Positions 1 to 64,000 of a stretch of 64,000 nucleotides of DNA are shown here, piece by piece. The notes beneath the pieces were generated by a model, which did no database searches, had not been told where the DNA came from, and saw only the letters and a program-made list of their open reading frames with translations. A program made the translations under genes and the position numbers. The DNA comes from Stackebrandtia endophytica. Its GTDB lineage: Bacteria > Actinomycetota > Actinomycetes > Mycobacteriales > Micromonosporaceae. The stretch is from positions 620,001 to 684,000 of the forward strand of contig NZ_VFOW01000001.1 of assembly GCF_006716355.1 (NCBI RefSeq). The letters are read 5' to 3'. Numbering within the stretch: position 1 is the stretch's first letter; the number at the start of each line of letters is the position of its first letter.

Positions 1-2
1 AG

Positions 3-1133
3 GCCGGCATCGACAGCGTCGTCTATGAGGCACATTCCCAGGGCGCCGAAGGCATCGGCTCGTTCCTCACCTTGGCCACCAACGGGTTCAGCGCGTTGGC
101 TTCGCTATCGGCGGCGGACAACGTGGCCCAACTCGGCTTCGAGTCTCCACACATGACCATGCTCAACCACAGGGGAAAGGTGCTGGGACAGACTTCGCAG
201 AGCACCAACACCCCCGGTGGGACGGTCAGCCGGACGCTGCGGCGCTCCGACTTGTACAGCGCACTGCTGGAGACCGCCCACGCCGCCGGGATCCGTTTCG
301 AAACCGGTAAACGGCTCGTCAACGCACACGAAGACTCCGACAAAGTCGTCGCGGAGTTCGCCGACCGCACCACGGCCGAGGCCGACATCCTGATCGGCTG
401 CGACGGCATTCACTCCACCGTTCGTCGAATCATCGACCCGAACGCACCCCAGCCTCGCTACGTCGGGCTGATCAACACCGGAGGATTCGCCCCCAAGGGG
501 TCGCTCAACCTTCCGGCCGGTACATACCAGATGATGTTCGGGAAGCGGGCGTTCTTCGGCTACGGAGCCGACCACGACGACCAGGTCTGGTGGTTCGCCA
601 ACCTCCCTCACCCGACCGAACCGGCCCGCGGTGAACTGACCGGCCAGGCCCCCGAAGCCCTGCGCCGCCAGCTGATCGACCTGTTCGCCGACGACCACTC
701 CCCCGCCGTCGAGTTGATCAAAGCCACCCCCGAACTCCCGTTGGCCACCCCGATCCACTCGATTCCCCACCTGCCGAACTGGCACCGTGGCCGCATGGTC
801 GTCATCGGCGACGCCGCACACGCTCCCTCGCCGAGTTCCGGGCAGGGCGCCTCACTATCGATAGAGGACGCCGTGGAGCTCGCGCGGTGCCTGCGCGATC
901 TGAGTGAGCCCGAAGCGGCGTTCACCCGCTTCACCGACATCCGGCGGCCCCGGGTCGAAGCCATCATCCAGTGGGCGGCACGCATCAACAACAGCAAGGC
1001 CGCCGGCCCGGTAGCCCGAATCATTCGGGACGCGGTCCTGCCGATCATTCTGAAGAAGACCGCCGACAGCAAGATACACCGTGACATGCACAATCACCAG
1101 ATTGATTGGGATGCAACGGTTCGCGCGGCCTGA
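3..1133 (+). CDS. FAD-dependent monooxygenase, 5' end outside window
   Basis: The frame is open from base 3, so the start codon and the N-terminal GxGxxG FAD fold lie upstream of the window. The first visible residues (AGIDSVVYEA) fit the end of the first Rossmann strand of the PHBH-type aromatic hydroxylase family. The DG motif (GCDGIHSTVR) and the GD motif (GDAAHAPSPSSGQGA), which contact FAD and NAD(P)H, are both present, followed by the usual helical C-terminus. The family hydroxylates aromatic or polyketide-like substrates with O2 and NAD(P)H; the substrate here is unknown. The gene runs convergently into the next one with only 3 bases between stop codons. A TTG at 72 could serve as a start but would delete conserved sequence, so I read the gene as partial. 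Confidence 0.9.
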   Translation, partial: AGIDSVVYEAHSQGAEGIGSFLTLATNGFSALASLSAADNVAQLGFESPHMTMLNHRGKVLGQTSQSTNTPGGTVSRTLRRSDLYSALLETAHAAGIRFETGKRLVNAHEDSDKVVAEFADRTTAEADILIGCDGIHSTVRRIIDPNAPQPRYVGLINTGGFAPKGSLNLPAGTYQMMFGKRAFFGYGADHDDQVWWFANLPHPTEPARGELTGQAPEALRRQLIDLFADDHSPAVELIKATPELPLATPIHSIPHLPNWHRGRMVVIGDAAHAPSPSSGQGASLSIEDAVELARCLRDLSEPEAAFTRFTDIRRPRVEAIIQWAARINNSKAAGPVARIIRDAVLPIILKKTADSKIHRDMHNHQIDWDATVRAA

Positions 1134-1136
1134 TGG

Positions 1137-1823
1137 CTACAGTCGACGAAAGCGCAGTGGTTGGGTGGCCGAGTCGGAGCAATTCGCGGTGGCCACCACC
1201 TTGCCGTCGGCGAACTCATAGTCGGTGTACACGTCCATGCACTGTTCGGCCGGGCTTTGAATCCGCACGGTGCCGTAGTAACCCGCCAACAACGTGAAGC
1301 GTTGCCGGGCCTCGTCGGGATCACAGTCCGCCGGAGCGTAGTAGAAGATGCCGGGTTCCTCGTCCGGGCCCGGCCCGTCGACCTGGACACACTGGTCGGC
1401 ATACTCCTCGGCGACGAACCCGATGGTCACCACCGCCTCGTCCACGACGGTGAGCTCGAACCGGGTCAGGTCACCGTCACAACCGCCGCGAGCCAACACC
1501 TTGCGGTTGAAGCCGTCATCGCTATCCGACACCCGTAGGCACTCGTCATCCCCCTGGTGAATCTGGTAGGTGCCGTCGGTCGGCAACTCGGTCAATTCCG
1601 GTTCCGGTGAGGCCGCCTCGTCCGAGGGCGTCTCAACCGCGGCCTCATCGGTCCCACCCATCTGGGCCGTCGACCACACCAGGGTCCCGATCAACACCAC
1701 GGCCACCACGACGATGATGATGACGGCGGTCTTGCTGCTGCCCACCGAAGACACGGTGGAGCGTGCGCCGTTCTTGATACGTTCGGGGGTCGGAGGTTTG
1801 TCCTCACTCCAATTGCCAGTCAC
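1137..1823 (-). CDS. Membrane-anchored protein with ricin-like extracellular domain
   Basis: This 228-residue protein has a polar cytoplasmic N-terminus of about 32 residues and one strongly hydrophobic segment at about 33-51 (AVIIIVVVAVVLIGTLVW). An acidic Pro/Glu-rich linker (to about residue 85) and an exported domain of about 140 residues follow. The exported part has repeated Cys pairs and short beta-strand blocks such as ECLRVSD, QCVQVDG and QCMDVYT. These resemble the CL/CMDV repeats of ricin-type beta-trefoils, so carbohydrate or cell-wall binding is a reasonable inference. No catalytic motif is visible. The call rests on repeat pattern and topology rather than strong family recognition. 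Confidence 0.6.
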   Translation of the reverse strand: MTGNWSEDKPPTPERIKNGARSTVSSVGSSKTAVIIIVVVAVVLIGTLVWSTAQMGGTDEAAVETPSDEAASPEPELTELPTDGTYQIHQGDDECLRVSDSDDGFNRKVLARGGCDGDLTRFELTVVDEAVVTIGFVAEEYADQCVQVDGPGPDEEPGIFYYAPADCDPDEARQRFTLLAGYYGTVRIQSPAEQCMDVYTDYEFADGKVVATANCSDSATQPLRFRRL

Positions 1824-1923
1824 AGGGGTTCTCCACAGTGGGATGAGCGGGTGAATTCATCGCTTGGGGCCTGTGGCATTCAATCATGCCGCGCCCGATC
1901 GAACGACCTGGCGCGGAGAACAC

Positions 1924-1968
1924 CCGCCGCCTCACCCGCACCGATGGTTCGGTGCGGTGAGGCGGCGG
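1924..1968 (-). terminator. Strong hairpin, likely terminator of the DUF574 methyltransferase gene
   Basis: Arms at 1924-1942 and 1951-1968 are complementary over about 18 pairs with one bulged C and an 8-base loop. The hairpin begins 19 bases beyond the stop codon of the minus-strand methyltransferase gene. There is no U-run, as is common for actinobacterial terminators. Confidence 0.65.
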
Positions 1969-1986
1969 TCGTGATCCGTTCGGTGG

Positions 1987-2823
1987 CTACGGCTTGCGGC
2001 CGACGGCGGCCACGATGCACTGCGCCGCCGAGGACAGCGGCGTCAAGTGCGGACCGTCGGGCCACCAGTCGTCGGTGGTGACCAGACCGGGTTCCATCAG
2101 TTCCAGTCCCTCGAGCATCTTCATGATCTCGGTACGGGTGCGGAAGTAGCCGCGGCTGATGCTGTTGTTGAGGATGCTCTGCACGCGGTGCGCGACGGCA
2201 CTGTGCTCGTTCTCGGGGTCGAAGAAGTGACTGAACGCGACGAACGAACCCGATGGGAGTGCATCGATGTAGGTCCGCATCACGTCAATGGGATCACGGC
2301 CCATGTCGGCACTGTGGTGGTGCATTGTGGCTACCTGCAGCAGCGCCAGGGGCCGGGTGAAGTCCAGATGTTCCTTGACCGGCTCGCTCTCCAGCACATC
2401 GGCGGGTTCGAAGATGTTGGCGTCGAGGAAGTGGGTGTGCGGGTTCTCCTCGAGCAGGGCACGCCCGTGGGCCACCACGGCGGGGTCGTTGTCGACGTAT
2501 ACGACACTGGCGCCCGAGTTGAGGCGCTGCGCCACCTGGTGGGTGTTCTCCGCGGTGGGCAACCCCGATCCACAGTCGAGGTACTGATCGATGCCGCCCT
2601 GCAACGCCAGGAACCGAATCGCACGGATGAGGAAGTTCCGGTTGGAGACGGCGATGACGTTGACCTCGGGGACGGCCTGGTTCAACTGGCGCAACAGTTC
2701 CCGGTCGACCTCGTAGTTGTCTTTCCCACCCAGGGCGTAATCGTAGGCCCGCGCGACACTGGGGGTGCTGGTGTCGATCCCCGGGATACCGGGACGTTTC
2801 GAGGATGGCAAGAAGTCCGTCAT
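1987..2823 (-). CDS. SAM-dependent methyltransferase, SAM_MT/DUF574 family
   Basis: The 278-residue protein has hallmarks of the actinobacterial DUF574 (PF04672) family. These are an N-terminal TPSVARAYDYALGGKDNYEVD block, the degenerate SAM-binding strand YLDCGSGLPT, VVYVDNDPAVVAHGRALL for ribose binding, and a C-terminal GWWPDG-like segment (TTDDWWPDG). Such proteins are numerous in actinomycetes and their substrates are mostly unknown. I chose the ATG at 2823 because a GAGGT Shine-Dalgarno sequence precedes it; an in-frame TTG at 2859 would add 12 residues without a better ribosome-binding site. The gene stands alone, with a terminator hairpin after it. Confidence 0.85.
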   Translation of the reverse strand: MTDFLPSSKRPGIPGIDTSTPSVARAYDYALGGKDNYEVDRELLRQLNQAVPEVNVIAVSNRNFLIRAIRFLALQGGIDQYLDCGSGLPTAENTHQVAQRLNSGASVVYVDNDPAVVAHGRALLEENPHTHFLDANIFEPADVLESEPVKEHLDFTRPLALLQVATMHHHSADMGRDPIDVMRTYIDALPSGSFVAFSHFFDPENEHSAVAHRVQSILNNSISRGYFRTRTEIMKMLEGLELMEPGLVTTDDWWPDGPHLTPLSSAAQCIVAAVGRKP

Positions 2824-3183
2824 ACTTACCTCACAATGGTTTCGGGGACGTTTACTCAATCACGTCGAGAGTATGGGGGCGTAGGCGCCTGGAAGTGTTG
2901 TCGGCCCCGCCCCAGGCCACCGTGTATCGGTGGGATACCTCCTCATGCCGGTCCGGCTGACCGGATCCGGTGGGTGTCGTTCGGATGAATGCCGTTCGTG
3001 GGCACGCCCAAACCGGACGTGCCCTCAGAGTACCGACGGGGTTAACGGTGGGCGGTCGTCACTCGAGACCGGAATCCATCCAATATGGATATTCGATCCT
3101 CCCGGCCCCGGACGACCTCCGAATAGGAACGGCTCTGCCTTTATGGATACTGAGGCAGAGGCTGCTTCATGCTGGGGATGCCG
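2824..3183. other. Intergenic stretch with no gene seen
   Basis: These 360 bases separate the start of the methyltransferase gene from the stop of the SDR gene, both on the minus strand. They must contain the methyltransferase promoter. Small open frames here have no ribosome-binding site or recognisable product, and I see no strong hairpin. Confidence 0.5.
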
Positions 3184-4068
3184 TCAACCCTCCGACTGCC
3201 GTCCAGCCAACAGTTTCGCCGTCAACTCGGCCAACCGCGCAGCGTTGTCAGGATCCAGTGAAGACAGTGTCAACGGCAACGACCTACCTCGATCGATCGC
3301 CGTCAGTGGAGCCCCGGGCGGCCCGTCGATGAATCCATGAACGGGCGCCACCGCCTCCTCGACCGGTCGCGCCGCGATCAACGAGGCCACCCGAAGCAAT
3401 CCCCGCACCGGCGCCGGCAGGGGGCCGAGATCGCCGCTCTTGGTGAACCCGGGATGGTAGAGCACGTATCGAATCGGATTGTCGGACTGAGCGGCGAAGG
3501 CGACCCCGAGCAGGTCATTGGCGCGACCGGCCTGCAGTTGGGCCCTGATTGTGTTGTATCGCCCCGCCAGGGTCACGTCGTCCCAGTAGATCTCGCCCTT
3601 GGTGACCCCCACGCCCGCGACGTTGACGATGACCGGGCTGTCACTACGCCGAAGCAACGGCGCGAGTTCGTGGCTGAGCAGGTAACGACTCAGGTAATAA
3701 AGGGCGAAGGTCTTCTCCACACCGTCATCGGTGACGATTCGACGTGGCACCTGGCGATTCGCGAACAGGCACAGGGCGTCGACGACCTCGTATCGGGAGC
3801 GGATGCGTTCGATGACACCGCGGACGTCGGCGATGCGCGACAGATCGGCCTGTATGAATTCGATTCGGTCATCGGCATCACGTTCGGCGGCGGCGGCGAG
3901 CAGGTGTCGTCCCTTGTCGGCATTGCTGCCGATGACGACGACCCGATCACCCCGGTCGAGCCGCCCCAACGCGACCGCCCGCCCCATGCCATCGGTCCCG
4001 CCGCTGATCACCACGACGTGTTGATTCGAGTCGGCCCTGCCGCTTCCTGGATGGTTACTGTTGTTCAC
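3184..4068 (-). CDS. Short-chain dehydrogenase/reductase with altered active site
   Basis: The 294-residue protein has the SDR Rossmann start (VVVISGGTDGMGRAVALG, a TGxxxGxG variant), an Asp-based adenosine contact (FIQADLSR), and the structural NVAG motif. It resembles retinol-dehydrogenase-like SDRs. Where the family has Y-x-x-x-K (usually RAYxQSKLAN), this protein reads RAQLQAGRAND, so both the catalytic Tyr and Lys appear to be lost. It may bind NAD(P) without normal dehydrogenase activity or use other residues. It is transcribed divergently from an HxlR regulator only 21 bases away, which suggests that regulator controls it. Confidence 0.8.
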   Translation of the reverse strand: MNNSNHPGSGRADSNQHVVVISGGTDGMGRAVALGRLDRGDRVVVIGSNADKGRHLLAAAAERDADDRIEFIQADLSRIADVRGVIERIRSRYEVVDALCLFANRQVPRRIVTDDGVEKTFALYYLSRYLLSHELAPLLRRSDSPVIVNVAGVGVTKGEIYWDDVTLAGRYNTIRAQLQAGRANDLLGVAFAAQSDNPIRYVLYHPGFTKSGDLGPLPAPVRGLLRVASLIAARPVEEAVAPVHGFIDGPPGAPLTAIDRGRSLPLTLSSLDPDNAARLAELTAKLLAGRQSEG

Positions 4069-4076
4069 CTACCCGA

Positions 4077-4088
4077 ACTTAGGTAAGT
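4077..4088. promoter_or_regulatory. Candidate HxlR operator in the SDR/hxlR divergent region
   Basis: A perfect inverted repeat ACTTA-GG-TAAGT sits between the two divergent start codons (4068 and 4090). A partly overlapping ACCTA...TAGGT pair spans 4068-4084. The position fits an operator controlling both genes; no footprint data are implied. Confidence 0.45.
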
Positions 4089-4089
4089 C

Positions 4090-4530
4090 ATGACCGCAAC
4101 GGAAGAAGGCAGTTTCATGTCAGGTACGCACTCGAATGTGCCTTCCATGGTCAGCGCGCCGCTGCCCTCCCCGGTACCGGTGGACGAATACGAACAGTGT
4201 CCGGTCACCGACGTGCTGCGCCGGGTGGGCAACAAATGGTCGATTCTGGTGATCGTGTTGCTGGGTAGGCGTCCGCACCGATTCAACGAACTCCATCGTG
4301 GAATCGAGACGATCAGCCAACGAATGCTGACCCGAACGTTGCGTGCCTTGGAGACCGACGGTCTGGTGCATCGGGAGGTCTACCCGACCGTGCCGCCCAG
4401 TGTGGAGTATCGACTCACCGCGTTGGGCCGGTCCCTGCTGGAACCGTTGTCGGCACTGGCCGACTGGGCCGTCGCCCACCGCGACGATATCGCCGCGGCA
4501 CGTCGCTCGGCGGCCCGGTCAGCTCCATAG
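4090..4530 (+). CDS. HxlR-family winged-helix transcriptional regulator
   Basis: The protein has the classic HxlR layout. It starts with a conserved Cys in CPVTDVLRRVGNKWSILV, continues with RFNELHRGIETISQRMLTRTLRALETDGLV as recognition helix and wing, and ends with VEYRLTALGRSLLEPL. HxlR proteins are dimeric redox- or ligand-responsive regulators, often autoregulated and controlling a neighbouring oxidoreductase. The divergent SDR gene fits that role. Two starts are possible: ATG 4090, used here, and ATG 4117, which has a better Shine-Dalgarno sequence (GAAGAAGG) and would leave room for promoters between the two genes. Confidence 0.88.
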   Translation: MTATEEGSFMSGTHSNVPSMVSAPLPSPVPVDEYEQCPVTDVLRRVGNKWSILVIVLLGRRPHRFNELHRGIETISQRMLTRTLRALETDGLVHREVYPTVPPSVEYRLTALGRSLLEPLSALADWAVAHRDDIAAARRSAARSAP

Positions 4531-4638
4531 GGGATCGTCTCCGGGTGTCGACCCTCTGACGGAGGGGTGTTCGACGCCGACGTCGCTCGGTACCATGGCT
4601 GCCTGTTCCCCGACCGGCCCCAAGGAAGTGGAGCTTTC

Positions 4639-5142
4639 ATGAGTATCGTCGCCGATCGGCTCAACGCCCTGACGGTTCGTGTTCAGTCACCCGACCGAAA
4701 CATCACCGCCCAGATGCGGGGACGTTCCGACCTCTCGTTGACCTTCGCCGCCGGCAGCTACGCGACCTACGACGAGGAATCCTTGGCGGCGCAGCTGTCC
4801 CGACTGGCCACATCATTGTGGATCGGGCTGCAACGGGGTACCGATGAGGCGCTCAAGGGTACCGACGTCGAGGCGGTTCGTACCCCCGACGACGCGTGGG
4901 ACGAAGACTCCCGCAAGTTCCTCAAGGCACGTCGCGAGGTCGTCGGAAACGGCCGCTCCCCGGGCAATTGCGTCAAGGTCGAGACCGTGGGAATGCGGGA
5001 CTGGCGAATTCGCATCCGCCCCGGCACGCTCGCGACCTATCACGAAACGGAGTTGATCGGCGAGCTTCTCACGGCGGTCGTGGCCGCCCGCAACGACTAC
5101 ACCATTCAGGTGGAGGAGCTGTCGGAACGAATGCACCTGTAG
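4639..5142 (+). CDS. YbaB/EbfC-like protein, first gene of a WXG-type cluster
   Basis: This 167-residue protein starts at an ATG preceded by GGAG. It contains two similar halves. Each has a beta-rich block with an arginine and a short YATYDEESLAAQLSRL- or LATYHETELIGELLTAV-type helix. The pattern resembles the YbaB/EbfC proteins that accompany WXG100 proteins in actinomycete loci. Its relative at 15778-16158 also sits next to a WXG-like gene, which supports a shared role. No enzymatic motif is visible. The function is unknown; DNA binding or a chaperone role for secreted partners are both possible. Confidence 0.55.
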   Translation: MSIVADRLNALTVRVQSPDRNITAQMRGRSDLSLTFAAGSYATYDEESLAAQLSRLATSLWIGLQRGTDEALKGTDVEAVRTPDDAWDEDSRKFLKARREVVGNGRSPGNCVKVETVGMRDWRIRIRPGTLATYHETELIGELLTAVVAARNDYTIQVEELSERMHL

Positions 5143-5235
5143 CCTGCCCGATCGTGATCTTGCAAGATTTCGCAAGGTTCGATCAGGATTGCGTTCCTAT
5201 CGTGGTCCCTCCCGGTGTTCGATCAGGAGGGGCTC

Positions 5236-5652
5236 ATGAACGACCAACTGTTTCAGCTCGACGAAGTGCAATTGTGGCGGGCGGGTGCGGTGACCCTGCC
5301 CACGGCGGCCAACCGATTCACGTACGCCTCCGGCCAAGTACACCGGTCGGCCGCCTATGAGGACGCCGTCTTCTCCGGTCTCGGCGGAGAACTGGCGACG
5401 CTGAAGGCCGCGTGGACCGGATTGCGTAACGAGCTGCAGGACAACGTCCTCAACGCGACCTACAACAACCTGGTCAAAGCGGGTGAGGCACTGATCGACG
5501 TAGCCGAGATGGCGGCCGAAACCGATGGCGGCAACGCCAGCAAACTCAATGAGGCCAAAGAACTTCTGGAGAACGACGAGGTCTCGGGCAATCGGCCGCC
5601 CGCCCCCTTCGATCCACCTCCGTCAAGCGATGATCCGGCGCCCCCGGCCTAA
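5236..5652 (+). CDS. WXG100-like / ESX-associated small protein
   Basis: The 138-residue protein starts at ATG 5236 behind a strong AGGAGGGG ribosome-binding site. The core is helical, with a Trp-x-Gly turn (AAWTGLRNEL at about residues 60-69) between two helices, as in WXG100 type VII secretion substrates. It ends in a Pro/Asp-rich tail of about 25 residues. Genes on either side (YbaB-like upstream, a longer WNG-containing protein downstream) make a compact three-gene unit. No ESX ATPase or membrane component is in this window, so export is inferred only. Confidence 0.6.
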   Translation: MNDQLFQLDEVQLWRAGAVTLPTAANRFTYASGQVHRSAAYEDAVFSGLGGELATLKAAWTGLRNELQDNVLNATYNNLVKAGEALIDVAEMAAETDGGNASKLNEAKELLENDEVSGNRPPAPFDPPPSSDDPAPPA

Positions 5653-5681
5653 CCCACCATCATCGCAGTCGAGAGGACATC

Positions 5682-6596
5682 ATGGCAGCAACCAACGAAG
5701 ACATCGCCCAGGCGGCCACCGACGTCGTCGAAGCGGCATACCGTGCGCAGGTCCGAGTCGCCTCGAACAACACCGACGGGGTGCCCCGCACCGAGATATC
5801 CGAAGCGGACTACGTCGAGTCCCAGGAACGCATCATGCAGGCGTGTACTCCGGATCCGGAGAACGCCAGATCCATCATCAGCGCGCTCAACCTAGCGGTG
5901 GGTGATGAGGGGCTGGGCTCCGGCGAACTCGGTGCGGTCAGCGATTTGTCGCGCATCATCGGTCCCGACGCCGAACAGTGGAACGGAACCACCGCGGACA
6001 ACTTCAACACCTACTACATCGCGCCGTTCAACGACTGCCGCAACAACCAGATCGCGGCCATCGGTGAGCTCAAAGGCTCTATGGAGGCTCTCGCCGACAT
6101 CCTCGACCTGCGACGCAAGGACTACGTCGCCGCTTGCGAGAAGACCGTCAAAGCCTTGGACGGGGTCGGTGCCTGCACCCTCACCTCGGCGTCGGTCACG
6201 CTGGCCATCGTGGGAACCGCCATTTCCATCGGATCGGCGTCGATAGCCACGGGTGCGTCGTTGGCGTGGGCGGTGGCCGGGGCGAGCCAATCGGCGCTGA
6301 GTACCGGAGTCACCATCACGCAGAACATCAAGGGCATGACGGTGAAGGGCGTCCTGAAATCCCTGGACAAGGCACTCGACGAGATCGACAAGGCCGCCAA
6401 GGAACTGTCCGAGGGGCTGGCCGGCCTGGTCGAGGAGAGTGAAGGCACCACGTCCACCGCCGTCATGAAGGACCGGACCGGACGTATCCCGATGATCCTG
6501 CCCCACGAACCGAACCCGGCGGGTTCCGACGCGCCACGTGTCACCGACGGCGATGCGTCCGCGATCGAGGACGGGTTCAGGCCGCCGAGCGAGTGA
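5682..6596 (+). CDS. WXG-like protein with hydrophobic central segment
   Basis: This 304-residue protein starts at ATG 5682 after an AGAGGA site, 29 bases beyond the preceding gene. The N-terminal half is helical and contains a W-N-G turn (EQWNGTTADNFNTYY) typical of WXG/LXG-type domains. A hydrophobic stretch at about 165-205 (VTLAIVGTAISIGSASIATG and the following residues) could be a membrane hairpin. A Lys/Glu-rich helix (LKSLDKALDEIDKAAKELSE) and a disordered C-terminus follow. It may be a type VII substrate or a membrane-active protein. No toxin active site was recognised. Confidence 0.6.
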   Translation: MAATNEDIAQAATDVVEAAYRAQVRVASNNTDGVPRTEISEADYVESQERIMQACTPDPENARSIISALNLAVGDEGLGSGELGAVSDLSRIIGPDAEQWNGTTADNFNTYYIAPFNDCRNNQIAAIGELKGSMEALADILDLRRKDYVAACEKTVKALDGVGACTLTSASVTLAIVGTAISIGSASIATGASLAWAVAGASQSALSTGVTITQNIKGMTVKGVLKSLDKALDEIDKAAKELSEGLAGLVEESEGTTSTAVMKDRTGRIPMILPHEPNPAGSDAPRVTDGDASAIEDGFRPPSE

Positions 6597-6756
6597 CGGG
6601 TGCGCCGCGGTGTTCTCCAGGGCGGGCCACACTCGACCCGCCGTCCGGCGACCGAAGCCCCTGAACTCCTCGGTCACCGGTCGGTTCGCTCATGGCACGG
6701 CAACCGGTCGCTAACTCGATGGATTTGCCTCGCCGGTCACCGTATGCTCGGCGCCG

Positions 6757-7257
6757 ATGAGAATTCGTACGGCAGACGACGCCGATTGGCCGCAGATATA
6801 TCCGTTCTACTCGGTGGTCATGGCCGAGGAGAAGACCTACCCGTTTCCTCCCGACCAGACCCCCGACGAGGCTAAGCCGTGGTGGATGGAGTCGCCACCG
6901 GGTCGCACCGTGGTGGCGGTGGACGGTGACACCGTGGTCGGTTCGGCCAAGATGGGTCCGAACCGACCCGGGCGGGGAGCCCACATCGCCACCGCGTCGT
7001 TCCTGGTCGACCCGGCACACCGCGGCCGCGGGATCGGACGAGCCCTCGGTGACCACGTCATCGAATGGTGCCGATCGCAGGGTTTTCACGGCATCCAGTT
7101 CAACGCGGTGGTCTCGGTCAACCATCCGGCGGTCCATCTGTGGCAGGCGTTGGGGTTCGAGATCGTGGGCACCGTGCCCGACGCGTTCGACCATCCCGAC
7201 CACGGCCTGGTCGGTCTGCACGTGATGTACCGCAGCCTGCAGCCACCCGTCTGGTAA
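6757..7257 (+). CDS. GNAT-family N-acetyltransferase
   Basis: The 166-residue protein has the full GNAT fold. The acetyl-CoA pyrophosphate-binding motif A is ATASFLVDPAHRGRGIGRALGDH, with the R/Q-x-x-G-x-G/A pattern seen as RGRGIG. Motif B follows (NHPAVHLWQALGFEIVG). It resembles phosphinothricin- or ribosomal-protein-type acetyltransferases (AEEKTYPF near the N-terminus is common in actinomycete members). The substrate is unknown. It stands between a WXG-type gene and a DUF4291 gene without overlap. Confidence 0.85.
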   Translation: MRIRTADDADWPQIYPFYSVVMAEEKTYPFPPDQTPDEAKPWWMESPPGRTVVAVDGDTVVGSAKMGPNRPGRGAHIATASFLVDPAHRGRGIGRALGDHVIEWCRSQGFHGIQFNAVVSVNHPAVHLWQALGFEIVGTVPDAFDHPDHGLVGLHVMYRSLQPPVW

Positions 7258-7306
7258 GGCCCGAATTCGATTGCCGCGGAACGGATACACCGGCGATCAT
7301 CGGCTG

Positions 7307-7897
7307 ATGACAGTTCCACAACGACAGATACGAGCAACCTTCGACGCGGACCACGTCACCGTGTACCAGGCGTTCGATCCGCATATCACCGAGCCGGCCG
7401 TCGCCGCCAATCGATTCGTCCCACCGTTCAAAATGGAGCGAATGACCTGGATCAAACCGTCGTTTCTCTGGATGATGTATCGATGTGGGTGGGCGACCAA
7501 AGCCGGTCAGGCTCGGGTGTTGGCGATCGAGATCTCCCGCGACGGTTTCGAATGGGCGCTACGCCATTCCGCATTGAGCCACCCCGACCCCGGCGAGGAC
7601 ATCACCGTCTGGCGGCAGCGGCTGCGCGAATCGCCGGTGCGTGTTCAATGGGATCCCGAGCGCGACCCGCACCACAACCCGCTGCCCCACCGGTCGATCC
7701 AGATAGGTCTGTCCGGACCGGCGGTTGGTCACTATGTGTCCGAATGGATCCACCGCATCACCGACATCACCGACCGGGTTCGCGACATCCACGGCACCCT
7801 GCGAACCGGTAGTCCGGTGAGCCACCTGCTGCCCAGCGAGCGACCGTATCCGCTTCCCGACGACCTGCGCTGGAAGATTCGCGCCTCCGAGGCCTGA
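7307..7897 (+). CDS. DUF4291 family protein
   Basis: The 196-residue protein matches DUF4291 in its RQIRATFDADHVTVYQAF start, the KMERMTWIKPSFLWMMYRCGWA core, and the RVQWDPERDP segment. These are characteristic of this widespread actinobacterial and fungal family of unknown function. I took ATG 7307 because the homologous region starts there; an upstream TTG at 7271 adds unconserved residues. It ends four bases before the stop of the convergent TetR gene. Confidence 0.85.
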   Translation: MTVPQRQIRATFDADHVTVYQAFDPHITEPAVAANRFVPPFKMERMTWIKPSFLWMMYRCGWATKAGQARVLAIEISRDGFEWALRHSALSHPDPGEDITVWRQRLRESPVRVQWDPERDPHHNPLPHRSIQIGLSGPAVGHYVSEWIHRITDITDRVRDIHGTLRTGSPVSHLLPSERPYPLPDDLRWKIRASEA

Positions 7898-7901
7898 GAG
7901 T

Positions 7902-8618
7902 TCACCGGGGCCGATGGCGGCTAGACCGATCCCAAACCGACATCCCGGATTCGATCGATCTCGTGGACCTGGAGGAGACCTCCCGCTGAATCATCCGGTT
8001 CGTCTTGCCCGGTAACGGTATTCGGCGAAGTCTGGCCAACTGGGAGTCGATGGCGGTGGTCACCTGATCGAGGTCCTGGTTCTCCAGCAGTACCGACAGT
8101 GAGAGCCCGACCATCAGCGCCAGCAGAATGCGAGCCTCCACAATGGCGTCGACAGTGTCATCCACTTCGGCGAGTTCTTGCCCCTGCCGGAGCATGTCCG
8201 CGACCAGGTCGACCAGCCGATCGGCGCGGCCATGCGCCTCGACGCCACGCATCGTGGGATCGGTGAGGCCCACCGCCCCCACCTGGTGATAGAAGATCAA
8301 CGCCCGGCGACTCTCCTCGTCGGTGGGCAGGAACGACAGCGCCAACTCCCGCAATCGATCCAGGATCGGACCGTCGGGACCGAGCTTCGCCAGCCGACCG
8401 ACGAACCGGTCGGTCATGCCGATCGAGACCGCCTCGGCGGTACGCAAGATCAGATTCCGTTTGGTCTCGAAGTAACGCTGCACCAGCGCGACCGAGATCC
8501 CGGCCTCGGCGGCGACCTCCCGAAACGTAACCCCGGACAGACCGCTGCGGCCCGCCAACCTCACCACCGCGTCGGTGATCTCGGCGCGCCGCCACTCGTG
8601 GTCCACCTTCCTCGGCAC
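7902..8618 (-). CDS. TetR-family transcriptional regulator
   Basis: The 238-residue protein has an N-terminal TetR HTH (ITDAVVRLAGRSGLSGVTFREV, then AGISVALVQRYFETKRNLI) and a C-terminal ligand-binding domain of about 170 residues with the YHQVGAVGLTDP-like core of TetR_C-type families. The start is the GTG at 8618 behind GAGGAGGGGAG. The open frame continues upstream to 9419, but that part is only the antisense of the hydrolase gene. The regulator is divergent from the alpha/beta hydrolase, with a 41-bp symmetrical operator between them, so autoregulation and repression of the hydrolase are likely. Confidence 0.88.
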   Translation of the reverse strand: MPRKVDHEWRRAEITDAVVRLAGRSGLSGVTFREVAAEAGISVALVQRYFETKRNLILRTAEAVSIGMTDRFVGRLAKLGPDGPILDRLRELALSFLPTDEESRRALIFYHQVGAVGLTDPTMRGVEAHGRADRLVDLVADMLRQGQELAEVDDTVDAIVEARILLALMVGLSLSVLLENQDLDQVTTAIDSQLARLRRIPLPGKTNRMIQREVSSRSTRSIESGMSVWDRSSRHRPR

Positions 8619-8639
8619 CGTCGTCTCCCCTCCTCGTTG

Positions 8640-8680
8640 GTGTACAAGCGTATACTTTGAGAATGTATACGTGCGTACAC
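8640..8680. promoter_or_regulatory. Double TetR operator between divergent genes
   Basis: The segment reads GTGTAC-4-GTATAC-9-GTATAC-4-GTACAC and is symmetrical about base 8660. Each half, GTGTACaagcGTATAC (8640-8655) and GTATACgtgcGTACAC (8665-8680), is itself an imperfect palindrome of TetR type. The two centres are 25 bp apart, suitable for two dimers. It lies 14 bases before the hydrolase ATG. Confidence 0.7.
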
Positions 8681-8693
8681 ATAAGGAGGAGGC

Positions 8694-9614
8694 ATGAAAG
8701 CCCAGGTGAGCGAGTTCCGCACCCCGACCGATGAACAACGATTCCGCGAGACCTACACAGAACTGGTCGAACGCCACTGGCCCGCTGTCCCCCGCACCGA
8801 ACTGGACGTCCCGACCGACTTCGGCACCACCCGGGTGCGCCGCAGCGGCGACAGACCCGGCACCCCGATCGTCATGCTTCACCCCACGATGGGCGGCTCG
8901 ATCGGGCTCTACCCGTTCATCGAACCGTTGACCCGCCACCGCGTCGTCTACACCCCAGACACGATGGGAACACCCGGGCACAACGACCAAACCAAGCCGA
9001 TCGTCGGGCCGCGGGACCTGGCCGCTTGGCTCGACCAGACCCTCGATGCTCTCGGTCTCGATCGCGTCCACCTCGCGGGCTACTCCAAAGGAGGGTATGT
9101 GGCGTGTCTCGCCGCCGCTCTGTCCACCCGACCGGATCGGGTGGCCACTCTCACCCTCCTCGAACCCGGTGGCGCGATCGGTGACATACGCAAGTCGACC
9201 ATGGCTGGTCTGGCCGTCAGCGGGATTCGACTCATGTTCACCAGGGACAAACGGGAAGGCATGAAACGAATCGGTCGCTGGTTGAACGGCGGCTCCCACG
9301 AACTGTCCGACGACATCCTCGACTACGCCCGGTTGGGCGCGACCCGATTCCGGCACCGCAACCCCTGGCCCCGCAAACTGCCCGACCATCAACTTCAACG
9401 GATCGCCGCCCCCACCCACCTGCTCCTGGGCGGCCGCTCGCGCCTCTACGACCCACGGGCTCTGGCCGATCGAGCCGAACGCCTGCTACCCGACCTCACC
9501 ACCCACATCGTCGCGCAAGGCGGCCACGGTTTCGGCTACGACGCTCCAGAGGAGACCATGACCCGGGTACTCACCTTCATCGCCGACCGCGAATCCCGGC
9601 CAACCCGATCCTAA
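8694..9614 (+). CDS. Alpha/beta hydrolase
   Basis: The 306-residue enzyme shows the alpha/beta-hydrolase oxyanion region (VMLHPTMGG), nucleophile elbow GYSKGG with the catalytic Ser, an acid in the DPRALAD region, and the catalytic His in GGHGFGYDAPEE. The family includes esterases, lactonases and epoxide hydrolases; the substrate is not deducible. ATG 8694 follows a perfect AAGGAGGAGG site. The gene is probably induced when a small molecule, perhaps its substrate, releases the divergent TetR. Confidence 0.87.
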   Translation: MKAQVSEFRTPTDEQRFRETYTELVERHWPAVPRTELDVPTDFGTTRVRRSGDRPGTPIVMLHPTMGGSIGLYPFIEPLTRHRVVYTPDTMGTPGHNDQTKPIVGPRDLAAWLDQTLDALGLDRVHLAGYSKGGYVACLAAALSTRPDRVATLTLLEPGGAIGDIRKSTMAGLAVSGIRLMFTRDKREGMKRIGRWLNGGSHELSDDILDYARLGATRFRHRNPWPRKLPDHQLQRIAAPTHLLLGGRSRLYDPRALADRAERLLPDLTTHIVAQGGHGFGYDAPEETMTRVLTFIADRESRPTRS

Positions 9615-9663
9615 GAAGACATCCGAGACCGACGCCTCCACAATGCCGGACCGGTTGGTGCCC

Positions 9664-9727
9664 GTGAACGCAGACACCGAAAAGACGGTGGTTCTGCGGA
9701 ATTAGGCCCCCTGTGAACGCAGACACC
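9664..9727. repeat. 15-bp direct repeat pair beside tRNA-Val
   Basis: GTGAACGCAGACACC occurs at 9664-9678 and again at 9713-9727, 49 bp apart, just downstream of the tRNA gene. The second copy runs into the hairpin at 9723-9754. The repeat is not a copy of the tRNA 3' end, so it is not a standard attachment site. Confidence 0.7.
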
Positions 9728-9754
9728 CCCAGACCATTTGTGGTTTGGGGGTGT
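9723..9754 (-). terminator. Hairpin after tRNA-Val
   Basis: ACACCCCCA-g-ACCA pairs with TGGT-t-TGGGGGTGT around a TTTG loop, a 14-bp stem if the g/t pair is counted as wobble. It starts 7 bases past the CCA end of the minus-strand tRNA. There is no U-tract. Confidence 0.65.
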
Positions 9755-9760
9755 TAATCC

Positions 9761-9835
9761 TGGTGGGCGCTACTGGTTTCGAACCAGTGACCCCTGCTTT
9801 GTAAGAGCAGTGCTCTACCGCTGAGCTAAGCGCCC
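9761..9835 (-). tRNA. tRNA-Val (anticodon UAC), CCA encoded
   Basis: The minus strand folds as a cloverleaf. The 7-bp acceptor stem GGGCGCT/AGCGCCC is followed by the D-arm TAGCTCAGCGGTAGAGCA. The anticodon stem CTGCT/AGCAG encloses loop CTTACAA (anticodon TAC), and the T-arm is CTGGTTCGAAACCAG. A discriminator A and an encoded CCA follow. Anticodon UAC reads GUA/GUG valine codons. Confidence 0.95.
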
Positions 9836-9900
9836 TCGGCCACCGCTTGCGGTGGACCGGTAAAGGCTACAACAAGCCTTCCGGACCAACCGAAGCGATG

Positions 9901-9919
9901 CCGGTTACCGCTGAACCGG
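9901..9919 (-). terminator. Possible terminator of the peroxiredoxin gene
   Basis: CCGGTT (9901-9906) and AACCGG (9914-9919) form a short stem 10 bases beyond the peroxiredoxin stop codon. It is weak and has no U-tract. Confidence 0.35.
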
Positions 9920-9928
9920 TGGGGTGGT

Positions 9929-10393
9929 TCAGCCGGTCAGCTCCCCCAGCGCCTTCTGCCACGCGGACTGGTCACGCGGCTCGCCGGGCAGGTTCATCTC
10001 GGCAAAGGTGACCTTGCCGGACTTGTCGATGACGAAGGTTCCCCGATTGGAGATGCCCTTGGCGTCGTCGAAGACGCCGTAGGCGGTGGCCACCGCGCCG
10101 TGCGGCCAGAAGTCGCTCAGCAGTGGGAACTCAAAGCCCTCCCGCTCGGCCCACACCTTGTGGGTGAACGGCGAGTCGACGCTGACGGTCAGGACCTGCA
10201 CCTGATCGCTCTGGTAGCTCGACAGGTTGTCCCGGACACCGCACAGTTCGCCTTCGCAGACTCCGGTGAACGCCAACGGGTAGAACACCAGCAGAACGTT
10301 CTTCTCGCCATGGAAGTCGCTGAGGCTGACCTCCTGGTTGTTCTGGTCCTTGAGGGTGAACGCGGGCGCGGTCTGCCCCACTTCGATCGGCAT
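9929..10393 (-). CDS. AhpE-like peroxiredoxin
   Basis: The 154-residue thioredoxin-fold protein has the peroxidatic site PLAFTGVCEGELC (the first Cys attacks the peroxide) in the P-x-x-x-T-x-x-C arrangement. The conserved active-site Arg lies further on. Length and the FTGVCEGELC version fit the AhpE/Prx5-like peroxiredoxins of actinobacteria, which reduce organic peroxides and peroxynitrite in the cytoplasm. The second Cys could act as resolving residue. The gene sits downstream of the DUF3052 gene on the same strand, an order common beside aceE in actinobacteria. Confidence 0.92.
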   Translation of the reverse strand: MPIEVGQTAPAFTLKDQNNQEVSLSDFHGEKNVLLVFYPLAFTGVCEGELCGVRDNLSSYQSDQVQVLTVSVDSPFTHKVWAEREGFEFPLLSDFWPHGAVATAYGVFDDAKGISNRGTFVIDKSGKVTFAEMNLPGEPRDQSAWQKALGELTG

Positions 10394-10435
10394 CAGATCT
10401 CCTTGTGGTGATACGCGGATTGCCGGGACGCGGTT

Positions 10436-10927
10436 CTACCGGCCGCGTGGCGCGACCAGTCTGGTGGCGACCCAGTCGGTCCCTGCGTTGAGACTAGACG
10501 TGCCCTGAAGGCCGGCGGTCGGCGCGGCTTCGGCGATGTCCGCCGATTCGATGTGGCCGTCCCGTCCGGGTTTGGGGGTCAACAGCCACACCACACCGTC
10601 GTCGGCCATCGGGGTTCGCGCGTCCATCAGCACGTCCACCAGATCACCGTCGTCATCGCGCCACCACAACAACACGGTGTCGACGACCTCGTCGGTTCCC
10701 TCGTCGTGCAGTTCACCGACGCAGGAGACCACCGCTTCACGCAGTGAGGCGTCGATGTCGCTGTCGAATCCGATTTCCATCACTATGTCCCCGGTCGTGA
10801 TTCCCAACCGGTCAATGATGGTCTGTACGCCGTCGGCCGACCCAGCCGTGGCATTCACTCGCGCTTCCTCCTTGGATATCGCCGGCTTGTGACCACCGGC
10901 ACCTGTCGTGATCCGCGTCGCCGTCAT
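10436..10927 (-). CDS. DUF3052 family protein
   Basis: The 163-residue protein matches the actinobacterial DUF3052 family. The GVQTIIDRLGITTGDIVMEIGFDSDIDASLREAV start, DTVLLWWRDDDGDLVDVLMDA centre and DDGVVWLLTPKPGRDGHIESADI end are all present. The family is consistently placed divergent from aceE, as here, but its biochemical role is unknown. The first 25 residues are low-complexity and could be shortened by a later start. Confidence 0.88.
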   Translation of the reverse strand: MTATRITTGAGGHKPAISKEEARVNATAGSADGVQTIIDRLGITTGDIVMEIGFDSDIDASLREAVVSCVGELHDEGTDEVVDTVLLWWRDDDGDLVDVLMDARTPMADDGVVWLLTPKPGRDGHIESADIAEAAPTAGLQGTSSLNAGTDWVATRLVAPRGR

Positions 10928-11101
10928 TGACGTCGCACCGTGAGAATACGCAATGCCGTCGATTCATGGGCGCGCGAGTGTGTCCACCGTCCCAGAAGAT
11001 CGGGTCCTGTCGGCCCCCAGATCTGATCGAAAAGGCAGGATAGTAGACAGGTGGCGAAACAGTACGCCTCGAATCAGCGTCGATCAGCGGAGGAACATCC
11101 C

Positions 11102-13843
11102 GTGGCAACGGAACGCAAACGTCCGGTCATCAGCGACGGCCTGCCCAGTCAGCTGCCGGACATCGATCCCGCCGAGACCAACGAATGGCTCGAATCGCTG
11201 GACGGGCTGCTCGATGAGCGTGGTCGGCAACGAGCTCGGTACGTGATGCTTCGGCTGCTCGAGCGCGCTCGGGAGCATCAGGTCGGTGTCCCCGCCCTGA
11301 CCAGCACCGACTACATCAACACGATCGCCCCCCAGGACGAACCCTGGTTCCCCGGCGACGAGCACGTCGAGCGGCGCATCCGCGCCTACATTCGTTGGAA
11401 CGCGGCGATCATGGTGCACCGGGCGCAGCGGCCCGGGATCGGCGTCGGTGGTCACATCTCCACCTACGCCTCGGCGGCCAGCCTCTACGAAGTCGGGTTC
11501 AACCACTTCTTCCGGGGCAAGAGCGCTCCCGGTGGTGGTGACCAGGTCTTCATTCAGGGTCATGGCTCCCCCGGCATCTACGCCCGGGCCTTCCTGGAGG
11601 GCCGACTCACCGAGCATCAGATGGACGGGTTCCGTCAGGAACTGTCCCACCCCGGTGGTGGGCTGCCGTCGTACCCGCACCCGCGGTTGATGCCCGACTT
11701 CTGGGAGTTCCCGACCGTTTCGATGGGCCTCGGCCCGCTGAACGCGATCTACCAGGCGCAGTTCAACCGCTACCTGGCGCACCGTGGCATCAAGGACACC
11801 TCGGATCAGCGCGTGTGGGCGTTCCTGGGTGACGGTGAGATGGACGAGCCGGAGTCGCTGGGTGCCATCCACCTGGCCGCCCGCGAGGAGCTGGACAACC
11901 TGACCTTCGTGGTCAACTGCAACCTGCAGCGGCTCGACGGCCCCGTCCGAGGCAACGGCAAGGTCATTCAGGAACTGGAGTCGTTCTTCCGCGGTGCCGG
12001 CTGGAACGTCATCAAGGTGATCTGGGGCCGCGAGTGGGACCCGCTGCTGGCCGCCGACACCGACGGCGCACTGGTCAACATCATGAACTCCACTCCGGAT
12101 GGCGACTACCAGACGTTCAAGGCCGAGGACGGCGCGTTCGTCAGGGATCACTTCTTCGGTCGCGACCCGCGTACCAAGAAGATGGTGGAGCCGATGAGCG
12201 ACGAGGCCATCTGGGGCCTCAAGCGCGGTGGCCACGACTACCGCAAGCTGTTCGCCGCCTACAAGGCCGCCACCGAGCACACGGGACAGCCAACGGTCAT
12301 TCTGGCGAAGACCATCAAGGGATGGACGCTCGGTTCACACTTCGAGGGCCGCAACGCCACCCACCAGATGAAGAAGCTGACCCTCGACGACCTCAAGTCG
12401 TTCCGCGACCGGCTTTACCTGGACATCCCGGACTCGACCCTGGAGGAGAACCCGTACCTCCCGCCGTACTTCCACCCCGGTGAGAAGTCCGACGAAATCG
12501 AGTACATGATGGAGCGTCGCAACGCCCTGGGTGGGCCGGTGCCGCAGCGCCGCACCAAGACCAAGGCCCTGGAACTGCCGCCCGCCAAGACCTATGACGT
12601 GGTCAAGCGCGGTTCGGGCAAGCAGAAGGTCGCCACGACGATGGCCTTCGTCCGCTTGCTGAAGGACCTCATGAAGGACAAGAACATCGGTGCCCGCTGG
12701 GTGCCGATCATTCCCGACGAGGCGCGCACCTTCGGTATGGACGCGATGTTCCCGACGGCGAAGATCTACTCGCCGCACGGCCAGAACTATCTGTCGGTGG
12801 ACCGCGACCTGTTCCTGTCCTACAAGGAGGCCGAGAAGGGCCAGATCCTGCACCTGGGCATCAACGAGGCCGGCTCGACCTCCGCCTTCACCGCCGCCGG
12901 TACGTCGTACGCGACACACGACGAGCCGATGATCCCGATGTACATCTTCTACTCGATGTTCGGGTTCCAGCGCACCGGTGACAGCCTGTGGGCCGCCGCC
13001 GACCAGATGACCCGCGGCTTCCTGTTGGGCGCCACCGCCGGTCGTACCACGCTCAACGGTGAGGGCCTGCAACACGAGGACGGTCACTCGCACCTGCTGG
13101 CGGCGACCAACCCGGCCGTGGTCAGCTACGACCCGGCGTTCGGTTTCGAGATCGCCCACATCGTCGAAGACGGTCTGCGGCGGATGTACGGCGAGAATCC
13201 CGAGGACATCTTCTACTACCTCACCGTCTACAACGAGCCGATCACGCAGCCCGAGGAGCCGGAGAACCTGGATGCGGCGGCGCTGCTGAAGGGCATGTAC
13301 CGCTACTCGGCGGCACCGTCGAACGCGAACCTGCCTCGCGTGCAGTTGCTGGCCTCGGGCACCGGAATGCAGTGGGCGCTCAAGGCTCGTGACCTGCTGG
13401 CCTCGGACTGGGGGGTGTCGGCCGACGTGTGGTCGGTGACCTCGTGGACCGAGCTGCGGCGCGATGCGATCGAGTGCGAGGAGTACAACCTCCTCAATCC
13501 CGGCGTGCACCAGAAGACGCCGTTCATCACCGAGCAGCTGCGCAAGGCGACCGGTCCGGTCATCGCGGTCAGCGACTTCATGCGCGCCGTACCCGACCTG
13601 ATCTCGCGCTGGGTACCGGGCGAGTTCACCTCGCTGGGAACCGACGGGTTCGGCCAGTCCGACACCCGTGGCGCGCTGCGCAGGCACTTCCACGTCGACG
13701 GTGAGTCGGTGACGGTGGCCGCACTGCGTGGGCTGGCCCGTCGCGGTGACCTGCCGCCGGAGGCAGCCGTCGAGGCGGCACAGAAGTACGCCATCGGTGA
13801 CGTCTCGGCCGCCGAAGCCGGTGAGGCCGGCGGCGAATCCTGA
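11102..13843 (+). CDS. aceE: Pyruvate dehydrogenase E1 component, homodimeric type
   Basis: AceE catalyses the thiamine-diphosphate-dependent decarboxylation of pyruvate and acetyl transfer to the lipoyl E2 subunit. The protein begins with the conserved [18 protein letters not shown]. It carries the ThDP/Mg site [10 protein letters not shown]...[16 protein letters not shown] and the HEDGHSHL-type transketolase-like second domain ([12 protein letters not shown]), at the usual length (913 residues). I prefer GTG 11102, preceded by GGAGGA; GTG 11051 would add 17 residues behind a weak site. The partner E2 and E3 genes are not in the window. A strong terminator follows. Confidence 0.96.
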
Positions 13844-13855
13844 TCAGTCACGTCT

Positions 13856-13887
13856 CGTGCCCGCGGTGGAACACCACCGCGGGCACG
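13856..13887 (+). terminator. Intrinsic terminator of aceE
   Basis: A perfect 14-bp stem, CGTGCCCGCGGTGG / CCACCGCGGGCACG, with loop AACA begins 12 bases after the aceE stop and is followed by TTTCGTTGT. Confidence 0.9.
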
Positions 13888-14098
13888 TTTCGTTGTCGAC
13901 GGTCGACTTGAACACCGTTCGGTTCCCGGCTGCGCTGGTTGCATATACACCGGAATGTGCCGTTGTGCGACACCTTCGGTGATATAGCGGTGAATCATCA
14001 CCGGTCTGGTAAGTGACGGTCCTAGCATGATCGCGGCGGGCCGGGACAGAGATTCGGTCGGCCGTCGAGACGGTGGGGACTCTCAATGGAGGCCGAGA

Positions 14099-14236
14099 AT
14101 GGCTAAGTCCATAGATGACGGATCACATTTTCCGGACGCGATCTACGGCCGGTGGTGTCAGCGGTGTTCTCCGCAGGATGGTAAGCCGGTGCCGTGGCCG
14201 TGCCCGGTGGTGAAGGCCCGCCGAGCCGGTTCTTGA
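14099..14236 (+). CDS. Small Cys-containing protein, hypothetical
   Basis: This 45-residue frame starts at ATG 14099 with a GGAGG site 6 bases upstream and ends at TGA 14236. It contains a C-x-x-C pair (RWCQRCSP) and a third Cys (WPCPVV), which could bind zinc. I do not recognise a family. The good ribosome-binding site is the main support; a longer in-frame reading from 14027 lacks one. It lies alone between aceE and the aldo-keto reductase gene. Confidence 0.4.
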   Translation: MAKSIDDGSHFPDAIYGRWCQRCSPQDGKPVPWPCPVVKARRAGS

Positions 14237-14390
14237 TGTCACCGTGGCGGGGATCGGTTGGTGGGAAACCGATCCCCTCGCCCATCGGCCACATCAATCG
14301 ATCGACAGCCGTCATCATCCGATCCGGACTTCCACCCGAGTGGTTCGCCCCGTGCGCGAGGCTGTCGACCTCGGGTGCGAGGATCGAGTG

Positions 14391-15377
14391 ATGGAATACA
14401 CCAACCTGGGTCGAACCGCCCTACGGGTATCCCGCCTGTGTCTGGGCACCATGAACTTCGGTCCCAACACCACCGAGATCGACAGTCACGCGATCATGGA
14501 TCGCGCGTTGGATCTCGACCTGAACTTCTTCGACACCGCCAACACCTACGGCCAAAAGCGCGGCGAGGGCGTCACCGAGCACATCATCGGCAATTGGCTC
14601 GCCCAGGACGGAACGCGGCGCGACCGTATCGTGTTGGCCACCAAGGTCTACGGCCACATGGGCGACGGCCCCAACGACCGTGGCCTGTCGGCTCGCCACA
14701 TCATCGCCGCGTGTGAGGGTTCGCTGCGCCGGCTGCGAACCGACCACATCGACCTTTACCAGATGCACCACATCGACCGGTCCGCTCCGTGGGAGGAGGT
14801 CTGGCAGGCGATGGACCTGCTGGTAGCCCAGGGGAAAGTGCGCTACATCGGCTCGTCGAACTTCGCCGGCTGGCACATCGCAGCGGCCCAGGAGGCGGCC
14901 AAGTCCCGCCACAGTCTCGGTCTGGTGAGCGAACAGTGCGTGTATAACCTCATGAAACGACACGTGGAACTCGAGGTGCTCCCGGCGGCCCGGTCCTACG
15001 GGGTGGGCGTCATTCCGTGGTCTCCGTTGGCCGGTGGTGCCCTGTCGGGCGCGTTGGCCAAGATCGAGGCCGGTACCGCGGGCCGATCGGGCTCCGAACA
15101 CACTCGCACCACTGTGGATTTGCACCGGAATCAACTAGTCTCGTGGGAACAGTTCTGCCGCGATCGAGGCGAAGAACCCGCAAACGTCGCCTTGGCGTGG
15201 CTAATGGCTCAACCTGCCGTCACCGGACCGATAATCGGACCACGAACCATTGAACAGCTGGAGGCGACGATCGGATGCCTGAACATCCAGCTGGACGAAG
15301 CAGCGCTGCGGGAACTCGACGAGATGTTCCCGCCGGTCGGAGCCGGTGGCCCCGGTCCCGAAGCCTGGGCATGGTAG
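14391..15377 (+). CDS. Aldo/keto reductase
   Basis: The 328-residue TIM-barrel oxidoreductase has the AKR catalytic tetrad: Asp and Tyr in FFDTANTYG, Lys in LATKVYG, and His in YQMHHID. The NADPH-binding end includes GPIIGPRTIEQLEA. It begins YTNLGRTALRVSRLCLGTMNFG, as in the YghZ/Kv-beta-like AKR groups, which reduce aldehydes and ketones with NADPH. The open frame extends upstream to 14244, but homology starts at ATG 14391, which has GAGGA ahead of it. The physiological substrate is unknown. Confidence 0.92.
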   Translation: MEYTNLGRTALRVSRLCLGTMNFGPNTTEIDSHAIMDRALDLDLNFFDTANTYGQKRGEGVTEHIIGNWLAQDGTRRDRIVLATKVYGHMGDGPNDRGLSARHIIAACEGSLRRLRTDHIDLYQMHHIDRSAPWEEVWQAMDLLVAQGKVRYIGSSNFAGWHIAAAQEAAKSRHSLGLVSEQCVYNLMKRHVELEVLPAARSYGVGVIPWSPLAGGALSGALAKIEAGTAGRSGSEHTRTTVDLHRNQLVSWEQFCRDRGEEPANVALAWLMAQPAVTGPIIGPRTIEQLEATIGCLNIQLDEAALRELDEMFPPVGAGGPGPEAWAW

Positions 15378-15412
15378 CCGGGTGAGCCGTTCACCACTGA
15401 ACACAGGAGCAC

Positions 15413-15781
15413 ATGAGCACGATCGATGAGTCAACGACCACCGGGTTCGCGGCCAAACTTCGGGCCGTCGAAGAGGACCTGGCGAAACTGCGTGGTGCCC
15501 GGGAACGCATGTCGGCGGCTGCCGCTCGGCTGCGCAAGGCGACCGAGGAGACGCCCAAGAACTTGACCGCTCGCGCCAGCGACGACGGCCTGGCCACCGT
15601 GCAATGCACCGACACCGGAGCGGTGCATCAGGTCGAGCTTGACAACACCGGGTACAACAAGGTGAGTCAAGATCAGCTGTGCCAAGCGGTGGCATCGGCG
15701 CGATCACATGCGCGTGAAGCGGCACTGGCCAAGGCCGCCTCGACCAGTACCCGTCGCAAGCAGGAAGGTGGCTTTCGATGA
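15413..15781 (+). CDS. YbaB/EbfC family nucleoid-associated protein
   Basis: The 122-residue protein has an N-terminal coiled helix (KLRAVEEDLAKLRGARERMSAAAARLRKAT) followed by the YbaB-type beta segment (ARASDDGLATVQCTDTGAVHQVELD) and a C-terminal helix. YbaB proteins are small dimeric DNA-binding proteins. Paralogues near WXG100 genes are common in actinomycetes. It leads a three-gene unit in which each stop overlaps the next start by 4 bases. Confidence 0.8.
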   Translation: MSTIDESTTTGFAAKLRAVEEDLAKLRGARERMSAAAARLRKATEETPKNLTARASDDGLATVQCTDTGAVHQVELDNTGYNKVSQDQLCQAVASARSHAREAALAKAASTSTRRKQEGGFR

Positions 15782-16158
15782 ATCCGGCCGCTGATGCGAC
15801 GAACGCCGTGGCGCGGCAGCAACGCCAAACAGCCGATCGACTGAGCACCTACCGTGTCACCGCGTCCTCACCTCGCAAAGTGGTCACCGTCATCTACTTC
15901 GGAGACTTCGAGATCGAGAAGATCAGCTGTGTTCCCGGCGCCAGTACCCGTTGGTCGGCCGACGAGCTGGCCGGTTACTTCACCTCCGCGCTCAGGGCGG
16001 GCGACCGTGCGGTGTTGGCGTTGCGACAGCACGCTTACAGCCGGGTGAAACTGGGAGACGACACCGTCGCCGGCTGGCGACAGAACCCCGAAACCGGCGC
16101 CGACACCGTTGCCGCCTGCTTCGGCGGCACGACTCCGACTCCCCGGGGGCGGTCATGA
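15778..16158 (+). CDS. YbaB-like companion of a WXG protein
   Basis: This 126-residue protein overlaps both neighbours by ATGA junctions, so translational coupling is likely. The central block (KVVTVIYFGDFEIEKISCVPG, then RWSADELAGYFTSALRAGDRAVLALRQ) resembles the half-repeats of the protein at 4639-5142. This suggests equivalent parts in two related clusters. No known enzymatic residues are seen. Confidence 0.6.
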   Translation: MNPAADATNAVARQQRQTADRLSTYRVTASSPRKVVTVIYFGDFEIEKISCVPGASTRWSADELAGYFTSALRAGDRAVLALRQHAYSRVKLGDDTVAGWRQNPETGADTVAACFGGTTPTPRGRS

Positions 16159-17156
16159 CGGACATGATGACGGTCCTCTCCGAACTTCCCGCGGACCTGC
16201 GCCCCGGTGCCACTCGGCTGTGGCGGCGCGCCGAACGGGTCACCAACGAGGCGACCGAGACCCTGATGTACTCCTACCGAGTGCTGGGAGCGGTCCCGGG
16301 CGACCCCGAACTGCTGCAGGACGGCGCCGATCTCATACGCTCGAACGTTGCCGACGGATTGACTCAGGTCGTGACCGACCTGAACTCCCGTCACTCCGAG
16401 GTCAGCCAGGCCTGGCAGGGCTACGGCAGCGAGTCGTTCCGCCAGTACATGCCACGGTTGACCGGGACGATCTCCGACCTACAGCAGTCGGCCAACGACA
16501 CCGCCAGCGCCGTGGCAGCGTTCCAGGAGGGGCTGGTTCTGTTGTGGGCGCGGCTGGTGAACCGAGTCGACCGAACCGCCGACGAAGTGGGCTTGGCCGT
16601 CGTGGCCGCCGGACCCGACCTTCAACAGGCCGCTCTCGACGTCATCGACCTGGTCGAGCAGTTCGCCACCTACGTGGAGCAGCTGGCCGAGGCGTTGATG
16701 CACATGGAGACCGATTCCCACCCGGCCGGACGAACCCTCGGCCAGGCCGTCGAACCGATCACCGGTCTGGTGGAGGACGCCAACGGCTATCGACTGCCGA
16801 AGCCCGGCGATGACATGTCCTCCGAATGGCAACCGGTTCACAGCAACGTGTGGGTCGACACCCGTGCCATAGCCGGCCTGACGGCCACGCTCAGCGACAG
16901 CGGCCAGACCTGGCGTGAGGCGGCCCGAGCCGGCGAGGTCGCCAAGGATCGGTTCACCCCGGACGCGTTCGGGCTGGCCGGCGCCGATTTCCAGCCCCGG
17001 CTTCACGCCGTCTTGGAACGTGACGTCTCGGCCTACCAGACCGCCGACCGTCACCTGGAAGAACTCGCCGACACGTTGCGCCGTATCGGACACACCTGGA
17101 TCGTCGCCGACGACGCGGTGGCCGAGGAACTGGGCAGGGGCCGGGATCAGGAGTAG
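16155..17156 (+). CDS. WXG100-type helical protein, putative type VII substrate
   Basis: The 333-residue protein, started at the coupled ATG 16155, is nearly all helical. A W-x-G turn (VSQAWQGYGSESFRQYMPRL) lies around residue 88 between two long amphipathic helices. A second Trp-centred region is near the C-terminus. The N-terminal 150 residues fit WXG/LXG-like T7SS substrates. No C-terminal toxin motif was recognised, and no immunity-like gene follows. Together with the two YbaB-like genes it forms one transcription unit. Confidence 0.65.
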   Translation: MTDMMTVLSELPADLRPGATRLWRRAERVTNEATETLMYSYRVLGAVPGDPELLQDGADLIRSNVADGLTQVVTDLNSRHSEVSQAWQGYGSESFRQYMPRLTGTISDLQQSANDTASAVAAFQEGLVLLWARLVNRVDRTADEVGLAVVAAGPDLQQAALDVIDLVEQFATYVEQLAEALMHMETDSHPAGRTLGQAVEPITGLVEDANGYRLPKPGDDMSSEWQPVHSNVWVDTRAIAGLTATLSDSGQTWREAARAGEVAKDRFTPDAFGLAGADFQPRLHAVLERDVSAYQTADRHLEELADTLRRIGHTWIVADDAVAEELGRGRDQE

Positions 17157-17239
17157 GCGACGAATGCCGCGGGTGTCACGACGATCAGACGCCTCAGGTG
17201 TGACCTCGGTTTCGGTGCCGGTTGGGAGCGTGGAACCCT

Positions 17240-18406
17240 ATGGCGATGGAATTGGCCGCGACAATACAGCGCATCGAACGCGCCGCTGGTTCACTGGCGA
17301 CCCAGAGCGTCGCCCGGATGGACGAGGAGCTGTCCTGGTTTCGGGATCTGCCCGCCGATCAGCGGTCGATGGTCATGTTGGTGGCCCAGGCCGGTGTCGG
17401 TTCATTCGTGGCGTGGCTACGCAGCGAGGGCAACGATCTGGGGTTCAGTGACGAGGTCTTCGACGCCGCACCGGCGGAGTTGGCCCGGTCCATCAGTCTG
17501 CAGCACACCGTCGCGCTGATCAAAGTGGTCATCGAGGTCGTCGAGCTGCAGGTTCCGCAGCTGGCGGCTCCCGGAGAGGAAACCGAACTGGGCACGGCGA
17601 TCCTGCGTTTCTCCCGCGAGGTCGCCTTCGCCGCCGCCCGGGTGTACGCACGGGCCGCCGAGTCACGCGGGGCGTGGGATGCGCGGCTCCAGGCGTTGCT
17701 GGTGGACGGCCTGCTGCGAGGTGACGACGGTGACGAACTGGCCGGGCGCGCCGCGGCGCTCGGTTGGGCGGATGCGACTCCGGTCTCGGTGACGGTGGGC
17801 CGATCCCCCGGCGGGGAGGCCACCGCGATCCTGCACGGCATCCACCGGGCCACCCGCCGACTCGGTGTCGAGATCCTTGCCGGCCTGCACGGAGACCGCC
17901 TCGTCCTGGTGCTGGGAGGCAGCAGCGAACCGGCCGAGATCGCCGAGCGCCTGGTCGGGCAGTTCGGTGACGGTCCGGTGGTGGTGGGTCCGGTGACCGC
18001 GAACCTGATCGAGGCGGGTGCTTCGGCTCGGGCCGCGATGTCGGGGTATCGGGCGGCCGCGGCCTGGCCGGATGCTCCACGACCGGTGGTGGCGGCTCAG
18101 TTGTTGGCGGAGCGGGCGTTGGCCGGTGATACCGAGGCGCGTCGGATACTGCGGATCGACGTGTTCGCCGCGTTGGAGCGGGCGGGTGGTTCGCTGTTGG
18201 AGACTGTCGACAGTTTCATCGCCACCGGCGGGGTCTTGGAGGGCACGGCACGGGCGTTGTTCGTACATCCGAACACGATCCGGTACCGGATGCGACGAGT
18301 CGCCGAGGTGACCGGTTTTTCACCTTTCATCCCTCATGAGGCTTTTACGTTGCGTGTGGCCTTGGCCATAGGACGGTTGGATCCCGCGGTCGATGTGATC
18401 CGTTGA
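17240..18406 (+). CDS. fasR: CdaR/PucR-family regulator, FasR-like
   Basis: The 388-residue protein ends in the PucR-type HTH (LLETVDSFIATGGVLEGTARAL, then FVHPNTIRYRMRRVAEVTG) and has a GGDEF-like degenerate middle domain. In Streptomyces the homologous gene FasR sits directly upstream of fabD-fabH-acpP-fabF and activates that operon. The same order here makes that role very likely, by synteny. I took ATG 17240; ATG 17246 is also possible. Two hairpins separate it from fabD, so it is probably its own transcript. Confidence 0.85.
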   Translation: MAMELAATIQRIERAAGSLATQSVARMDEELSWFRDLPADQRSMVMLVAQAGVGSFVAWLRSEGNDLGFSDEVFDAAPAELARSISLQHTVALIKVVIEVVELQVPQLAAPGEETELGTAILRFSREVAFAAARVYARAAESRGAWDARLQALLVDGLLRGDDGDELAGRAAALGWADATPVSVTVGRSPGGEATAILHGIHRATRRLGVEILAGLHGDRLVLVLGGSSEPAEIAERLVGQFGDGPVVVGPVTANLIEAGASARAAMSGYRAAAAWPDAPRPVVAAQLLAERALAGDTEARRILRIDVFAALERAGGSLLETVDSFIATGGVLEGTARALFVHPNTIRYRMRRVAEVTGFSPFIPHEAFTLRVALAIGRLDPAVDVIR

Positions 18407-18417
18407 ACCAGCTAGAT

Positions 18418-18434
18418 GATGGTGCCGCACCATC
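18418..18434 (+). terminator. Short hairpin after fasR-like gene
   Basis: GATGGTG-ccg-CACCATC, followed by CTTTA, lies 11 bases past the stop codon. Confidence 0.55.
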
Positions 18435-18516
18435 CTTTATAGGGTTCCTCCAAAATTTTTCATGAGATATCGTCAGTGCCGCTATGCGAGAAACGGTGAC
18501 TCATCGGCGAGAGTCT

Positions 18517-18554
18517 AAGAACGTGTCCGGATTAATCCGGGCGCGTTCTTTTCG
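18517..18554 (+). terminator. Intrinsic terminator between fasR-like gene and fabD
   Basis: AAGAACGTGTCCGGA and TCCGGGCGCGTTCTT form a 15-bp stem with two G-U pairs around TTAA, followed by TTTTC. It would isolate the fab operon from upstream transcription. The 185 bases after it must hold the fab promoter and any FasR-type site, which I could not define. Confidence 0.75.
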
Positions 18555-18739
18555 ACGTGAGTGGTTGGCGGGTGATCTTGGTTGCGGGGCGTCGAGACGC
18601 ATGGACGACGAGACGACGACGCGTGCCGCCGCATCGCTGGGCGAGGTCTCATCGCCGGGTACGCCCGATTCGACGTTTCGAGCCGCATCACCGACCAACA
18701 TCCGAATAACCAGACTCTACTTAGGACAGGCTCTACATC

Positions 18740-19663
18740 GTGCTAGCCGTACTCTCGCCCGGTCAGGGCTCACAGAAGCCCGGATTCCTGTCAGCCTGGC
18801 TCGACCTGCCGGGTGCGCGTGAGCGCCTGGAGGACTGGTCCCGGCTGTGTGACATCGACCTGGTTCACCTGGGTACCGTCGCCGACCAAGCCGAGATCAC
18901 CGACACCGCCCGGACTCAACCGCTGCTGGTCGCCGCCGCCCTACTGGCCGCCGAGCACCTGCCGCTGGAGCGGGTCGACCTGGTCGCCGGGCATTCGGTG
19001 GGAGAGCTCGCCGCCGCGCACCTCGCCGGGGTCATCAGCGCCGAGGACGCCGTCCAGTTCGCCGCCGTGCGCGGCCGTGAAATGGCCGCCGCCTGCGCCG
19101 CAGCTCCCACCAGCATGTCCGCCGTGCTCGGCGGAAGCGAGGACGAGGTGCTGGACGCGATTCAAGCTGCCGGCGCCTACCCGGCCAACCGCAACGGCGC
19201 CGGCCAGATCGTCGCCGCCGGAAGCACCGAGTCGTTGGCGAAACTGGAGGCCACTCCCCCCGCCAAGGCCCGCATCATTCCACTGTCGGTCGCCGGCGCG
19301 TTCCACACGCCGTACATGGAACCCGCCCAGCAACAGCTGGCCGCGCACGCCGCATCGGTGACGACCACCGACCCGACCCGCACCTGGCTGTCCAATGCCG
19401 ACGGCCAGCCGATGGCCTCCGGCGAACAGGCGCTGCAGCGGCTGGTCGCTCAGGTCACCGCACCGGTTCGGTGGGATTCCTGCATGGAGTCCATGGCAGA
19501 ACGCGGTGTCACCGCCATCATCGAGCTCCCTCCTGCCGGTACGCTCGCGGGGTTGGCGAAGCGCCAGCTCAAGGGGATCGAGATCATCAAGTTGAACACA
19601 CCGGACGACCTGGCCGCCGCTGTCGACCTGATCGACCGCGTAGACACGGAAGGCAAGGCATGA
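18740..19663 (+). CDS. fabD: Malonyl-CoA:ACP transacylase
   Basis: FabD loads malonate from CoA onto acyl carrier protein for type II fatty-acid synthesis. The 307-residue protein has the GQGSQ motif (LSPGQGSQKPG), the nucleophile GHSVGE (LVAGHSVGELAAAH), a conserved Arg in VRGREM, and the catalytic His in AFHTPYM. It begins with GTG 18740 and overlaps fabH by ATGA, implying coupled translation. It is the first gene of the fabD-fabH-acpP-fabF-accD operon. Confidence 0.96.
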   Translation: MLAVLSPGQGSQKPGFLSAWLDLPGARERLEDWSRLCDIDLVHLGTVADQAEITDTARTQPLLVAAALLAAEHLPLERVDLVAGHSVGELAAAHLAGVISAEDAVQFAAVRGREMAAACAAAPTSMSAVLGGSEDEVLDAIQAAGAYPANRNGAGQIVAAGSTESLAKLEATPPAKARIIPLSVAGAFHTPYMEPAQQQLAAHAASVTTTDPTRTWLSNADGQPMASGEQALQRLVAQVTAPVRWDSCMESMAERGVTAIIELPPAGTLAGLAKRQLKGIEIIKLNTPDDLAAAVDLIDRVDTEGKA

Positions 19664-20610
19664 CCGTCACCGGGACCCGCGTTATCGGTTTGGGGCACTA
19701 CCAGCCGGAGAAAGTACTCACCAACGACGACCTCGCCAAGATGGTCGACACCAACGACGAGTGGATTCAGTCGCGGGTCGGCATCAAGGAACGCCGCATC
19801 GCCGAGAAGGAGTCGGTCGCCGACATGGCGACCTTCGCCGCGGAGAAGGCGCTGACGGCTTCCGGCCGTTCCGCCGCCGACGTCGACCTCGTGGTCGTGG
19901 CGACCTGCAGCGCCATCGACCGGGTGCCCAATGTGGCCTGTCGAGTCGCCCGACAGTTGGGTGTCGAGGCCCCCGGCGCCTACGACATCAACACCGCGTG
20001 CTCGGGTTTCTCCCACGCGCTGGCCACCGCCGATCACGCCGTCCGGGCGGGCGCGGCCACCACCGCGATCGTGGTCGGAGTGGAGAAGCTGTCGGACTTC
20101 GTCGACTGGACCGACCGGTCGACCTGCGTCCTGTTCGGTGACGGCGCGGGCGCCGCGGTCATCACCGCCACCCGCGACGACGAAGCCCCCGGAGTCGGAC
20201 CCGTCGTCTGGGGTTCGGTGCCGGCGATGAGCGACGTCGTCCGCATCGAGGCGTCCCACCCCTACATCGCCCAAGAGGGACAGACGGTGTTCCGGTGGGC
20301 GATCACGACCCTGGCGCCGCTGGCCCGCAAGGCCGCCGAACGCGCCGGAGTCGACATGGACGACATCACCGCCTTCGTCGCTCACCAGGCCAACCTGCGC
20401 ATCATCGAGGGCATCGCCAAGAAGCTGAAGGCACCGGGCGCCATCATCGCCTCCGATGTCATCGAATCGGGCAACACCTCGGCCGCCTCGGTGCCACTCG
20501 CGCTGTCCAAACTGGCCGAATCCGGGCAGATCAACAGCGGTGATCCGGTGTTGCTGTTTGGATTCGGAGGCGGACTGACCTATGCCGGTCAAGTCATCCG
20601 CTGCCCGTGA
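19660..20610 (+). CDS. fabH: Beta-ketoacyl-ACP synthase III
   Basis: FabH condenses acyl-CoA starter units with malonyl-ACP. The 316-residue protein has the Cys-His-Asn triad: Cys in INTACSGFSHAL, His in AFVAHQANLRII, and Asn in ESGNTSAASVPLAL. It begins at the coupled ATG 19660. The C-terminal GFGGGLTYAG is typical. Starter preference, probably branched-chain acyl-CoA in an actinomycete, cannot be read from the sequence. Confidence 0.96.
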   Translation: MTVTGTRVIGLGHYQPEKVLTNDDLAKMVDTNDEWIQSRVGIKERRIAEKESVADMATFAAEKALTASGRSAADVDLVVVATCSAIDRVPNVACRVARQLGVEAPGAYDINTACSGFSHALATADHAVRAGAATTAIVVGVEKLSDFVDWTDRSTCVLFGDGAGAAVITATRDDEAPGVGPVVWGSVPAMSDVVRIEASHPYIAQEGQTVFRWAITTLAPLARKAAERAGVDMDDITAFVAHQANLRIIEGIAKKLKAPGAIIASDVIESGNTSAASVPLALSKLAESGQINSGDPVLLFGFGGGLTYAGQVIRCP

Positions 20611-20649
20611 CGTACCAATACCCATCCAAATGAAAGGTAAGTACTGAAG

Positions 20650-20904
20650 ATGAGCACCACGCACACGCGCGAAGAAATCGTCGAAGGCTTGGCCGAGATC
20701 CTCGAAGAGGTCGCCGGAGTCGACCCCAAGGAGGCCACCGAGGACAAGAGCTTCACCGAGGAACTCGACGTCGACTCGCTGTCGATGGTCGAGGTCGTCG
20801 TGGCCGCTGAAGAGCGCTTCGACGTCAAGATCCCCGACGACGACGTTCAGAGCCTCAAGACCGTCGGTGACGCCGTCTCCTACATCGAAAAGGCTCAGGG
20901 CTAA
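20650..20904 (+). CDS. acpP: Acyl carrier protein
   Basis: The 84-residue acidic protein has the DSL phosphopantetheine site (LDVDSLSMVEVVVAAEE). The carrier holds growing acyl chains on the 4'-phosphopantetheine attached to this Ser. It lies 39 bases after fabH, behind an AAAGGTAAG site, and its stop codon directly abuts the fabF ATG. Confidence 0.96.
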   Translation: MSTTHTREEIVEGLAEILEEVAGVDPKEATEDKSFTEELDVDSLSMVEVVVAAEERFDVKIPDDDVQSLKTVGDAVSYIEKAQG

Positions 20905-22119
20905 ATGGTTGATGTTGTCGTAACCGGGCTCGGTGCGACGACCCCGCTGGGCGGAGACGTCGCCTCGACATGGCGTGCCCTGCTTGACGGCGTTTCCGGG
21001 GCGGGGCCCCTCACACAGGACTGGGCCGCGGAACTGCCGGTGCGCATCGCGGCCCAGTTGGCGGAAGATCCGGGGGTCAAGATTTCCCGGGTCCGCCAAC
21101 GTCGCCTGGACCGCAGTGAGCAGATCGCGATCATCGCCGCCACCGAAGCGTTCAACGACGCGGGCCTGACCGACAGCGGTCTCGACCGCGAGCGGTTGGG
21201 TGTGTGTTTCGGCAGCGGGATCGGTGGTGCGACCACACTGCTGGAGCAGGACGACATCCTGGAGGAGAAGGGTCCTCGGCGGGTGTCACCGCACACCGTC
21301 CCGATGTTGATGCCCAACGGCCCGGCCGCCTGGGTCGGTCTGGAGTTGAAGGCGAAGGCGGGTGTTCACGCACCCACCAGCGCCTGCGCCACCAGTTCGG
21401 AGTCGATCGCCTGGGGTCTGGACATGATCCGAGCCGGTCGTGCCGACGTCGTGGTCGCCGGTGGCGCCGAAGCCGTCGTCCACGCCTTGCCGATCGCCGG
21501 CTTCGCCTCGATGAAGGCGCTGTCGACCCGAAACGACGAACCGACCAAGGCGTCACGTCCCTGGGACGCCAACCGGGACGGTTTCGTCATGGGTGAGGGC
21601 GCCGGTGCGGTCGTACTGGAACGCGCCGACCACGCCAAGGCTCGCGGGGCGCGGGTGTACGCCCGGTTGGCCGGTGCCGGCATGACCTCCGACGGTTTCG
21701 ACATCGTGCAACCGGATCCCGAGGGCGGGATTCGCGCCATGCGTATGGCGATGCGCGACGCCGGAGCCACCGGCATCGACATCGGTCACGTCAACGCCCA
21801 CGCCACCTCCACTCCGGTCGGTGACATGGGCGAGGTGCGCGGTATCGGTGAAGCCGTCGGGCTGCATCCGATCCTCACCAGCACCAAGTCGATGACCGGT
21901 CACCTCCTGGGCGCCGCCGGTGCCGTGGAGTCGATCGCGGTGATCCTCGCACTGCAGGAGAGCCTGATCCCACCGACGATCAACCTGGACGAGCCCGATG
22001 AGGCGCTCAACCTTGACGTGGCAACCGGTACGCCGCGCAAGGCCGACCTGACCGCCGCGATGAACAACTCGTTCGGGTTCGGTGGCCACAATGTTTCACT
22101 CGTCTTCGCCAAGGCGTGA
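20905..22119 (+). CDS. fabF: Beta-ketoacyl-ACP synthase II
   Basis: FabF performs the elongating condensations. The 404-residue thiolase-fold protein has the catalytic Cys in SACATSSESIAWG and the two His residues in HVNAHATSTPVGD and KSMTGHLLGAAGA. It ends NNSFGFGGHNVSLVF, as in KAS II. The ATG immediately follows the acpP TAA, indicating strict co-expression. Confidence 0.96.
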   Translation: MVDVVVTGLGATTPLGGDVASTWRALLDGVSGAGPLTQDWAAELPVRIAAQLAEDPGVKISRVRQRRLDRSEQIAIIAATEAFNDAGLTDSGLDRERLGVCFGSGIGGATTLLEQDDILEEKGPRRVSPHTVPMLMPNGPAAWVGLELKAKAGVHAPTSACATSSESIAWGLDMIRAGRADVVVAGGAEAVVHALPIAGFASMKALSTRNDEPTKASRPWDANRDGFVMGEGAGAVVLERADHAKARGARVYARLAGAGMTSDGFDIVQPDPEGGIRAMRMAMRDAGATGIDIGHVNAHATSTPVGDMGEVRGIGEAVGLHPILTSTKSMTGHLLGAAGAVESIAVILALQESLIPPTINLDEPDEALNLDVATGTPRKADLTAAMNNSFGFGGHNVSLVFAKA

Positions 22120-22143
22120 TTGACGCGCCCTAGGAGGTCTACT

Positions 22144-23577
22144 GTGTCCATCGCTACCACCCCGGTCGAGGCAGCCGAACCGGTTATCGACGTCCGGGAC
22201 CCGATGCCCCGACTGACTGCGCTGTTCGACGCCGGAACCATGCAGCTGATCGCCCACGGTGACGACTCCGGAGTCGTCACCGCCCGCGGCGACATCGGCG
22301 GCACCCCGGCGATCGCCTACTGCTCCGACGCCCGGCGCATGGGTGGCGCCATGGGCACCGACGGTTGTGGTCACATCGTGTCGGCGATCGACACCGCCGT
22401 GGCCGACCGCATCCCGGTGGTCGGAATCTGGCACTCCGGTGGGGCTCGGCTTCCCGAGGGTGTGGTGGCGCTGCATGCGGTGGGACAGGTGTTCGCCGCG
22501 ATGATTCGCGCGTCGGGTCGAGTACCGCAGATCTCGGTGGTGCTCGGTCCGGCCGCCGGAGGCGCCGCCTACGGCCCCGCGCTGACCGACATCGTCGTCA
22601 TGTCGGACACCGGGCGGATCTTCGTGACCGGTCCCGAAGTCGTCAAGAGCGTCACCGGCGAGGAATCGGACATGGCCAGCCTCGGCGGGCCCGACGTCCA
22701 CGCCCGCAAATCCGGGGTCGCCCACATCGCGACCAAGGACGACGCCTCCGCGCTGGCCACCGCCCGCGACCTGACCTCGCTGTTGGGTCGCCAGGGCCAC
22801 CTCCAACCGGCCGACGCGGTCGACGAGACCGACCTCTCGACGGCGCTTCCCGAACAGGCCAACCGTGCCTACAACGTCAAGCCGTTGGTGCGCAAGCTCC
22901 TCGATGGCGGTGACAACGTCGAGGCGCCGGTGGAGCTGCATGCGAAGTGGGCTCCCAACATCGTCACCGTGCTGGGACGTTTCGCCGGTCGCACGGTCGG
23001 TGTCATCGCCAACAACCCGCTGCGGTTGGGTGGCTGCCTCAACTCCGAGAGCGCCGAGAAGGCAGCCCGGTTCGTCCGGATGTGTGACGCCCTGGGTGTA
23101 CCCATGATCGTTCTGGTCGACGTGCCCGGTTACCTGCCGGGCCTCGGTCAGGAATGGGAAGGCGTGGTGCGTCGGGGTGCGAAGTTGCTGCACGCCTTCG
23201 CCGAGTCGGTCGTCCCCCGGGTGACCCTGGTGACCCGCAAGTCCTACGGCGGTGCCTACATCGCGATGAACTCGCGGGCGCTGGGCGCCACGGCGGTGTT
23301 CGCGTGGCCGCAGGCCGAGGTCGCCGTCATGGGCGCATCGGCGGCCGTGAACGTTCTGTACCGCAAGCAGCTGGCCGCCGCTCCCGAGGAGGAGCGTGAG
23401 GCGCTGCGGGCGCAGTTCATCGAGAAGCAGGAGCGGGAGGCCGGCGGAGTCGGTCTGGCGCAGGAGATCGGAGTGGTGGACGAGGTCATCGACCCCCGCC
23501 ACACCCGTCACCGGATCGCCACCGCGCTGGCGGCGGCCCCGGCGGCACGGGGGGCGCACGGCAACATCCCGCTGTAA
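22144..23577 (+). CDS. accD: Acyl-CoA carboxylase beta (carboxyltransferase) subunit
   Basis: The 477-residue protein is a biotin-dependent acyl-CoA carboxyltransferase that would make malonyl-CoA (possibly also methylmalonyl-CoA) for this operon. N- and C-terminal crotonase-type domains are visible. The oxyanion Gly-rich turns lie in VLGPAAGGAAYGPALTD and TRKSYGGAYIAMNS, and VDVPGYLPGLGQEWEG is typical. The place after fabF parallels accD6 of mycobacteria. GTG 22144 follows AGGAGGT; an upstream TTG frame start is less likely. The biotinylated alpha subunit is not in the window. Confidence 0.93.
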   Translation: MSIATTPVEAAEPVIDVRDPMPRLTALFDAGTMQLIAHGDDSGVVTARGDIGGTPAIAYCSDARRMGGAMGTDGCGHIVSAIDTAVADRIPVVGIWHSGGARLPEGVVALHAVGQVFAAMIRASGRVPQISVVLGPAAGGAAYGPALTDIVVMSDTGRIFVTGPEVVKSVTGEESDMASLGGPDVHARKSGVAHIATKDDASALATARDLTSLLGRQGHLQPADAVDETDLSTALPEQANRAYNVKPLVRKLLDGGDNVEAPVELHAKWAPNIVTVLGRFAGRTVGVIANNPLRLGGCLNSESAEKAARFVRMCDALGVPMIVLVDVPGYLPGLGQEWEGVVRRGAKLLHAFAESVVPRVTLVTRKSYGGAYIAMNSRALGATAVFAWPQAEVAVMGASAAVNVLYRKQLAAAPEEEREALRAQFIEKQEREAGGVGLAQEIGVVDEVIDPRHTRHRIATALAAAPAARGAHGNIPL

Positions 23578-23596
23578 GTACCCCACGGAACATCGT

Positions 23597-23620
23597 GCCC
23601 GGACGCCGAGGTGTCCGGGC
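23597..23620 (+). terminator. Terminator of the fab operon
   Basis: GCCCGGAC and GTCCGGGC form an 8-bp stem with an 8-base loop, 20 bases past accD, followed by TCGTTTCGTT. Confidence 0.8.
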
Positions 23621-23671
23621 TCGTTTCGTTCGATGTGGTTGAGTCGAAGGCCCGACGGGTAACCCCCTGTC

Positions 23672-23818
23672 ATGTTGAGCTTTCTACTCTGGCTTCTGGC
23701 CGTCGTTCTGGTGATCTCCGGCATCGTGTCGCTGTTCCGCAAACAGTTCCTGTGGGGCATCGTTCTGATCGTCGTCGGCCTGCTGGTCGGGCCGGGCGGG
23801 GTCAGCATCTTCACGTGA
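23672..23818 (+). CDS. GPGG-motif small membrane protein
   Basis: A 48-residue protein with two hydrophobic helices, FLLWLLAVVLVISGIVSLF and FLWGIVLIVVGLLVG, joined by the basic turn RKQ. It ends in GPGGVSIFT. This matches the small actinobacterial membrane proteins named after their GPGG motif, whose function is unknown. It was found by direct translation. No strong Shine-Dalgarno sequence precedes the ATG. Confidence 0.8.
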   Translation: MLSFLLWLLAVVLVISGIVSLFRKQFLWGIVLIVVGLLVGPGGVSIFT

Positions 23819-23889
23819 TGAAACCGTCGCATCGCCTGACAGGTCGGACAATCTAGAATCGAGGCTTCCTCACAGACTCGGGAGCCCCA

Positions 23890-24942
23890 GTGACCGACAT
23901 GGCGGCGTTCATCGCCGGACTGCCCAAAGCCGAGATCCACGTTCACCACGTGGGGTCGGCGTCACCGCGAATCGTGGCGCAGCTGGCCGCTCGCCACCCT
24001 GACGGCAAGGTGCCGGTGGATCCCGAGGAGCTCGCCGACTACTTCACCTTCCGAGACTTCGCCCATTTCATCGAGGTTTACCTTTCGGTCGTCGATCTCA
24101 TCCGCACGCCCGAGGACGTTCGGCTGCTGACCTATGAGATCGCTCGTGACATGGCCGAGCAGCGGATCGGGTACGCCGAGATGACGGTGACGCCGTTCAG
24201 CTCGGTGCGGCGTGGCATCGACCCGGTCGAGTTCATGGCCGCGATCGAAGACGCCCGCACCAGTGCCGAATCCGAGTTCGGCACGGTGCTGCGCTGGTGC
24301 TTCGACATTCCCGGTGAAGCGGGGCTACCCGCCGCCGACTCGACGCTGGAGCTGGCCACCAGATACCGACCGGACGGACTGGTGAGCTTCGGACTGGGCG
24401 GTCCGGAAATCGGGGTCCCCCGGCCTCAGTTCAAGCCGTACTTCGACCGGGCGATAGCCGAGGGGTTGCGCAGCGTTCCCCACGCAGGAGAGTCGACCGG
24501 CCCGGAGACCATCTGGGACGCGTTGGTCGACTTGCGCGCCGAACGGATCGGGCACGGTACCAGCGCGATCACCGACCCGAAGCTGCTGGAGCATCTTGCC
24601 GAGCACCGGATTCCGTTGGAGGTGTGTCCGACGTCGAACATCGCCACCCGAGTGGTGACGACGATGGAGGAGCACCCGCTGCGGACCATGGTCGAAGCGG
24701 GCGTTCCGGTCACCATCAACAGTGACGACCCACCGATGTTCGGCACCGATCTCAACACCGAGTACCTGATCGCCGCGCGTCTACTCGACCTCGACACCGA
24801 CGGAGTCGCCGGCCTGGCGAAGAACGCGGTCGACGCGTCGTTCGCCGAATCCACGACCAAGACAGAGCTGTCCTCCCGCATCGACGATTACGCCCGCCAA
24901 TGGCGTGACCAGGAGGAAAGCCCAGCTCAACGGGCTCACTGA
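23890..24942 (+). CDS. Adenosine deaminase-family amidohydrolase
   Basis: The 350-residue metallo-amidohydrolase has the metal-binding HVH motif (KAEIHVHHVGSASPR), the catalytic Glu region HAGES, the IGHGT motif, and NSDDPPMFGT with the metal-binding Asp. The HVHHVGS version of the N-terminal motif, in place of HVHLEG(S/C), resembles actinobacterial enzymes proposed to deaminate aminodeoxyfutalosine in menaquinone synthesis. Plain adenosine deaminase is the other possibility. The start is GTG 23890. No menaquinone genes are nearby, so the choice stays open. Confidence 0.85.
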   Translation: MTDMAAFIAGLPKAEIHVHHVGSASPRIVAQLAARHPDGKVPVDPEELADYFTFRDFAHFIEVYLSVVDLIRTPEDVRLLTYEIARDMAEQRIGYAEMTVTPFSSVRRGIDPVEFMAAIEDARTSAESEFGTVLRWCFDIPGEAGLPAADSTLELATRYRPDGLVSFGLGGPEIGVPRPQFKPYFDRAIAEGLRSVPHAGESTGPETIWDALVDLRAERIGHGTSAITDPKLLEHLAEHRIPLEVCPTSNIATRVVTTMEEHPLRTMVEAGVPVTINSDDPPMFGTDLNTEYLIAARLLDLDTDGVAGLAKNAVDASFAESTTKTELSSRIDDYARQWRDQEESPAQRAH

Positions 24943-25007
24943 CACGGTTGCGTCACCGCTTGGCCGAATACGCCATCAGGTTAGGTTAGGCATGCCATGG
25001 TCGAGGT

Positions 25008-25415
25008 ATGAATGGCAAATGGCTAATACGTACCGGAATGGCGTTGGTCGCCAACGCCGTAACCATCCTCATCGCCGCGGCGGTGCTACCCAGATTCTGG
25101 ATCAGCGGGTTCTGGTCTTTCCTGTTCGCGGTCATCATCTTCACCTTGGCGACGATGGGTGTCAAAGCCCTGTTGGGAAGATTCACCAAATTGGGCACCT
25201 GGGCCGCGGGGTTGGTAACGACCTGGCTGGCGCTGTTGGTCACCGATGTGCTGTCGCGAGGAATCCAAGTCGAGGGCATCTTCACCTGGATCTTCGCGGT
25301 GTTGATCGTCTGGGCCGGAACCCTGGTGTACGACCTCATCGATGACAAGGCCTTCGCCGAGGTCAGCAAACGAATGCCTCGCGGATCGGGCCCGACGGCC
25401 AGACCCACCACGTGA
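25008..25415 (+). CDS. Phage holin family IV-like four-TM membrane protein
   Basis: The 135-residue protein has four hydrophobic helices (about residues 10-27, 34-52, 65-82 and 89-107) and matches the mycobacterial/actinobacterial 4-TMS family (PF04020), named after phage holins but chromosomal and widespread. Its role is unknown. There are no phage genes around it, so I read it as a housekeeping membrane protein. Confidence 0.75.
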   Translation: MNGKWLIRTGMALVANAVTILIAAAVLPRFWISGFWSFLFAVIIFTLATMGVKALLGRFTKLGTWAAGLVTTWLALLVTDVLSRGIQVEGIFTWIFAVLIVWAGTLVYDLIDDKAFAEVSKRMPRGSGPTARPTT

Positions 25416-25501
25416 CCTGGCCCCCGCACCTGACCGGGCCACCCCGGAAAGGACGGACGCCGACACCGTAGCGTCGGCGTCCGTCTTGAGTGCTGTTTCG
25501 G

Positions 25502-25915
25502 TCAGGCTCCGTCGTTCATGGCCTGGTTGGCCAATGCGTCGGCGCGAACGTTGTCCGCGCGCGGGATCCAGGTGAAGGTCACGGACTCGAACTGGGCGAC
25601 CAGCTCGGCGGCACGAGCAGCCAACGGTCGCAGACCGGGGTGGCGGACCTTCCAGTTACCGCTCATCTGCTCAACCACCAGCCGGGAGTCCATCCGGACC
25701 TCGACGCTGGTGGCCCCCAACTCCACCGCCGCCGTCAAGCCGGCGATCATGCCCTCGTATTCGGCGACATTGTTGGTGGTGACGCCCAGGAAGCCCTGCC
25801 GATCGAGCAGTTCTCCACCGTCCTCGTCCAACAGCAGCGCACCGTACCCGGCGGGGCCGGGGTTGCCGCGCGAGCCACCGTCAGCCTCGACGATCACCTT
25901 TCCCAGCCGGCTCAC
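25502..25915 (-). CDS. RNase HI-family protein
   Basis: The 137-residue protein has the four acidic catalytic residues of RNase HI in order: Asp in VEADGGSRGNPGPAGYGALL, Glu in NVAEYEGMIAGL, Asp in VRMDSRLVVEQM and Asp in VRADALANQAM. It would cleave RNA in RNA-DNA hybrids. Many actinobacterial homologues carry a C-terminal phosphatase domain (RNase H/CobC fusion); here only RNase H is present. Its start overlaps the zinc-ribbon stop by 4 bases. Confidence 0.92.
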   Translation of the reverse strand: MSRLGKVIVEADGGSRGNPGPAGYGALLLDEDGGELLDRQGFLGVTTNNVAEYEGMIAGLTAAVELGATSVEVRMDSRLVVEQMSGNWKVRHPGLRPLAARAAELVAQFESVTFTWIPRADNVRADALANQAMNDGA

Positions 25916-26649
25916 AGACCGGACTCCTCGGTGCGAACCAGGATCGCCCGGCAGTTGTCGCAGCGGGCCACGTCCCGCGGTGCGGCGGCACGCAGCTCGG
26001 CCAGTTCACCACCGGACTGTTCGATCCGGCACGCCTCGCAGCGACGTTGCCGCAGCAGAGCCGCCGCGATGGGTTGGTTCTTCCGGATCTTCTCGTACAG
26101 CGCGATCAGGTCGTCGGGGATGTCGGCGGCGATCGCGTCGCGTGCGGCCCGCTGCGCGCTCGTCTGGGTGTTCAGCTCGGCCAGCTCGGCGTCGCGATCA
26201 GCAGTGATCTCGGCCAGCTCCGCCTGTCGTTCGGCCAGCTGCTTCGCCTGTCCGGTACCGGCTTCGGCGGTGGACTCGCGCTTCTCCATCAGCTCCAGCT
26301 GCTGGTCCTCCAATTCGGACTGGCGACGCGCGAGGGTCTCCAGTTCGTGTGCCAGGCCGGCCAGCTCCTTGGGGCCGGCGCTGCCCGACTCCTGCAGGGC
26401 ACGGTCCTTATCAGCCCGGGTGCGGACCTGATCGATCTCACGCTCCACCCGTGTGATGTCCCGGTCCAAGTCGTAGACGGCCGCTTCGGTTTGGGCCCGC
26501 TGGTCGGTGGCGGTGTTGACCTGCTCGGTCAGTTCGGCGAGCTTCTCCTCTTGCGGCAGGTGAGTGCGCCGATGTGTCAACTGGTTCAGTGCCGTGTCAG
26601 CCTGCTGAAGGTCCAACAGGCGGCGTTGGTCGGCCGGGTCGGCTTGCAC
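25912..26649 (-). CDS. C4-type zinc ribbon coiled-coil protein (CT398-like)
   Basis: The 245-residue protein is a long antiparallel coiled coil (about 1-190), followed by a zinc ribbon with two CxxC knuckles (RRCEACRIE and RCDNCRAI). It is conserved between the Nif3 and RNase H genes across actinobacteria, as here. Structural relatives suggest a nucleic-acid or protein-complex scaffold. I chose the GTG at 26649 because an AGGAG site lies just upstream. Confidence 0.88.
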   Translation of the reverse strand: MQADPADQRRLLDLQQADTALNQLTHRRTHLPQEEKLAELTEQVNTATDQRAQTEAAVYDLDRDITRVEREIDQVRTRADKDRALQESGSAGPKELAGLAHELETLARRQSELEDQQLELMEKRESTAEAGTGQAKQLAERQAELAEITADRDAELAELNTQTSAQRAARDAIAADIPDDLIALYEKIRKNQPIAAALLRQRRCEACRIEQSGGELAELRAAAPRDVARCDNCRAILVRTEESGL

Positions 26650-26657
26650 ACGCACTC

Positions 26658-27482
26658 CTAGCTGTGTAGTTGTTGTCCATCCGATGATGCGACATGAAGC
26701 GTCCACGGATCGGTGTTGCGGTCACTCACCACGGTATCGACGTCGAATGCGTGGCGCACTTGGGCCGCCACCAAATCGAGCCAGGGACGCTCGGTCGCCC
26801 AGTGAGCCGCATCGATCAGAGCCGGCCCCGGTTCCTCGATGTACTCCCCTGCGACGTGATGCCGCAGGTCAGCCGTGACGTAGACGTCGGCACCGCAATC
26901 ACGCGCCTGGGACAGATAGCCGTCGCCCGCACCGCCGGACACCGCGACCATACTGACGCGCCGACCTGGATCGCCCGCGACCCGAATGCCGGCGGCCGTT
27001 GCGGGAAGTGCCTGTGCCACAACCGAAGCGAACGCCGAGAGGGTCGTGGGTTCAGGGAGCCGTCCCACCCGCCCGATTCCCCGTCCCTCCTCGGTGGGTT
27101 CCAGCGGGCGCAGATCCGACAGCCCCAGGCGTCCCGCCAGCGCGTCCGACACCCCGGGGGCGGCGACGTCGGCGTTGGTGTGGGCCACGTACAGCCCGAT
27201 TCCCGACTCGATCAGGGAGTGAACGATCTCGCCCTTGTATGTCGTCGGGGCCACCGTCGACACACCCCGCAGCAAGAGCGGGTGGTGGGTGACCAGAAGT
27301 TGGGCACCCACCTCCCTGGCTTCTGCCACAGTGGATGGAACACAGTCGACGGCGAACAGGACTCGGGTCACCGCCGTGCCCGGTCGGCCGCACACCGACC
27401 CGACGCGGTCCCAGTCGGCCGCCCACACGTGCGGGTATATCGCGTCGAGCTTCGCGGTGATCTCACCGATGGTGGCCTTCAT
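26658..27482 (-). CDS. Nif3-like dinuclear metal centre protein
   Basis: The 274-residue protein matches the Nif3/YqfO family, hexameric proteins with a two-metal site. The His motifs LLVTHHPLLLRG and YVAHTNAD, and the C-terminal GGAGDGYLSQARDCGADVYVTADLRHH with its His pair, are all present. The enzymatic role is unsettled. I used ATG 27482 (MKATIGEI is the usual N-terminus). It leads the Nif3/zinc-ribbon/RNase H operon. Confidence 0.9.
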   Translation of the reverse strand: MKATIGEITAKLDAIYPHVWAADWDRVGSVCGRPGTAVTRVLFAVDCVPSTVAEAREVGAQLLVTHHPLLLRGVSTVAPTTYKGEIVHSLIESGIGLYVAHTNADVAAPGVSDALAGRLGLSDLRPLEPTEEGRGIGRVGRLPEPTTLSAFASVVAQALPATAAGIRVAGDPGRRVSMVAVSGGAGDGYLSQARDCGADVYVTADLRHHVAGEYIEEPGPALIDAAHWATERPWLDLVAAQVRHAFDVDTVVSDRNTDPWTLHVASSDGQQLHS

Positions 27483-27581
27483 CCGCGCGAGGTTACTCGA
27501 CGCGAGCGGCCATGTCACCGCCGCATCGCGCGTCGGTTCAGGTCAGCGCCCCCTCATTGAGACCACACGGCATCCATCTCC

Positions 27582-28826
27582 TCACGCGGCGATCCCCATC
27601 GTTTCGGCCAGGTGCCGCACCGATGGCGAACCGGGACCGGTATCTCGGCGCAACAGGTCGGCCAGAATGTCGTGGGCCAGCGGTCGGCACCGGATCTCAT
27701 TGGGCGCCACCTGATCGGCGGTCACCAGGGCCTCACCCGCCTGTTCCAGTCGCCCCACCTGTGTGCACGCGCGAGCCAAGTCGAGGTAATGGTGGGCCCG
27801 CCGCTCCGGCACCAGCGCGTCCAGGGCCGACCTCGGGATGCGTTCGTGCACCTGGATCGCCTGGCGTCCCTCACCGAGCTCCACGAAGGCGGCGGCGCGA
27901 TGCAGCTCCACATTCGTGGGACCGAATGAGGTCCAGTAGTAGTTCTTCCCGTCACCGACCAACTGCGCCGCACTGGACGCGGCGCGCAACAGGTCACGAG
28001 TGGTCGCCGCATCTCCGGTCAACGCCGCCGCCATCGCGCCCTGCAACAGCAGAGCGCCGTAGACGCTCATCGCCTCCGGATCGCTCTTGGCGGTACTGCC
28101 GATTTCGGACATCATGCCGTGGGCGACCTGGACGTTCAAGTCCAGCGCCGCCTCGAAGCGCCCGAGCGACCGCAACGCGTTGGCGACTCGGGTCGTGGCG
28201 ATGCCGATCAGCAGCGGATCGTCGCAACGCTGCGCGGCACCGATGGCTCGATCGGCGGCCAACCAGGACAACTGAGGCTCCCCCAGCTTGCGCAGCAGGG
28301 TAGAGGCGATCTGGTAGACCTGCGTCAACAACGCGGCGGCCTCGGCCCGTGCCTCGGAGGTGCCCGCCTGTTCCTCGGCGACCGGCGCCGCCCGCAACAG
28401 GTCGATCAACGTCCGCGCCAGTACCGGGTAGTTCGCCTTTTCGTAGGCGTACCAGGCATGGGCGACGGCCTTCTTCAACTCCGGCGTCGGAGTAGCCGGG
28501 ATCGGTGCGGCGCCCAGGTACTTTCCCAACCGCTCATACCGTTCCAGCGACGCCCGGATACTGTCGACCTCCACCTGGTCGATGCAGCTGACCGCGTCGG
28601 TGCGGCGCTGTACATCACGCCCCATCAGTTGTTGCGTGTCGATCGCCAGCGCGTCGGCGATCTCGTTGAGCACGGAGAACTTGTCCAAGCGCCGAACCCC
28701 ACGTTCGACCTTGTCCACCCAGCTCTTCGACTTACCGATCGCATCGGCGAATACCTGTTGTGACATTCCACGACGTTGTCGCCAATAGGCAACCCGTCTG
28801 CCTATTGGCTGATCTGACCACTCCAT
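27582..28826 (-). CDS. XRE-family regulator with TPR-like C-terminal region
   Basis: The 414-residue protein has an N-terminal XRE HTH (IGRRVAYWRQRRGMSQQVFA, then DAIGKSKSWVDKVERGVRRL). A long alpha-helical region of about 300 residues with TPR-like repeats follows (for example YEKANYPVLARTLIDLL, then GRFEAALDLNVQVAHG and GRLEQAGEALVTAD). Such Streptomyces-type regulators usually respond to peptides or small signals. No partner gene is adjacent. Confidence 0.85.
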   Translation of the reverse strand: MEWSDQPIGRRVAYWRQRRGMSQQVFADAIGKSKSWVDKVERGVRRLDKFSVLNEIADALAIDTQQLMGRDVQRRTDAVSCIDQVEVDSIRASLERYERLGKYLGAAPIPATPTPELKKAVAHAWYAYEKANYPVLARTLIDLLRAAPVAEEQAGTSEARAEAAALLTQVYQIASTLLRKLGEPQLSWLAADRAIGAAQRCDDPLLIGIATTRVANALRSLGRFEAALDLNVQVAHGMMSEIGSTAKSDPEAMSVYGALLLQGAMAAALTGDAATTRDLLRAASSAAQLVGDGKNYYWTSFGPTNVELHRAAAFVELGEGRQAIQVHERIPRSALDALVPERRAHHYLDLARACTQVGRLEQAGEALVTADQVAPNEIRCRPLAHDILADLLRRDTGPGSPSVRHLAETMGIAA

Positions 28827-29214
28827 GTCGACCCCACCGTCTCATTTGGAGTTATGAATTGAGGTGTTACCGCTGACACTCGCCCCCTGGGGAGAGGGCG
28901 ACTAGTAGTGATTGTTCAAGTGCCGAACGCGATCGCGCTCTGCCATGGCACGTCTTGTATTTACACCCAGCGTTCAAATGACGCAACGATCAGTTGTGCC
29001 AGATGGAAACGGGGCGTGACCAACTCGTCGACATATTCCCACCTCTCGCATCAAGTCGGCCCGATTCGCCCACTGACAACCGATCGGCGAGGAATCTGAA
29101 ATTCACCCGTTTGATCACATTCACCAGTTAGCCACAATCCGTTCGGAAAACATAGCGTTGCGTCAGCTGTCCGACAGAACCGCTCCTCCGCCGGTAACCG
29201 ATGCGCACAACGAA
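28827..29214. other. Intergenic region without a supported gene
   Basis: About 390 bases lie between the start of the XRE gene and the terminator of the glutamate-binding gene. Sequence here is less G+C-rich than the flanks. A 63-codon frame at 28908-29099 has no ribosome-binding site or recognisable product. The XRE promoter must lie in the first part. Confidence 0.5.
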
Positions 29215-29246
29215 CAGGCTCCCCGGGCGGTCACCCGGGGAGCCTG
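29215..29246 (-). terminator. Terminator of the glutamate-binding protein gene
   Basis: CAGGCTCCCCGGG and CCCGGGGAGCCTG make a perfect 13-bp stem with a 6-base loop, 15 bases past the stop codon. Confidence 0.85.
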
Positions 29247-29261
29247 CTCTCGATACGCGCG

Positions 29262-30194
29262 TCAGTAACGGACGATCTTGGGGTGCTCGTCGGGGGCGAC
29301 CGCTCCCCCGGTCTCCAGGGTGCGAGCGAACGCCCGATCCCAGTCACCGTTGGCGTACGCCTCCTCCAAGGTCGCGTTGATGAACTCCCGGAGTTCGGGC
29401 GAGTTGTGCGGCAACCCGACGCCGTACGCCTCGGTGGTGAACAGCTCCTCGGAGATGTGGAACTCGCCGGGGAACTTCTTGGCGAAGCCGTAGAGGATGA
29501 CGTTGTCGGTACTGACGGCGTCGACTCGACCGGCCTGGAGGCTCGTCACGCAGCTGTCGTAGTTGCTCATCGGCCGCAGCTGGGCCTTCGGCACCAGTTG
29601 CTCGATCGTGGCCCCGGAGGTGGAGTCGTCGGCGAAGCAGACCCGCTTACCCGCCAGCTTCTCGACCTCGTCGATCTCCTCACCGACCCGGGTCATGATC
29701 GACTGACCGGCCACATAGTACGGTCCGGCGAAGTCGACCGACTCCTTGCGCTCCTCGGTGATGGTGTAGGTCGCCAGAATGAAGTCGGCGACCCCATCGC
29801 GCAGATAGGGCTCTCGATTGCTCGATATGGTCTCGATGAAGTCCAGGTTCTCGCCCTCGGCGGCATATCCGAAGATCCGTTGCGCCAGGATGCGACCCAA
29901 CTCGGCGTCGAAGCCCTCGATCCGGCCGGTCGCGTCATCCCGCAGCCCCGTCAACGGCTGATCGAACTTGGAACCGATCACCAGCCTGCCGCGCTCCCGA
30001 ATCTCCAGGATCTCATCGGGCATGTCCGACTCGTCGGCCATCTCCATGACGTAGTCGGTGGGGACGTCGGTCATGTCGACCGAGGTGGCCGCCTGGCATG
30101 CGGTGACCGCCACCAGCATGACGGCCAGCGGGACAACCGCCGTAAGGTTTCGCCTGAGACGCACGATCTGGGGCCTTTCTGTGCATTGGCGCAA
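29262..30194 (-). CDS. Glutamate-type ABC transporter substrate-binding lipoprotein
   Basis: The 310-residue protein starts with a signal peptide and lipobox (VPLAVMLVAVTACQA, Cys at about residue 33), so it is probably a membrane-anchored lipoprotein. The mature part is a family 3 solute-binding protein: RLVIGSKFDQPLTG, GFDAELGRILAQRIFG, TYTITEERKESVDFAGPYYVAGQ and DAVSTDNVILYGF are typical of GluB-like glutamate receptors. No permease or ATPase gene is next to it, so it is an orphan receptor here. Confidence 0.9.
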   Translation of the reverse strand: MRQCTERPQIVRLRRNLTAVVPLAVMLVAVTACQAATSVDMTDVPTDYVMEMADESDMPDEILEIRERGRLVIGSKFDQPLTGLRDDATGRIEGFDAELGRILAQRIFGYAAEGENLDFIETISSNREPYLRDGVADFILATYTITEERKESVDFAGPYYVAGQSIMTRVGEEIDEVEKLAGKRVCFADDSTSGATIEQLVPKAQLRPMSNYDSCVTSLQAGRVDAVSTDNVILYGFAKKFPGEFHISEELFTTEAYGVGLPHNSPELREFINATLEEAYANGDWDRAFARTLETGGAVAPDEHPKIVRY

Positions 30195-30399
30195 GCGCGG
30201 GCGGCCGGGGTGAGCAGCACGCGTGGGGGTGACTCTACGCTCCCGCCGTCGAATCGATCACTCTCACTTCGGGTGCGATAAGCCATGATGCCGGATCACG
30301 TCTCAACTCGCACACCCGCTACCGCCGCGGCGACGGGGTGATCGGCTGCACGGTCAACGGGATCGGACGAAGCCGAATCCGCGAACTAAGCTCGATTCC

Positions 30400-31038
30400 G
30401 TGACCACAACGTCATCGTTGACTATTCAAAAGCCCGGCCTGGTCGGTTACGAGGACGCCTGGGAACTGCAGAAGCAGCTGCAACAACAGCGCATCGACGA
30501 CCAGCTCGACGACACCGTGCTGCTGTTGGAGCATCCCAGCGTCTACACCGCGGGTCGCCGCACCGAGGCCTGGGCCCTTCCGCAGGACGGAACCCCCGTC
30601 GTCGAAGTCGACCGAGGGGGGCAGATCACCTGGCACGGCCCCGGCCAGATCGTCGGGTACCCGATCATCAAACTCAGCAAACCCATCGACGTCGTCAAAT
30701 ACGTCCGTCGGGTGGAACGCATGCTGATGAACGTGTGCGCCGAGTTCGGCGTCGACACCATCCAGGTGTCCGACCGCACCGGTGTCTGGTTGCCCGCCGA
30801 CGACCGTGGTCCCGAGCGCAAGATCGCGGCCCTCGGCGTCCGAGTGCGTTGGGCGGTGACCATGCACGGATTCGCGCTGAACTGCAACTGCGACATGACC
30901 TGTTTCGACCGGATCGCGCCCTGCGCCATCACCGACGCCGGGGTCACCTCGCTCAGTCGGGAGCTCGATCGCGACGTCACCATCGACGAGGTCATGCCCG
31001 TCGTGGAGGCGCATCTCCCCGAGATCCTGGAATCCTGA
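30400..31038 (+). CDS. lipB: Octanoyl-ACP:protein N-octanoyltransferase
   Basis: LipB transfers octanoyl groups from ACP to lipoyl domains, the first step of lipoate assembly on complexes such as the pyruvate dehydrogenase containing AceE. The 212-residue protein has [18 protein letters not shown], the catalytic Lys in [10 protein letters not shown] and the catalytic Cys in [14 protein letters not shown]. It starts at GTG 30400 and is divergent from the glutamate-binding gene. lipA is not next to it. Confidence 0.95.
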
Positions 31039-31045
31039 GACATCG

Positions 31046-31082
31046 ACCCTGTGACGGTCGGGTCGCCCGATCACCACAGGGT
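31046..31082. terminator. Bidirectional terminator between lipB and a convergent gene
   Basis: ACCCTGTG and CACAGGGT close a long stem with a mostly paired interior (CGGTCGGG against CCCGATCA). It lies 8 bases after lipB and touches the stop of the minus-strand small gene. Confidence 0.75.
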
Positions 31083-31337
31083 TCACCTGTTGCGTCGTAG
31101 CGCCCGCATCATCATGGCCGCCTGCAGGCCGAAGGTCGATTGCGCGCCCATGAACTGAAGGTCCTCAAGGTACTGGTCCCAGGCTTCCTGATTCATGGCG
31201 GCCAGCTCTTCCGGCGTGGTTTGACGGCTCGTGTCGTAGTCGTCGGGGTACACCGGCGCATCGTCTCCGCGCCGCGCGGAACGTTCCAGCTCGGCGAAGA
31301 TCTCGTCGGTGGGATCGGGCACAACGAACTCCTGCAC
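31083..31337 (-). CDS. Small acidic hypothetical protein
   Basis: An 84-residue protein with an acidic N-terminal two-thirds (PTDEIFAELERSARRGDD, then PEELAAMNQEAWDQYLEDL) and a basic end (MMMRALRRNR). I do not recognise a family. It lies 93 bases downstream of the aspartyl-tRNA synthetase gene on the same strand and could share its transcript. Codon use is typical for the region. Confidence 0.6.
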   Translation of the reverse strand: MQEFVVPDPTDEIFAELERSARRGDDAPVYPDDYDTSRQTTPEELAAMNQEAWDQYLEDLQFMGAQSTFGLQAAMMMRALRRNR

Positions 31338-31430
31338 AGTCGGTGAGCCCCGCCGAAACCACTGTACCCGCCTCCGCAGGAGATCCGGAGTGGGAATCCC
31401 CTGTGAAGGCGGGTGTGAGAACTGTGCCCG

Positions 31431-32768
31431 CTACGGAGTCAAACGGTGCAGGTCCCTCGGAAAGAGGGTGACCTCCCTGATGTTGGTCGCACCGACCAAT
31501 TGCGACACGAACCGTTCCAGCCCGATCGCGAATCCGCCGTGGGGCGGCATACCGTGCCGGAAGACCGACAGGTACCCCTCATAGGACTGTGGACTCTCGC
31601 CGCGCTCGGCCAGTGCCGCCAGGTAGTCGGCGTACTGATGCAGTCGCCGGCCACCGGTCACCATCTCGGTGCCGCGGAACAGCAGGTCGAACGAGTCGCT
31701 GTAGCCTGGCCGACCGAGTTCCGGTGCGGTGTAGAACGGGCGTTTGCTCATCGGATACCCGGAGACGACCAGGAAGTCGCTGCCGTGCGCGGCCGCGGCC
31801 CACTCCCCCAACCGGCGTTCGTGTGCCGGCGCCAGGTCGGTGGCACCGGTGAGGTCCTCGCCGGTCAGGCGGCCCAGCAGCTCCATGGCGTCGCTGAAAT
31901 GGATTCGCGGGATCTCACCGGAATGCCTCGGCAGCGATATACCAAGAACTTCAAGCGCATGGCCGGCGCGTTCCTCGATACCGGAGAACATCGCGGCGAC
32001 GACGTCACTCAGCACCCTCACGACGTCCACATGGGATTCAATGAACCCCAGCTCGACGTCGAGCGAGGTGTACTGCGCCAGGTGCCGAACGGTGTCATGG
32101 GGTTCGGCCCGAAACACCGGGCCCACCTCGAAGACCCGCTCGAACACGCCGACCAGCGTCTGCTTGTAGAACTGTGGACTCTGCGCCAGGTATCCCCGTC
32201 GACCGAAGTAGTCCAACCGGAACACGTTCGCCCCGGACTCGGTGGCCGAGCCGACGATCTTGGGCGTGTGAACCTCGGTGAAACCGTCCCCGGTCAGGTG
32301 ACGGCGAAACCCCGCCACCGCGGCGGCCGCGATCTCGAACGCGGCCTTTCGCGCCGGATGCCGCAACGACACCGCCGCGTTGTCCAGGACGGTCGGCAGC
32401 GTGGCGTTCAAACGCGGCCGGTACAGGTCGAAGGGCGGCGCTTCGGCCGAGCCGAGCACCACCACCTCGGGTTCGGTGAGCTCGACGCCGCCGGGGGCGA
32501 CCTCGTTGGCGGTAACCGTCCCGGTCACCTCGATGACGGTCTCCTCGGGCAGTTCCGCCAACAACTCACGGCCGTCGCGCAACACCACCTGAGCAAGCCC
32601 GGCACGGTCACGCACGATGGCGAACGCCACCGATTTCAATTGACGGCGGCGATGCAGCCAACCGGCGATTCTCACTCGCCTACCCACCTGGGCGGCCAAC
32701 TCGTTCGACAACGCCCTGGGCGGTCGATCGGTGGCCGCGGGGCTCGGCGTGGTCATGGAAAGGGACAT
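31431..32768 (-). CDS. aspS: Compact archaeal-type aspartyl-tRNA synthetase
   Basis: The 445-residue enzyme has an N-terminal OB-fold anticodon-binding domain (VRIAGWLHRRRQLKSVAFAI) and a class II catalytic core. Motif 2 reads FRAEPHDTVRHLAQYTSLDVE and motif 3 GFAIGLERFVSQLVG. The length and motif 2 fit the archaeal/eukaryotic type (often annotated as aspartate-tRNA(Asn) ligase) rather than the 590-residue bacterial AspRS with its GAD insertion. It is probably a second, non-discriminating or stress-specific enzyme. ATG 32768 lies behind GAGGAGGTG, which the upstream T-box can mask. Confidence 0.9.
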   Translation of the reverse strand: MSLSMTTPSPAATDRPPRALSNELAAQVGRRVRIAGWLHRRRQLKSVAFAIVRDRAGLAQVVLRDGRELLAELPEETVIEVTGTVTANEVAPGGVELTEPEVVVLGSAEAPPFDLYRPRLNATLPTVLDNAAVSLRHPARKAAFEIAAAAVAGFRRHLTGDGFTEVHTPKIVGSATESGANVFRLDYFGRRGYLAQSPQFYKQTLVGVFERVFEVGPVFRAEPHDTVRHLAQYTSLDVELGFIESHVDVVRVLSDVVAAMFSGIEERAGHALEVLGISLPRHSGEIPRIHFSDAMELLGRLTGEDLTGATDLAPAHERRLGEWAAAAHGSDFLVVSGYPMSKRPFYTAPELGRPGYSDSFDLLFRGTEMVTGGRRLHQYADYLAALAERGESPQSYEGYLSVFRHGMPPHGGFAIGLERFVSQLVGATNIREVTLFPRDLHRLTP

Positions 32769-33085
32769 GTTTTCGACACCTCCTCGGTTCGGATGGAAAC
32801 CCCGGAGGTGTGGGCGATAGGGATATCGCGGTGCCACCACACCTTTACCCGGCACTGGCGGTGCCGGGCCTCATTCGTCGCTCGTCACGTGAGCCACTCG
32901 GCGGGTTCTACTGAGGCGGCGGTCCCGCCCGTTCTTCCCGCGGCCCGCCCGAATCCTCGGGCTTGGAAGTGTCTTCACGCCGGTCGCACGTCCCGCCTTC
33001 ACAGCTACCGGCGGTTCTCTCATCCGTGCGGCGCCGGGCGTTACTCGTCTCCCACTGGCCGTGCCGCCGATCGTAGCTCACCCAC
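32769..33085 (-). promoter_or_regulatory. T-box riboswitch, translational type, Asp specifier, for aspS
   Basis: On the minus strand the leader has the T-box sequence TGGCACCGCG (32836-32827), which pairs with the tRNA acceptor end. Just before it is a stem III hairpin, CCCGGCAC/GTGCCGGG (32848-32868 in + coordinates). Further upstream is a stem I with GACGAGTAA opposite TGAAGACA; the in-loop triplet GAC at 32973-32971 is an Asp codon. ACACCTCC (32811-32804) is complementary to GGAGGTGT (32783-32776), which is the Shine-Dalgarno sequence of aspS. The likely mechanism is that uncharged tRNA-Asp frees the ribosome-binding site. Stem I limits are approximate. Confidence 0.85.
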
Positions 33086-33174
33086 CAGCCCTCGGCCAAG
33101 CTGCCAGCGGATATCGACAGGATGTATCTAGCTCGTCGGCCCACCGCAAGAGGCTCGCCGATCCCCTATCACCC

Positions 33175-33299
33175 CTTTGACTAAAACAGGTCAACGAAAG
33201 GATTAACCCAGTCAAAGCGTTGCAACACATGGATCAGCCGTAACGTGGCTACTAAGCCACATACCCCACACAACAATCCAGTGTGTATAGTATTCACAC
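33175..33299 (+). promoter_or_regulatory. Candidate promoter and operators of the kinase-helicase operon
   Basis: A perfect inverted repeat CTTTGACT (33175-33182) / AGTCAAAG (33210-33217) has a third GTCAA box at 33190. Next comes GTGGCT-acta-AGCCAC (33245-33260). A good -10 hexamer TATAGT (33286-33291) is embraced by GTGTG...CACAC (33281-33299). A start near 33298 would leave a leader of about 100 bases before the GTG. I could not fix a -35 box. Confidence 0.45.
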
Positions 33300-33396
33300 G
33301 CCTCAGCTCGAGTGTTCACTGCCCAGCATTCCTGCTGTGTGCATGCGATGCTTGGCTACCCGAGAGGTGACTCGTGGCGCACTGTGGGAGGAACGG

Positions 33397-36300
33397 GTGA
33401 ACACAACCGCAATTACCTTGATCGATGGCCGCTTCCAGATCGAACGGGCCCTGGGAAGTGGAATGAGCGAGGTCTATCGAGCCATCGACACCCACGCCGA
33501 CCCGGCCAGCGCGGACCGCCATGTGGCACTGAAGGTCGTACGCCTGCGATCTATCCTTCCCAGCGAGCAAGACCAGCTGAGAAATCTGATCGAGCGTTTT
33601 GAGCGTGAGATCGACATCGTGAGAAAACTCAGCCATGCCGGTCTGCCGCGCATCGTCCAGTCTGGCGAAGATCAGGAGATCGGCCAGCCATATCTCGCGA
33701 TGGAATTCGTCGAAGGTATGGCGTTGAACGCTTTGATCGACGAAGGCGAACAGCTTCCCATCCGAGCGGTGGCCGGAATCGTCGGACAGGTAACCGCGAC
33801 GCTCCAAGCGGCACACCGGGCCGACATCCTGCACCGCGACATCAAACCCAGCAACGCCATGTTGCAGCCCGATGGGCGAGTCAGACTGCTGGATTTCGGG
33901 ATCGGCCGGTTTCTCAACGCCCCCAATCTGCCTCAATTGACCGAGTCGGGCATGACGCTGGGAACGACTCGTTATATGTCCCCAGAACATGCCAGGGGCC
34001 GTGATCTTTCGGTAAAGAGCGACCTGTACAGCCTGGGCTGCCTGTTGTATGAACTGCTATGTGGACAACCACCGTTCACTGAGGGCACCTCCAACGACAT
34101 CATGAACGCGCACATCGAGCAGGAACCTACCGCTATATCACTGATGCGCAGCGATATCCCAGACGCGCTGTCCGAGCTGGTGGATGGATTGCTCTCAAAG
34201 GATCCGGCCGATCGCCCGGAGGACGCTCCGGCTGTACTGGAGACGCTTCAAATCGTTGTCCGGGATACTCCCGTCCAACCGCTTCCCCGCTTGATCAAGG
34301 TCGACCCCGCCGACCAGTTCCGGCACGCCACTGGAGACCTGCCGAGTGTCGAGCTCGTCGAACAGGGTGACATCAGGGAGCGCTCCGTCTCCCAGGTGTC
34401 TGGGATGAACGTGTTCGAGGTCCATGCTCGCCTGATCGAGAAGTATCGGTCCTTCACCGCAGGGGGCGTCATCGTTAAGGACCCTCGAATCAAGAACTGG
34501 GTTCACAACGATATGGCGCGCGGTAACCAATGGCCCGCACCGTATCTCTCCCTGAACCCGTTCTTCGCTTCCGGCGGACGTGTCGACGAGTTGGTTGCCG
34601 CAGAGGTGTTGCATCCAGAGTGCTCGCGGATCTTCCAAACCGGGAAGTCTGAAGGCGTTGACGGCACTCCTATCACCCTGCACATGCATCAACGCCAGGC
34701 GTTGGAGGCCGCCCAGACCGGTGAATCCTATGTACTGACCACTGGTACCGGGTCAGGCAAGTCTCTGGCCTATATTGTGCCCATAGTGGATAAGGTCTTG
34801 CGTGACCGGTCCAATGACCCGGCACCTGGCGTTCGCGCGATCATCGTCTACCCCATGAACGCCCTGGCCAACAGTCAGAAACAGGAGCTGGAAAAGTATC
34901 TGTCGACGGGGTACGCCGACGGATCCGAGCCGGTCAGTTTCGCTCGCTATACCGGCCAGGAGTCGCAAGCCGAGCGCGACGCGATCTATCAGAATCCGCC
35001 TGACATTCTGCTGACGAACTATGTGATGTTGGAGTTGTTGCTGACCCGGCCTGATGATCGCAAGAAGCTGATCCACATGGCCTCAGGACTTCAGTTCCTC
35101 GTATTCGACGAGCTGCACACCTACCGAGGCAGGCAAGGGGCGGACGTCGCCTGGCTGATTCGCCGCGTCAAGGATGCCTGTCAGGCTCCTGAAGTCCAGT
35201 GTGTCGGCACCTCCGCGACCATGTCGACGGAGGGCAGTGTGGCCGATCAGCGCGCGGCGGTGGCAGGGGTCGCCAGTACACTCTTCGGGCGACCGATCGC
35301 ACCGGAGCGGATAATCGGGGAAACATTGATTCGGGCCACGGACGAAGGTCCGACAACAGTCAGCCTGGAACGCATCAGGACCCCGGCGGCGCCCGGCGCG
35401 TACCGTGACCTGATCGCGGATCCATTGGCCCGTTGGGTGGAGTCCCGTTTCGGGCTGCGGAGCTCCGAGGAAGGCGAGCTGGTTCGCCAGGAGCCGGTGA
35501 CAGTCGAGGTGGCGGCCGAAGAACTGGCGATCACCACTGGTGCCGACACCAAAGCATGCGAGGCCGCTATACGCAAGACCCTGCTGGCCGGATCCAAGGC
35601 GACCAACCCCGAGACCGGTCGTCCGCTGTTCGCGTTCCGGTTGCACCAGTTCGTCTCCAAGGGCGACAACGTCTATGTCACCATCGAGCCCGAGATGAGT
35701 CGAGAGATCACTCGTAGCTACCAGGTCGAATACCCCGGCGGGGACGGGAAGGTCCTGATCCCGGTGTCATTCTGCCGTGACTGTGGCCAGGAGTATCTGA
35801 CTGTTCAGCGAGTACGCGACGTGGCCACCAATCGGTACTCGTACCGTCCCAACAGGGATGCTGACGCGGTCGACGGCGACTTCGTTCGGGCCGGTTACCT
35901 CTACATCAGCCAGGACAATCCTTGGCCCTCCGACCAGCAAGAGGTGCTACGTCGACGCCTGCTACCGGAGTCCTGGCTGGAATCGGACCGCTCGGGAAAC
36001 GAGGATGTCAAACCCAACTTCCGCAAGCGGATGCCAATCCCGGTGACCGTGAACCCGCAGGGTCAGGAGAGCAGCGACGGCCTTGCTGCGGCGTTCATGC
36101 CCGACGCATTCCGGTTCTGTCTGCACTGTGGCGTCACTCATGAGAAGCGAGGCAAGGACTTCGGCAAGCTCGCAGCGTTCAACCAGGAGGGCCGTTCGTC
36201 GGCCACCTCCTTGATCTCGGCAACAATCGTGGAGGAACTCCAGCGATTTCCCGACACCGCGTTGACTCCTGAAGCAAAGAAATTGCTGTCGTTCGTGGAC

Positions 36301-39300
36301 AATCGGCAGGACGCGGCGCTGCAGGCCGGCCATTTCAATGACTTCGTGCAGGTCGTGCAGTTGCGCAGCGCGCTCTATCACGCGCTGGCCAAGGCCGAGG
36401 ATCACGAACTCACCAGTGAGGAAATCGCCAACAAGGTTGCCGACACGATCGGCGTGAGCTGGCAGGAGTACAGCGGTAAACCGGAGTTGGCGCAGCGGAT
36501 GGCCGTCCAGGCGGGAAAAGTATTCCGTCAAGTGCTCAATTTCCGGTTGCACGTGGACCTGCAGCGCGGCTGGCGAGTCACGATGCCGAATCTAGAGCAG
36601 ACCGGGCTGCTGTCCATCGATTACGGGGACCTCGACGCGGTCGCCCACCAGGACGGTCGCTGGGCATCCAGCCACGCCGCGCTTCGCGACGCCGACGGCG
36701 AGTTGCGCAGCGAACTGATGCGAACCGTCCTGGACGAGATGCGTCGCAGTTTGGCGGTCGATGCGAACTGCCTTGAAACAGAACAGTTCGAAACCCTGCA
36801 GCGGGCCAGCGAACACCGGCTGGCCCAGCCATGGCAGTTGGATGAGACCGATGCTCCCAAGCAGGCCACCGTTGTGCCGATGGCATCTTTCAAGGGCGCC
36901 GACCCGGCATATGTGTTCATGTCCGGGCTGGGAAAGGTTGGCAGGTACCTGAAACGGAGGCTTAACGACCCGGACCTGAGGCGGGACGATATCGAGGCGG
37001 TAATCAGCGATCTGTTGAAGACCATGGAAGCCGCCGGGCTGGTCGTTGCGGTGCAGCCCCAACCCGCGACCCGCGACCCACGGCATCGCGCACCGGACAT
37101 CGTCGGATACCGCGTCGACACCCAGGCGTTGATCTGGCGGTTGGGCGATGGGAAGCACGGTCCGCACGATCGGTTGGCCGCCACTCGCGAAGGCGGACAA
37201 CGTCCACCGGTCAATAAGTTCTTCGTCGAGCTCTATCAACGGTCCGCCGATGCGTTGTCGGGGCTTGTCGCCCATGAGCACACCGCGCAGGTTGCCCCAG
37301 AGGACCGGGAACAGCGCGAGCAGGCGTTCCGCGATGGTGATTTGAAGCTGTTGTACTGCTCCCCCACCATGGAACTGGGTGTCGACATCGCGTCGTTGAA
37401 CTCAGTGTTGCTGCGGAATGTCCCGCCGACACCCGCTAATTACGCTCAACGGTCCGGCCGGGCGGGTCGCTCCGGACAGCAGGCGCTGGTAGTGACCTAT
37501 TGCGCCACTGGGAACAGCCATGATCAGTACTATTTCAAGCGGCGGTCGCGCATGGTGGCCGGCGCGGTAGCGCCGCCTCGGCTTGATTTGTGCAATGAGG
37601 ATCTCGTACTGTCCCATGTGCAGGCGATCTGGTTGGCAGAGACCGGTATTTCGTTGCGTGGCAGCATCGCCGATCACGTCACCATCACCGCGATAGACCA
37701 AGACGGCTCCACGTCAGACACACCGATGGTCCTCGACCCCGACACGCAAGCCGAAATCACCAATCCGGCTGCGCTGCAACGCACCGAACGTATCGCCAGC
37801 GCGATACTCGCACCGATGTTGTCCGAACTCGCCGAAACCACCTGGTGGGACGATACTTGGCTGTCCCGCAAAGTGCGGAGCATTCCCGGACGATTCGACC
37901 GGGCGTTCGATCGCTGGCGTGACCTGTACCGGGCGGCGACCTTTGATCAACGTGAGCAGAACCTCCGCCGCATCAACTACGACCTGAAGCCGAAGGAACG
38001 GGATGCGGCTAAGAAGCGACGCGATGAGGCCGAGGCCCAACTGAACCTGCTGCGCAACTCTGCGCCGGGAAAGTCAATCATGTCGGATTTCAATCCTTAC
38101 CGGTATTTGGCCAGTGAGGGTTTCCTTCCGGGTTATTCGTTTCCCCGCTTGCCGTTGGCCGCGTTCGTTCCAAAGCGCGGCTTCGACGGCGATTACCTGC
38201 AGCGACCCCGTTTTCTGGCAATCCGGGAGTTCGGACCCGATGCGCTGGTCTATCACGAGGGCAGCCGGTATCAGGTGGTACGCATACAGCTGCCCGCCGA
38301 CACCAGTGGCAGTCTCACCACTGGAACCGCGAAGCGCTGCGAGGGCTGCGGCTATTGGCACGACCCGGAAGACCGGTCGGACAACTGCGAACTGTGCAGC
38401 GGCAAGCTGGGTGTCGAGACCACGAATCTGCTCCAACTGCAAACGGTGTACACCCGCAAACGGGAACGAATCTCCTCCGATGAGGAGGAACGCCGCCGCG
38501 CGGGATACCAATTGGTGACGTCCTACCGGTTCAACACCCATGGAGAGCGCGCTGGCCGTGCCGATGCATTGGTCTCCGACGAACAGGGCGACCTCGCCAC
38601 CGTGGTCTACGGTGATTCCGCGACGGTCCGGGTGGCCAACCTTCGCAGAGCCGGGGCGCCCACTGATGAACCGGATGGTTACTGGCTGGACCCGTTCACC
38701 GGGCGGTGGATGTCCAAGAAACAGGCCGAGGACGCAGTCGGTAACGTGACCGAACTGGCCGATGCCGATGACGACGTGCGGATGAAGCAGCGGGTCATAC
38801 CCTATGTGGAGGACACCCGTAACGTCGCGGTGCTTCGGCTCACCGACCGGCTGCCGGCCGATGACGCTTTGACCTTGATGTACGCGTTGGAACGCGGAAT
38901 CGAGGCCGGTTACGAGTTGGAGGACTCCGAGCTGGCCGCCGAGCTTCCAGCGGGCGACAATCTTTCGACCGGCTTTCTGTTGTTTGTGGAGTCGGCGGAG
39001 GGTGGTGCCGGAGTACTGCGACGCTTGCAGGCCGAGCGAGGTGCCCTGGCGTACGCCGCGGCCGAAGCCCTGCGGATCTGCCACTTTGACGCCGCCACGG
39101 GTGCAGATCTGAATCCCGACTGTGCCCGGGGCTGCTACGACTGTCTGCTGGCGTACTCCAATCAGCACAACCACGATCGGATCGACCGGCATAAGGTCGT
39201 CGACCTTCTTCGTCGGCTGACGAGTGCGCTGACCACGCAGACCGGGGCCGATGAGACCCGGACCGGGCAGCAGCAGCGGCTCGATGACCTGTCCGATTCC

Positions 39301-39612
39301 AGTCTGGAACGTGAATGGCTCGACTTCGTGAAATCCGGCGGTTGGCGGCTACCCGACCAGGCCCAGGTACTCGTGCCGGACGCGTCCGCTCGACCCGACT
39401 ACGTGTACCGCCTGCCGGGAGCTCCGCTGGCGGTGTTCGTCGACGGTCCACACCACGACAGCACCCAAGCAGCGCAACGTGATGCCGAAGCCCAGGATCG
39501 GCTCCTCGACGCTGGTTGGGACGTCGTGCGGTTCTCACATCGCGACGATTGGGAGAGCATCCTTGGACGCCATCCTTCATATTTCGGTACCGGGAGTACT
39601 GCGAGTGGCTGA
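33397..39612 (+). CDS. Ser/Thr kinase - SF2 helicase - DUF1998 - Vsr-like nuclease fusion protein
   Basis: The 2,071-residue protein has four parts. Residues 12-275 are a Hanks-type kinase: GSGMSEVY loop, Lys46, HRDIKPSN with Asp148, and DFG Asp166. Residues about 420-1400 are an SF2 helicase: Walker A TGTGSGKS at 449, DELH at 571, motif VI QRSGRAGRSGQ at 1351. A Cys4 cluster (1648/1651/1664/1667) and a DUF1998-type Cys4 (1895/1909/1913/1916) follow. Residues about 1975-2065 look like a Vsr/DUF559 nuclease (RPDYVYR with Asp2001, VFVDG with Asp2016, HHD, then DAGWDVVRF). GTG 33397 has GGGAGG upstream; an upstream frame start at 33283 overlaps the promoter. It leads a three-gene operon with SNF2 and methyltransferase genes. 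Role inferred: phage or plasmid defence. Confidence 0.87.
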   Translation: MNTTAITLIDGRFQIERALGSGMSEVYRAIDTHADPASADRHVALKVVRLRSILPSEQDQLRNLIERFEREIDIVRKLSHAGLPRIVQSGEDQEIGQPYLAMEFVEGMALNALIDEGEQLPIRAVAGIVGQVTATLQAAHRADILHRDIKPSNAMLQPDGRVRLLDFGIGRFLNAPNLPQLTESGMTLGTTRYMSPEHARGRDLSVKSDLYSLGCLLYELLCGQPPFTEGTSNDIMNAHIEQEPTAISLMRSDIPDALSELVDGLLSKDPADRPEDAPAVLETLQIVVRDTPVQPLPRLIKVDPADQFRHATGDLPSVELVEQGDIRERSVSQVSGMNVFEVHARLIEKYRSFTAGGVIVKDPRIKNWVHNDMARGNQWPAPYLSLNPFFASGGRVDELVAAEVLHPECSRIFQTGKSEGVDGTPITLHMHQRQALEAAQTGESYVLTTGTGSGKSLAYIVPIVDKVLRDRSNDPAPGVRAIIVYPMNALANSQKQELEKYLSTGYADGSEPVSFARYTGQESQAERDAIYQNPPDILLTNYVMLELLLTRPDDRKKLIHMASGLQFLVFDELHTYRGRQGADVAWLIRRVKDACQAPEVQCVGTSATMSTEGSVADQRAAVAGVASTLFGRPIAPERIIGETLIRATDEGPTTVSLERIRTPAAPGAYRDLIADPLARWVESRFGLRSSEEGELVRQEPVTVEVAAEELAITTGADTKACEAAIRKTLLAGSKATNPETGRPLFAFRLHQFVSKGDNVYVTIEPEMSREITRSYQVEYPGGDGKVLIPVSFCRDCGQEYLTVQRVRDVATNRYSYRPNRDADAVDGDFVRAGYLYISQDNPWPSDQQEVLRRRLLPESWLESDRSGNEDVKPNFRKRMPIPVTVNPQGQESSDGLAAAFMPDAFRFCLHCGVTHEKRGKDFGKLAAFNQEGRSSATSLISATIVEELQRFPDTALTPEAKKLLSFVDNRQDAALQAGHFNDFVQVVQLRSALYHALAKAEDHELTSEEIANKVADTIGVSWQEYSGKPELAQRMAVQAGKVFRQVLNFRLHVDLQRGWRVTMPNLEQTGLLSIDYGDLDAVAHQDGRWASSHAALRDADGELRSELMRTVLDEMRRSLAVDANCLETEQFETLQRASEHRLAQPWQLDETDAPKQATVVPMASFKGADPAYVFMSGLGKVGRYLKRRLNDPDLRRDDIEAVISDLLKTMEAAGLVVAVQPQPATRDPRHRAPDIVGYRVDTQALIWRLGDGKHGPHDRLAATREGGQRPPVNKFFVELYQRSADALSGLVAHEHTAQVAPEDREQREQAFRDGDLKLLYCSPTMELGVDIASLNSVLLRNVPPTPANYAQRSGRAGRSGQQALVVTYCATGNSHDQYYFKRRSRMVAGAVAPPRLDLCNEDLVLSHVQAIWLAETGISLRGSIADHVTITAIDQDGSTSDTPMVLDPDTQAEITNPAALQRTERIASAILAPMLSELAETTWWDDTWLSRKVRSIPGRFDRAFDRWRDLYRAATFDQREQNLRRINYDLKPKERDAAKKRRDEAEAQLNLLRNSAPGKSIMSDFNPYRYLASEGFLPGYSFPRLPLAAFVPKRGFDGDYLQRPRFLAIREFGPDALVYHEGSRYQVVRIQLPADTSGSLTTGTAKRCEGCGYWHDPEDRSDNCELCSGKLGVETTNLLQLQTVYTRKRERISSDEEERRRAGYQLVTSYRFNTHGERAGRADALVSDEQGDLATVVYGDSATVRVANLRRAGAPTDEPDGYWLDPFTGRWMSKKQAEDAVGNVTELADADDDVRMKQRVIPYVEDTRNVAVLRLTDRLPADDALTLMYALERGIEAGYELEDSELAAELPAGDNLSTGFLLFVESAEGGAGVLRRLQAERGALAYAAAEALRICHFDAATGADLNPDCARGCYDCLLAYSNQHNHDRIDRHKVVDLLRRLTSALTTQTGADETRTGQQQRLDDLSDSSLEREWLDFVKSGGWRLPDQAQVLVPDASARPDYVYRLPGAPLAVFVDGPHHDSTQAAQRDAEAQDRLLDAGWDVVRFSHRDDWESILGRHPSYFGTGSTASG

Positions 39613-39676
39613 GGTTCCCGCTTGGCTTCCGAGAACGTTCCGCAGCAGTCAGATCCACCGTTACTGAGGAGTAATC

Positions 39677-42523
39677 ATGACCGTCCATGCCCCGGGCAGC
39701 CTGGTGACCGCGCGCGGTCGAGACTGGGTGGTGCTGGCCGATTCGGTCGCCGACATGCTGGTGCTTCGCCCGCTGGGTGGATCCGACGACGATGTCGCGG
39801 CGGTGTTTCCAGAGCTGGAAACCGTCTCACCGGCCAGGTTCGCCGCCCCGACCGCCGCTGACTTGGGTGATGCGACCTCGGCGGGCCTGCTGCGCACCGC
39901 GCTGCGGGTCGGGTTTCGGTCGGCGGCGGGACCGTTCCGCTCACTGGCCGGGATCGCGGTGGAGCCACGGGCCTACCAGTTGGTTCCGTTGTTGATGGCG
40001 CTGCGGCAGGAGACCGCACGATTGCTGATCGCCGACGATGTCGGGGTCGGTAAGACCGTGGAGGCGGGTCTGATCGCGGCGGAGTTGTTGGCCTCGGGCG
40101 AGGCAAAAGGCCTGGCGGTACTGTGTTCCCCGGCGTTGGCGGAGCAGTGGCGCGACGAGTTGCGGTTCAAGTTCGGCATCAACGCCGAACTGGTATTGGC
40201 CTCCACAGTGCGGAAACTGGAGCGCGGCCTCGATTTGGGACAGTCGTTGTTCGACCGGTACCCGCATGTGATCGTCTCCACGGACTTCATCAAATCAACG
40301 CGGCATCGTGACGACTTCGTGCGGCACTGCCCGGATCTGGTGATCGTCGATGAGGCACACGGTTGCGTAACCACCGACGACAAACCCGGCAAGCAGCAGC
40401 AACAGCGTTACGAATTGATGCAGCGGCTGTCCGATGACCGGCAGCGACATCTGCTGCTACTGACCGCCACACCCCACAGCGGAAAGACGGCGGCGTTTCG
40501 CAACCTGCTGGGCCTGTTGGACCCAGAGCTGGCGTCTGTGGACACCGACTCCATGGTCGGTCGCCGCCGGTTGGCGCAGCACTTCGTGCAGCGGCGCCGC
40601 GCCGACATTCGCAAGTACCTCGACCAGGACACCGAATTCCCGTCCGACCGGCTGTTCAAGGACGAGACCTTCCAGATGAGCCCGGCCTATCGTCGGCTCC
40701 TCACCGAGGCACTGGATTACGCACGTGGCCGGGTCACTGACGCCGCGGGACGGGACCGGCGCACTGAGCGGATCGCCTGGTGGTCGGCGATCGCATTGTT
40801 GCGCTCGCTGGTGTCGTCCCCTCGAGCGGCGGCTCAAACGCTGTCGACCCGGTCGAGCACCGCGAAGGCCGCGACGGTGGCCGAGGCCGATGAATTGGGA
40901 CGCCCGGTGAGCTTCGACTTGACCGAGGACCGGCTGGACGGTGTGGACGCCGCACCCGGCGCCGCCACCGACGACCGCGCTCAGACCCTGAAAAGGCTGT
41001 CCGAGACCGCTCAGGCGCTGGAGGGCGTCAAGCACGACACCAAACTCGCCGTGGCGCTGAAGCAGGTGCGCGGGCTGCTGAAGGAGGGGTACCGGCCCAT
41101 CGTGTTCTGTCGGTATATCCCCACCGCCGAGTATGTCGCCGAACACCTGGCCCAAGCCCTCGGAAAGAAGGTGCACGTCGCCGCAGTCACCGGAACCTTG
41201 TCACCGCAACAGCGGATTCAACGTATCGAGGAACTGGCGGCGCTGGCGACCGAGGACCCGAAGGCCGGCAGAGTGCTGGTCGCCACCGACTGTCTGTCCG
41301 AAGGGGTGAACCTGCAGCACCACTTCGACGCGATCGTCCACTATGATCTGGCGTGGAACCCGACCCGGCATGACCAGCGGGAGGGCAGGGTCGACCGGTT
41401 CGGTCAGAAGCGCGACCGGGTGAAGGTGGTGACCGTTTACGGTTCCGACAACGGTATCGACGGCAAAGTGCTGGACGTACTCATCAAGAAGCACCGGATG
41501 ATCCGCCGGGACCTTGGCATCAGCGTCTCGGTACCCGATGAGGCATCCGCCGGGGTCACCGACGCCATCGTGGAGTGGCTGCTGCTGCAGGAGGGTCAGG
41601 CAGCCGGTGAACAACCGATGCTGGCCGGCTTGGAGCAGCACGTCACCGAGCTGCAGAACGAATGGCAGTCGGCCGGCGACCGAGAGAAGGCGTCTCGGTC
41701 CCGGTTCGCGCAGCACGCCATCCACACCGACGAGGTGGCTTCCGAGCTGGCCGAGATCCGCACGGTATTGGGTTCGGCCGCCGACATCGGTCCGTTCGTC
41801 CGTCACGCGTTGACGGGCCTGGGTGGCCTGTTGACCGAGATGCCCGGCGGTGATGTCGCCGCCGACCTCTCCGCGACCCCGGTCGGTCTGCGGGACGCAT
41901 TGGCGGCGGTGTCGGCCACCGATGCCACGCGGGTGGTGTTCCGGTCAAGCCCGGCAGTCCCGCGAGGCGAGGTCGGATTGGTGCGTACCGATCCCGGGGT
42001 TGCGGCCATCGCCGATTTCCTGTTGAACTCGGCGCTGGACGATCAGCTACCCGCCCGGGAACGTCCGGCGAGACGCTGCGGTGTCATGCGCACCAACGCG
42101 GTCGCCACCCGCACCACGATGCTGTTGGTGCGGTTCCGATTCCAGCTGAGACTGCCGTCGCGCTACGGCGTGCGGGAGCTGGTCGCCGAGGACATCAGAA
42201 TGGTGGCATTCGAAGGCAATCCGAGCAAGCCGGTGTGGTTGCCGGATGCCGACGCAGCCGAACTGCTCCGCGCCGAGGCCACCGTCAACACCGACCCCGA
42301 GTTCGCCGAGCGCACCGCAGAGCGGGTCCTGACCGGGCTGGCCGGCACCGACACCCAGTTGAACTCGATGGCCGACCGGCTCGCTGAGGAACTGTCGGCC
42401 TCACATCGCCGAGTCCGCAGCCAAACCGGTCAAGTCCGGCGCGGACTCACCGTGACCGCCCAAAAACCCACCGATCTGCTCGGCGTGTACGTGTATCTGC
42501 CTGCCCAAACCGGAGCCGCCTGA
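39677..42523 (+). CDS. SNF2-family helicase, DrmD-like
   Basis: The 948-residue protein has a SNF2/RapA-like ATPase core: Walker A DDVGVGKT at 120-127, DEAH at 225-228, and a C-terminal RecA domain with VLVATDCLSEGVNLQ and the Arg-finger motif DQREGRVDRFGQ. The overall design (N-terminal beta domain, long C-terminal helical part) resembles DrmD of class 1 DISARM and HepA-like ATPases that translocate on double-stranded DNA. ATG 39677 has GAGGAG upstream, 64 bases after the fusion gene. Its stop overlaps the methyltransferase ATG by one base, so the two are coupled. Confidence 0.9.
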   Translation: MTVHAPGSLVTARGRDWVVLADSVADMLVLRPLGGSDDDVAAVFPELETVSPARFAAPTAADLGDATSAGLLRTALRVGFRSAAGPFRSLAGIAVEPRAYQLVPLLMALRQETARLLIADDVGVGKTVEAGLIAAELLASGEAKGLAVLCSPALAEQWRDELRFKFGINAELVLASTVRKLERGLDLGQSLFDRYPHVIVSTDFIKSTRHRDDFVRHCPDLVIVDEAHGCVTTDDKPGKQQQQRYELMQRLSDDRQRHLLLLTATPHSGKTAAFRNLLGLLDPELASVDTDSMVGRRRLAQHFVQRRRADIRKYLDQDTEFPSDRLFKDETFQMSPAYRRLLTEALDYARGRVTDAAGRDRRTERIAWWSAIALLRSLVSSPRAAAQTLSTRSSTAKAATVAEADELGRPVSFDLTEDRLDGVDAAPGAATDDRAQTLKRLSETAQALEGVKHDTKLAVALKQVRGLLKEGYRPIVFCRYIPTAEYVAEHLAQALGKKVHVAAVTGTLSPQQRIQRIEELAALATEDPKAGRVLVATDCLSEGVNLQHHFDAIVHYDLAWNPTRHDQREGRVDRFGQKRDRVKVVTVYGSDNGIDGKVLDVLIKKHRMIRRDLGISVSVPDEASAGVTDAIVEWLLLQEGQAAGEQPMLAGLEQHVTELQNEWQSAGDREKASRSRFAQHAIHTDEVASELAEIRTVLGSAADIGPFVRHALTGLGGLLTEMPGGDVAADLSATPVGLRDALAAVSATDATRVVFRSSPAVPRGEVGLVRTDPGVAAIADFLLNSALDDQLPARERPARRCGVMRTNAVATRTTMLLVRFRFQLRLPSRYGVRELVAEDIRMVAFEGNPSKPVWLPDADAAELLRAEATVNTDPEFAERTAERVLTGLAGTDTQLNSMADRLAEELSASHRRVRSQTGQVRRGLTVTAQKPTDLLGVYVYLPAQTGAA

Positions 42524-45500
42524 TGAATGCCGTTGCCAGTCACACCGCCGTCGTCACCAAGGGCGGACTGTTGCCGGCCGACCTGCTCGAACGGATCGCC
42601 GAGGGGCAGGCCCTCGATGGTGCGAAGGCGGCCGATTACGCCGTGATCGGACGGCGCACGGTAACCGATGACGCCGAACGGCATTGGGAGTACTTGAAGT
42701 CGGCGTGGCGGGAGCTGCGTCGTGAACTGCCCGACGCGGCTTCGGACCCGAGCGGCATGACGGCGAGGTACTGGCTGGAGCCGTTGTTCGCGGAACTGGG
42801 TTTCGGTCGACTGATCCCGGTGGAGGAGGCAGGCATTCCCAGCGACGACGGCGGTAAGACATTTCCGATCAGTCACCGCTGGGGGCACGTACCGATCCAC
42901 TTCGTCGACTGGGCCGAGGACCTCGAGTCCCGGCCCAGGGCGGGTAGGCCGGCACCGCATTCGCTGGTGCAGGAATGTCTCAACCGCACCGACGAGCACC
43001 TGTGGGCCATCGTTACCAATGGGCGGCAGCTGCGACTGCTGCGGGATTCGAGTGCGCTGGCCGGTACCGCCTATGTGGAGTTCGACCTGGCGGCGATCTT
43101 CGATGCCGAACTGGTCAGCGAATTCGTCCTGCTTTATCGGCTGTTGCACGTCTCCCGATTCGAGGTGGTGCAGGGCGCGCCGGTTTCGACCTGTTGGCTG
43201 GAGAAGTGGCGACTGGCCGCGATCGCCGATGGCGTGCGGGCGCTTGATCAGCTGCGCGACGGCGTGGAGAGGGCGCTGCGCACCCTCGGTACCGGCTTTC
43301 TTTCTCACCCCCGCAACGGAGGCATCCTGGACGGCTTGGACGCCACCCGGCTTCACAAGGCACTGTTGCGGTTGACGTATCGGCTGCTGTTTCTGTTCGT
43401 GGCCGAGGACCGGGAGGCACTGCATCCACCCGACGCCGATGAAACCGCAGTGGAACGTTACCGCCGCTACTATTCGACGGCCCGGCTACGGGACCACGCA
43501 CGGCGTCGCCGCGGCACCAGCCACAGTGACCAGTACCAGGCGTTGCGGCTGGTACTGGATGCGTTGGGTAGCGAAGGCGGGCAACCGAGGCTGGCCATTC
43601 CGGGCCTGGGCGGCCTGTTCGACCACACGGAGGCCGATACGGTTCTAGACGGCATGGCGCTGTCCAATGAATACCTGCTGCGGGCCGTGCGGCATCTCGC
43701 GGTGATCGCCGACCAGGGCACCCGCCGCAACCGGGTGGTCGACTACCGGCATCTGGACGCCGAAGAACTCGGTTCGGTCTATGAGTCGCTGTTGGAACTG
43801 GAGCCCAAGTACAGTCGGGCCGAGCGCAGGTTCGAGTTGGTGGCGCTCAGTGGCAACCAACGCAAGACAACCGGCGCCTACTACACACCCTCGCCACTGA
43901 TCGACCGACTGCTGGACACCACACTAGACCCGGTGATCGACGCTACCGTCGAACGCGGAGAACAGCATGGTGATATCGAACGAGAACTATTGGGGCTGAC
44001 GGTATGCGACCCCGCCTGCGGCTCCGGCCACTTTCTGGTGGCGGCTGCTCGCAGGATCGCCAAACGCCTGGCCTCGGTGCGAGAACAGACTCCCGAACCC
44101 ACCCCAACTGCGCTGCGCGGTGCACTGCGCGACGTAATCGGGCGCTGCATCTTCGGGGTCGACATCAACCCGATGGCGGTGGAGCTGGCGAAGGTGTCAC
44201 TTTGGTTGGAGGCGCTGGAACCGGGCAAGCCACTGGGCTTCCTGGACGCACATATCAAATGCGGTAACGCCCTGGTCGGGGCGCTGCCCTCGCTTGTGGC
44301 CGGTGGAGTACCGGATGAAGCGTGGACGGCCATCGAAGGCGACGACAGGAAGTACGCCGCCAAACTCAAGAAACGCAATAAGGCCGAGCGGGAACGGTCC
44401 GAGTCCGGCGCCGACCAAGCTCTGTTCAGCGTGGTCGACGCCATGAACCTGGCCAACACCGAACTGGCCGAACAACTGCGGCAGGTCACCTTGGCACCCG
44501 ATGGTGACCTGAGCCAGGTGCGGGCGCAGGCCAAGGCGTATGAACGGTGGAGCAACTCGAGTCCGTATCTGCGGGCTCGCGGGTTGGCCGACACCTGGTG
44601 CGCAGCGTTCTTCTGGCATAAAACCGAGGAAGCCCCACCGGCCCCGACCCATGAGATGTTTCGCGAGCTGACAACCGGCGGCTTCGACACGTTCACCGGG
44701 TCTGCGATCCTCGATGAAGCCACCCGGTTGCGCAACCAGCACGGCTTCTTTCACTGGCATCTGGAATTCCCCGAAGTGTTCGACGTGCCAGAGTCCGTGG
44801 TGGGTGTCGACCCGGCGACCGGCTGGAACGGCGGTTTCAGCGCGGTGGTGGGGAATCCGCCGTGGGAAAATATCGAGCTAAAGGAACAAGAATTCTTCGC
44901 TATTCGTGATCCAGATGTAGCAATACTCGCTGGCGGACATAGAAAGAAGGCGATTTCAGAACTCCACATAGAAAATCCAAACCTTGCTTATGAATACAAA
45001 GAAGCACTCCGGAAAGTAAAAGCACTTCCGAAATACGTCTCAAACTCCGGCAACTATCCACTATATGCGCGTGGTATGCGAGAAGTGAAGGGCGCGAACC
45101 GCTATAAGACGGATGCACTATTTACAGAATTGGTAGGCAAGCTCACCACCAAACTTGGACAGTTTGGTTTGATAGTACCGACCGGAATCGCCACTGATGC
45201 AGTCACTCAGTTTCTATTCCGCGCGATCACTCACAGCAACACCCTTGTAGCCGTATTCGACTTTGAGAATCAGGCCCGCCGCTTCTTTCCCGCAGTGCAC
45301 GCCTCCTACAAATTCTGCATCTTTTCCGTCGCTGGTCAGTCCGTGCCTGGACGAACTGCGAAGTTTGCCTTCTTTCTCCATGATCCTGCTGAACTTGACG
45401 TCCTCGAACGTTCATTTACGCTAAAGTCCCAAGACATTGTCATTCTAAATCCAAATACTGGCACTTGTCCAACGTTCCGTCGAGGCCGAGACGCAGAGTT

Positions 45501-46530
45501 GACACTAGATATATACCGACAAGTCCCCGTTGCCATCAATCGGTCTCGACGAGAGAACCCGTGGAACTTTGAATTTCGCCAAGGCTTGTTCAACATCACA
45601 GATGACCATGACTCCTTCCGCACAACGGAATTCTTGGAAGCTGAGGAATGGCTTCGCGTCGGAAATGCATTTCATAAAGATCAACATCGCATGCTACCAA
45701 TGCACGAAGGTCGAATGGGGCATCATTACAACCATCGATTTTCCAATTCCGACAGTGAAATGCCGACATCGTCTATCGACCTCAAAAAGCCTGACTATTT
45801 GCCGCAGCCAGAGTTCTGGGTAGCCGATGAAGAGGTAAACGAAAGAGCCGAACGACGCGGCATATTGCATCACAACGGGATACTGGTTCATCGCCGAGTA
45901 GCACGCACCACCGATGAACGCACAGCCATTGCATCTATTATCCCATTTGGGGCCGTGTCGAATGGCTGGATAATCACCATCGGCCCGAGTCCGGCAGAAC
46001 TGATTCTTCTAGTAGCGACATACAATTCGTTCGTGTATGACTACTGCCTTCGGAACAGCCTAACCCAGCCTAGTATTCCCCAAAGCACATCAGAACAACT
46101 CCCGGTTCCACTACCGTCCCATATGCGAATCCATCAACATTTCATTACCCCGCGTGTCCTGGAACTCACCTACACCGCGTATGACATGACACCCTTCGCT
46201 CGGGACCTAGGCGATAACGGACCACCGTTTGTTTGGGTTGACGAGCGGCGGGCGGTCATGCGGGCTGAGCTAGATGCGTTGTTCTTTCTCCTGTATGGCA
46301 TCGAGCGGGACGACGTGGACTACATCATGGAGACCTTCCCAATTGTCAAGAAGAAAGACATCGCCGCCCATGGCAACTACCTGACCAAGGACCGCATCCT
46401 GGCAATCTATGACCGGATGACCGAGGCTGGCGTTTCCATCGAACACCCGGCAATCGACGGCGAGAACTTCGCCAGCGAACTCGGTCCATTGCCCGGCAAC
46501 GGCCCCCGCCATCCACCGCAGGACCGGTGA
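42523..46530 (+). CDS. Adenine-specific DNA methyltransferase, PglX/DrmMI/Eco57I-like
   Basis: The 1,335-residue protein has SAM-binding motif I DPACGSGHF at 496-504 and catalytic motif IV NPPW at 778-781, as in Eco57I-type and BREX PglX (BrxX) N6-adenine methyltransferases and class 1 DISARM DrmMI. The N-terminal 450 residues are helical, with the KTTGAYYTPSPLIDRLL signature just before motif I. From just after NPPW (about base 44,865) to about 46,200, covering the likely target-recognition part, base composition turns visibly AT-richer with different codon use. This suggests a swapped specificity domain. It methylates host DNA as self-marking by inference; it could also act with the helicases. 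Confidence 0.9.
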   Translation: MNAVASHTAVVTKGGLLPADLLERIAEGQALDGAKAADYAVIGRRTVTDDAERHWEYLKSAWRELRRELPDAASDPSGMTARYWLEPLFAELGFGRLIPVEEAGIPSDDGGKTFPISHRWGHVPIHFVDWAEDLESRPRAGRPAPHSLVQECLNRTDEHLWAIVTNGRQLRLLRDSSALAGTAYVEFDLAAIFDAELVSEFVLLYRLLHVSRFEVVQGAPVSTCWLEKWRLAAIADGVRALDQLRDGVERALRTLGTGFLSHPRNGGILDGLDATRLHKALLRLTYRLLFLFVAEDREALHPPDADETAVERYRRYYSTARLRDHARRRRGTSHSDQYQALRLVLDALGSEGGQPRLAIPGLGGLFDHTEADTVLDGMALSNEYLLRAVRHLAVIADQGTRRNRVVDYRHLDAEELGSVYESLLELEPKYSRAERRFELVALSGNQRKTTGAYYTPSPLIDRLLDTTLDPVIDATVERGEQHGDIERELLGLTVCDPACGSGHFLVAAARRIAKRLASVREQTPEPTPTALRGALRDVIGRCIFGVDINPMAVELAKVSLWLEALEPGKPLGFLDAHIKCGNALVGALPSLVAGGVPDEAWTAIEGDDRKYAAKLKKRNKAERERSESGADQALFSVVDAMNLANTELAEQLRQVTLAPDGDLSQVRAQAKAYERWSNSSPYLRARGLADTWCAAFFWHKTEEAPPAPTHEMFRELTTGGFDTFTGSAILDEATRLRNQHGFFHWHLEFPEVFDVPESVVGVDPATGWNGGFSAVVGNPPWENIELKEQEFFAIRDPDVAILAGGHRKKAISELHIENPNLAYEYKEALRKVKALPKYVSNSGNYPLYARGMREVKGANRYKTDALFTELVGKLTTKLGQFGLIVPTGIATDAVTQFLFRAITHSNTLVAVFDFENQARRFFPAVHASYKFCIFSVAGQSVPGRTAKFAFFLHDPAELDVLERSFTLKSQDIVILNPNTGTCPTFRRGRDAELTLDIYRQVPVAINRSRRENPWNFEFRQGLFNITDDHDSFRTTEFLEAEEWLRVGNAFHKDQHRMLPMHEGRMGHHYNHRFSNSDSEMPTSSIDLKKPDYLPQPEFWVADEEVNERAERRGILHHNGILVHRRVARTTDERTAIASIIPFGAVSNGWIITIGPSPAELILLVATYNSFVYDYCLRNSLTQPSIPQSTSEQLPVPLPSHMRIHQHFITPRVLELTYTAYDMTPFARDLGDNGPPFVWVDERRAVMRAELDALFFLLYGIERDDVDYIMETFPIVKKKDIAAHGNYLTKDRILAIYDRMTEAGVSIEHPAIDGENFASELGPLPGNGPRHPPQDR

Positions 46531-46770
46531 TCCACAAGCCATGGATCGATGTCAGCTCGTATACGAACAGCCGAGTTGCCATTCCTTCCAAGCCGAGCCA
46601 TTCCGAAGCCACCGAACGCCAGCGCAACCACCATGCCCGACCCACGGGTTTAGTTGCGATCGAACAAGGACGCTCGATCCCCGAGGCAGCGATTTCGCAA
46701 GCAGTCAACACAGCCAAGATGTCGGAAGGACCTTATGAGCCCTTATGCGACCGCCTCGGTGACGGCCCAT
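46531..46770. other. Junction between methyltransferase gene and IS remnant
   Basis: About 240 bases without a convincing gene. A frame from the GTG overlapping the methyltransferase stop (46527-46772, 81 codons) has no recognisable product. The insertion sequence may have separated a former downstream gene, but nothing here proves it. Confidence 0.4.
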
Positions 46771-47650
46771 AGAGCTTCTATCAAGTTTCTGGTGTGACCT
46801 CGCTGTGGATCGGGTGGGCGGCTTGGTTTGATGGTGGGGTGGCTGCGCCGTGGATAGTGGATGATGACTTGTGGAGTGTGGTGGAGCCGTTGTTGCCGCC
46901 GCATCGGCCGGGGCGGCGTGGCCCGGTTCCGATTGATGACCGTAAATGCTTGCAGGGGATTCTGTTCGTCCTGTTCACCGGTATCGGGTGGGAGGATCTA
47001 CCGCAGGAGCTGGGGTTCGGTTCCGGTATGACCTGTTGGCGGGGCCTGAGACGCTGGACCGACGCGGGCGTGTTCGATCGTCTTCATCGGGTGCTGCTGG
47101 CTGAATTGAATGCGGCCGGTGAGCTGGACTGGTCGAAGGCTTTTGAATCGACGCGGGGCACATCAGGTCTAAAAAGGGGGCTCATGCGTGGGGCCTTCTC
47201 CAGTCGATCGTCGACGTCCTGGGTCCAAACACCACGTGGTCTTTGGACGGAAAAGGCATACCGCTCGCCGTGGTGACCACCGGCGGCAACATCGCTGATA
47301 TCACCGCAGCCGAAGACCTGGTAGAAGCCATACCACCCATCGCCGGCCGACGAGGCAGACCACGCCGCCGACCTGATGTGATCCTCGCCGACAAGGGCTA
47401 TGACTCCCGAAAGTTCCGAGAAGCATTGCAGGCCAATGGCATCGTTGCGATCATCCCGAAACGCGGCACGAAAGGCATCATCGGGCTCGGCAAGATCCGG
47501 TGGGTCGTTGAACGCACCATCTCCTGGCTCCACCAGTACAAACGCCTAGCCATCCGCTGGGAACACCACACCGAACTCCACAACGCACCCATCTCACTCG
47601 CCTGCGCCCTCATCTGCTGGAGACGACTCAAGCAAACGAGATAGACGTTT
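46770..47650 (+). mobile_element. IS5-family insertion sequence remnant
   Basis: Short imperfect terminal inverted repeats, TCTATCaaGTTT (46777-46788) and AAACgaGATAGA (47634-47645, reverse complement TCTATCtcGTTT), flank a transposase region. The element is about 0.87 kb, the usual size of IS5/IS1031-type elements. Exact ends and target duplication could not be fixed. The transposase is broken (see separate entry), so the element cannot move by itself. Confidence 0.8.
46794..47644 (+). pseudogene. Broken IS5-type transposase
   Basis: The N-terminal part (WIVDDDLWSVVEPLLPPHRPG, then GIGWEDLPQELGFGSG) is a DUF4096-type start. The C-terminal part (DGKGIPLAVVTTGGNIADI, ILADKGYD, RWVVERTISWLHQYKRLA) is the DDE domain. 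Reading conserved blocks in order needs at least three frame changes. One lies near 47,145, before HIRSKKGAHAWG; one near 47,200, before PSPVDRRRPGSKHHVV; one near 47,240, before DGKGIP. A single programmed shift cannot explain this, so it is decayed. Confidence 0.85.
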
Positions 47651-47660
47651 AAAGGGACGT

Positions 47661-47861
47661 TCAATCGGTACCGGAGATCTCAGCCAGTAGACTTTGCCAG
47701 TCAGCGCGGCTGAGGACCAGTATCCCGCCTAGCGGGAACTTGCTGTCACGAGCGGCGATCTCATTGAAGCAGAGCGCGACCTCGACACAGGTATTTCCAT
47801 TGTTACCACTGCTCTTGCTGGGCTTCCGCCACGGCAGGGATGCCACGACCGGTGTAGTCAT
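47661..47861 (-). CDS. DUF397 family protein
   Basis: The 66-residue protein has the DUF397 pattern: WRKPSKSSGNNGNTCVEVA, the RDSKFPLGGILVLSRADW block and a short helical end. DUF397 proteins pair with XRE/DUF5753 regulators in actinomycetes (for example next to whiJ- or abaA-like genes) and are thought to modulate them in developmental control; some pairs behave like toxin-antitoxin modules. Its start overlaps the regulator's stop by 4 bases. Confidence 0.9.
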   Translation of the reverse strand: MTTPVVASLPWRKPSKSSGNNGNTCVEVALCFNEIAARDSKFPLGGILVLSRADWQSLLAEISGTD

Positions 47862-48700
47862 CTCAGGTTCTTTCTCATAGCACCAACCAGTTCCAGCGAT
47901 TCTGCCCCTGAAAGGCTACCGCGAAGTATGCGCGCGAAATCCGCCGCCTGATCATCGATCGCGGCACGGCTCTCGAGGAAGACATTCATGCTTCCAGTCT
48001 GCGTGACCGCGATGATCTCCAGCGGTTGCGGCAGCGTGAAAATGGTGAACTCACCTTGCAGTGCGGTCTTTGCCGCCGCCTCGAATGTCAGGACGCGGAT
48101 ATCTACATTGGGCGATTGGGCCATCCTGAGTAGGTGATCGAACTGCTGACGCATCACCGCCTCGTCCCCCACCTGACATCGCAGTGCCGCTTCGTACAGA
48201 ACTATCTGGATCTGAGGGCTCGTCTCAACTTCGAACAGATCCTGACGCTTCTTACGAAAACTCAACCATCGTCTCGCCTGTGCAGACGATTTGGCATGAG
48301 AATCGACACCGATAAGCGCTTCCATGTAGCCCGACGTTTGCAGCAATCCAGGCACCAACAATGGCTCGAAGACCTGCAGTTCGGTTGCATGCCACTCACA
48401 CCAGACATAGTCCAGCAGGTCTCGGTTCACATCCCCGACGTGAGGGCTCCACCATCCACCCACCTGGAGCGCGTGAGCCGTCGCGGCGATCTGACTCTGC
48501 ACGCTTTGCGGAATCCCATAGCAACCCAGCAAACGCTCTACGAGCTCTGGACTGGGAATTCTCTGCCCGTTCTCAAAACGACTCACCATGCTGCGGTCTT
48601 GTCCCAGTCCGGAGGCAGCTTCGTCAATCGACTTGCGCGCGACCAGGCGTAGGCCCTTCAGCGCACTTCCCCACAGGCGGTTGAGCGGCGACACAGTCAT
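47858..48700 (-). CDS. XRE-family regulator with DUF5753 domain
   Basis: The 280-residue protein has an N-terminal HTH (LRLVARKSIDEAASGLGQDR, then SMVSRFENGQRIPSPELVERLL). A DUF5753 domain of about 180 residues follows (EPLLVPGLLQTSGYMEALI, then VLYEAALRCQVGDEAVMRQQ). This is the standard partner of DUF397. The upstream region carries a cluster of TGTGAC boxes shared with the divergent small gene, a likely operator. Confidence 0.9.
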   Translation of the reverse strand: MTVSPLNRLWGSALKGLRLVARKSIDEAASGLGQDRSMVSRFENGQRIPSPELVERLLGCYGIPQSVQSQIAATAHALQVGGWWSPHVGDVNRDLLDYVWCEWHATELQVFEPLLVPGLLQTSGYMEALIGVDSHAKSSAQARRWLSFRKKRQDLFEVETSPQIQIVLYEAALRCQVGDEAVMRQQFDHLLRMAQSPNVDIRVLTFEAAAKTALQGEFTIFTLPQPLEIIAVTQTGSMNVFLESRAAIDDQAADFARILRGSLSGAESLELVGAMRKNLR

Positions 48701-48755
48701 GGCTTGATATTTACACGCCCTTCACTCAGGTGACCGGGCAGAGACCCGACACGCG

Positions 48756-48805
48756 TCTGTCACATGTGACATTCAATGTGACATTTGTGAGATGATTGTG
48801 ACAGA
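48756..48805. promoter_or_regulatory. Clustered TGTGAC boxes in XRE divergent region
   Basis: A perfect 9-bp inverted repeat TCTGTCACA (48756-48764) / TGTGACAGA (48797-48805) encloses TCACATGTGA (48760-48769) and a tandem repeat TGTGACATT at 48765 and 48777 (12 bp apart). Four TGTGAC boxes in 50 bp between divergent genes suggest cooperative binding by the XRE regulator. Confidence 0.6.
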
Positions 48806-48835
48806 TCTTGTCGATGCGCGAGAAAGGGCACTGTC

Positions 48836-49138
48836 ATGAACGACTCCACACCGGAACCTTGTCTTCCCGTATTCCGGAGCGAACAGTGGGATGCACAGGT
48901 GAACCAGATGGTGCACCGGATGGCGCCGACGCGATTCTCTGTGGTGGGGCATGATCCAGCTACGGAAGACTCGGCAATCCTGGCGTGGGGACTGGATTAC
49001 GGCAACGGTGAGGTCATCGTGGACTCCGTACGCGACAACCGCCGCTGGTACGTCACCTCACCAGAAGACGTATTCAAGTACTTCCCCCGAGCTCCCGGCA
49101 ATGGTCTCGAGATCATCTGGATCGACAATCCGACTTGA
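48836..49138 (+). CDS. Hypothetical protein divergent from XRE/DUF397
   Basis: A 100-residue protein behind an AAAGGG site, 30 bases after the TGTGAC cluster. It has a mixed alpha/beta pattern (TRFSVVGHDPATEDSAILAW, then VIVDSVRDNRRWYVTSPEDV) and acidic bias. I do not recognise the family; small proteins of this kind often accompany XRE/DUF397 loci in actinomycetes. A strong hairpin terminator follows. Probably controlled by the divergent regulator. Confidence 0.65.
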   Translation: MNDSTPEPCLPVFRSEQWDAQVNQMVHRMAPTRFSVVGHDPATEDSAILAWGLDYGNGEVIVDSVRDNRRWYVTSPEDVFKYFPRAPGNGLEIIWIDNPT

Positions 49139-49145
49139 CTCGCGG

Positions 49146-49181
49146 TGTGGTGGTACGTCGAACAACAGACGTACCACCACA
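49146..49181 (+). terminator. Strong terminator of the small divergent gene
   Basis: TGTGGTGGTACGTC and GACGTACCACCACA form a perfect 14-bp stem with an 8-base loop, 7 bases past the stop codon. No U-tract. Confidence 0.8.
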
Positions 49182-49393
49182 CAGTCAGCGCGAATAGTCT
49201 CTGCCGGTGGGATGAGACTCCAAGCGCCCGGCAGCAGTGTCCGGACCGTTCCCACCCCCCAAGTGGCCCGCACTGCTGACCACACTCAACCCGCCCAGGC
49301 CGATTAAAGGCCACCGCTGATGCTCATGGTGTTGACCGGCGAAGACAGCAGCTTGCGTGTTTCAGCCCCCGACGGATCATCCTTTCGTAGGAT

Positions 49394-49423
49394 GCACTTA
49401 GTGCGTTTATTGCGAATAATTCG
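49394..49423. promoter_or_regulatory. Candidate autoregulatory operators of the HTH/PIN module
   Basis: Two short palindromes, GCACT-t-AGTGC (49394-49404) and CGAAT-a-ATTCG (49413-49423), lie 19 bp centre to centre, directly before the ribosome-binding site (AAGGAGGTG) of the antitoxin-like gene. The spacing is consistent with antitoxin dimers. Confidence 0.45.
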
Positions 49424-49441
49424 GTTAGAAGGAGGTGCACC

Positions 49442-49906
49442 ATGCCCAGTTTTGCTTCGCTCGGGTCGGTTCGGCCCGGCGCCGTCGACGCTGACGTTGC
49501 CGCGCGAGCGTCCCGCCGGATCAGGGATTATCTAGCAAGTCATCCGGAGGCCCCCGAGGTCGTCGAGATAGAGATGGAACACGGCGAGCCGACCCTGGTG
49601 CTGCCGCGTCAAGCGGTGGTCATGTTCGCTCAAATTCTCACGCACCTGGCCGAGGGCGAGGGAGTCTCGGTGATCCCATCTCATGCCGAACTGACAACCC
49701 AACAAGCAGCACACATGTTGAACGTTTCGCGGCCGTTCCTGATCGGTCTTCTGGACTCGGGTGAGATACCACATCGCAAGGTAGGTCGGCACAGGCGAGT
49801 CAAGTTCACGGACTTGCAGGCGTACCTGCGCAGGGATGATGCGAAACGGCGAGAGGTCGCCGATGAACTCAGTGCCTTGAGTCAAGAATTGGGGCTGTAC
49901 GAGTGA
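49442..49906 (+). CDS. HTH/excisionase-type antitoxin
   Basis: The 154-residue protein carries a MerR/excisionase-like HTH (LTTQQAAHMLNVSRPFLIGL, then LDSGEIPHRKVGRHRRVKFTD, residues about 80-120). It ends in a helical tail (KRREVADELSALSQELGLYE) suited to wrap the toxin. Paired with a PIN-domain gene by a 4-base overlap, it is the likely antitoxin and autorepressor of a type II module. An excellent AAGGAGGTG site precedes ATG 49442. Confidence 0.85.
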   Translation: MPSFASLGSVRPGAVDADVAARASRRIRDYLASHPEAPEVVEIEMEHGEPTLVLPRQAVVMFAQILTHLAEGEGVSVIPSHAELTTQQAAHMLNVSRPFLIGLLDSGEIPHRKVGRHRRVKFTDLQAYLRRDDAKRREVADELSALSQELGLYE

Positions 49907-50457
49907 CGATGACCGTGGTGTACGACGCCAACGTGCTGTACCCGAACGCCCTGCGGGATCTTCTCATCCGACTCGCCCAAACCGACCTGATACGGGCGCG
50001 GTGGACTGAGCAGATTCTGGATGAGATGTTCAGAGCGTTGTCTCGTACCAGATCGCATATCCCGGCATCGAAGCACGAGAAGCTGCGATCACTGATGAAC
50101 GCCTCGGTCCGCGACTGCCTGGTCACTGGCTATGAACCTCTTATAGCCGGGATCGATCTGCCCGACCCAGACGATCGCCACGTCGTCGCGGCCGCCCTCC
50201 GGTGTCGCGCCGACCTTATCGTCACGTTCAACCTCGGTGATTTCCCGGACGATAAGCTGACTGACCTTTCGGTATCGGCGATCAGCCCAGACGACTTCCT
50301 GCTCGACCTCATCGGGCTTGACACAAAAGTCGTCTGGGCCTGCATCCAGCAGATCGTGGACTCCCGTACCAACCCTCCTGCGTCAATCGATGACGTACTC
50401 GGGCAACTGGAACGATCCGGAATCATCGAAGCCACGGCCGTGCTAAGAATTAGCTGA
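49903..50457 (+). CDS. PIN-domain toxin (RNase)
   Basis: The 184-residue protein has the PIN acidic residues: Asp in VVYDANVLYPN near the N-terminus, Glu in QILDEMFRAL, and Asp residues in LPDPDDRHVVAAAL with a further Asp-rich patch (NLGDFPDD). PIN toxins cleave tRNA or rRNA. It is longer than VapC (about 130 residues) because of a C-terminal extension of about 45 residues. The GTG 49903 overlaps the antitoxin stop; ATG 49909 is an alternative start. Its 3' end overlaps the end of the convergent pPIWI-RE gene by 8 bases. Confidence 0.85.
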   Translation: MTMTVVYDANVLYPNALRDLLIRLAQTDLIRARWTEQILDEMFRALSRTRSHIPASKHEKLRSLMNASVRDCLVTGYEPLIAGIDLPDPDDRHVVAAALRCRADLIVTFNLGDFPDDKLTDLSVSAISPDDFLLDLIGLDTKVVWACIQQIVDSRTNPPASIDDVLGQLERSGIIEATAVLRIS

Positions 50458-53359
50458 CGTCTCTCAGCTCGCTGAAACCATCGAGCTCGGGTTGGTCGCT
50501 GGAAGCAGCGTCTTCTTCTGGCATTTCTTCCTCGGCTGCCGGGTAGGCGTAATCACCGATGTCCTCGGCCAGCTTGAGCGCCAACGGCCACCCAAGGCCG
50601 TTGCGGTGCTCGGAGACAAACCGTTGCTGGTGAGCGAACAGCGCCCAATCCTGCGGATGGTCGGCCTCCTGGAGACCCGTGACCGCAATCTCCATCAGAG
50701 TCGGCTGAGGTAGGTTTGCCTGCGCTTGAGGACCTCGCAACTTCCCGGTGCCGCTGATCCACGCGGACATTTTGCTTGTTCGGCGGTCCGCCTTGCTGAG
50801 ATTCTCGTTCTTCTCAGCGACGCTGTAGTACACCCGATCAGAATCATCCACCTGGTGCCAAAAACCCGCCGTGAGGCCAGCCTCTCGGTCTTCCCACTTC
50901 GTGTCCGCGGCATGATCCGGTGCCCACCAGTCGGGGGTCTCGTAGTTGCCGCAACCTCGACGAACCCTGACCACTCGCAGCTTCGAGCCCAAGAGCGACA
51001 AGCGCTGTACCGGCCCCGAACCCAACTGGAGCTTGTCCGCCTGGACCTTTCCGTCTTGCAACCAATCCCACCGTTGTCGGCTGTTGTCCGCAGCCATCAG
51101 CACCAGGGTCGGTTCGTTGCGGAGGTCCGACAGCGTGGTACGGATGAACCGGGCGTATATGTGCTTCTGCTTGGTCTCGCTGTCGGCTTCCTCGCCACGT
51201 TCCAACATCAACGCAACGTGCCGCAACACCTCGGGGTAAGTGCGCCAGCCCGTCATATCCGGGGTCTTAGCCATGATCCGCTGGCTACCGGGTCGAATCA
51301 GCACCGCGACCGGGGTGTACTGGTCCCGTTTGTTGAGTGTGGTCTTATTCTTCTTGATCAGCCAGAACGCCACCTGGTTCAGCTCTTTGGGGATGGCGTC
51401 GCCCACGGTGTGCTGCGCGATAAATCGCACTCCGATTGCACGCAGGCCGTCCTCCCAGGAGGATTTCGCGCGCGACGACAACGAGCCGTCCACAGCGTCG
51501 TATTGGTCGTCGTCCACCTGCGGCGGAGTGATGAACTGGGTGACCTTTCCGGCCATCGCAGCACCTCGCCGAATCGCCTGCTTGGGGTCGCGCAGACCGG
51601 CTTTGCGTCCGAAGTCATCGACGAAGTCCGGACGATTCGGCAGCTCGACGAACACCAGTTCGCTGTCCTCGGCGAGGGATGCCAAGTGTCGCTCAGTGTC
51701 CTCGGCGCGCTGCTGCTTGGCGGCATCGTGAACTTTTCCGGCCGTTGGGGTCGAGCCGCCGGTCAGCAGCGGTTGCCCAAGTTCACCACGAGGCCGCGCG
51801 TGGATTCGCACCACGACCGTATCGGCGTCCAAACAGTAGTCAAACCGTCCAGTAGCCGGGTCTTCAGTGACGTCACAGTCGGCGTCAAGACACTCGCGCG
51901 CGGCCGTCACGATCGCCTCCCGGACCTCGTCGCTCTCATACAGCAGGTGGATCCGAACCTCATCGCGATCGGTGGCCTCCGACAGAAGCAGCCGCCAAGC
52001 CTCGGCTGCGGCCTCGGAGTTACGCGCAGCCTTGTCCTTCGCGCGCTGCTGTGCCAGGAGTTTCTTCTCGGCTGCGGCCAGCTCCTTCGTGTACTTCGCG
52101 ACCGTTTCGGCGTCGTCATTGTCGGGAGCCACCGGGAACTCCACGGTGGGAAAGGTCCGCTGCACTTTCGGTACCTGAAATACGGGTTTGTCGTTCCTAA
52201 CGGCTCGCCCCAGGTCGCCCATCTGGACATACTCCGGTTCAAGGGCCCGACCGGCCCACTCCAGCAACCTCAGGCGTTCGGTCGGTGAAAAACCCAGCTG
52301 GACATTGTGCTTCCCGGACATGGCGTTGCCGTGAGTGACCGCGGCTTGAGTTCCATCACGGTTGTCGAGATAGGCGTAACTGTCCTTGCGCAATTCGGTC
52401 AGGTCGGGGAAGCGGCTTGCCGCCCCCAGCCGGGCCAGCATCTCGCCTGATCCGCCGAAACGCCAGCTAACCTCCCGCTGTCGGCTGTTCCAGTCGATCA
52501 TCGCCCGCGACATACGCCGGGGTGCATCGGTGTCGTCGATCCATGGGTGATCAGGACGCACATAAACGCTGACACCGCGGCCCTCCGGGATACGGAACAT
52601 CGACTGATTATTCTGCTTGCCGGCCATCCAGCGATACCAGCGACGGATACCGGAGTCGAGATACAGCCGGGGTACGAGAGAGAACGGTACGGTGTGCAAT
52701 CGGACGCGTATCACCGGGGAAAAGTAGTAGGGCTTCTTGTCGCTGCCGTGTTTCAACGGCGGCCAGGCCATCAGCTCAGCGCCTCTATCGGTTGCCGTCG
52801 GCAGGAACTCGACCCGCTGGCCTTGGAACTCATACGGCGTCTGTCGTGCTATGCGGTCGGCGATGATGTCGGGCAACAACCGGTGCAGACGCTTGGCAGG
52901 TTGAGCGGTACCTCCTTCGGACAGCTCCTGTTCCCATAGGTTCACCGGAGCCGGCTCCCACAATTCGCGACTGCCCGCCACATCGAACTGCCGGAAACCC
53001 TCCTGAATCTGGCGATTCCCGACCTTGGTCCCTGAGGCGATGTCCTTGAGCCATTCCAGTAGCAGTCGACCCATGATGTTAGTCGGGATCGGGTGCTTGG
53101 TGTAGAACCAGGGTTGGTTGAGATCTTGGGCGTTTGACGCCACGTGAACAAGGTCGGGGACGACTGCCTCCACAACTCGGTTGAAGCGGCTGACCGGAAT
53201 GTAGTCGTAGGTTCCCGATTTGTTCCAGGCGATGCGGACGACATCTTGTACGGCGTCGCGCCAATGCTGCGGGAGCGTGAACGCCTGCCATAGGTCGTGG
53301 TACTCGGCGACTTCGGGATTCGGAACGAACGCGGCGGTTCGTAGGTGGTCATACGCCAT
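50450..53359 (-). CDS. pPIWI-RE protein (prokaryotic Argonaute-like)
   Basis: The 969-residue protein resembles the PIWI-RE family (N-terminal X domain formerly DUF3962, MID-like region, RNase H-fold PIWI domain formerly DUF3893). Recognised segments are the N-terminal WYRWMAGKQNNQ/YVRPDHPW region (about 240-290), the MID-like KVTQFITPPQ region with IPKELNQVAFWLIKKNKT (about 605-660), and the PIWI part. Conserved Arg/Glu positions are plausible at 795-801 (LRVVRVRR) and Glu890 (LMEIAV). PIWI-RE proteins are proposed to use RNA-guided recognition of invading R-loops or DNA. It is the last gene of a five-gene minus-strand operon. The family call is from memory. Confidence 0.82.
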   Translation of the reverse strand: MAYDHLRTAAFVPNPEVAEYHDLWQAFTLPQHWRDAVQDVVRIAWNKSGTYDYIPVSRFNRVVEAVVPDLVHVASNAQDLNQPWFYTKHPIPTNIMGRLLLEWLKDIASGTKVGNRQIQEGFRQFDVAGSRELWEPAPVNLWEQELSEGGTAQPAKRLHRLLPDIIADRIARQTPYEFQGQRVEFLPTATDRGAELMAWPPLKHGSDKKPYYFSPVIRVRLHTVPFSLVPRLYLDSGIRRWYRWMAGKQNNQSMFRIPEGRGVSVYVRPDHPWIDDTDAPRRMSRAMIDWNSRQREVSWRFGGSGEMLARLGAASRFPDLTELRKDSYAYLDNRDGTQAAVTHGNAMSGKHNVQLGFSPTERLRLLEWAGRALEPEYVQMGDLGRAVRNDKPVFQVPKVQRTFPTVEFPVAPDNDDAETVAKYTKELAAAEKKLLAQQRAKDKAARNSEAAAEAWRLLLSEATDRDEVRIHLLYESDEVREAIVTAARECLDADCDVTEDPATGRFDYCLDADTVVVRIHARPRGELGQPLLTGGSTPTAGKVHDAAKQQRAEDTERHLASLAEDSELVFVELPNRPDFVDDFGRKAGLRDPKQAIRRGAAMAGKVTQFITPPQVDDDQYDAVDGSLSSRAKSSWEDGLRAIGVRFIAQHTVGDAIPKELNQVAFWLIKKNKTTLNKRDQYTPVAVLIRPGSQRIMAKTPDMTGWRTYPEVLRHVALMLERGEEADSETKQKHIYARFIRTTLSDLRNEPTLVLMAADNSRQRWDWLQDGKVQADKLQLGSGPVQRLSLLGSKLRVVRVRRGCGNYETPDWWAPDHAADTKWEDREAGLTAGFWHQVDDSDRVYYSVAEKNENLSKADRRTSKMSAWISGTGKLRGPQAQANLPQPTLMEIAVTGLQEADHPQDWALFAHQQRFVSEHRNGLGWPLALKLAEDIGDYAYPAAEEEMPEEDAASSDQPELDGFSELRDVS

Positions 53360-53370
53360 TTCGGTCTCCC

Positions 53371-56300
53371 CTATTCGAGATTGGATAGTGCGGTGTAGAG
53401 CGGGCGGTACAACTCCTGCACCAGAGAGCTGTCGCCTGTGGATTTGCGTCCGTCATTTCTGAAGTACGGTTCAAGGACTTCGCGCATGCTGATCAACAGG
53501 CTGCTGCGGGACGTGTCAATGTCGATGCCGCCGGCCTCCTTCGGGAAGAAGGCCGCGTCCACGAAGGCCACTCTGGCCGGCACTCCACCCCTGACCAAGC
53601 GTCCGATGACCTGCCAGATCACCACAAGCTGGTCCCAGGTGAACGCCTCGCGTTCAATATCGTCGAGGTTGGACCAGGCGAGGCGGCGGGCCAGCAGCCT
53701 CCGCCACTTGCGTCGAGCGACTTCCCGAAATGCCACGCCGGCGGCGTCCGCTGAGGCGGCGTTACGGGCCCGACCGTCGAACTCCCCGTTCTCCAGGCTG
53801 CGCAGTGCCCAGTCGTTGAGCGCGTGCAGCGATAGGTTGATGTCATTGGGCCGATGGTGTGGCCGGGCCAGGAAGTAGACCGATCCAAATGCCGCCTTGC
53901 CACCGTCGACAACGATGTTGTGCCCTCGTTCGACGGCCAACAGCGGCGCCACCAGGAGTCGGCCCGGTCCGTCGGGGAAGCTGGTGATGTTTCCCCGATG
54001 CAGGCTGACCCAGGTGTCATCCTGGTCGGCGTCGTCGGGTAGGAGCTGGACGACGCGTCCCTTCCACTCCGGGATGCCGTCCAGGAACTCAACCGCGTCG
54101 CGGGCCTCCGCGTAGGATCCGGTCAGCAGTAGGATCCGTTTGCGGTCAGGGTCATCGATCTGGTCGAGTTCGACGGCGAGTTTGCTGCAGGCACCGGACA
54201 AACCGGCCACCGGTTCGGCGAGACGTTTCAGCATGAGGCGAAGCGCCGCCGGACGGTCGTTGAGTCGTTGACCCGAAAGCCACAGTGGCGCATTATCGTC
54301 GGTGTAGAGCAGCTCCTTCCGAAACTCCGTCCGAGCGATCGCGTCGATCTCGTCGTCCTTCGGGCGGAGTACCACGCCTACCGGTACATCGACGTGATAT
54401 CTGCTGGAGCTGCCTGCCCAACTGGTCGCCGACATCAGGATCACATGCGGACTCGGTCGATCGTCGATCTGACAGAAGGCGTCGAGGCGTCGCAAGAGTT
54501 GCCGCCCCAGACCTTCGCAACGGAAGAACCGGAGGATTCCGCCCGGCTGGCCAGTGTCGGATTCTTCCAGAATGAATTGAAAGCCCAGGACGTTGCCCAT
54601 GGGTGATTCGGCAAGGACCGGCTGGTAATCAGGGGGTGGTGAATGTGACAACACATTGGATGTCGACTCCAAGCGCAGGTTGGCTTCCACCGCTCGCCAC
54701 GACCAGGTGATGAAGTTGAGACGATGATGCATCGCCGCCAACAGCAGGGTGAATTCCAACTGGAGTAGTTGCCGTGGCAGTGCCGGGTCGTCCAGGTGCT
54801 GGTCTCCGGCCAGATCAGCCAGCAGGTCACGCATTCGGTCCTCTGTGGTTCCCGCTCCAGCTGACAGCAACTCCAGAGTGGCGGCCACCAGAAGATTGAC
54901 CGTTGAGGTCTCGTCGGCGTTCAGCTCGGATGAGTCCGTCATGCTCCGAGGTACGACCGGCTGGTCCCGGTATTCGCCGAGTATCCGGCTCGCACGACCG
55001 GCCGGAGATCCCGGATCCTCGACGTCGACTTCTTCACCGAACCACTCGGCTATCAACTGGAAGTGGAGCGTGAACGCACTGAAGTAATCGACTCGTACCC
55101 AGTCTCGCAGCCGCTTGTCTTGCAGCAACATCCCGAAGATCCGGTTGGCCGCGCCATTGACGGTGTTGACCGCGTTGAGCCAGTCCTCGATCAGCCCGTC
55201 GGACAGTTGCGCTCGAGCGGCTTGGCTCAGCTCACGGACCTGGTGGCTGGTGATCTCGTCCAACCAAGAATCCGGGTAGCGACCATAGAGGGTGACCGCC
55301 GGCGCGAAAGCCGTATCAAAGTGCAGCTGCACCCGGTCCGCCTCATCAACAATGATCAGGTCGGCGCGACGGGCCAGTAGTTCCAGAAAGCGGATGCGTC
55401 GATCCGCCTGGTGTTCGGGAACTTGACTGTGCATCAAGCTCGCCGGGTTGGCGATCCACACCGAGGCGTCCACCAGATCGTGGTGTCCGCGATGACGCGG
55501 GCAGTCGGCCCACAACGGACATCCGCGCCGCTTCGCAGGACGCTTCGGACCGGTTTCCTCATCATCGGTCGCCGGATACAACCTCGTGCATGGAGCGTCG
55601 GCGATCGGGAGTGGTCGAGCCGACTCGTGACCGCGAAGCGCATCGGTTGGGCACGCACTGGACAGATAGTCGAACCCCGGATGGTCGTGGTGCAGCATCG
55701 TGGCAGCGCCGGCGGTGTGCTGCCTGCGGTGAAGTCGATGGATGTGCCGCTCCCTGGTCGACCGCCCGATGATCGGGGCGGCTTTGACATCCAAGCTGTT
55801 CAGCAACCGCGTGATCTGGAGTGTCTCGGCCACATCGGAAACCAGAACGCCGACCCGCAACCCTCGTTTAACGACACAGTAGACGGTCAAGATGTCTCGT
55901 AGTGTGGACTTTCCGGCGCCCACCATGCCAACCAGGTGCAGCAGCCCGTCGATGGTGAGCTGCCAATCGTCCTCCGCGACGAACCGGCCGTCAGTACCTG
56001 TTCGAATCCGCAGTTCAATACGTTCCAGCCGCCGAACCCAGTCATTGGTCTTGCCTTGGAACGGGTTTGCCGCCTCGGCTTCATCCATTGCCTTGGCGCA
56101 GTCGTAGAGTTCACTGCGGTGGACGACGATAGGGGCGCCTCTCCCGGCCGGCAACCCATCGACATCGTGTTGGGCGGGCCGGTTGAACGGTAGATCCGGT
56201 CCGAAACGCACCGAGTGTTGCTGGTCACGAGCCCAGAACCGGTGCTCCCCCGGCTCCGCGAGGGTCAAGTCGGAGGGTCGGAACCTCGGCGGTGCCGCCA

Positions 56301-56703
56301 AAAGGTCGGCATATCGTTCGAAGCGTTCTCCCCCGGTGGCCATCACCCGTGTTGGCACATCGGACTGAGATGCGAAGTGGAAACCGCGGAGCCCTCGCGG
56401 CAGCAGTCCATAGTTCCGCAATTGTTCTCGCCACCTTCGACGCCGCATGCCGGTGAGGTGAAACCGTGACCTCTCCAACAACAGCTGTTGACCGGGTGAC
56501 AGGGTCAAGCCACGGCCGCGGGTAAACGGATACCCCGTGAACAGAGTCCAGGCGTCGAGTGCGGACCATCCAGGAGCCACCTCGGTCAGGACATACAGTC
56601 CCAGTTCGACGTCCAGGAACCCCGACGTCGATAGAGCCCGGTCGCTGGGCCACGGACGCAGGGTTGCCGCGATGGGTTCATGCCAACCGGCACGATCACG
56701 CAT
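53371..56703 (-). CDS. DinG-type helicase of pPIWI-RE island
   Basis: The 1,110-residue protein has an N-terminal region of about 240 residues special to this island, followed by an SF2 XPD/DinG-like helicase. Walker A is GMVGAGKST with Lys265, and DEAD is at 453-456. A Cys cluster between them (CPTDALRG, APCTRLYP, GCPLWADCPRH) fits a 4Fe-4S cluster. ILMSATSW is motif III, and QVIGRLVRGGVPARVAF is motif VI. ATG 56703 has AAGGAGGT upstream and overlaps the REase gene by 8 bases. It would unwind nucleic acid for the PIWI-RE and nuclease. Confidence 0.88.
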   Translation of the reverse strand: MRDRAGWHEPIAATLRPWPSDRALSTSGFLDVELGLYVLTEVAPGWSALDAWTLFTGYPFTRGRGLTLSPGQQLLLERSRFHLTGMRRRRWREQLRNYGLLPRGLRGFHFASQSDVPTRVMATGGERFERYADLLAAPPRFRPSDLTLAEPGEHRFWARDQQHSVRFGPDLPFNRPAQHDVDGLPAGRGAPIVVHRSELYDCAKAMDEAEAANPFQGKTNDWVRRLERIELRIRTGTDGRFVAEDDWQLTIDGLLHLVGMVGAGKSTLRDILTVYCVVKRGLRVGVLVSDVAETLQITRLLNSLDVKAAPIIGRSTRERHIHRLHRRQHTAGAATMLHHDHPGFDYLSSACPTDALRGHESARPLPIADAPCTRLYPATDDEETGPKRPAKRRGCPLWADCPRHRGHHDLVDASVWIANPASLMHSQVPEHQADRRIRFLELLARRADLIIVDEADRVQLHFDTAFAPAVTLYGRYPDSWLDEITSHQVRELSQAARAQLSDGLIEDWLNAVNTVNGAANRIFGMLLQDKRLRDWVRVDYFSAFTLHFQLIAEWFGEEVDVEDPGSPAGRASRILGEYRDQPVVPRSMTDSSELNADETSTVNLLVAATLELLSAGAGTTEDRMRDLLADLAGDQHLDDPALPRQLLQLEFTLLLAAMHHRLNFITWSWRAVEANLRLESTSNVLSHSPPPDYQPVLAESPMGNVLGFQFILEESDTGQPGGILRFFRCEGLGRQLLRRLDAFCQIDDRPSPHVILMSATSWAGSSSRYHVDVPVGVVLRPKDDEIDAIARTEFRKELLYTDDNAPLWLSGQRLNDRPAALRLMLKRLAEPVAGLSGACSKLAVELDQIDDPDRKRILLLTGSYAEARDAVEFLDGIPEWKGRVVQLLPDDADQDDTWVSLHRGNITSFPDGPGRLLVAPLLAVERGHNIVVDGGKAAFGSVYFLARPHHRPNDINLSLHALNDWALRSLENGEFDGRARNAASADAAGVAFREVARRKWRRLLARRLAWSNLDDIEREAFTWDQLVVIWQVIGRLVRGGVPARVAFVDAAFFPKEAGGIDIDTSRSSLLISMREVLEPYFRNDGRKSTGDSSLVQELYRPLYTALSNLE

Positions 56704-57457
56704 GGGGGACCTCCTTGGATTGGCGCAGGTGGCGGCGAACCAGTTTGAGGAACTCTCGGACCGAGTAGAGGCGGAGCCTGTCTGCAATCTCCGTGTCGCA
56801 GTGCCGTTTGAACGTGGAGATGTAGTCCGCGCGTTGCGCAACACGGTGGTCCGGGACGACGAGGAAGAACCGGTTCCAGTCGGGCTTCCTCGGAAGCCAC
56901 GTCATACTGCGGCCGAGCAACCGCGGGTCGGCACGATCCTTGGCGTCGATGGCCCACACAGTGCCATTCCGAAAGGTCACGGCCAGGTCGTAGGCGTCGA
57001 AATCGGGCCACATGTCAACCTGAAGGCCGAGCTTCCGAAGCTCAGACTCAAGTTCAATCTCCACCAGGCCCGGCCCAGTGATGAAGGTGCGAAGTGGGAG
57101 CGCCAGATGATGCACGCCTCGAGTCGTGGCCAGGTCAATCAGCCGGCCGATCGCGGCTTCACCATGTCGGCGGCATCGGTCAAGCTCACACGTCCAGCCG
57201 CCGTTTCGTTGCGGGCGCATAAGACACCCGCATCCGGCGCACACCGCAAACCTACCGTCCTGACGATATGCAGCCGGGGCCTCCGGATAGCAATCCGGGA
57301 GCAGATCCGCGACCGGAAGCAATTCGACTTCGCCCAGTAGGTCATCAAGCTCCGCGCGGGTCAGGACCGGACGCTCGATCAGCAGGCGACGGTACGCCAC
57401 ATAGGAATCAGGGCTGTCATCGCTGCGGCAGACGGCCAACGCGGTCTTCAGTTGCAC
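56696..57457 (-). CDS. PD-(D/E)XK nuclease of pPIWI-RE island
   Basis: The 253-residue protein has a Cys-rich knuckle (CAGCGCL, CELDRCRRH, about 75-98) and a restriction-endonuclease-fold active site: Asp157 in FDAYDLAVTF and Asp171-Ala-Lys173 in VWAIDAKDRAD. It is the third canonical component of PIWI-RE islands (pPIWI_RE_REase). The GTG start lies inside the end of the upstream gene (41-base overlap), so translation is probably coupled. A later start is possible but would lose conserved-looking residues. Confidence 0.87.
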   Translation of the reverse strand: MQLKTALAVCRSDDSPDSYVAYRRLLIERPVLTRAELDDLLGEVELLPVADLLPDCYPEAPAAYRQDGRFAVCAGCGCLMRPQRNGGWTCELDRCRRHGEAAIGRLIDLATTRGVHHLALPLRTFITGPGLVEIELESELRKLGLQVDMWPDFDAYDLAVTFRNGTVWAIDAKDRADPRLLGRSMTWLPRKPDWNRFFLVVPDHRVAQRADYISTFKRHCDTEIADRLRLYSVREFLKLVRRHLRQSKEVPHA

Positions 57458-57800
57458 GTTTCTCGAAGTGTTCGGCCAAGGGATCGGCCACCGTCATGCG
57501 CCATTCGAGGCATACCTCGGTGGGAGCCCGTGTCAACTCGCCGACCAACGGCTCATCGAGTTCCAGACCAATACCCCAGTCGACCGGAGCCGACCTCGCC
57601 GACCAGGTCACCATGTCGGGCACACTGACCGGCGGGGTCACACCGTTCCTAAGGCAGGTCAGGACCAGCAGGTTGTACGCCTGTCTGACCCGACGCGAAT
57701 AGATGGGCTCGGTCGGTCGCTCCTTCCGCGACAGGTCCACCAGCGCCGTTGCCAGCAGGTGCAGTAGGTCGGCGCCGCCGATTACTGGGACCGCGTTCAT
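57417..57800 (-). CDS. Small pPIWI-RE-associated protein, unknown function
   Basis: The 127-residue protein is mostly helical at its N-terminus (ADLLHLLATALVDLSRKERP, then YSRRVRQAYNLLVLTCLRNG), followed by a Trp-rich segment (MVTWSARSAPVDWGIGLEL). I do not recognise a fold with certainty; one of the small accessory domains described for PIWI-RE three-gene islands is possible. It overlaps both neighbours (4 bases upstream, 41 downstream), showing it belongs to the operon. Confidence 0.7.
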   Translation of the reverse strand: MNAVPVIGGADLLHLLATALVDLSRKERPTEPIYSRRVRQAYNLLVLTCLRNGVTPPVSVPDMVTWSARSAPVDWGIGLELDEPLVGELTRAPTEVCLEWRMTVADPLAEHFEKRATEDRVGRLPQR

Positions 57801-59392
57801 GCGCTACCTCCGTCGATTGCCGCGTCGGGACAACTATTCGCATATGGACACCAACGACAGGCTTCTCCGGGATTGGTATCGGTTGAGCGATTGACCCGCC
57901 ATGGAGCCGTAACCGCGCTGATGACTTCACGCGCTCGATCCACTTCGGCCGGATCGGTCACATCGATGTACTCGATGTCGCAGCCACCGTCGTTCAGGGT
58001 TTCCAGCTCCACTCGACTGGCTGGTGCCTCGCCAAGCACCCCGTCTGACATCATGAGAACCGCAATGGCCAACTGAATCCGATGCCGACCGGCAAGCAGG
58101 TCCTCCGATGTCCACGGGAGTCGTTGCGTCACCTTTGTCTCACGCCAGACCCATTCCCCCTCCTCGCGATAGAGCAGATCGGGCTGAGCATGCACCACCG
58201 TGTTGCAGTCCGGATCGAAGGCGATCAGATCAACGACTGGTTGCACTGATTCGATACTCGCTCCGTTTCGGAGCGGGCACAGTTCCGACGCATGCCGGCT
58301 CAACGCCGTCGCGGCGACTGTCGACTGCTCCGCCGACAGCTCAAAATCATGGTTCCGCCAGTCTGCGGCGGTCCACGGGACGTCGTTGAGGGTGCAGGTA
58401 CGACCACGTCGATGGAGCGCAGTAAGCCGTGCGTCGACTGCTCTTCCCACCTGCTCGGGTATCGACTGTGGGGCTCCGGGAAGATGCTGACGATGCAGGT
58501 GGTCACGCCGTGGGCACTGCGAATAGTATCGCCCATTCGTCGCGGACCACGTACCTCGATCAGCACCTGAGGCCGACACACCGAGCAGTCCTCGTATCGT
58601 CGGAACTTCCGGACAATCGGGTATCAACGCACACCCGTCACAATCCCGACCAGGACGACGAACCTCGTGTTTACGAGCGGTTCGCGCTGCGTCCTTCGCG
58701 TTCGTGTCGTACAGCGTCCGAGCCAGTGATGGTGGACCTGAAAACCGTTCGCGACCAGTGCGATTACCTACGAAGTACTCAACGACCTCGATGTGGCGTG
58801 GTTGCAACTCATTGTCCCTCAACCGATGTGGTTGGTGATGCCATTCCCACGGGCGCGGCGTCTCCGCAGATACCCCGTTCGCGGCGCACAGGGCTGCCGC
58901 TGCAATGCGTGCCAGTTCATACGGAGCCGCATGATCGGAATATCTCAGCAGATAGATCCGACGCTGCTCTCCATCGTCAGAGGCAGCCCATATCCCCCAA
59001 GCCGTGAGTTCCCATACGCACTCCCCGCAAGACTTCTGCAACACCACAGGGCCCTCCAAGATCCGCAGCCCGTCGCCCGAGGGGTCAGGAAACCCGCCAA
59101 TGGCTTCGAGTAGCCATTCACTCTCGGTCGATGTCAGCCTGGGAAATCGGCTGGACAACCAGCCCTGCAGTTCGTTCCTGTCCTTACCACCAAGCAGCCT
59201 TCGGATCACACCCTCACGGATGGCGCCCAGCAAGAACGGTGCATCCACCGTGCGCTGACGCGGGGTCTTGACACGGCTGCCCGGTTTCCGAGTTCGAAAC
59301 GCAGGGCAGGCTCCGGGGCTCAAATCACTGAGGTTCAAGCGTTTCACGAGCCGAGTCCGGGTCTCCGTTTGCAACTTCGTCTCTTCCGTCAC
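57797..59392 (-). CDS. Cas4/RecB-like nuclease with Cys clusters
   Basis: The 531-residue protein has a C-terminal PD-(D/E)XK site, AQPDLLY followed by WVWRETKVTQ (D-x12-ExK), and a final Cys cluster CRWCPYANSCPDA, as in Cas4/AddB-type Fe-S nucleases. Another Cys group lies mid-protein (DCDGCALIPDCPEV), possibly a second metal site. This is not part of the classic three-gene PIWI-RE island, as I know it. It is the first gene of the operon. The GTG at 59392 removes an upstream frame part lacking support. Confidence 0.78.
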   Translation of the reverse strand: MTEETKLQTETRTRLVKRLNLSDLSPGACPAFRTRKPGSRVKTPRQRTVDAPFLLGAIREGVIRRLLGGKDRNELQGWLSSRFPRLTSTESEWLLEAIGGFPDPSGDGLRILEGPVVLQKSCGECVWELTAWGIWAASDDGEQRRIYLLRYSDHAAPYELARIAAAALCAANGVSAETPRPWEWHHQPHRLRDNELQPRHIEVVEYFVGNRTGRERFSGPPSLARTLYDTNAKDAARTARKHEVRRPGRDCDGCALIPDCPEVPTIRGLLGVSASGADRGTWSATNGRYYSQCPRRDHLHRQHLPGAPQSIPEQVGRAVDARLTALHRRGRTCTLNDVPWTAADWRNHDFELSAEQSTVAATALSRHASELCPLRNGASIESVQPVVDLIAFDPDCNTVVHAQPDLLYREEGEWVWRETKVTQRLPWTSEDLLAGRHRIQLAIAVLMMSDGVLGEAPASRVELETLNDGGCDIEYIDVTDPAEVDRAREVISAVTAPWRVNRSTDTNPGEACRWCPYANSCPDAAIDGGSA

Positions 59393-59551
59393 GCCAACCA
59401 CTGTACACGGAGTTTGTGAACATAGCCAACCCATTCCGTGAACTTGGGCATTAACACACCTAAGCTAATGTCACATCGTTCGTGTAGACAGGACTTGACC
59501 AGGTGTGATGCCCTAGGATTCGGTCTGCCAACCACCAGAAGAGGTCACAAC
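59393..59551. promoter_or_regulatory. Divergent promoter region of pPIWI-RE operon and methylase-like gene
   Basis: These 159 bases must drive both transcripts. TTGACC at 59495-59500 could be a -35 box for the rightward gene, but no well-spaced -10 is evident (TAGGAT at 59514 is only 13 bases away). No clear operator palindrome was seen. Confidence 0.35.
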
Positions 59552-61741
59552 ATGGATGCCGTTGAAGTCAGCTCTGCTGACATCGCACGTATCGCCAACG
59601 TGCGCCCAACAGCTGTCAGCAATTGGCGCAAGCGGCACATCGACTTTCCAGAACCGGTGGGCGGCACGGAAAAGAGCCCGCGTTTCAATCTCTCCGACGT
59701 CCTATCCTGGCTGCGAGACCAAGGAAAAGCTGTCAATCTTCCGACACAGCAACGACTTCACCAGGCAATCGAGTCAGCGGCCGAACATACATCGCTGCCT
59801 GCTGCATTGGTACAGGCCGGACTGGCCTTGCTATATGTCGATCACCCGCCGCCCGGCGCCAACGCCGATGCCTGGATTGATCCGCTCGCCGAAGCACAGG
59901 CAGAGCTTGCCCGCACCAATTTTGGACTCGCCGACGTTCCGCCGCCAGATGCGCTAGCCCCTGCATCCAACGCAATGCTGCGAACCGCGCTTACCGAGGA
60001 CAACAAGCGATCACGACAATCAATCGTGGAGAAACTCCTCGATCGTTACCTTCAAGACCGACCGCCGTCCAATCTGGGTACCACCCCACGGCCATTGGCG
60101 GAGCTCATGATTGCACTCGTAGGTTCCGATCCCGGTAGCCTGATGGACCCTGCATGCGGAACCGGGTCAATACTGGTCTCCGCCGCAAAGGCTGGCCATT
60201 CCCGGCTCATGGGCCAAGACGCCGACCCAACCTTGGCAATGATGACGGCTATACGGTTGCAACTGACCGGTACACAAGGTTTCGACATCCAGCTCGGTGA
60301 CGCCCTCAACCGGGACGCGTTTGGCTCCGCCAAGGCCGACAATATCGCGTGCCATGTGCCGCCCAGTGACCGCGGATGGCTGCGCGAAAGTTCACTCAAC
60401 GATGAACGATGGGCATACGGCGTCCCGTCCAACCGCGAGTCGGAGCTGGCTTGGGTGCAGCATGCCCTGTGGCATCTCAAACCAGGCGGGATGGCTGCAC
60501 TTCTGATGTCTCCGGGCGCAGGCACCCGCCCTTCCGGACGGAGGATTCGACGCGAATTGGCGAGCAAAGGCGCACTGCGTGCGGTGATCTCGCTTCCCCG
60601 TGGCTCGCTTCATAATACAACGGTTGCGCCACAGGTGTGGCTACTCACCAATGCCGCCAGTGTGAACGCACACTCGACCGTCCTGATGATGGATCTATCC
60701 AATCAGCACGAGGACAATGTGCCACAGTGGAAGGAGATCTCCGAACGCGCACTCGGATGCTGGCACAGGTATCAAGAGTCCTGGAGCGACCGGCTACGTC
60801 GAAATGATCAGGCACGCGCGGTACCGATTATTGAATTGCTCGATGAGGAAGTGGATCTGACGCCTACGAAATACCTGCCGGTGACACTAGCACCAGCCAA
60901 ATCGGTAATAGAACTGAAAGAAGAACATCGCAAGGCCACCTTGCACTTTGAGGGCCTGCAAGCGCAACTCGCCGAGCTCCCCATCGAATTCACCAACCTG
61001 CCAACAACTATCCGGTGGGAGACTATTGACCTTCTCGAGCAACAAGACGTACTCCGCATCTGGCGCCATCAAACGAGCGGTGATAGCTCCCATTCCACCA
61101 AACTGGTCCGAGTCATCACCCCAATCGATATCGCCAGGCACCAGGCGTCTCAGGAATCCACCGAAGTGCCCGATGTGGAACTTGCTACCCAGGTTCGCCC
61201 TGGCGACGTGCTCGCGGTCGTAATCAATCGACGCCTATATGCCAGAACCGCAACTGACGCAGATATCGACGCGCATATCGGTCCTCAAGTAGTAATACTT
61301 CGGCCACATCCGCAGATGCTCGACTGCCACTATCTTTCTGGATTCCTCAATGGCAGGTCGGCAGGCGAACAACTTGCACGCAATATCAGCTCGACGGGCG
61401 TCCACACCACGAGCGAGCTCCGGCGCATCAGAATGCCTGTCCCCGATATAGACGCTCAAATTGAGCTGGCCAAGCGACTTTGCCAATTGGAACAGTTGGC
61501 CGATCACGCTCGATCGACATTCCGGTTGACCGATGTATTCACCGGGGATTATCGCGACAGCCTGCTGGAACAGATGACCGGCGAGGACATGACCGGCGAG
61601 GACAGGTCCGGGCAAACTGACAACCCGGCCAGCCGATCCACAGCTGATTCAACAGAGCAAACACCCGCGTTAGCTGACGACTGCTCGCCAGAGGTGCAGA
61701 CCGACGACTCGATCGTCCGAACTCACACCGGTCAATCGTAA
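59552..61741 (+). CDS. HsdM-like DNA methylase with degenerate catalytic motif
   Basis: The 729-residue protein has an N-terminal HTH (VSSADIARIANVRPTAVSNW, then PRFNLSDVLSWLRDQGK). An N6-methylase domain follows, with SAM motif I DPACGTGSI at 199-207. The C-terminal part resembles type I specificity/TRD sequence (MPVPDIDAQIELAKRLCQLE). Where motif IV should read NPP[FY], it has HVPPS (268-272): the catalytic Asn is Val and the aromatic is Ser. Adjacent residues SDRGW and the PSNRESELAWVQHALWHLKPGG block are typical, so the alignment is firm. It may bind SAM and DNA without methylation. It is divergent from the PIWI-RE operon; start ATG 59552 follows AGAGG. Confidence 0.87.
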   Translation: MDAVEVSSADIARIANVRPTAVSNWRKRHIDFPEPVGGTEKSPRFNLSDVLSWLRDQGKAVNLPTQQRLHQAIESAAEHTSLPAALVQAGLALLYVDHPPPGANADAWIDPLAEAQAELARTNFGLADVPPPDALAPASNAMLRTALTEDNKRSRQSIVEKLLDRYLQDRPPSNLGTTPRPLAELMIALVGSDPGSLMDPACGTGSILVSAAKAGHSRLMGQDADPTLAMMTAIRLQLTGTQGFDIQLGDALNRDAFGSAKADNIACHVPPSDRGWLRESSLNDERWAYGVPSNRESELAWVQHALWHLKPGGMAALLMSPGAGTRPSGRRIRRELASKGALRAVISLPRGSLHNTTVAPQVWLLTNAASVNAHSTVLMMDLSNQHEDNVPQWKEISERALGCWHRYQESWSDRLRRNDQARAVPIIELLDEEVDLTPTKYLPVTLAPAKSVIELKEEHRKATLHFEGLQAQLAELPIEFTNLPTTIRWETIDLLEQQDVLRIWRHQTSGDSSHSTKLVRVITPIDIARHQASQESTEVPDVELATQVRPGDVLAVVINRRLYARTATDADIDAHIGPQVVILRPHPQMLDCHYLSGFLNGRSAGEQLARNISSTGVHTTSELRRIRMPVPDIDAQIELAKRLCQLEQLADHARSTFRLTDVFTGDYRDSLLEQMTGEDMTGEDRSGQTDNPASRSTADSTEQTPALADDCSPEVQTDDSIVRTHTGQS

Positions 61742-61859
61742 CTCTGCGCCGCCTAAGGAGTGTCGGAATATTTGAGTTCAAACATGAGACGCCCTATGTC
61801 GCATGGTGACCCAATCGATCGGCGTTGCCGAAGATCAGGGTTGCCAGCTTCAAAAGGGC

Positions 61860-62440
61860 TGATCGTTCGTACTCAAGCATATCCACCAGCTACACCATGT
61901 TTGGTTCAGCTGACGACCATGGACTTGTCCGCGGCTACTCAGTTCTATTGCGGACTGTTCAGCGGGGGGCAAGAACGATCTAGCTTGACGTCATTCCTAC
62001 TGCGCGGGTTCACAGTAGCCACCGCACGCGAGACACCCGCCGCGAGCGGCAACGCCTGGACCACCCAGATGTCCGTCGACGACCTCACTGCGGTCGGTGC
62101 CACCATCAAGACCGTGGTGCGGCAGCATGCTTCTACGGCTCGGTCGTCGATTGGAAGAAGCCTGTGGGCAAATCAGTCCCCGGTATGACGCACAGCGAGT
62201 GGGAACCGCGGACGGGTGATCGGGAGCAGGACCAACTGCCCGACGAGATCCCCGCCGATTGGCACACCAGCTTCGAAGTCGCAGAACGCTGTTTCACGCC
62301 GGCGGAACCGTGCTCCTGAAGCCCATGGATATCCAGGTCGGCGAGTATGCACAGCTGGCCGATCCACACGGTGGCGCATTCGGTGTGATCGGCACTGCTC
62401 GACGCGCCGCCAACGCTCACTCGATCAGGCGAAGGGTTCA
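61860..62440 (+). pseudogene. Decayed two-domain VOC/glyoxalase gene
   Basis: Pieces of a tandem vicinal-oxygen-chelate protein appear in order but in different frames. The first domain is PPATPCLVQLTTMDLSAATQFYCGLF then FLLRGFTVATARETPAASGNAWTTQMSVDDL (61,880-62,110). The second-domain pieces are DEIPADWHTSFEVA (about 62,240-62,280) and GGTVLLKPMDIQVGEYAQLADPHGGAFGVI (about 62,300-62,390). At least two frameshifts and internal loss are needed to join them. Confidence 0.75.
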
Positions 62441-62589
62441 ATGTAGCGTCAGAACGGATCCGTCACCGCACTCAGGTCAACCTCGGAAGAGGCGCACGGC
62501 TCGGTGCGACCGAGGGTAGCCTTGGCGTCGCGTGTCCCGGTGATATCGCCCTACTGGACGCGATTCACCCCCGACAGACCGCATAGGAC

Positions 62590-64000
<1,411 letters not shown>

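Follow-up and report, generated by a model that had tools for sequence, protein, structure and literature searches.

The operon analysed here lies on the forward strand of a 64,000-nucleotide stretch of the Stackebrandtia endophytica genome (contig NZ_VFOW01000001.1, positions 620,001 to 684,000), which is called the window throughout and to which all coordinates refer. It consists of three open reading frames at 33397 (or 33283)–39612, 39677–42523 and 42523–46530, with a gap of 64 bases between genes 1 and 2 and an overlap of one base between genes 2 and 3. GTG at 33397 is the better start of gene 1 because a good ribosome-binding site (GGGAGGA, 33386..33392, +; read from the sequence) is found shortly upstream. 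Start and spacing thus agree with the initial annotation, as does its view of one operon and one probable defence system located beside another: a PADLOC profile scan of the operon and four neighbouring genes reveals that a pPIWI-RE system adjoins it.

Gene 1 (33397–39612, +) encodes a protein of 2071 amino acids that, according to profiles, a structural model, fold matches and comparison with E. coli, unites a Ser/Thr kinase, a YprA-like DUF1998 helicase and a C-terminal Vsr/PD-(D/E)xK-like domain. The PknB-like kinase domain (residues 14–275; 33436–34221, +) is supported by Pfam (Pkinase, 1.6e-43), by conservation and by PDB matches to PknB and PknA, and is followed by a tail and linker (34222–34404, +) after which the next codon is the ATG of Met337. 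The RecA1 or DEAD domain (residues 431–610; 34687–35226, +; Pfam DEAD 4.2e-28) contains the Walker A motif GTGSGKS and DELH in invariant columns. It is followed by RecA2/Helicase_C (residues 1289–1360; 37261–37476, +; Pfam 6.5e-13), by long helices visible in the secondary structure of the model (residues 1457–1553; 37765–38055, +) and by the MZB/DUF1998 zinc domain (residues 1827–1917; 38875–39147, +; Pfam 2.6e-7, over cut-off) with the conserved cysteines 1909, 1913 and 1916. Two further CxxC pairs (793/796 and 908/911) are conserved in this protein.

The last domain, Vsr/MTES_1575-like with a PD-(D/E)xK fold (residues 1996–2050; 39382–39546, +), is suggested by a weak Pfam match (MTES_1575, REase/Vsr-like, 0.0011, under the curated cut-off), by weak fold matches and by conservation, D2001 being invariant in the alignment (A3) and D2016 nearly so. 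When the C-terminal part, modelled with a mean pLDDT of 85.8, was submitted to Foldseek, it retrieved MrfA (E 6e-6) and DrmAB (2e-3) besides weak matches to PD-(D/E)xK nucleases (cap-snatching enzymes, Hjc, TnsA and FAN1, all with E > 0.1). We regard the C-terminus as a putative Vsr-type nuclease, on weaker evidence than that for the helicase and DUF1998. With this gradation the fusion of kinase, helicase, DUF1998 and Vsr-like domain proposed initially is real and conserved.

Gene 2 (39677–42523, +) encodes a RapA/SNF2-like, BrxHII-like ATPase (PADLOC, Pfam and NCBIfam; blastp with E. coli ArmA-II 1.8e-41). Its former description as a DrmD-like SNF2 protein is right as to SNF2/RapA and loose as to DrmD, since the PADLOC 'DpdE' model PDLC02853 scores 1355 bits compared to 283 for DrmD, 209 for BrxHI and 183 (2.1e-54) for a DrmA-labelled model, and the NCBIfam DrmD model with 307.7 bits misses its cut-off of 610. 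Gene 3 (42523–46530, +) is indeed, as annotated before, a PglX/DrmMI-like N6-adenine DNA methyltransferase (DrmMI 1.8e-67 in PADLOC, Eco57I 1.4e-16 in Pfam, blastp with E. coli ArmB-II 1.8e-38) that misses the NCBIfam PglX cut-offs. Its NPPW motif (residues 778–781) is invariant in the alignment or, in one row, missing.

Affiliation with ARMADA Type I

This operon is almost certainly an ARMADA Type I system with the order ArmC–ArmA–ArmB, in which a PknB-like kinase with intact active-site residues forms the N-terminus of ArmC. ARMADA Type I was described by Bell et al. (bioRxiv 2025, PMC12458937) with the order YprA-like, BrxHII-like and PglX-like gene, with helicase, DUF1998 and Vsr-like nuclease in one protein, and is reportedly abundant in Actinomycetota. 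The window shares the gene order, the helicase–DUF1998–Vsr fusion and the lack of an adjoining ArmD, as judged from the neighbouring genes, which downstream of ArmB encode an IS4/IS5-type transposase, HTH and PIN proteins. The three-gene core is already catalogued under this name, and not, as had been considered, as a DISARM or BREX subtype. The fused kinase is the new part: ARMADA Type I was described without it, and its about 300 residues are an addition to the N-terminus of ArmC by which no defining part of the architecture is lost. Hence, from the earlier proposal that kinase and nuclease were both merged onto a DUF1998 helicase, the added kinase persists, whereas the combination with the nuclease is normal ARMADA architecture. 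The word "kinase" does not occur in the main text of PMC12458937 (as distinct from its supplementary tables), and no kinase-bearing ARMADA or DUF1998 helicase was found in the main texts of the openly readable literature.

The model of the ArmC core (pLDDT 88.4) shows helical and β inserts at the places of the BrxA-like insert, the β-barrel zinc module and the MarR-like domain of ARMADA; BrxA was absent among the 50 matches listed by a fold search with the whole model. The long helices 1457–1553 occupy the place where ARMADA was described to have a coiled-coil HTH extension. Among PADLOC matches of gene 1 no model bears an ARMADA name and the best is 'DruE3' (1.2e-103). Druantia type III DruE belongs to the same YprA-like helicase superfamily, but a profile of Type I ArmC gave 305.7 bits for E. 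coli ArmC-II, 236.5 for DruE-III and 62.0 for the MrfA-like protein of the same genome (DrmA and DpdJ were left out of this comparison), so that ArmC is nearer to ARMADA than to the YprA helicases of Druantia or repair. No DruH or other Dru partner was matched among the seven proteins scanned, the partners being ArmA and ArmB.

ARMADA Type II from E. coli (NCTC 12900 / ATCC 8739) possesses homologues of ArmA, ArmB and ArmC (those of ATCC 8739 were compared) with about 22–35% identity in the aligned parts but differs in gene order, in an extra ArmD (RelE-UvrD/GajB-like) and in that no kinase was described. Experiments of Bell et al. showed direct, non-abortive protection against phages without growth arrest for the E. 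coli Type II only, and every gene of the tested system is reportedly essential (PMC12458937). The former suggestion that the fusion makes gene 1 self-contained finds no support, as the SNF2 and methyltransferase genes are retained in 27/27 kinase loci and each Type II gene is needed.

It is very improbable that the operon is a variant of class 1 DISARM or BREX, which had been doubted from the beginning: gene 2 resembles DrmD/BrxH as well as the DrmA-labelled model, gene 3 resembles DrmMI/PglX and the kinase weakly matches the PglW model (65.5 bits, cut-off 990), but DrmB, DrmC, PglZ and BrxC/PglY are unmatched in the seven proteins scanned (operon and four neighbours), the NCBIfam equivalog cut-offs are missed and ArmC groups with ArmC-II and DruE. 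In DISARM class 1, whose DrmD and DrmMI are distant relatives of genes 2 and 3, DrmA and DrmB are separate and accompanied by the PLD nuclease DrmC, whereas here DUF1998 is fused to the helicase and PLD is absent from the operon. Pgl (BREX type 2) of Streptomyces coelicolor, an actinobacterial phage defence, likewise combines a PglX-like methyltransferase, a protein kinase and an ATPase, but its kinase resides on a NERD protein (PglW) instead of a helicase-nuclease.

Distribution and ancestry of the fused kinase

The search for the fused architecture in other genomes that had been recommended initially revealed the order ArmC–ArmA–ArmB in 41/41 loci, 27 with kinase (including the window) and 14 without it, and the association of the three genes therefore exceeds chance. 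These 14 loci were chosen for want of a fused kinase, and none of them (14/14) has a kinase anywhere in a stretch of 17–20 kb. In a larger set of 80 loci ArmA was detected in 75 cases and ArmB in 67; where one of them was missed, the locus mostly lies at a contig end. Exceptional are L172 with neither gene within about 6 kb after ArmC, L216 with a longer gap before ArmA, and L175 and L209 whose ArmA and ArmB, respectively, were found in separate pieces. The samples at order, class, phylum and genus level were all collected with the ArmC of the window or a near one as query and share genomes; they do not represent a census of ARMADA Type I.

The kinase fusion has a single ancestry and is conserved in one actinobacterial branch. 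A single branch separates the fused ArmC sequences from all others in a tree of 71 rows (SH-aLRT 100), and in a tree of 100 rows the fused sequences form one clade with one kinase loss (L164). Partial loci were dropped from both trees; the larger one contains three partial divergent-kinase rows, six contig-edge rows of unknown state and two rows from one genome (L096 and L138). Among the best 80 matches the fused clade comprises Streptomyces, Micromonospora, Nonomuraea, Amycolatopsis, Nocardia and other genera. From 150 sampled Streptomyces genomes 26 ArmC were obtained, 25 with kinase (22 fused, 3 divergent) and the remaining one at a contig edge. A kinase is missing in 35/80 loci, the Streptomyces locus L217 among them, and also in L124 of the 41-locus set.

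The catalytic residues K46, E71, HRDxKxxN (146–153), DFG (166–168) and E197 are kept in all 27 fused kinases examined. These share 42–51% identity with the kinase of the window in one sample and down to 38% (L165) in the 80-locus set; among the remaining kinases of the host genome the one with the best score reaches 38%, and the maximum is 39%. As identity alone fails to separate both groups, the tree is better evidence, in which the fused kinases form one clade apart from the other kinases of the host genome (99/96). Two of its rows (L127 and L130) are near-identical, come from neighbouring loci and may be one kinase. The nearest tested relatives of the fused kinase lie in composite islands with pPIWI-RE.

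The position of Met337 corresponds to the ArmC start in unfused genes, and 71/73 fused genes retain ATG there. A kinase-less isoform starting here is unsupported, since a Shine-Dalgarno-like motif precedes it in just 10/73 fused genes compared to 17/35 unfused ones (a count that includes L164 as well as L260, a possibly fused gene at a contig edge).

In a sister clade a separate, divergent kinase gene is located beside ArmC in 7/7 sampled loci, with a varying gene on its far side. These loci also adjoin pPIWI-RE genes, so the divergent kinase could serve this neighbour. The hypothesis that fused and divergent kinases share one origin obtained p 0.0545 in an AU test (15 of 27 fused kinases used, four other kinases dropped) and is neither demonstrated nor firmly excluded; the kinase trees favour two recruitments without being decisive.

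Proposed role of the kinase

Helicase-nuclease-methyltransferase systems such as ARMADA, DISARM and BREX spare host DNA yet fire on phage DNA. In the present case the likely switch is built into the protein, namely an intact kinase on the motor-nuclease that many actinobacterial genera retain and that has a parallel in the separate kinase of the sister lineage. We propose that the operon represents a subtype of ARMADA Type I under kinase control, with the kinase as in-cis regulatory switch of direct restriction, and consider the case for this reading to be evenly balanced. Against it speaks that ARMADA Type I lacks a kinase outside this branch and that L164 has lost its own. ArmB and ArmA would recognise or establish the methylation of DNA. 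Upon infection the kinase would phosphorylate ArmC itself and/or ArmA and ArmB in the same complex and thereby move the system from a resting or modifying to a restricting state, as has been proposed for PglW in Streptomyces Pgl. ArmC would then translocate on foreign DNA and its putative C-terminal nuclease would cut, by which the phage is stopped directly. We infer that phosphorylation occurs, as well as its targets and trigger, the existence of a complex and the direction in which the system is switched. According to PMC4365076 the kinase activity of PglW is essential in Pgl and proposed to activate PglX; ArmB of the window is PglX-like too. Kinase-ARMADA can serve as comparison case for the long-unsolved Pgl system, and a single point mutation in a Streptomyces amenable to genetics would suffice for a direct test of phospho-control.

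A more specific version, which we put forward tentatively and consider possible rather than probable, is that restriction is licensed by in-cis phosphorylation: the kinase would sense the DNA-engaged state of ArmC and arm ArmA, ArmB and ArmC, it would derive from defence-associated kinases of pPIWI-RE composite islands, and neighbouring systems may share kinase signalling.

Rather unlikely is a second effector function, in which ArmC on foreign DNA triggers phosphorylation of host or phage proteins and growth or phage synthesis is halted as abortive back-up to cleavage. The kinase matches the PADLOC PD-T4-6 models, named after an anti-phage kinase, with 1e-76, but by our reading these are probably hit by many kinases of the PknB type. 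For PglW a suicidal kinase role has been suggested (PMC12839542), but ARMADA Type II works without growth arrest (PMC12458937), and fusion to a DNA motor would suit control in cis better than an effector role. Improbable, too, is a sensor or decoy for phage kinases or phosphatases, or a counter to them that maintains the right phosphorylation state of ArmC and ArmA against inactivation by phage enzymes. PMC12904381 reports that phage kinases inhibit many host proteins which target DNA, and a title cited in PMC13316683 associates a Ser/Thr kinase with the way in which mycobacteriophage TM4 escapes immunity, but the retention of every catalytic residue argues against a pure decoy. Still less credible is a mere passenger, originating from a read-through fusion in one ancestor and persisting without defence role: a single event explains the distribution and L164 has lost its kinase, but the active-site residues are kept in 27/27 despite sequence drift, and the sister clade also has a kinase beside ArmC.

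For the proposed switch in cis possible partners and phosphosites were searched. Inspection of the recurring flank genes by eye (about 2–4 kb per side) identified neither a phosphatase nor a phospho-reader. A screen of 41 loci for clade-specific Ser/Thr residues pointed to S377, S393, S509, S618 and T628 of ArmA. With more loci three of these five are not Ser/Thr in three divergent-kinase loci examined, and S377 and S393 are common also in loci without kinase. ArmA S509 and ArmC T802 are candidate phosphosites special to the kinase clade, weak leads from the alignments that may reflect plain ancestry.

Assignment of the operon to ARMADA Type I

The initial annotation had proposed three genes coupled by a 64-base gap and a 1-base overlap, and this arrangement was borne out (33397–39612, 39677–42523 and 42523–46530, all on the forward strand; the window lies at 620001–684000 of a 5.66 Mb genome). 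The GTG start of the first gene at 33397 is preceded by GGGAGGA. Its product matches in Pfam a protein kinase (1.6e-43), DEAD, Helicase_C and the MrfA zinc domain MZB/DUF1998 as well as, weakly and below cut-off, the MTES_1575 REase (0.0011). The closest solved kinases are PknB and PknA. The core model (residues 336–1420, pLDDT 88.4) has MrfA as top fold match (1e-10), and the model of residues 1415–2071 (pLDDT 85.8) matches MrfA, a DUF1998 helicase (6e-6), and DrmAB (2e-3), followed by PD-(D/E)xK nucleases with E >0.1. The second gene (39677–42523) encodes a SNF2/RapA-like ATPase that scores highest with the DpdE-labelled PADLOC model PDLC02853 (1355 bits), then with DrmD (283), BrxHI (209) and a DrmA-labelled model (183), and reaches about half of the NCBIfam DrmD cut-off. 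The third encodes a PglX/DrmMI-like N6-adenine methyltransferase (PADLOC and Pfam matches).

ARMADA has been described as consisting of two helicases, one YprA-like and one BrxHII-like, together with a PglX-like methyltransferase; in Type I the YprA gene generally comes first, its product also carrying DUF1998 and, at the C terminus, a Vsr-type nuclease (PMC12458937). The ARMADA II island of E. coli ATCC 8739 served for comparison by blastp and with a Type I ArmC profile. The second and third gene products of the window hit ArmA-II (1.8e-41) and ArmB-II (1.8e-38), and the first hits ArmC-II (1.5e-30) and DruE-III (2.6e-27). The profile scores 305.7 bits with ArmC-II, 236.5 with DruE-III and 62.0 with the MrfA-like protein of the window genome itself. 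Since gene order and domains follow the published description, homologies to the E. coli Type II proteins are evident and no ArmD-like gene was found among the genes following the operon, it is ARMADA Type I, the three genes being armC, armA and armB. The E. coli Type II system, for which all four genes are required, protects from phages without growth arrest (PMC12458937). DruE3 is the top PADLOC model for ArmC, and annotation by these models will call ArmA DpdE and ArmC DruE.

The word “kinase” does not occur in the main text of PMC12458937, and no account of a kinase on ARMADA was found in the article texts searched. Kinase-ARMADA is real and conserved, and represents a new form of an already described system rather than a new kind of system.

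Distribution and conservation of the fused kinase

In partly overlapping samples at the level of order, class and phylum (397, 394 and 396 genomes), ArmC relatives occur in 34, 32 and 39 genomes, respectively, the last figure being obtained with a looser limit that includes distant helicases. The kinase query matches 2 of 32 loci in one set, namely L004 and that of the window, and 25 of 53 in another. Stretches of 17–20 kb were taken around 26 kinase loci besides the window and around 14 non-kinase loci. The initial annotation had called for co-occurrence of the three genes in other genomes, and the order ArmC–ArmA–ArmB is indeed found in all 27 kinase loci (window included) and all 14 non-kinase loci, the latter having no kinase match across the whole stretch. 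In 26 of the 27 loci the kinase is in frame with a complete ArmC, the ArmC frame being broken in L111, and K46, E71, H146-R147-D148, K150, N153, D166-F167-G168 and E197 (window numbering) are kept in all 27 kinases.

Twenty-four aligned fused proteins served as the query for a scan of GTDB species contigs. Among the best 80 of 582 relatives, 41 have a fused kinase, 4 a stand-alone kinase gene divergent from ArmC and 35 no kinase (6 of them too near a contig end to judge). Of these 80 loci, 75 gave an ArmA match and 67 an ArmB match; misses are mostly at contig ends, while about 6 kb beyond ArmC of L172 contain neither gene. ArmA of L175 and ArmB of L209 are each split into separate pieces, and the gap ahead of ArmA is longer in L216. 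Within the same 80, fused forms occur in Streptomyces, Kitasatospora, Micromonospora, Phytomonospora, Glycomyces, Nonomuraea, Actinomadura, Nocardia, Amycolatopsis, Saccharomonospora, Thermocrispum, Pseudonocardia, Actinocrispum, Streptomonospora and Marinactinospora. In the 100-row ArmC tree, L147 falls within the actinobacteria although its contig bears the label Melainabacteria, which is probably a binning error; the remaining non-actinobacterial ArmC with adequate upstream sequence (Chloroflexota, Bacillota, Planctomycetota and others) lack the kinase.

Origin of the kinase association

When 71 ArmC proteins (27 with and 44 without kinase) were placed in a tree, a single branch separated the kinase bearers from all others (SH-aLRT 100). 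The fused kinases likewise cluster as one clade apart from 11 rows of other, own-genome kinases (support 99/96); identity alone separates the two by a small gap, other host kinases reaching up to 38–39% to the window kinase and fused ones 42–51% (L165 38%).

Four Streptomyces loci (L182, L188, L206, L208) combine an unfused ArmC with a separate kinase of about 320 residues that starts some 150–250 bases away in opposite orientation. Beyond this kinase lies a PIWI gene (L182), a methyltransferase (L188) or, by eye, one of an SbcC-like pair (L206); because ArmC is the constant neighbour while the far-side gene changes, a link of the divergent kinase to ArmC is favoured. Sampled separately, 150 Streptomyces genomes yielded 26 ArmC in 24 genomes, namely 22 fused, 3 with divergent kinase (L248–L250) and 1 at a contig edge. 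Two further Streptomyces ArmC without any kinase (L124, L217) are distant in the tree.

The 100-row ArmC tree (41 fused, 7 divergent, 46 without kinase, 6 contig-edge) was built by a quick method, with 3 of the 7 divergent rows partial, long-branch warnings elsewhere and an outgroup not confined to one side of a branch. There the seven divergent loci form one clade, sister to the fused clade, and the joint clade (49 rows, SH-aLRT 100) includes a single kinase loss, L164. This ArmC of Streptomyces sp. AC1-42W (L164:9695–15289) has a C-terminal nuclease motif that by eye seems altered. In kinase trees the fused kinases group with the comparison kinases L229/L230 (95/88), and L220/L221 join the divergent kinases (98/96); the AU test neither establishes nor firmly excludes that fused and divergent kinases form a single clade (p-AU 0.0545). 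Therefore, the association arose either once, with later exchange of the kinase, or twice.

Met337 of the fused proteins aligns with the start of unfused ArmC and is ATG in 71 of 73 fused genes, while the 35 genes counted as unfused start with ATG (20), GTG (13) or TTG (2). Since this methionine is kept where unfused ArmC begins, the junction fits an origin by in-frame joining of a kinase gene located upstream. A second, kinase-less product from Met337 is not supported because a Shine-Dalgarno-like motif precedes this position in only 10 of 73 fused genes, compared with 17 of the 35.

Putative role and genomic neighbourhood of the kinase

For E. coli ARMADA II, direct, non-abortive protection was shown (PMC12458937). 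In the Pgl system the activity of the kinase PglW is essential and was proposed to relay the infection signal to PglX (PMC4365076). Here too, a PglX-like methyltransferase is paired with a kinase in actinobacteria, but the kinase is fixed to the motor-nuclease. Because of this precedent we suggest, with evenly balanced confidence, that the fused kinase might act as an in-cis phospho-switch; clade-specific Ser/Thr sites are weak leads for phosphosites. Alternatively, the kinase could be itself an effector, a guard against phage kinases or a passenger.

The window operon adjoins a pPIWI-RE system at 50450–61741 (PIWI, DinG-like helicase, PD-(D/E)xK nuclease), which also has a type I-like methyltransferase that is divergent from the nuclease gene and shows specificity-like matches at its end; the 2013 description presents the triad without associated methylase (PMC3702460). 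Kinase-bearing ARMADA Type I is repeatedly found near pPIWI-RE (L138–L217), including the window, some other fused loci and all seven divergent loci, where these genes lie within about 32 kb (L182, L188, L208, L206 in G1109; G1112 and G1219 within ~2 kb; G1130 within ~32 kb). The pPIWI-RE RNase H domain was detected in 21 of 80 ARMADA genomes searched. Among fused-kinase genomes, the window and G1184 have it within ~30 kb of ArmC; it is distant on the same contig in G023, G1137, G1208, G1226 and G1230, and on a different contig or absent in the remainder. The flanks of L153 and L143 contain pPIWI-RE genes. Directly upstream of 10 of the 41 fused loci lies a related type I-like methyltransferase, which is missing from the flanks of the 35 no-kinase loci, save L164 (far downstream). 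The kinases L229/L230, which among the relatives tested are closest to the fused kinases, are located within pPIWI-RE islands. Possibly, kinase ARMADA Type I and pPIWI-RE form a composite island.

Two Streptomyces pPIWI-RE islands carry between methyltransferase and nuclease, in opposite orientation, a kinase gene of about 500 residues (L188:5180–6676, L275:9469–10962). Immediately 3' of the window operon an IS4/IS5-family transposase in two overlapping frames (46794–47644) is followed by an XRE/DUF5753 regulator (47858–48700) and a toxin-antitoxin-like HTH_17 and PIN-domain gene pair (49442–50457). ArmB is followed in 16 of 41 loci (8 kinase, 8 non-kinase) by frames related to a McrB-like AAA_5 protein with Mrr_N domain (L117:15351–18026, the one member scanned for domains). 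In a Glycomyces locus (L138) a second PglX-like methyltransferase, 53% identical to ArmB, is found 5.5 kb ahead of the ArmC start, upstream of the kinase-ArmC operon.
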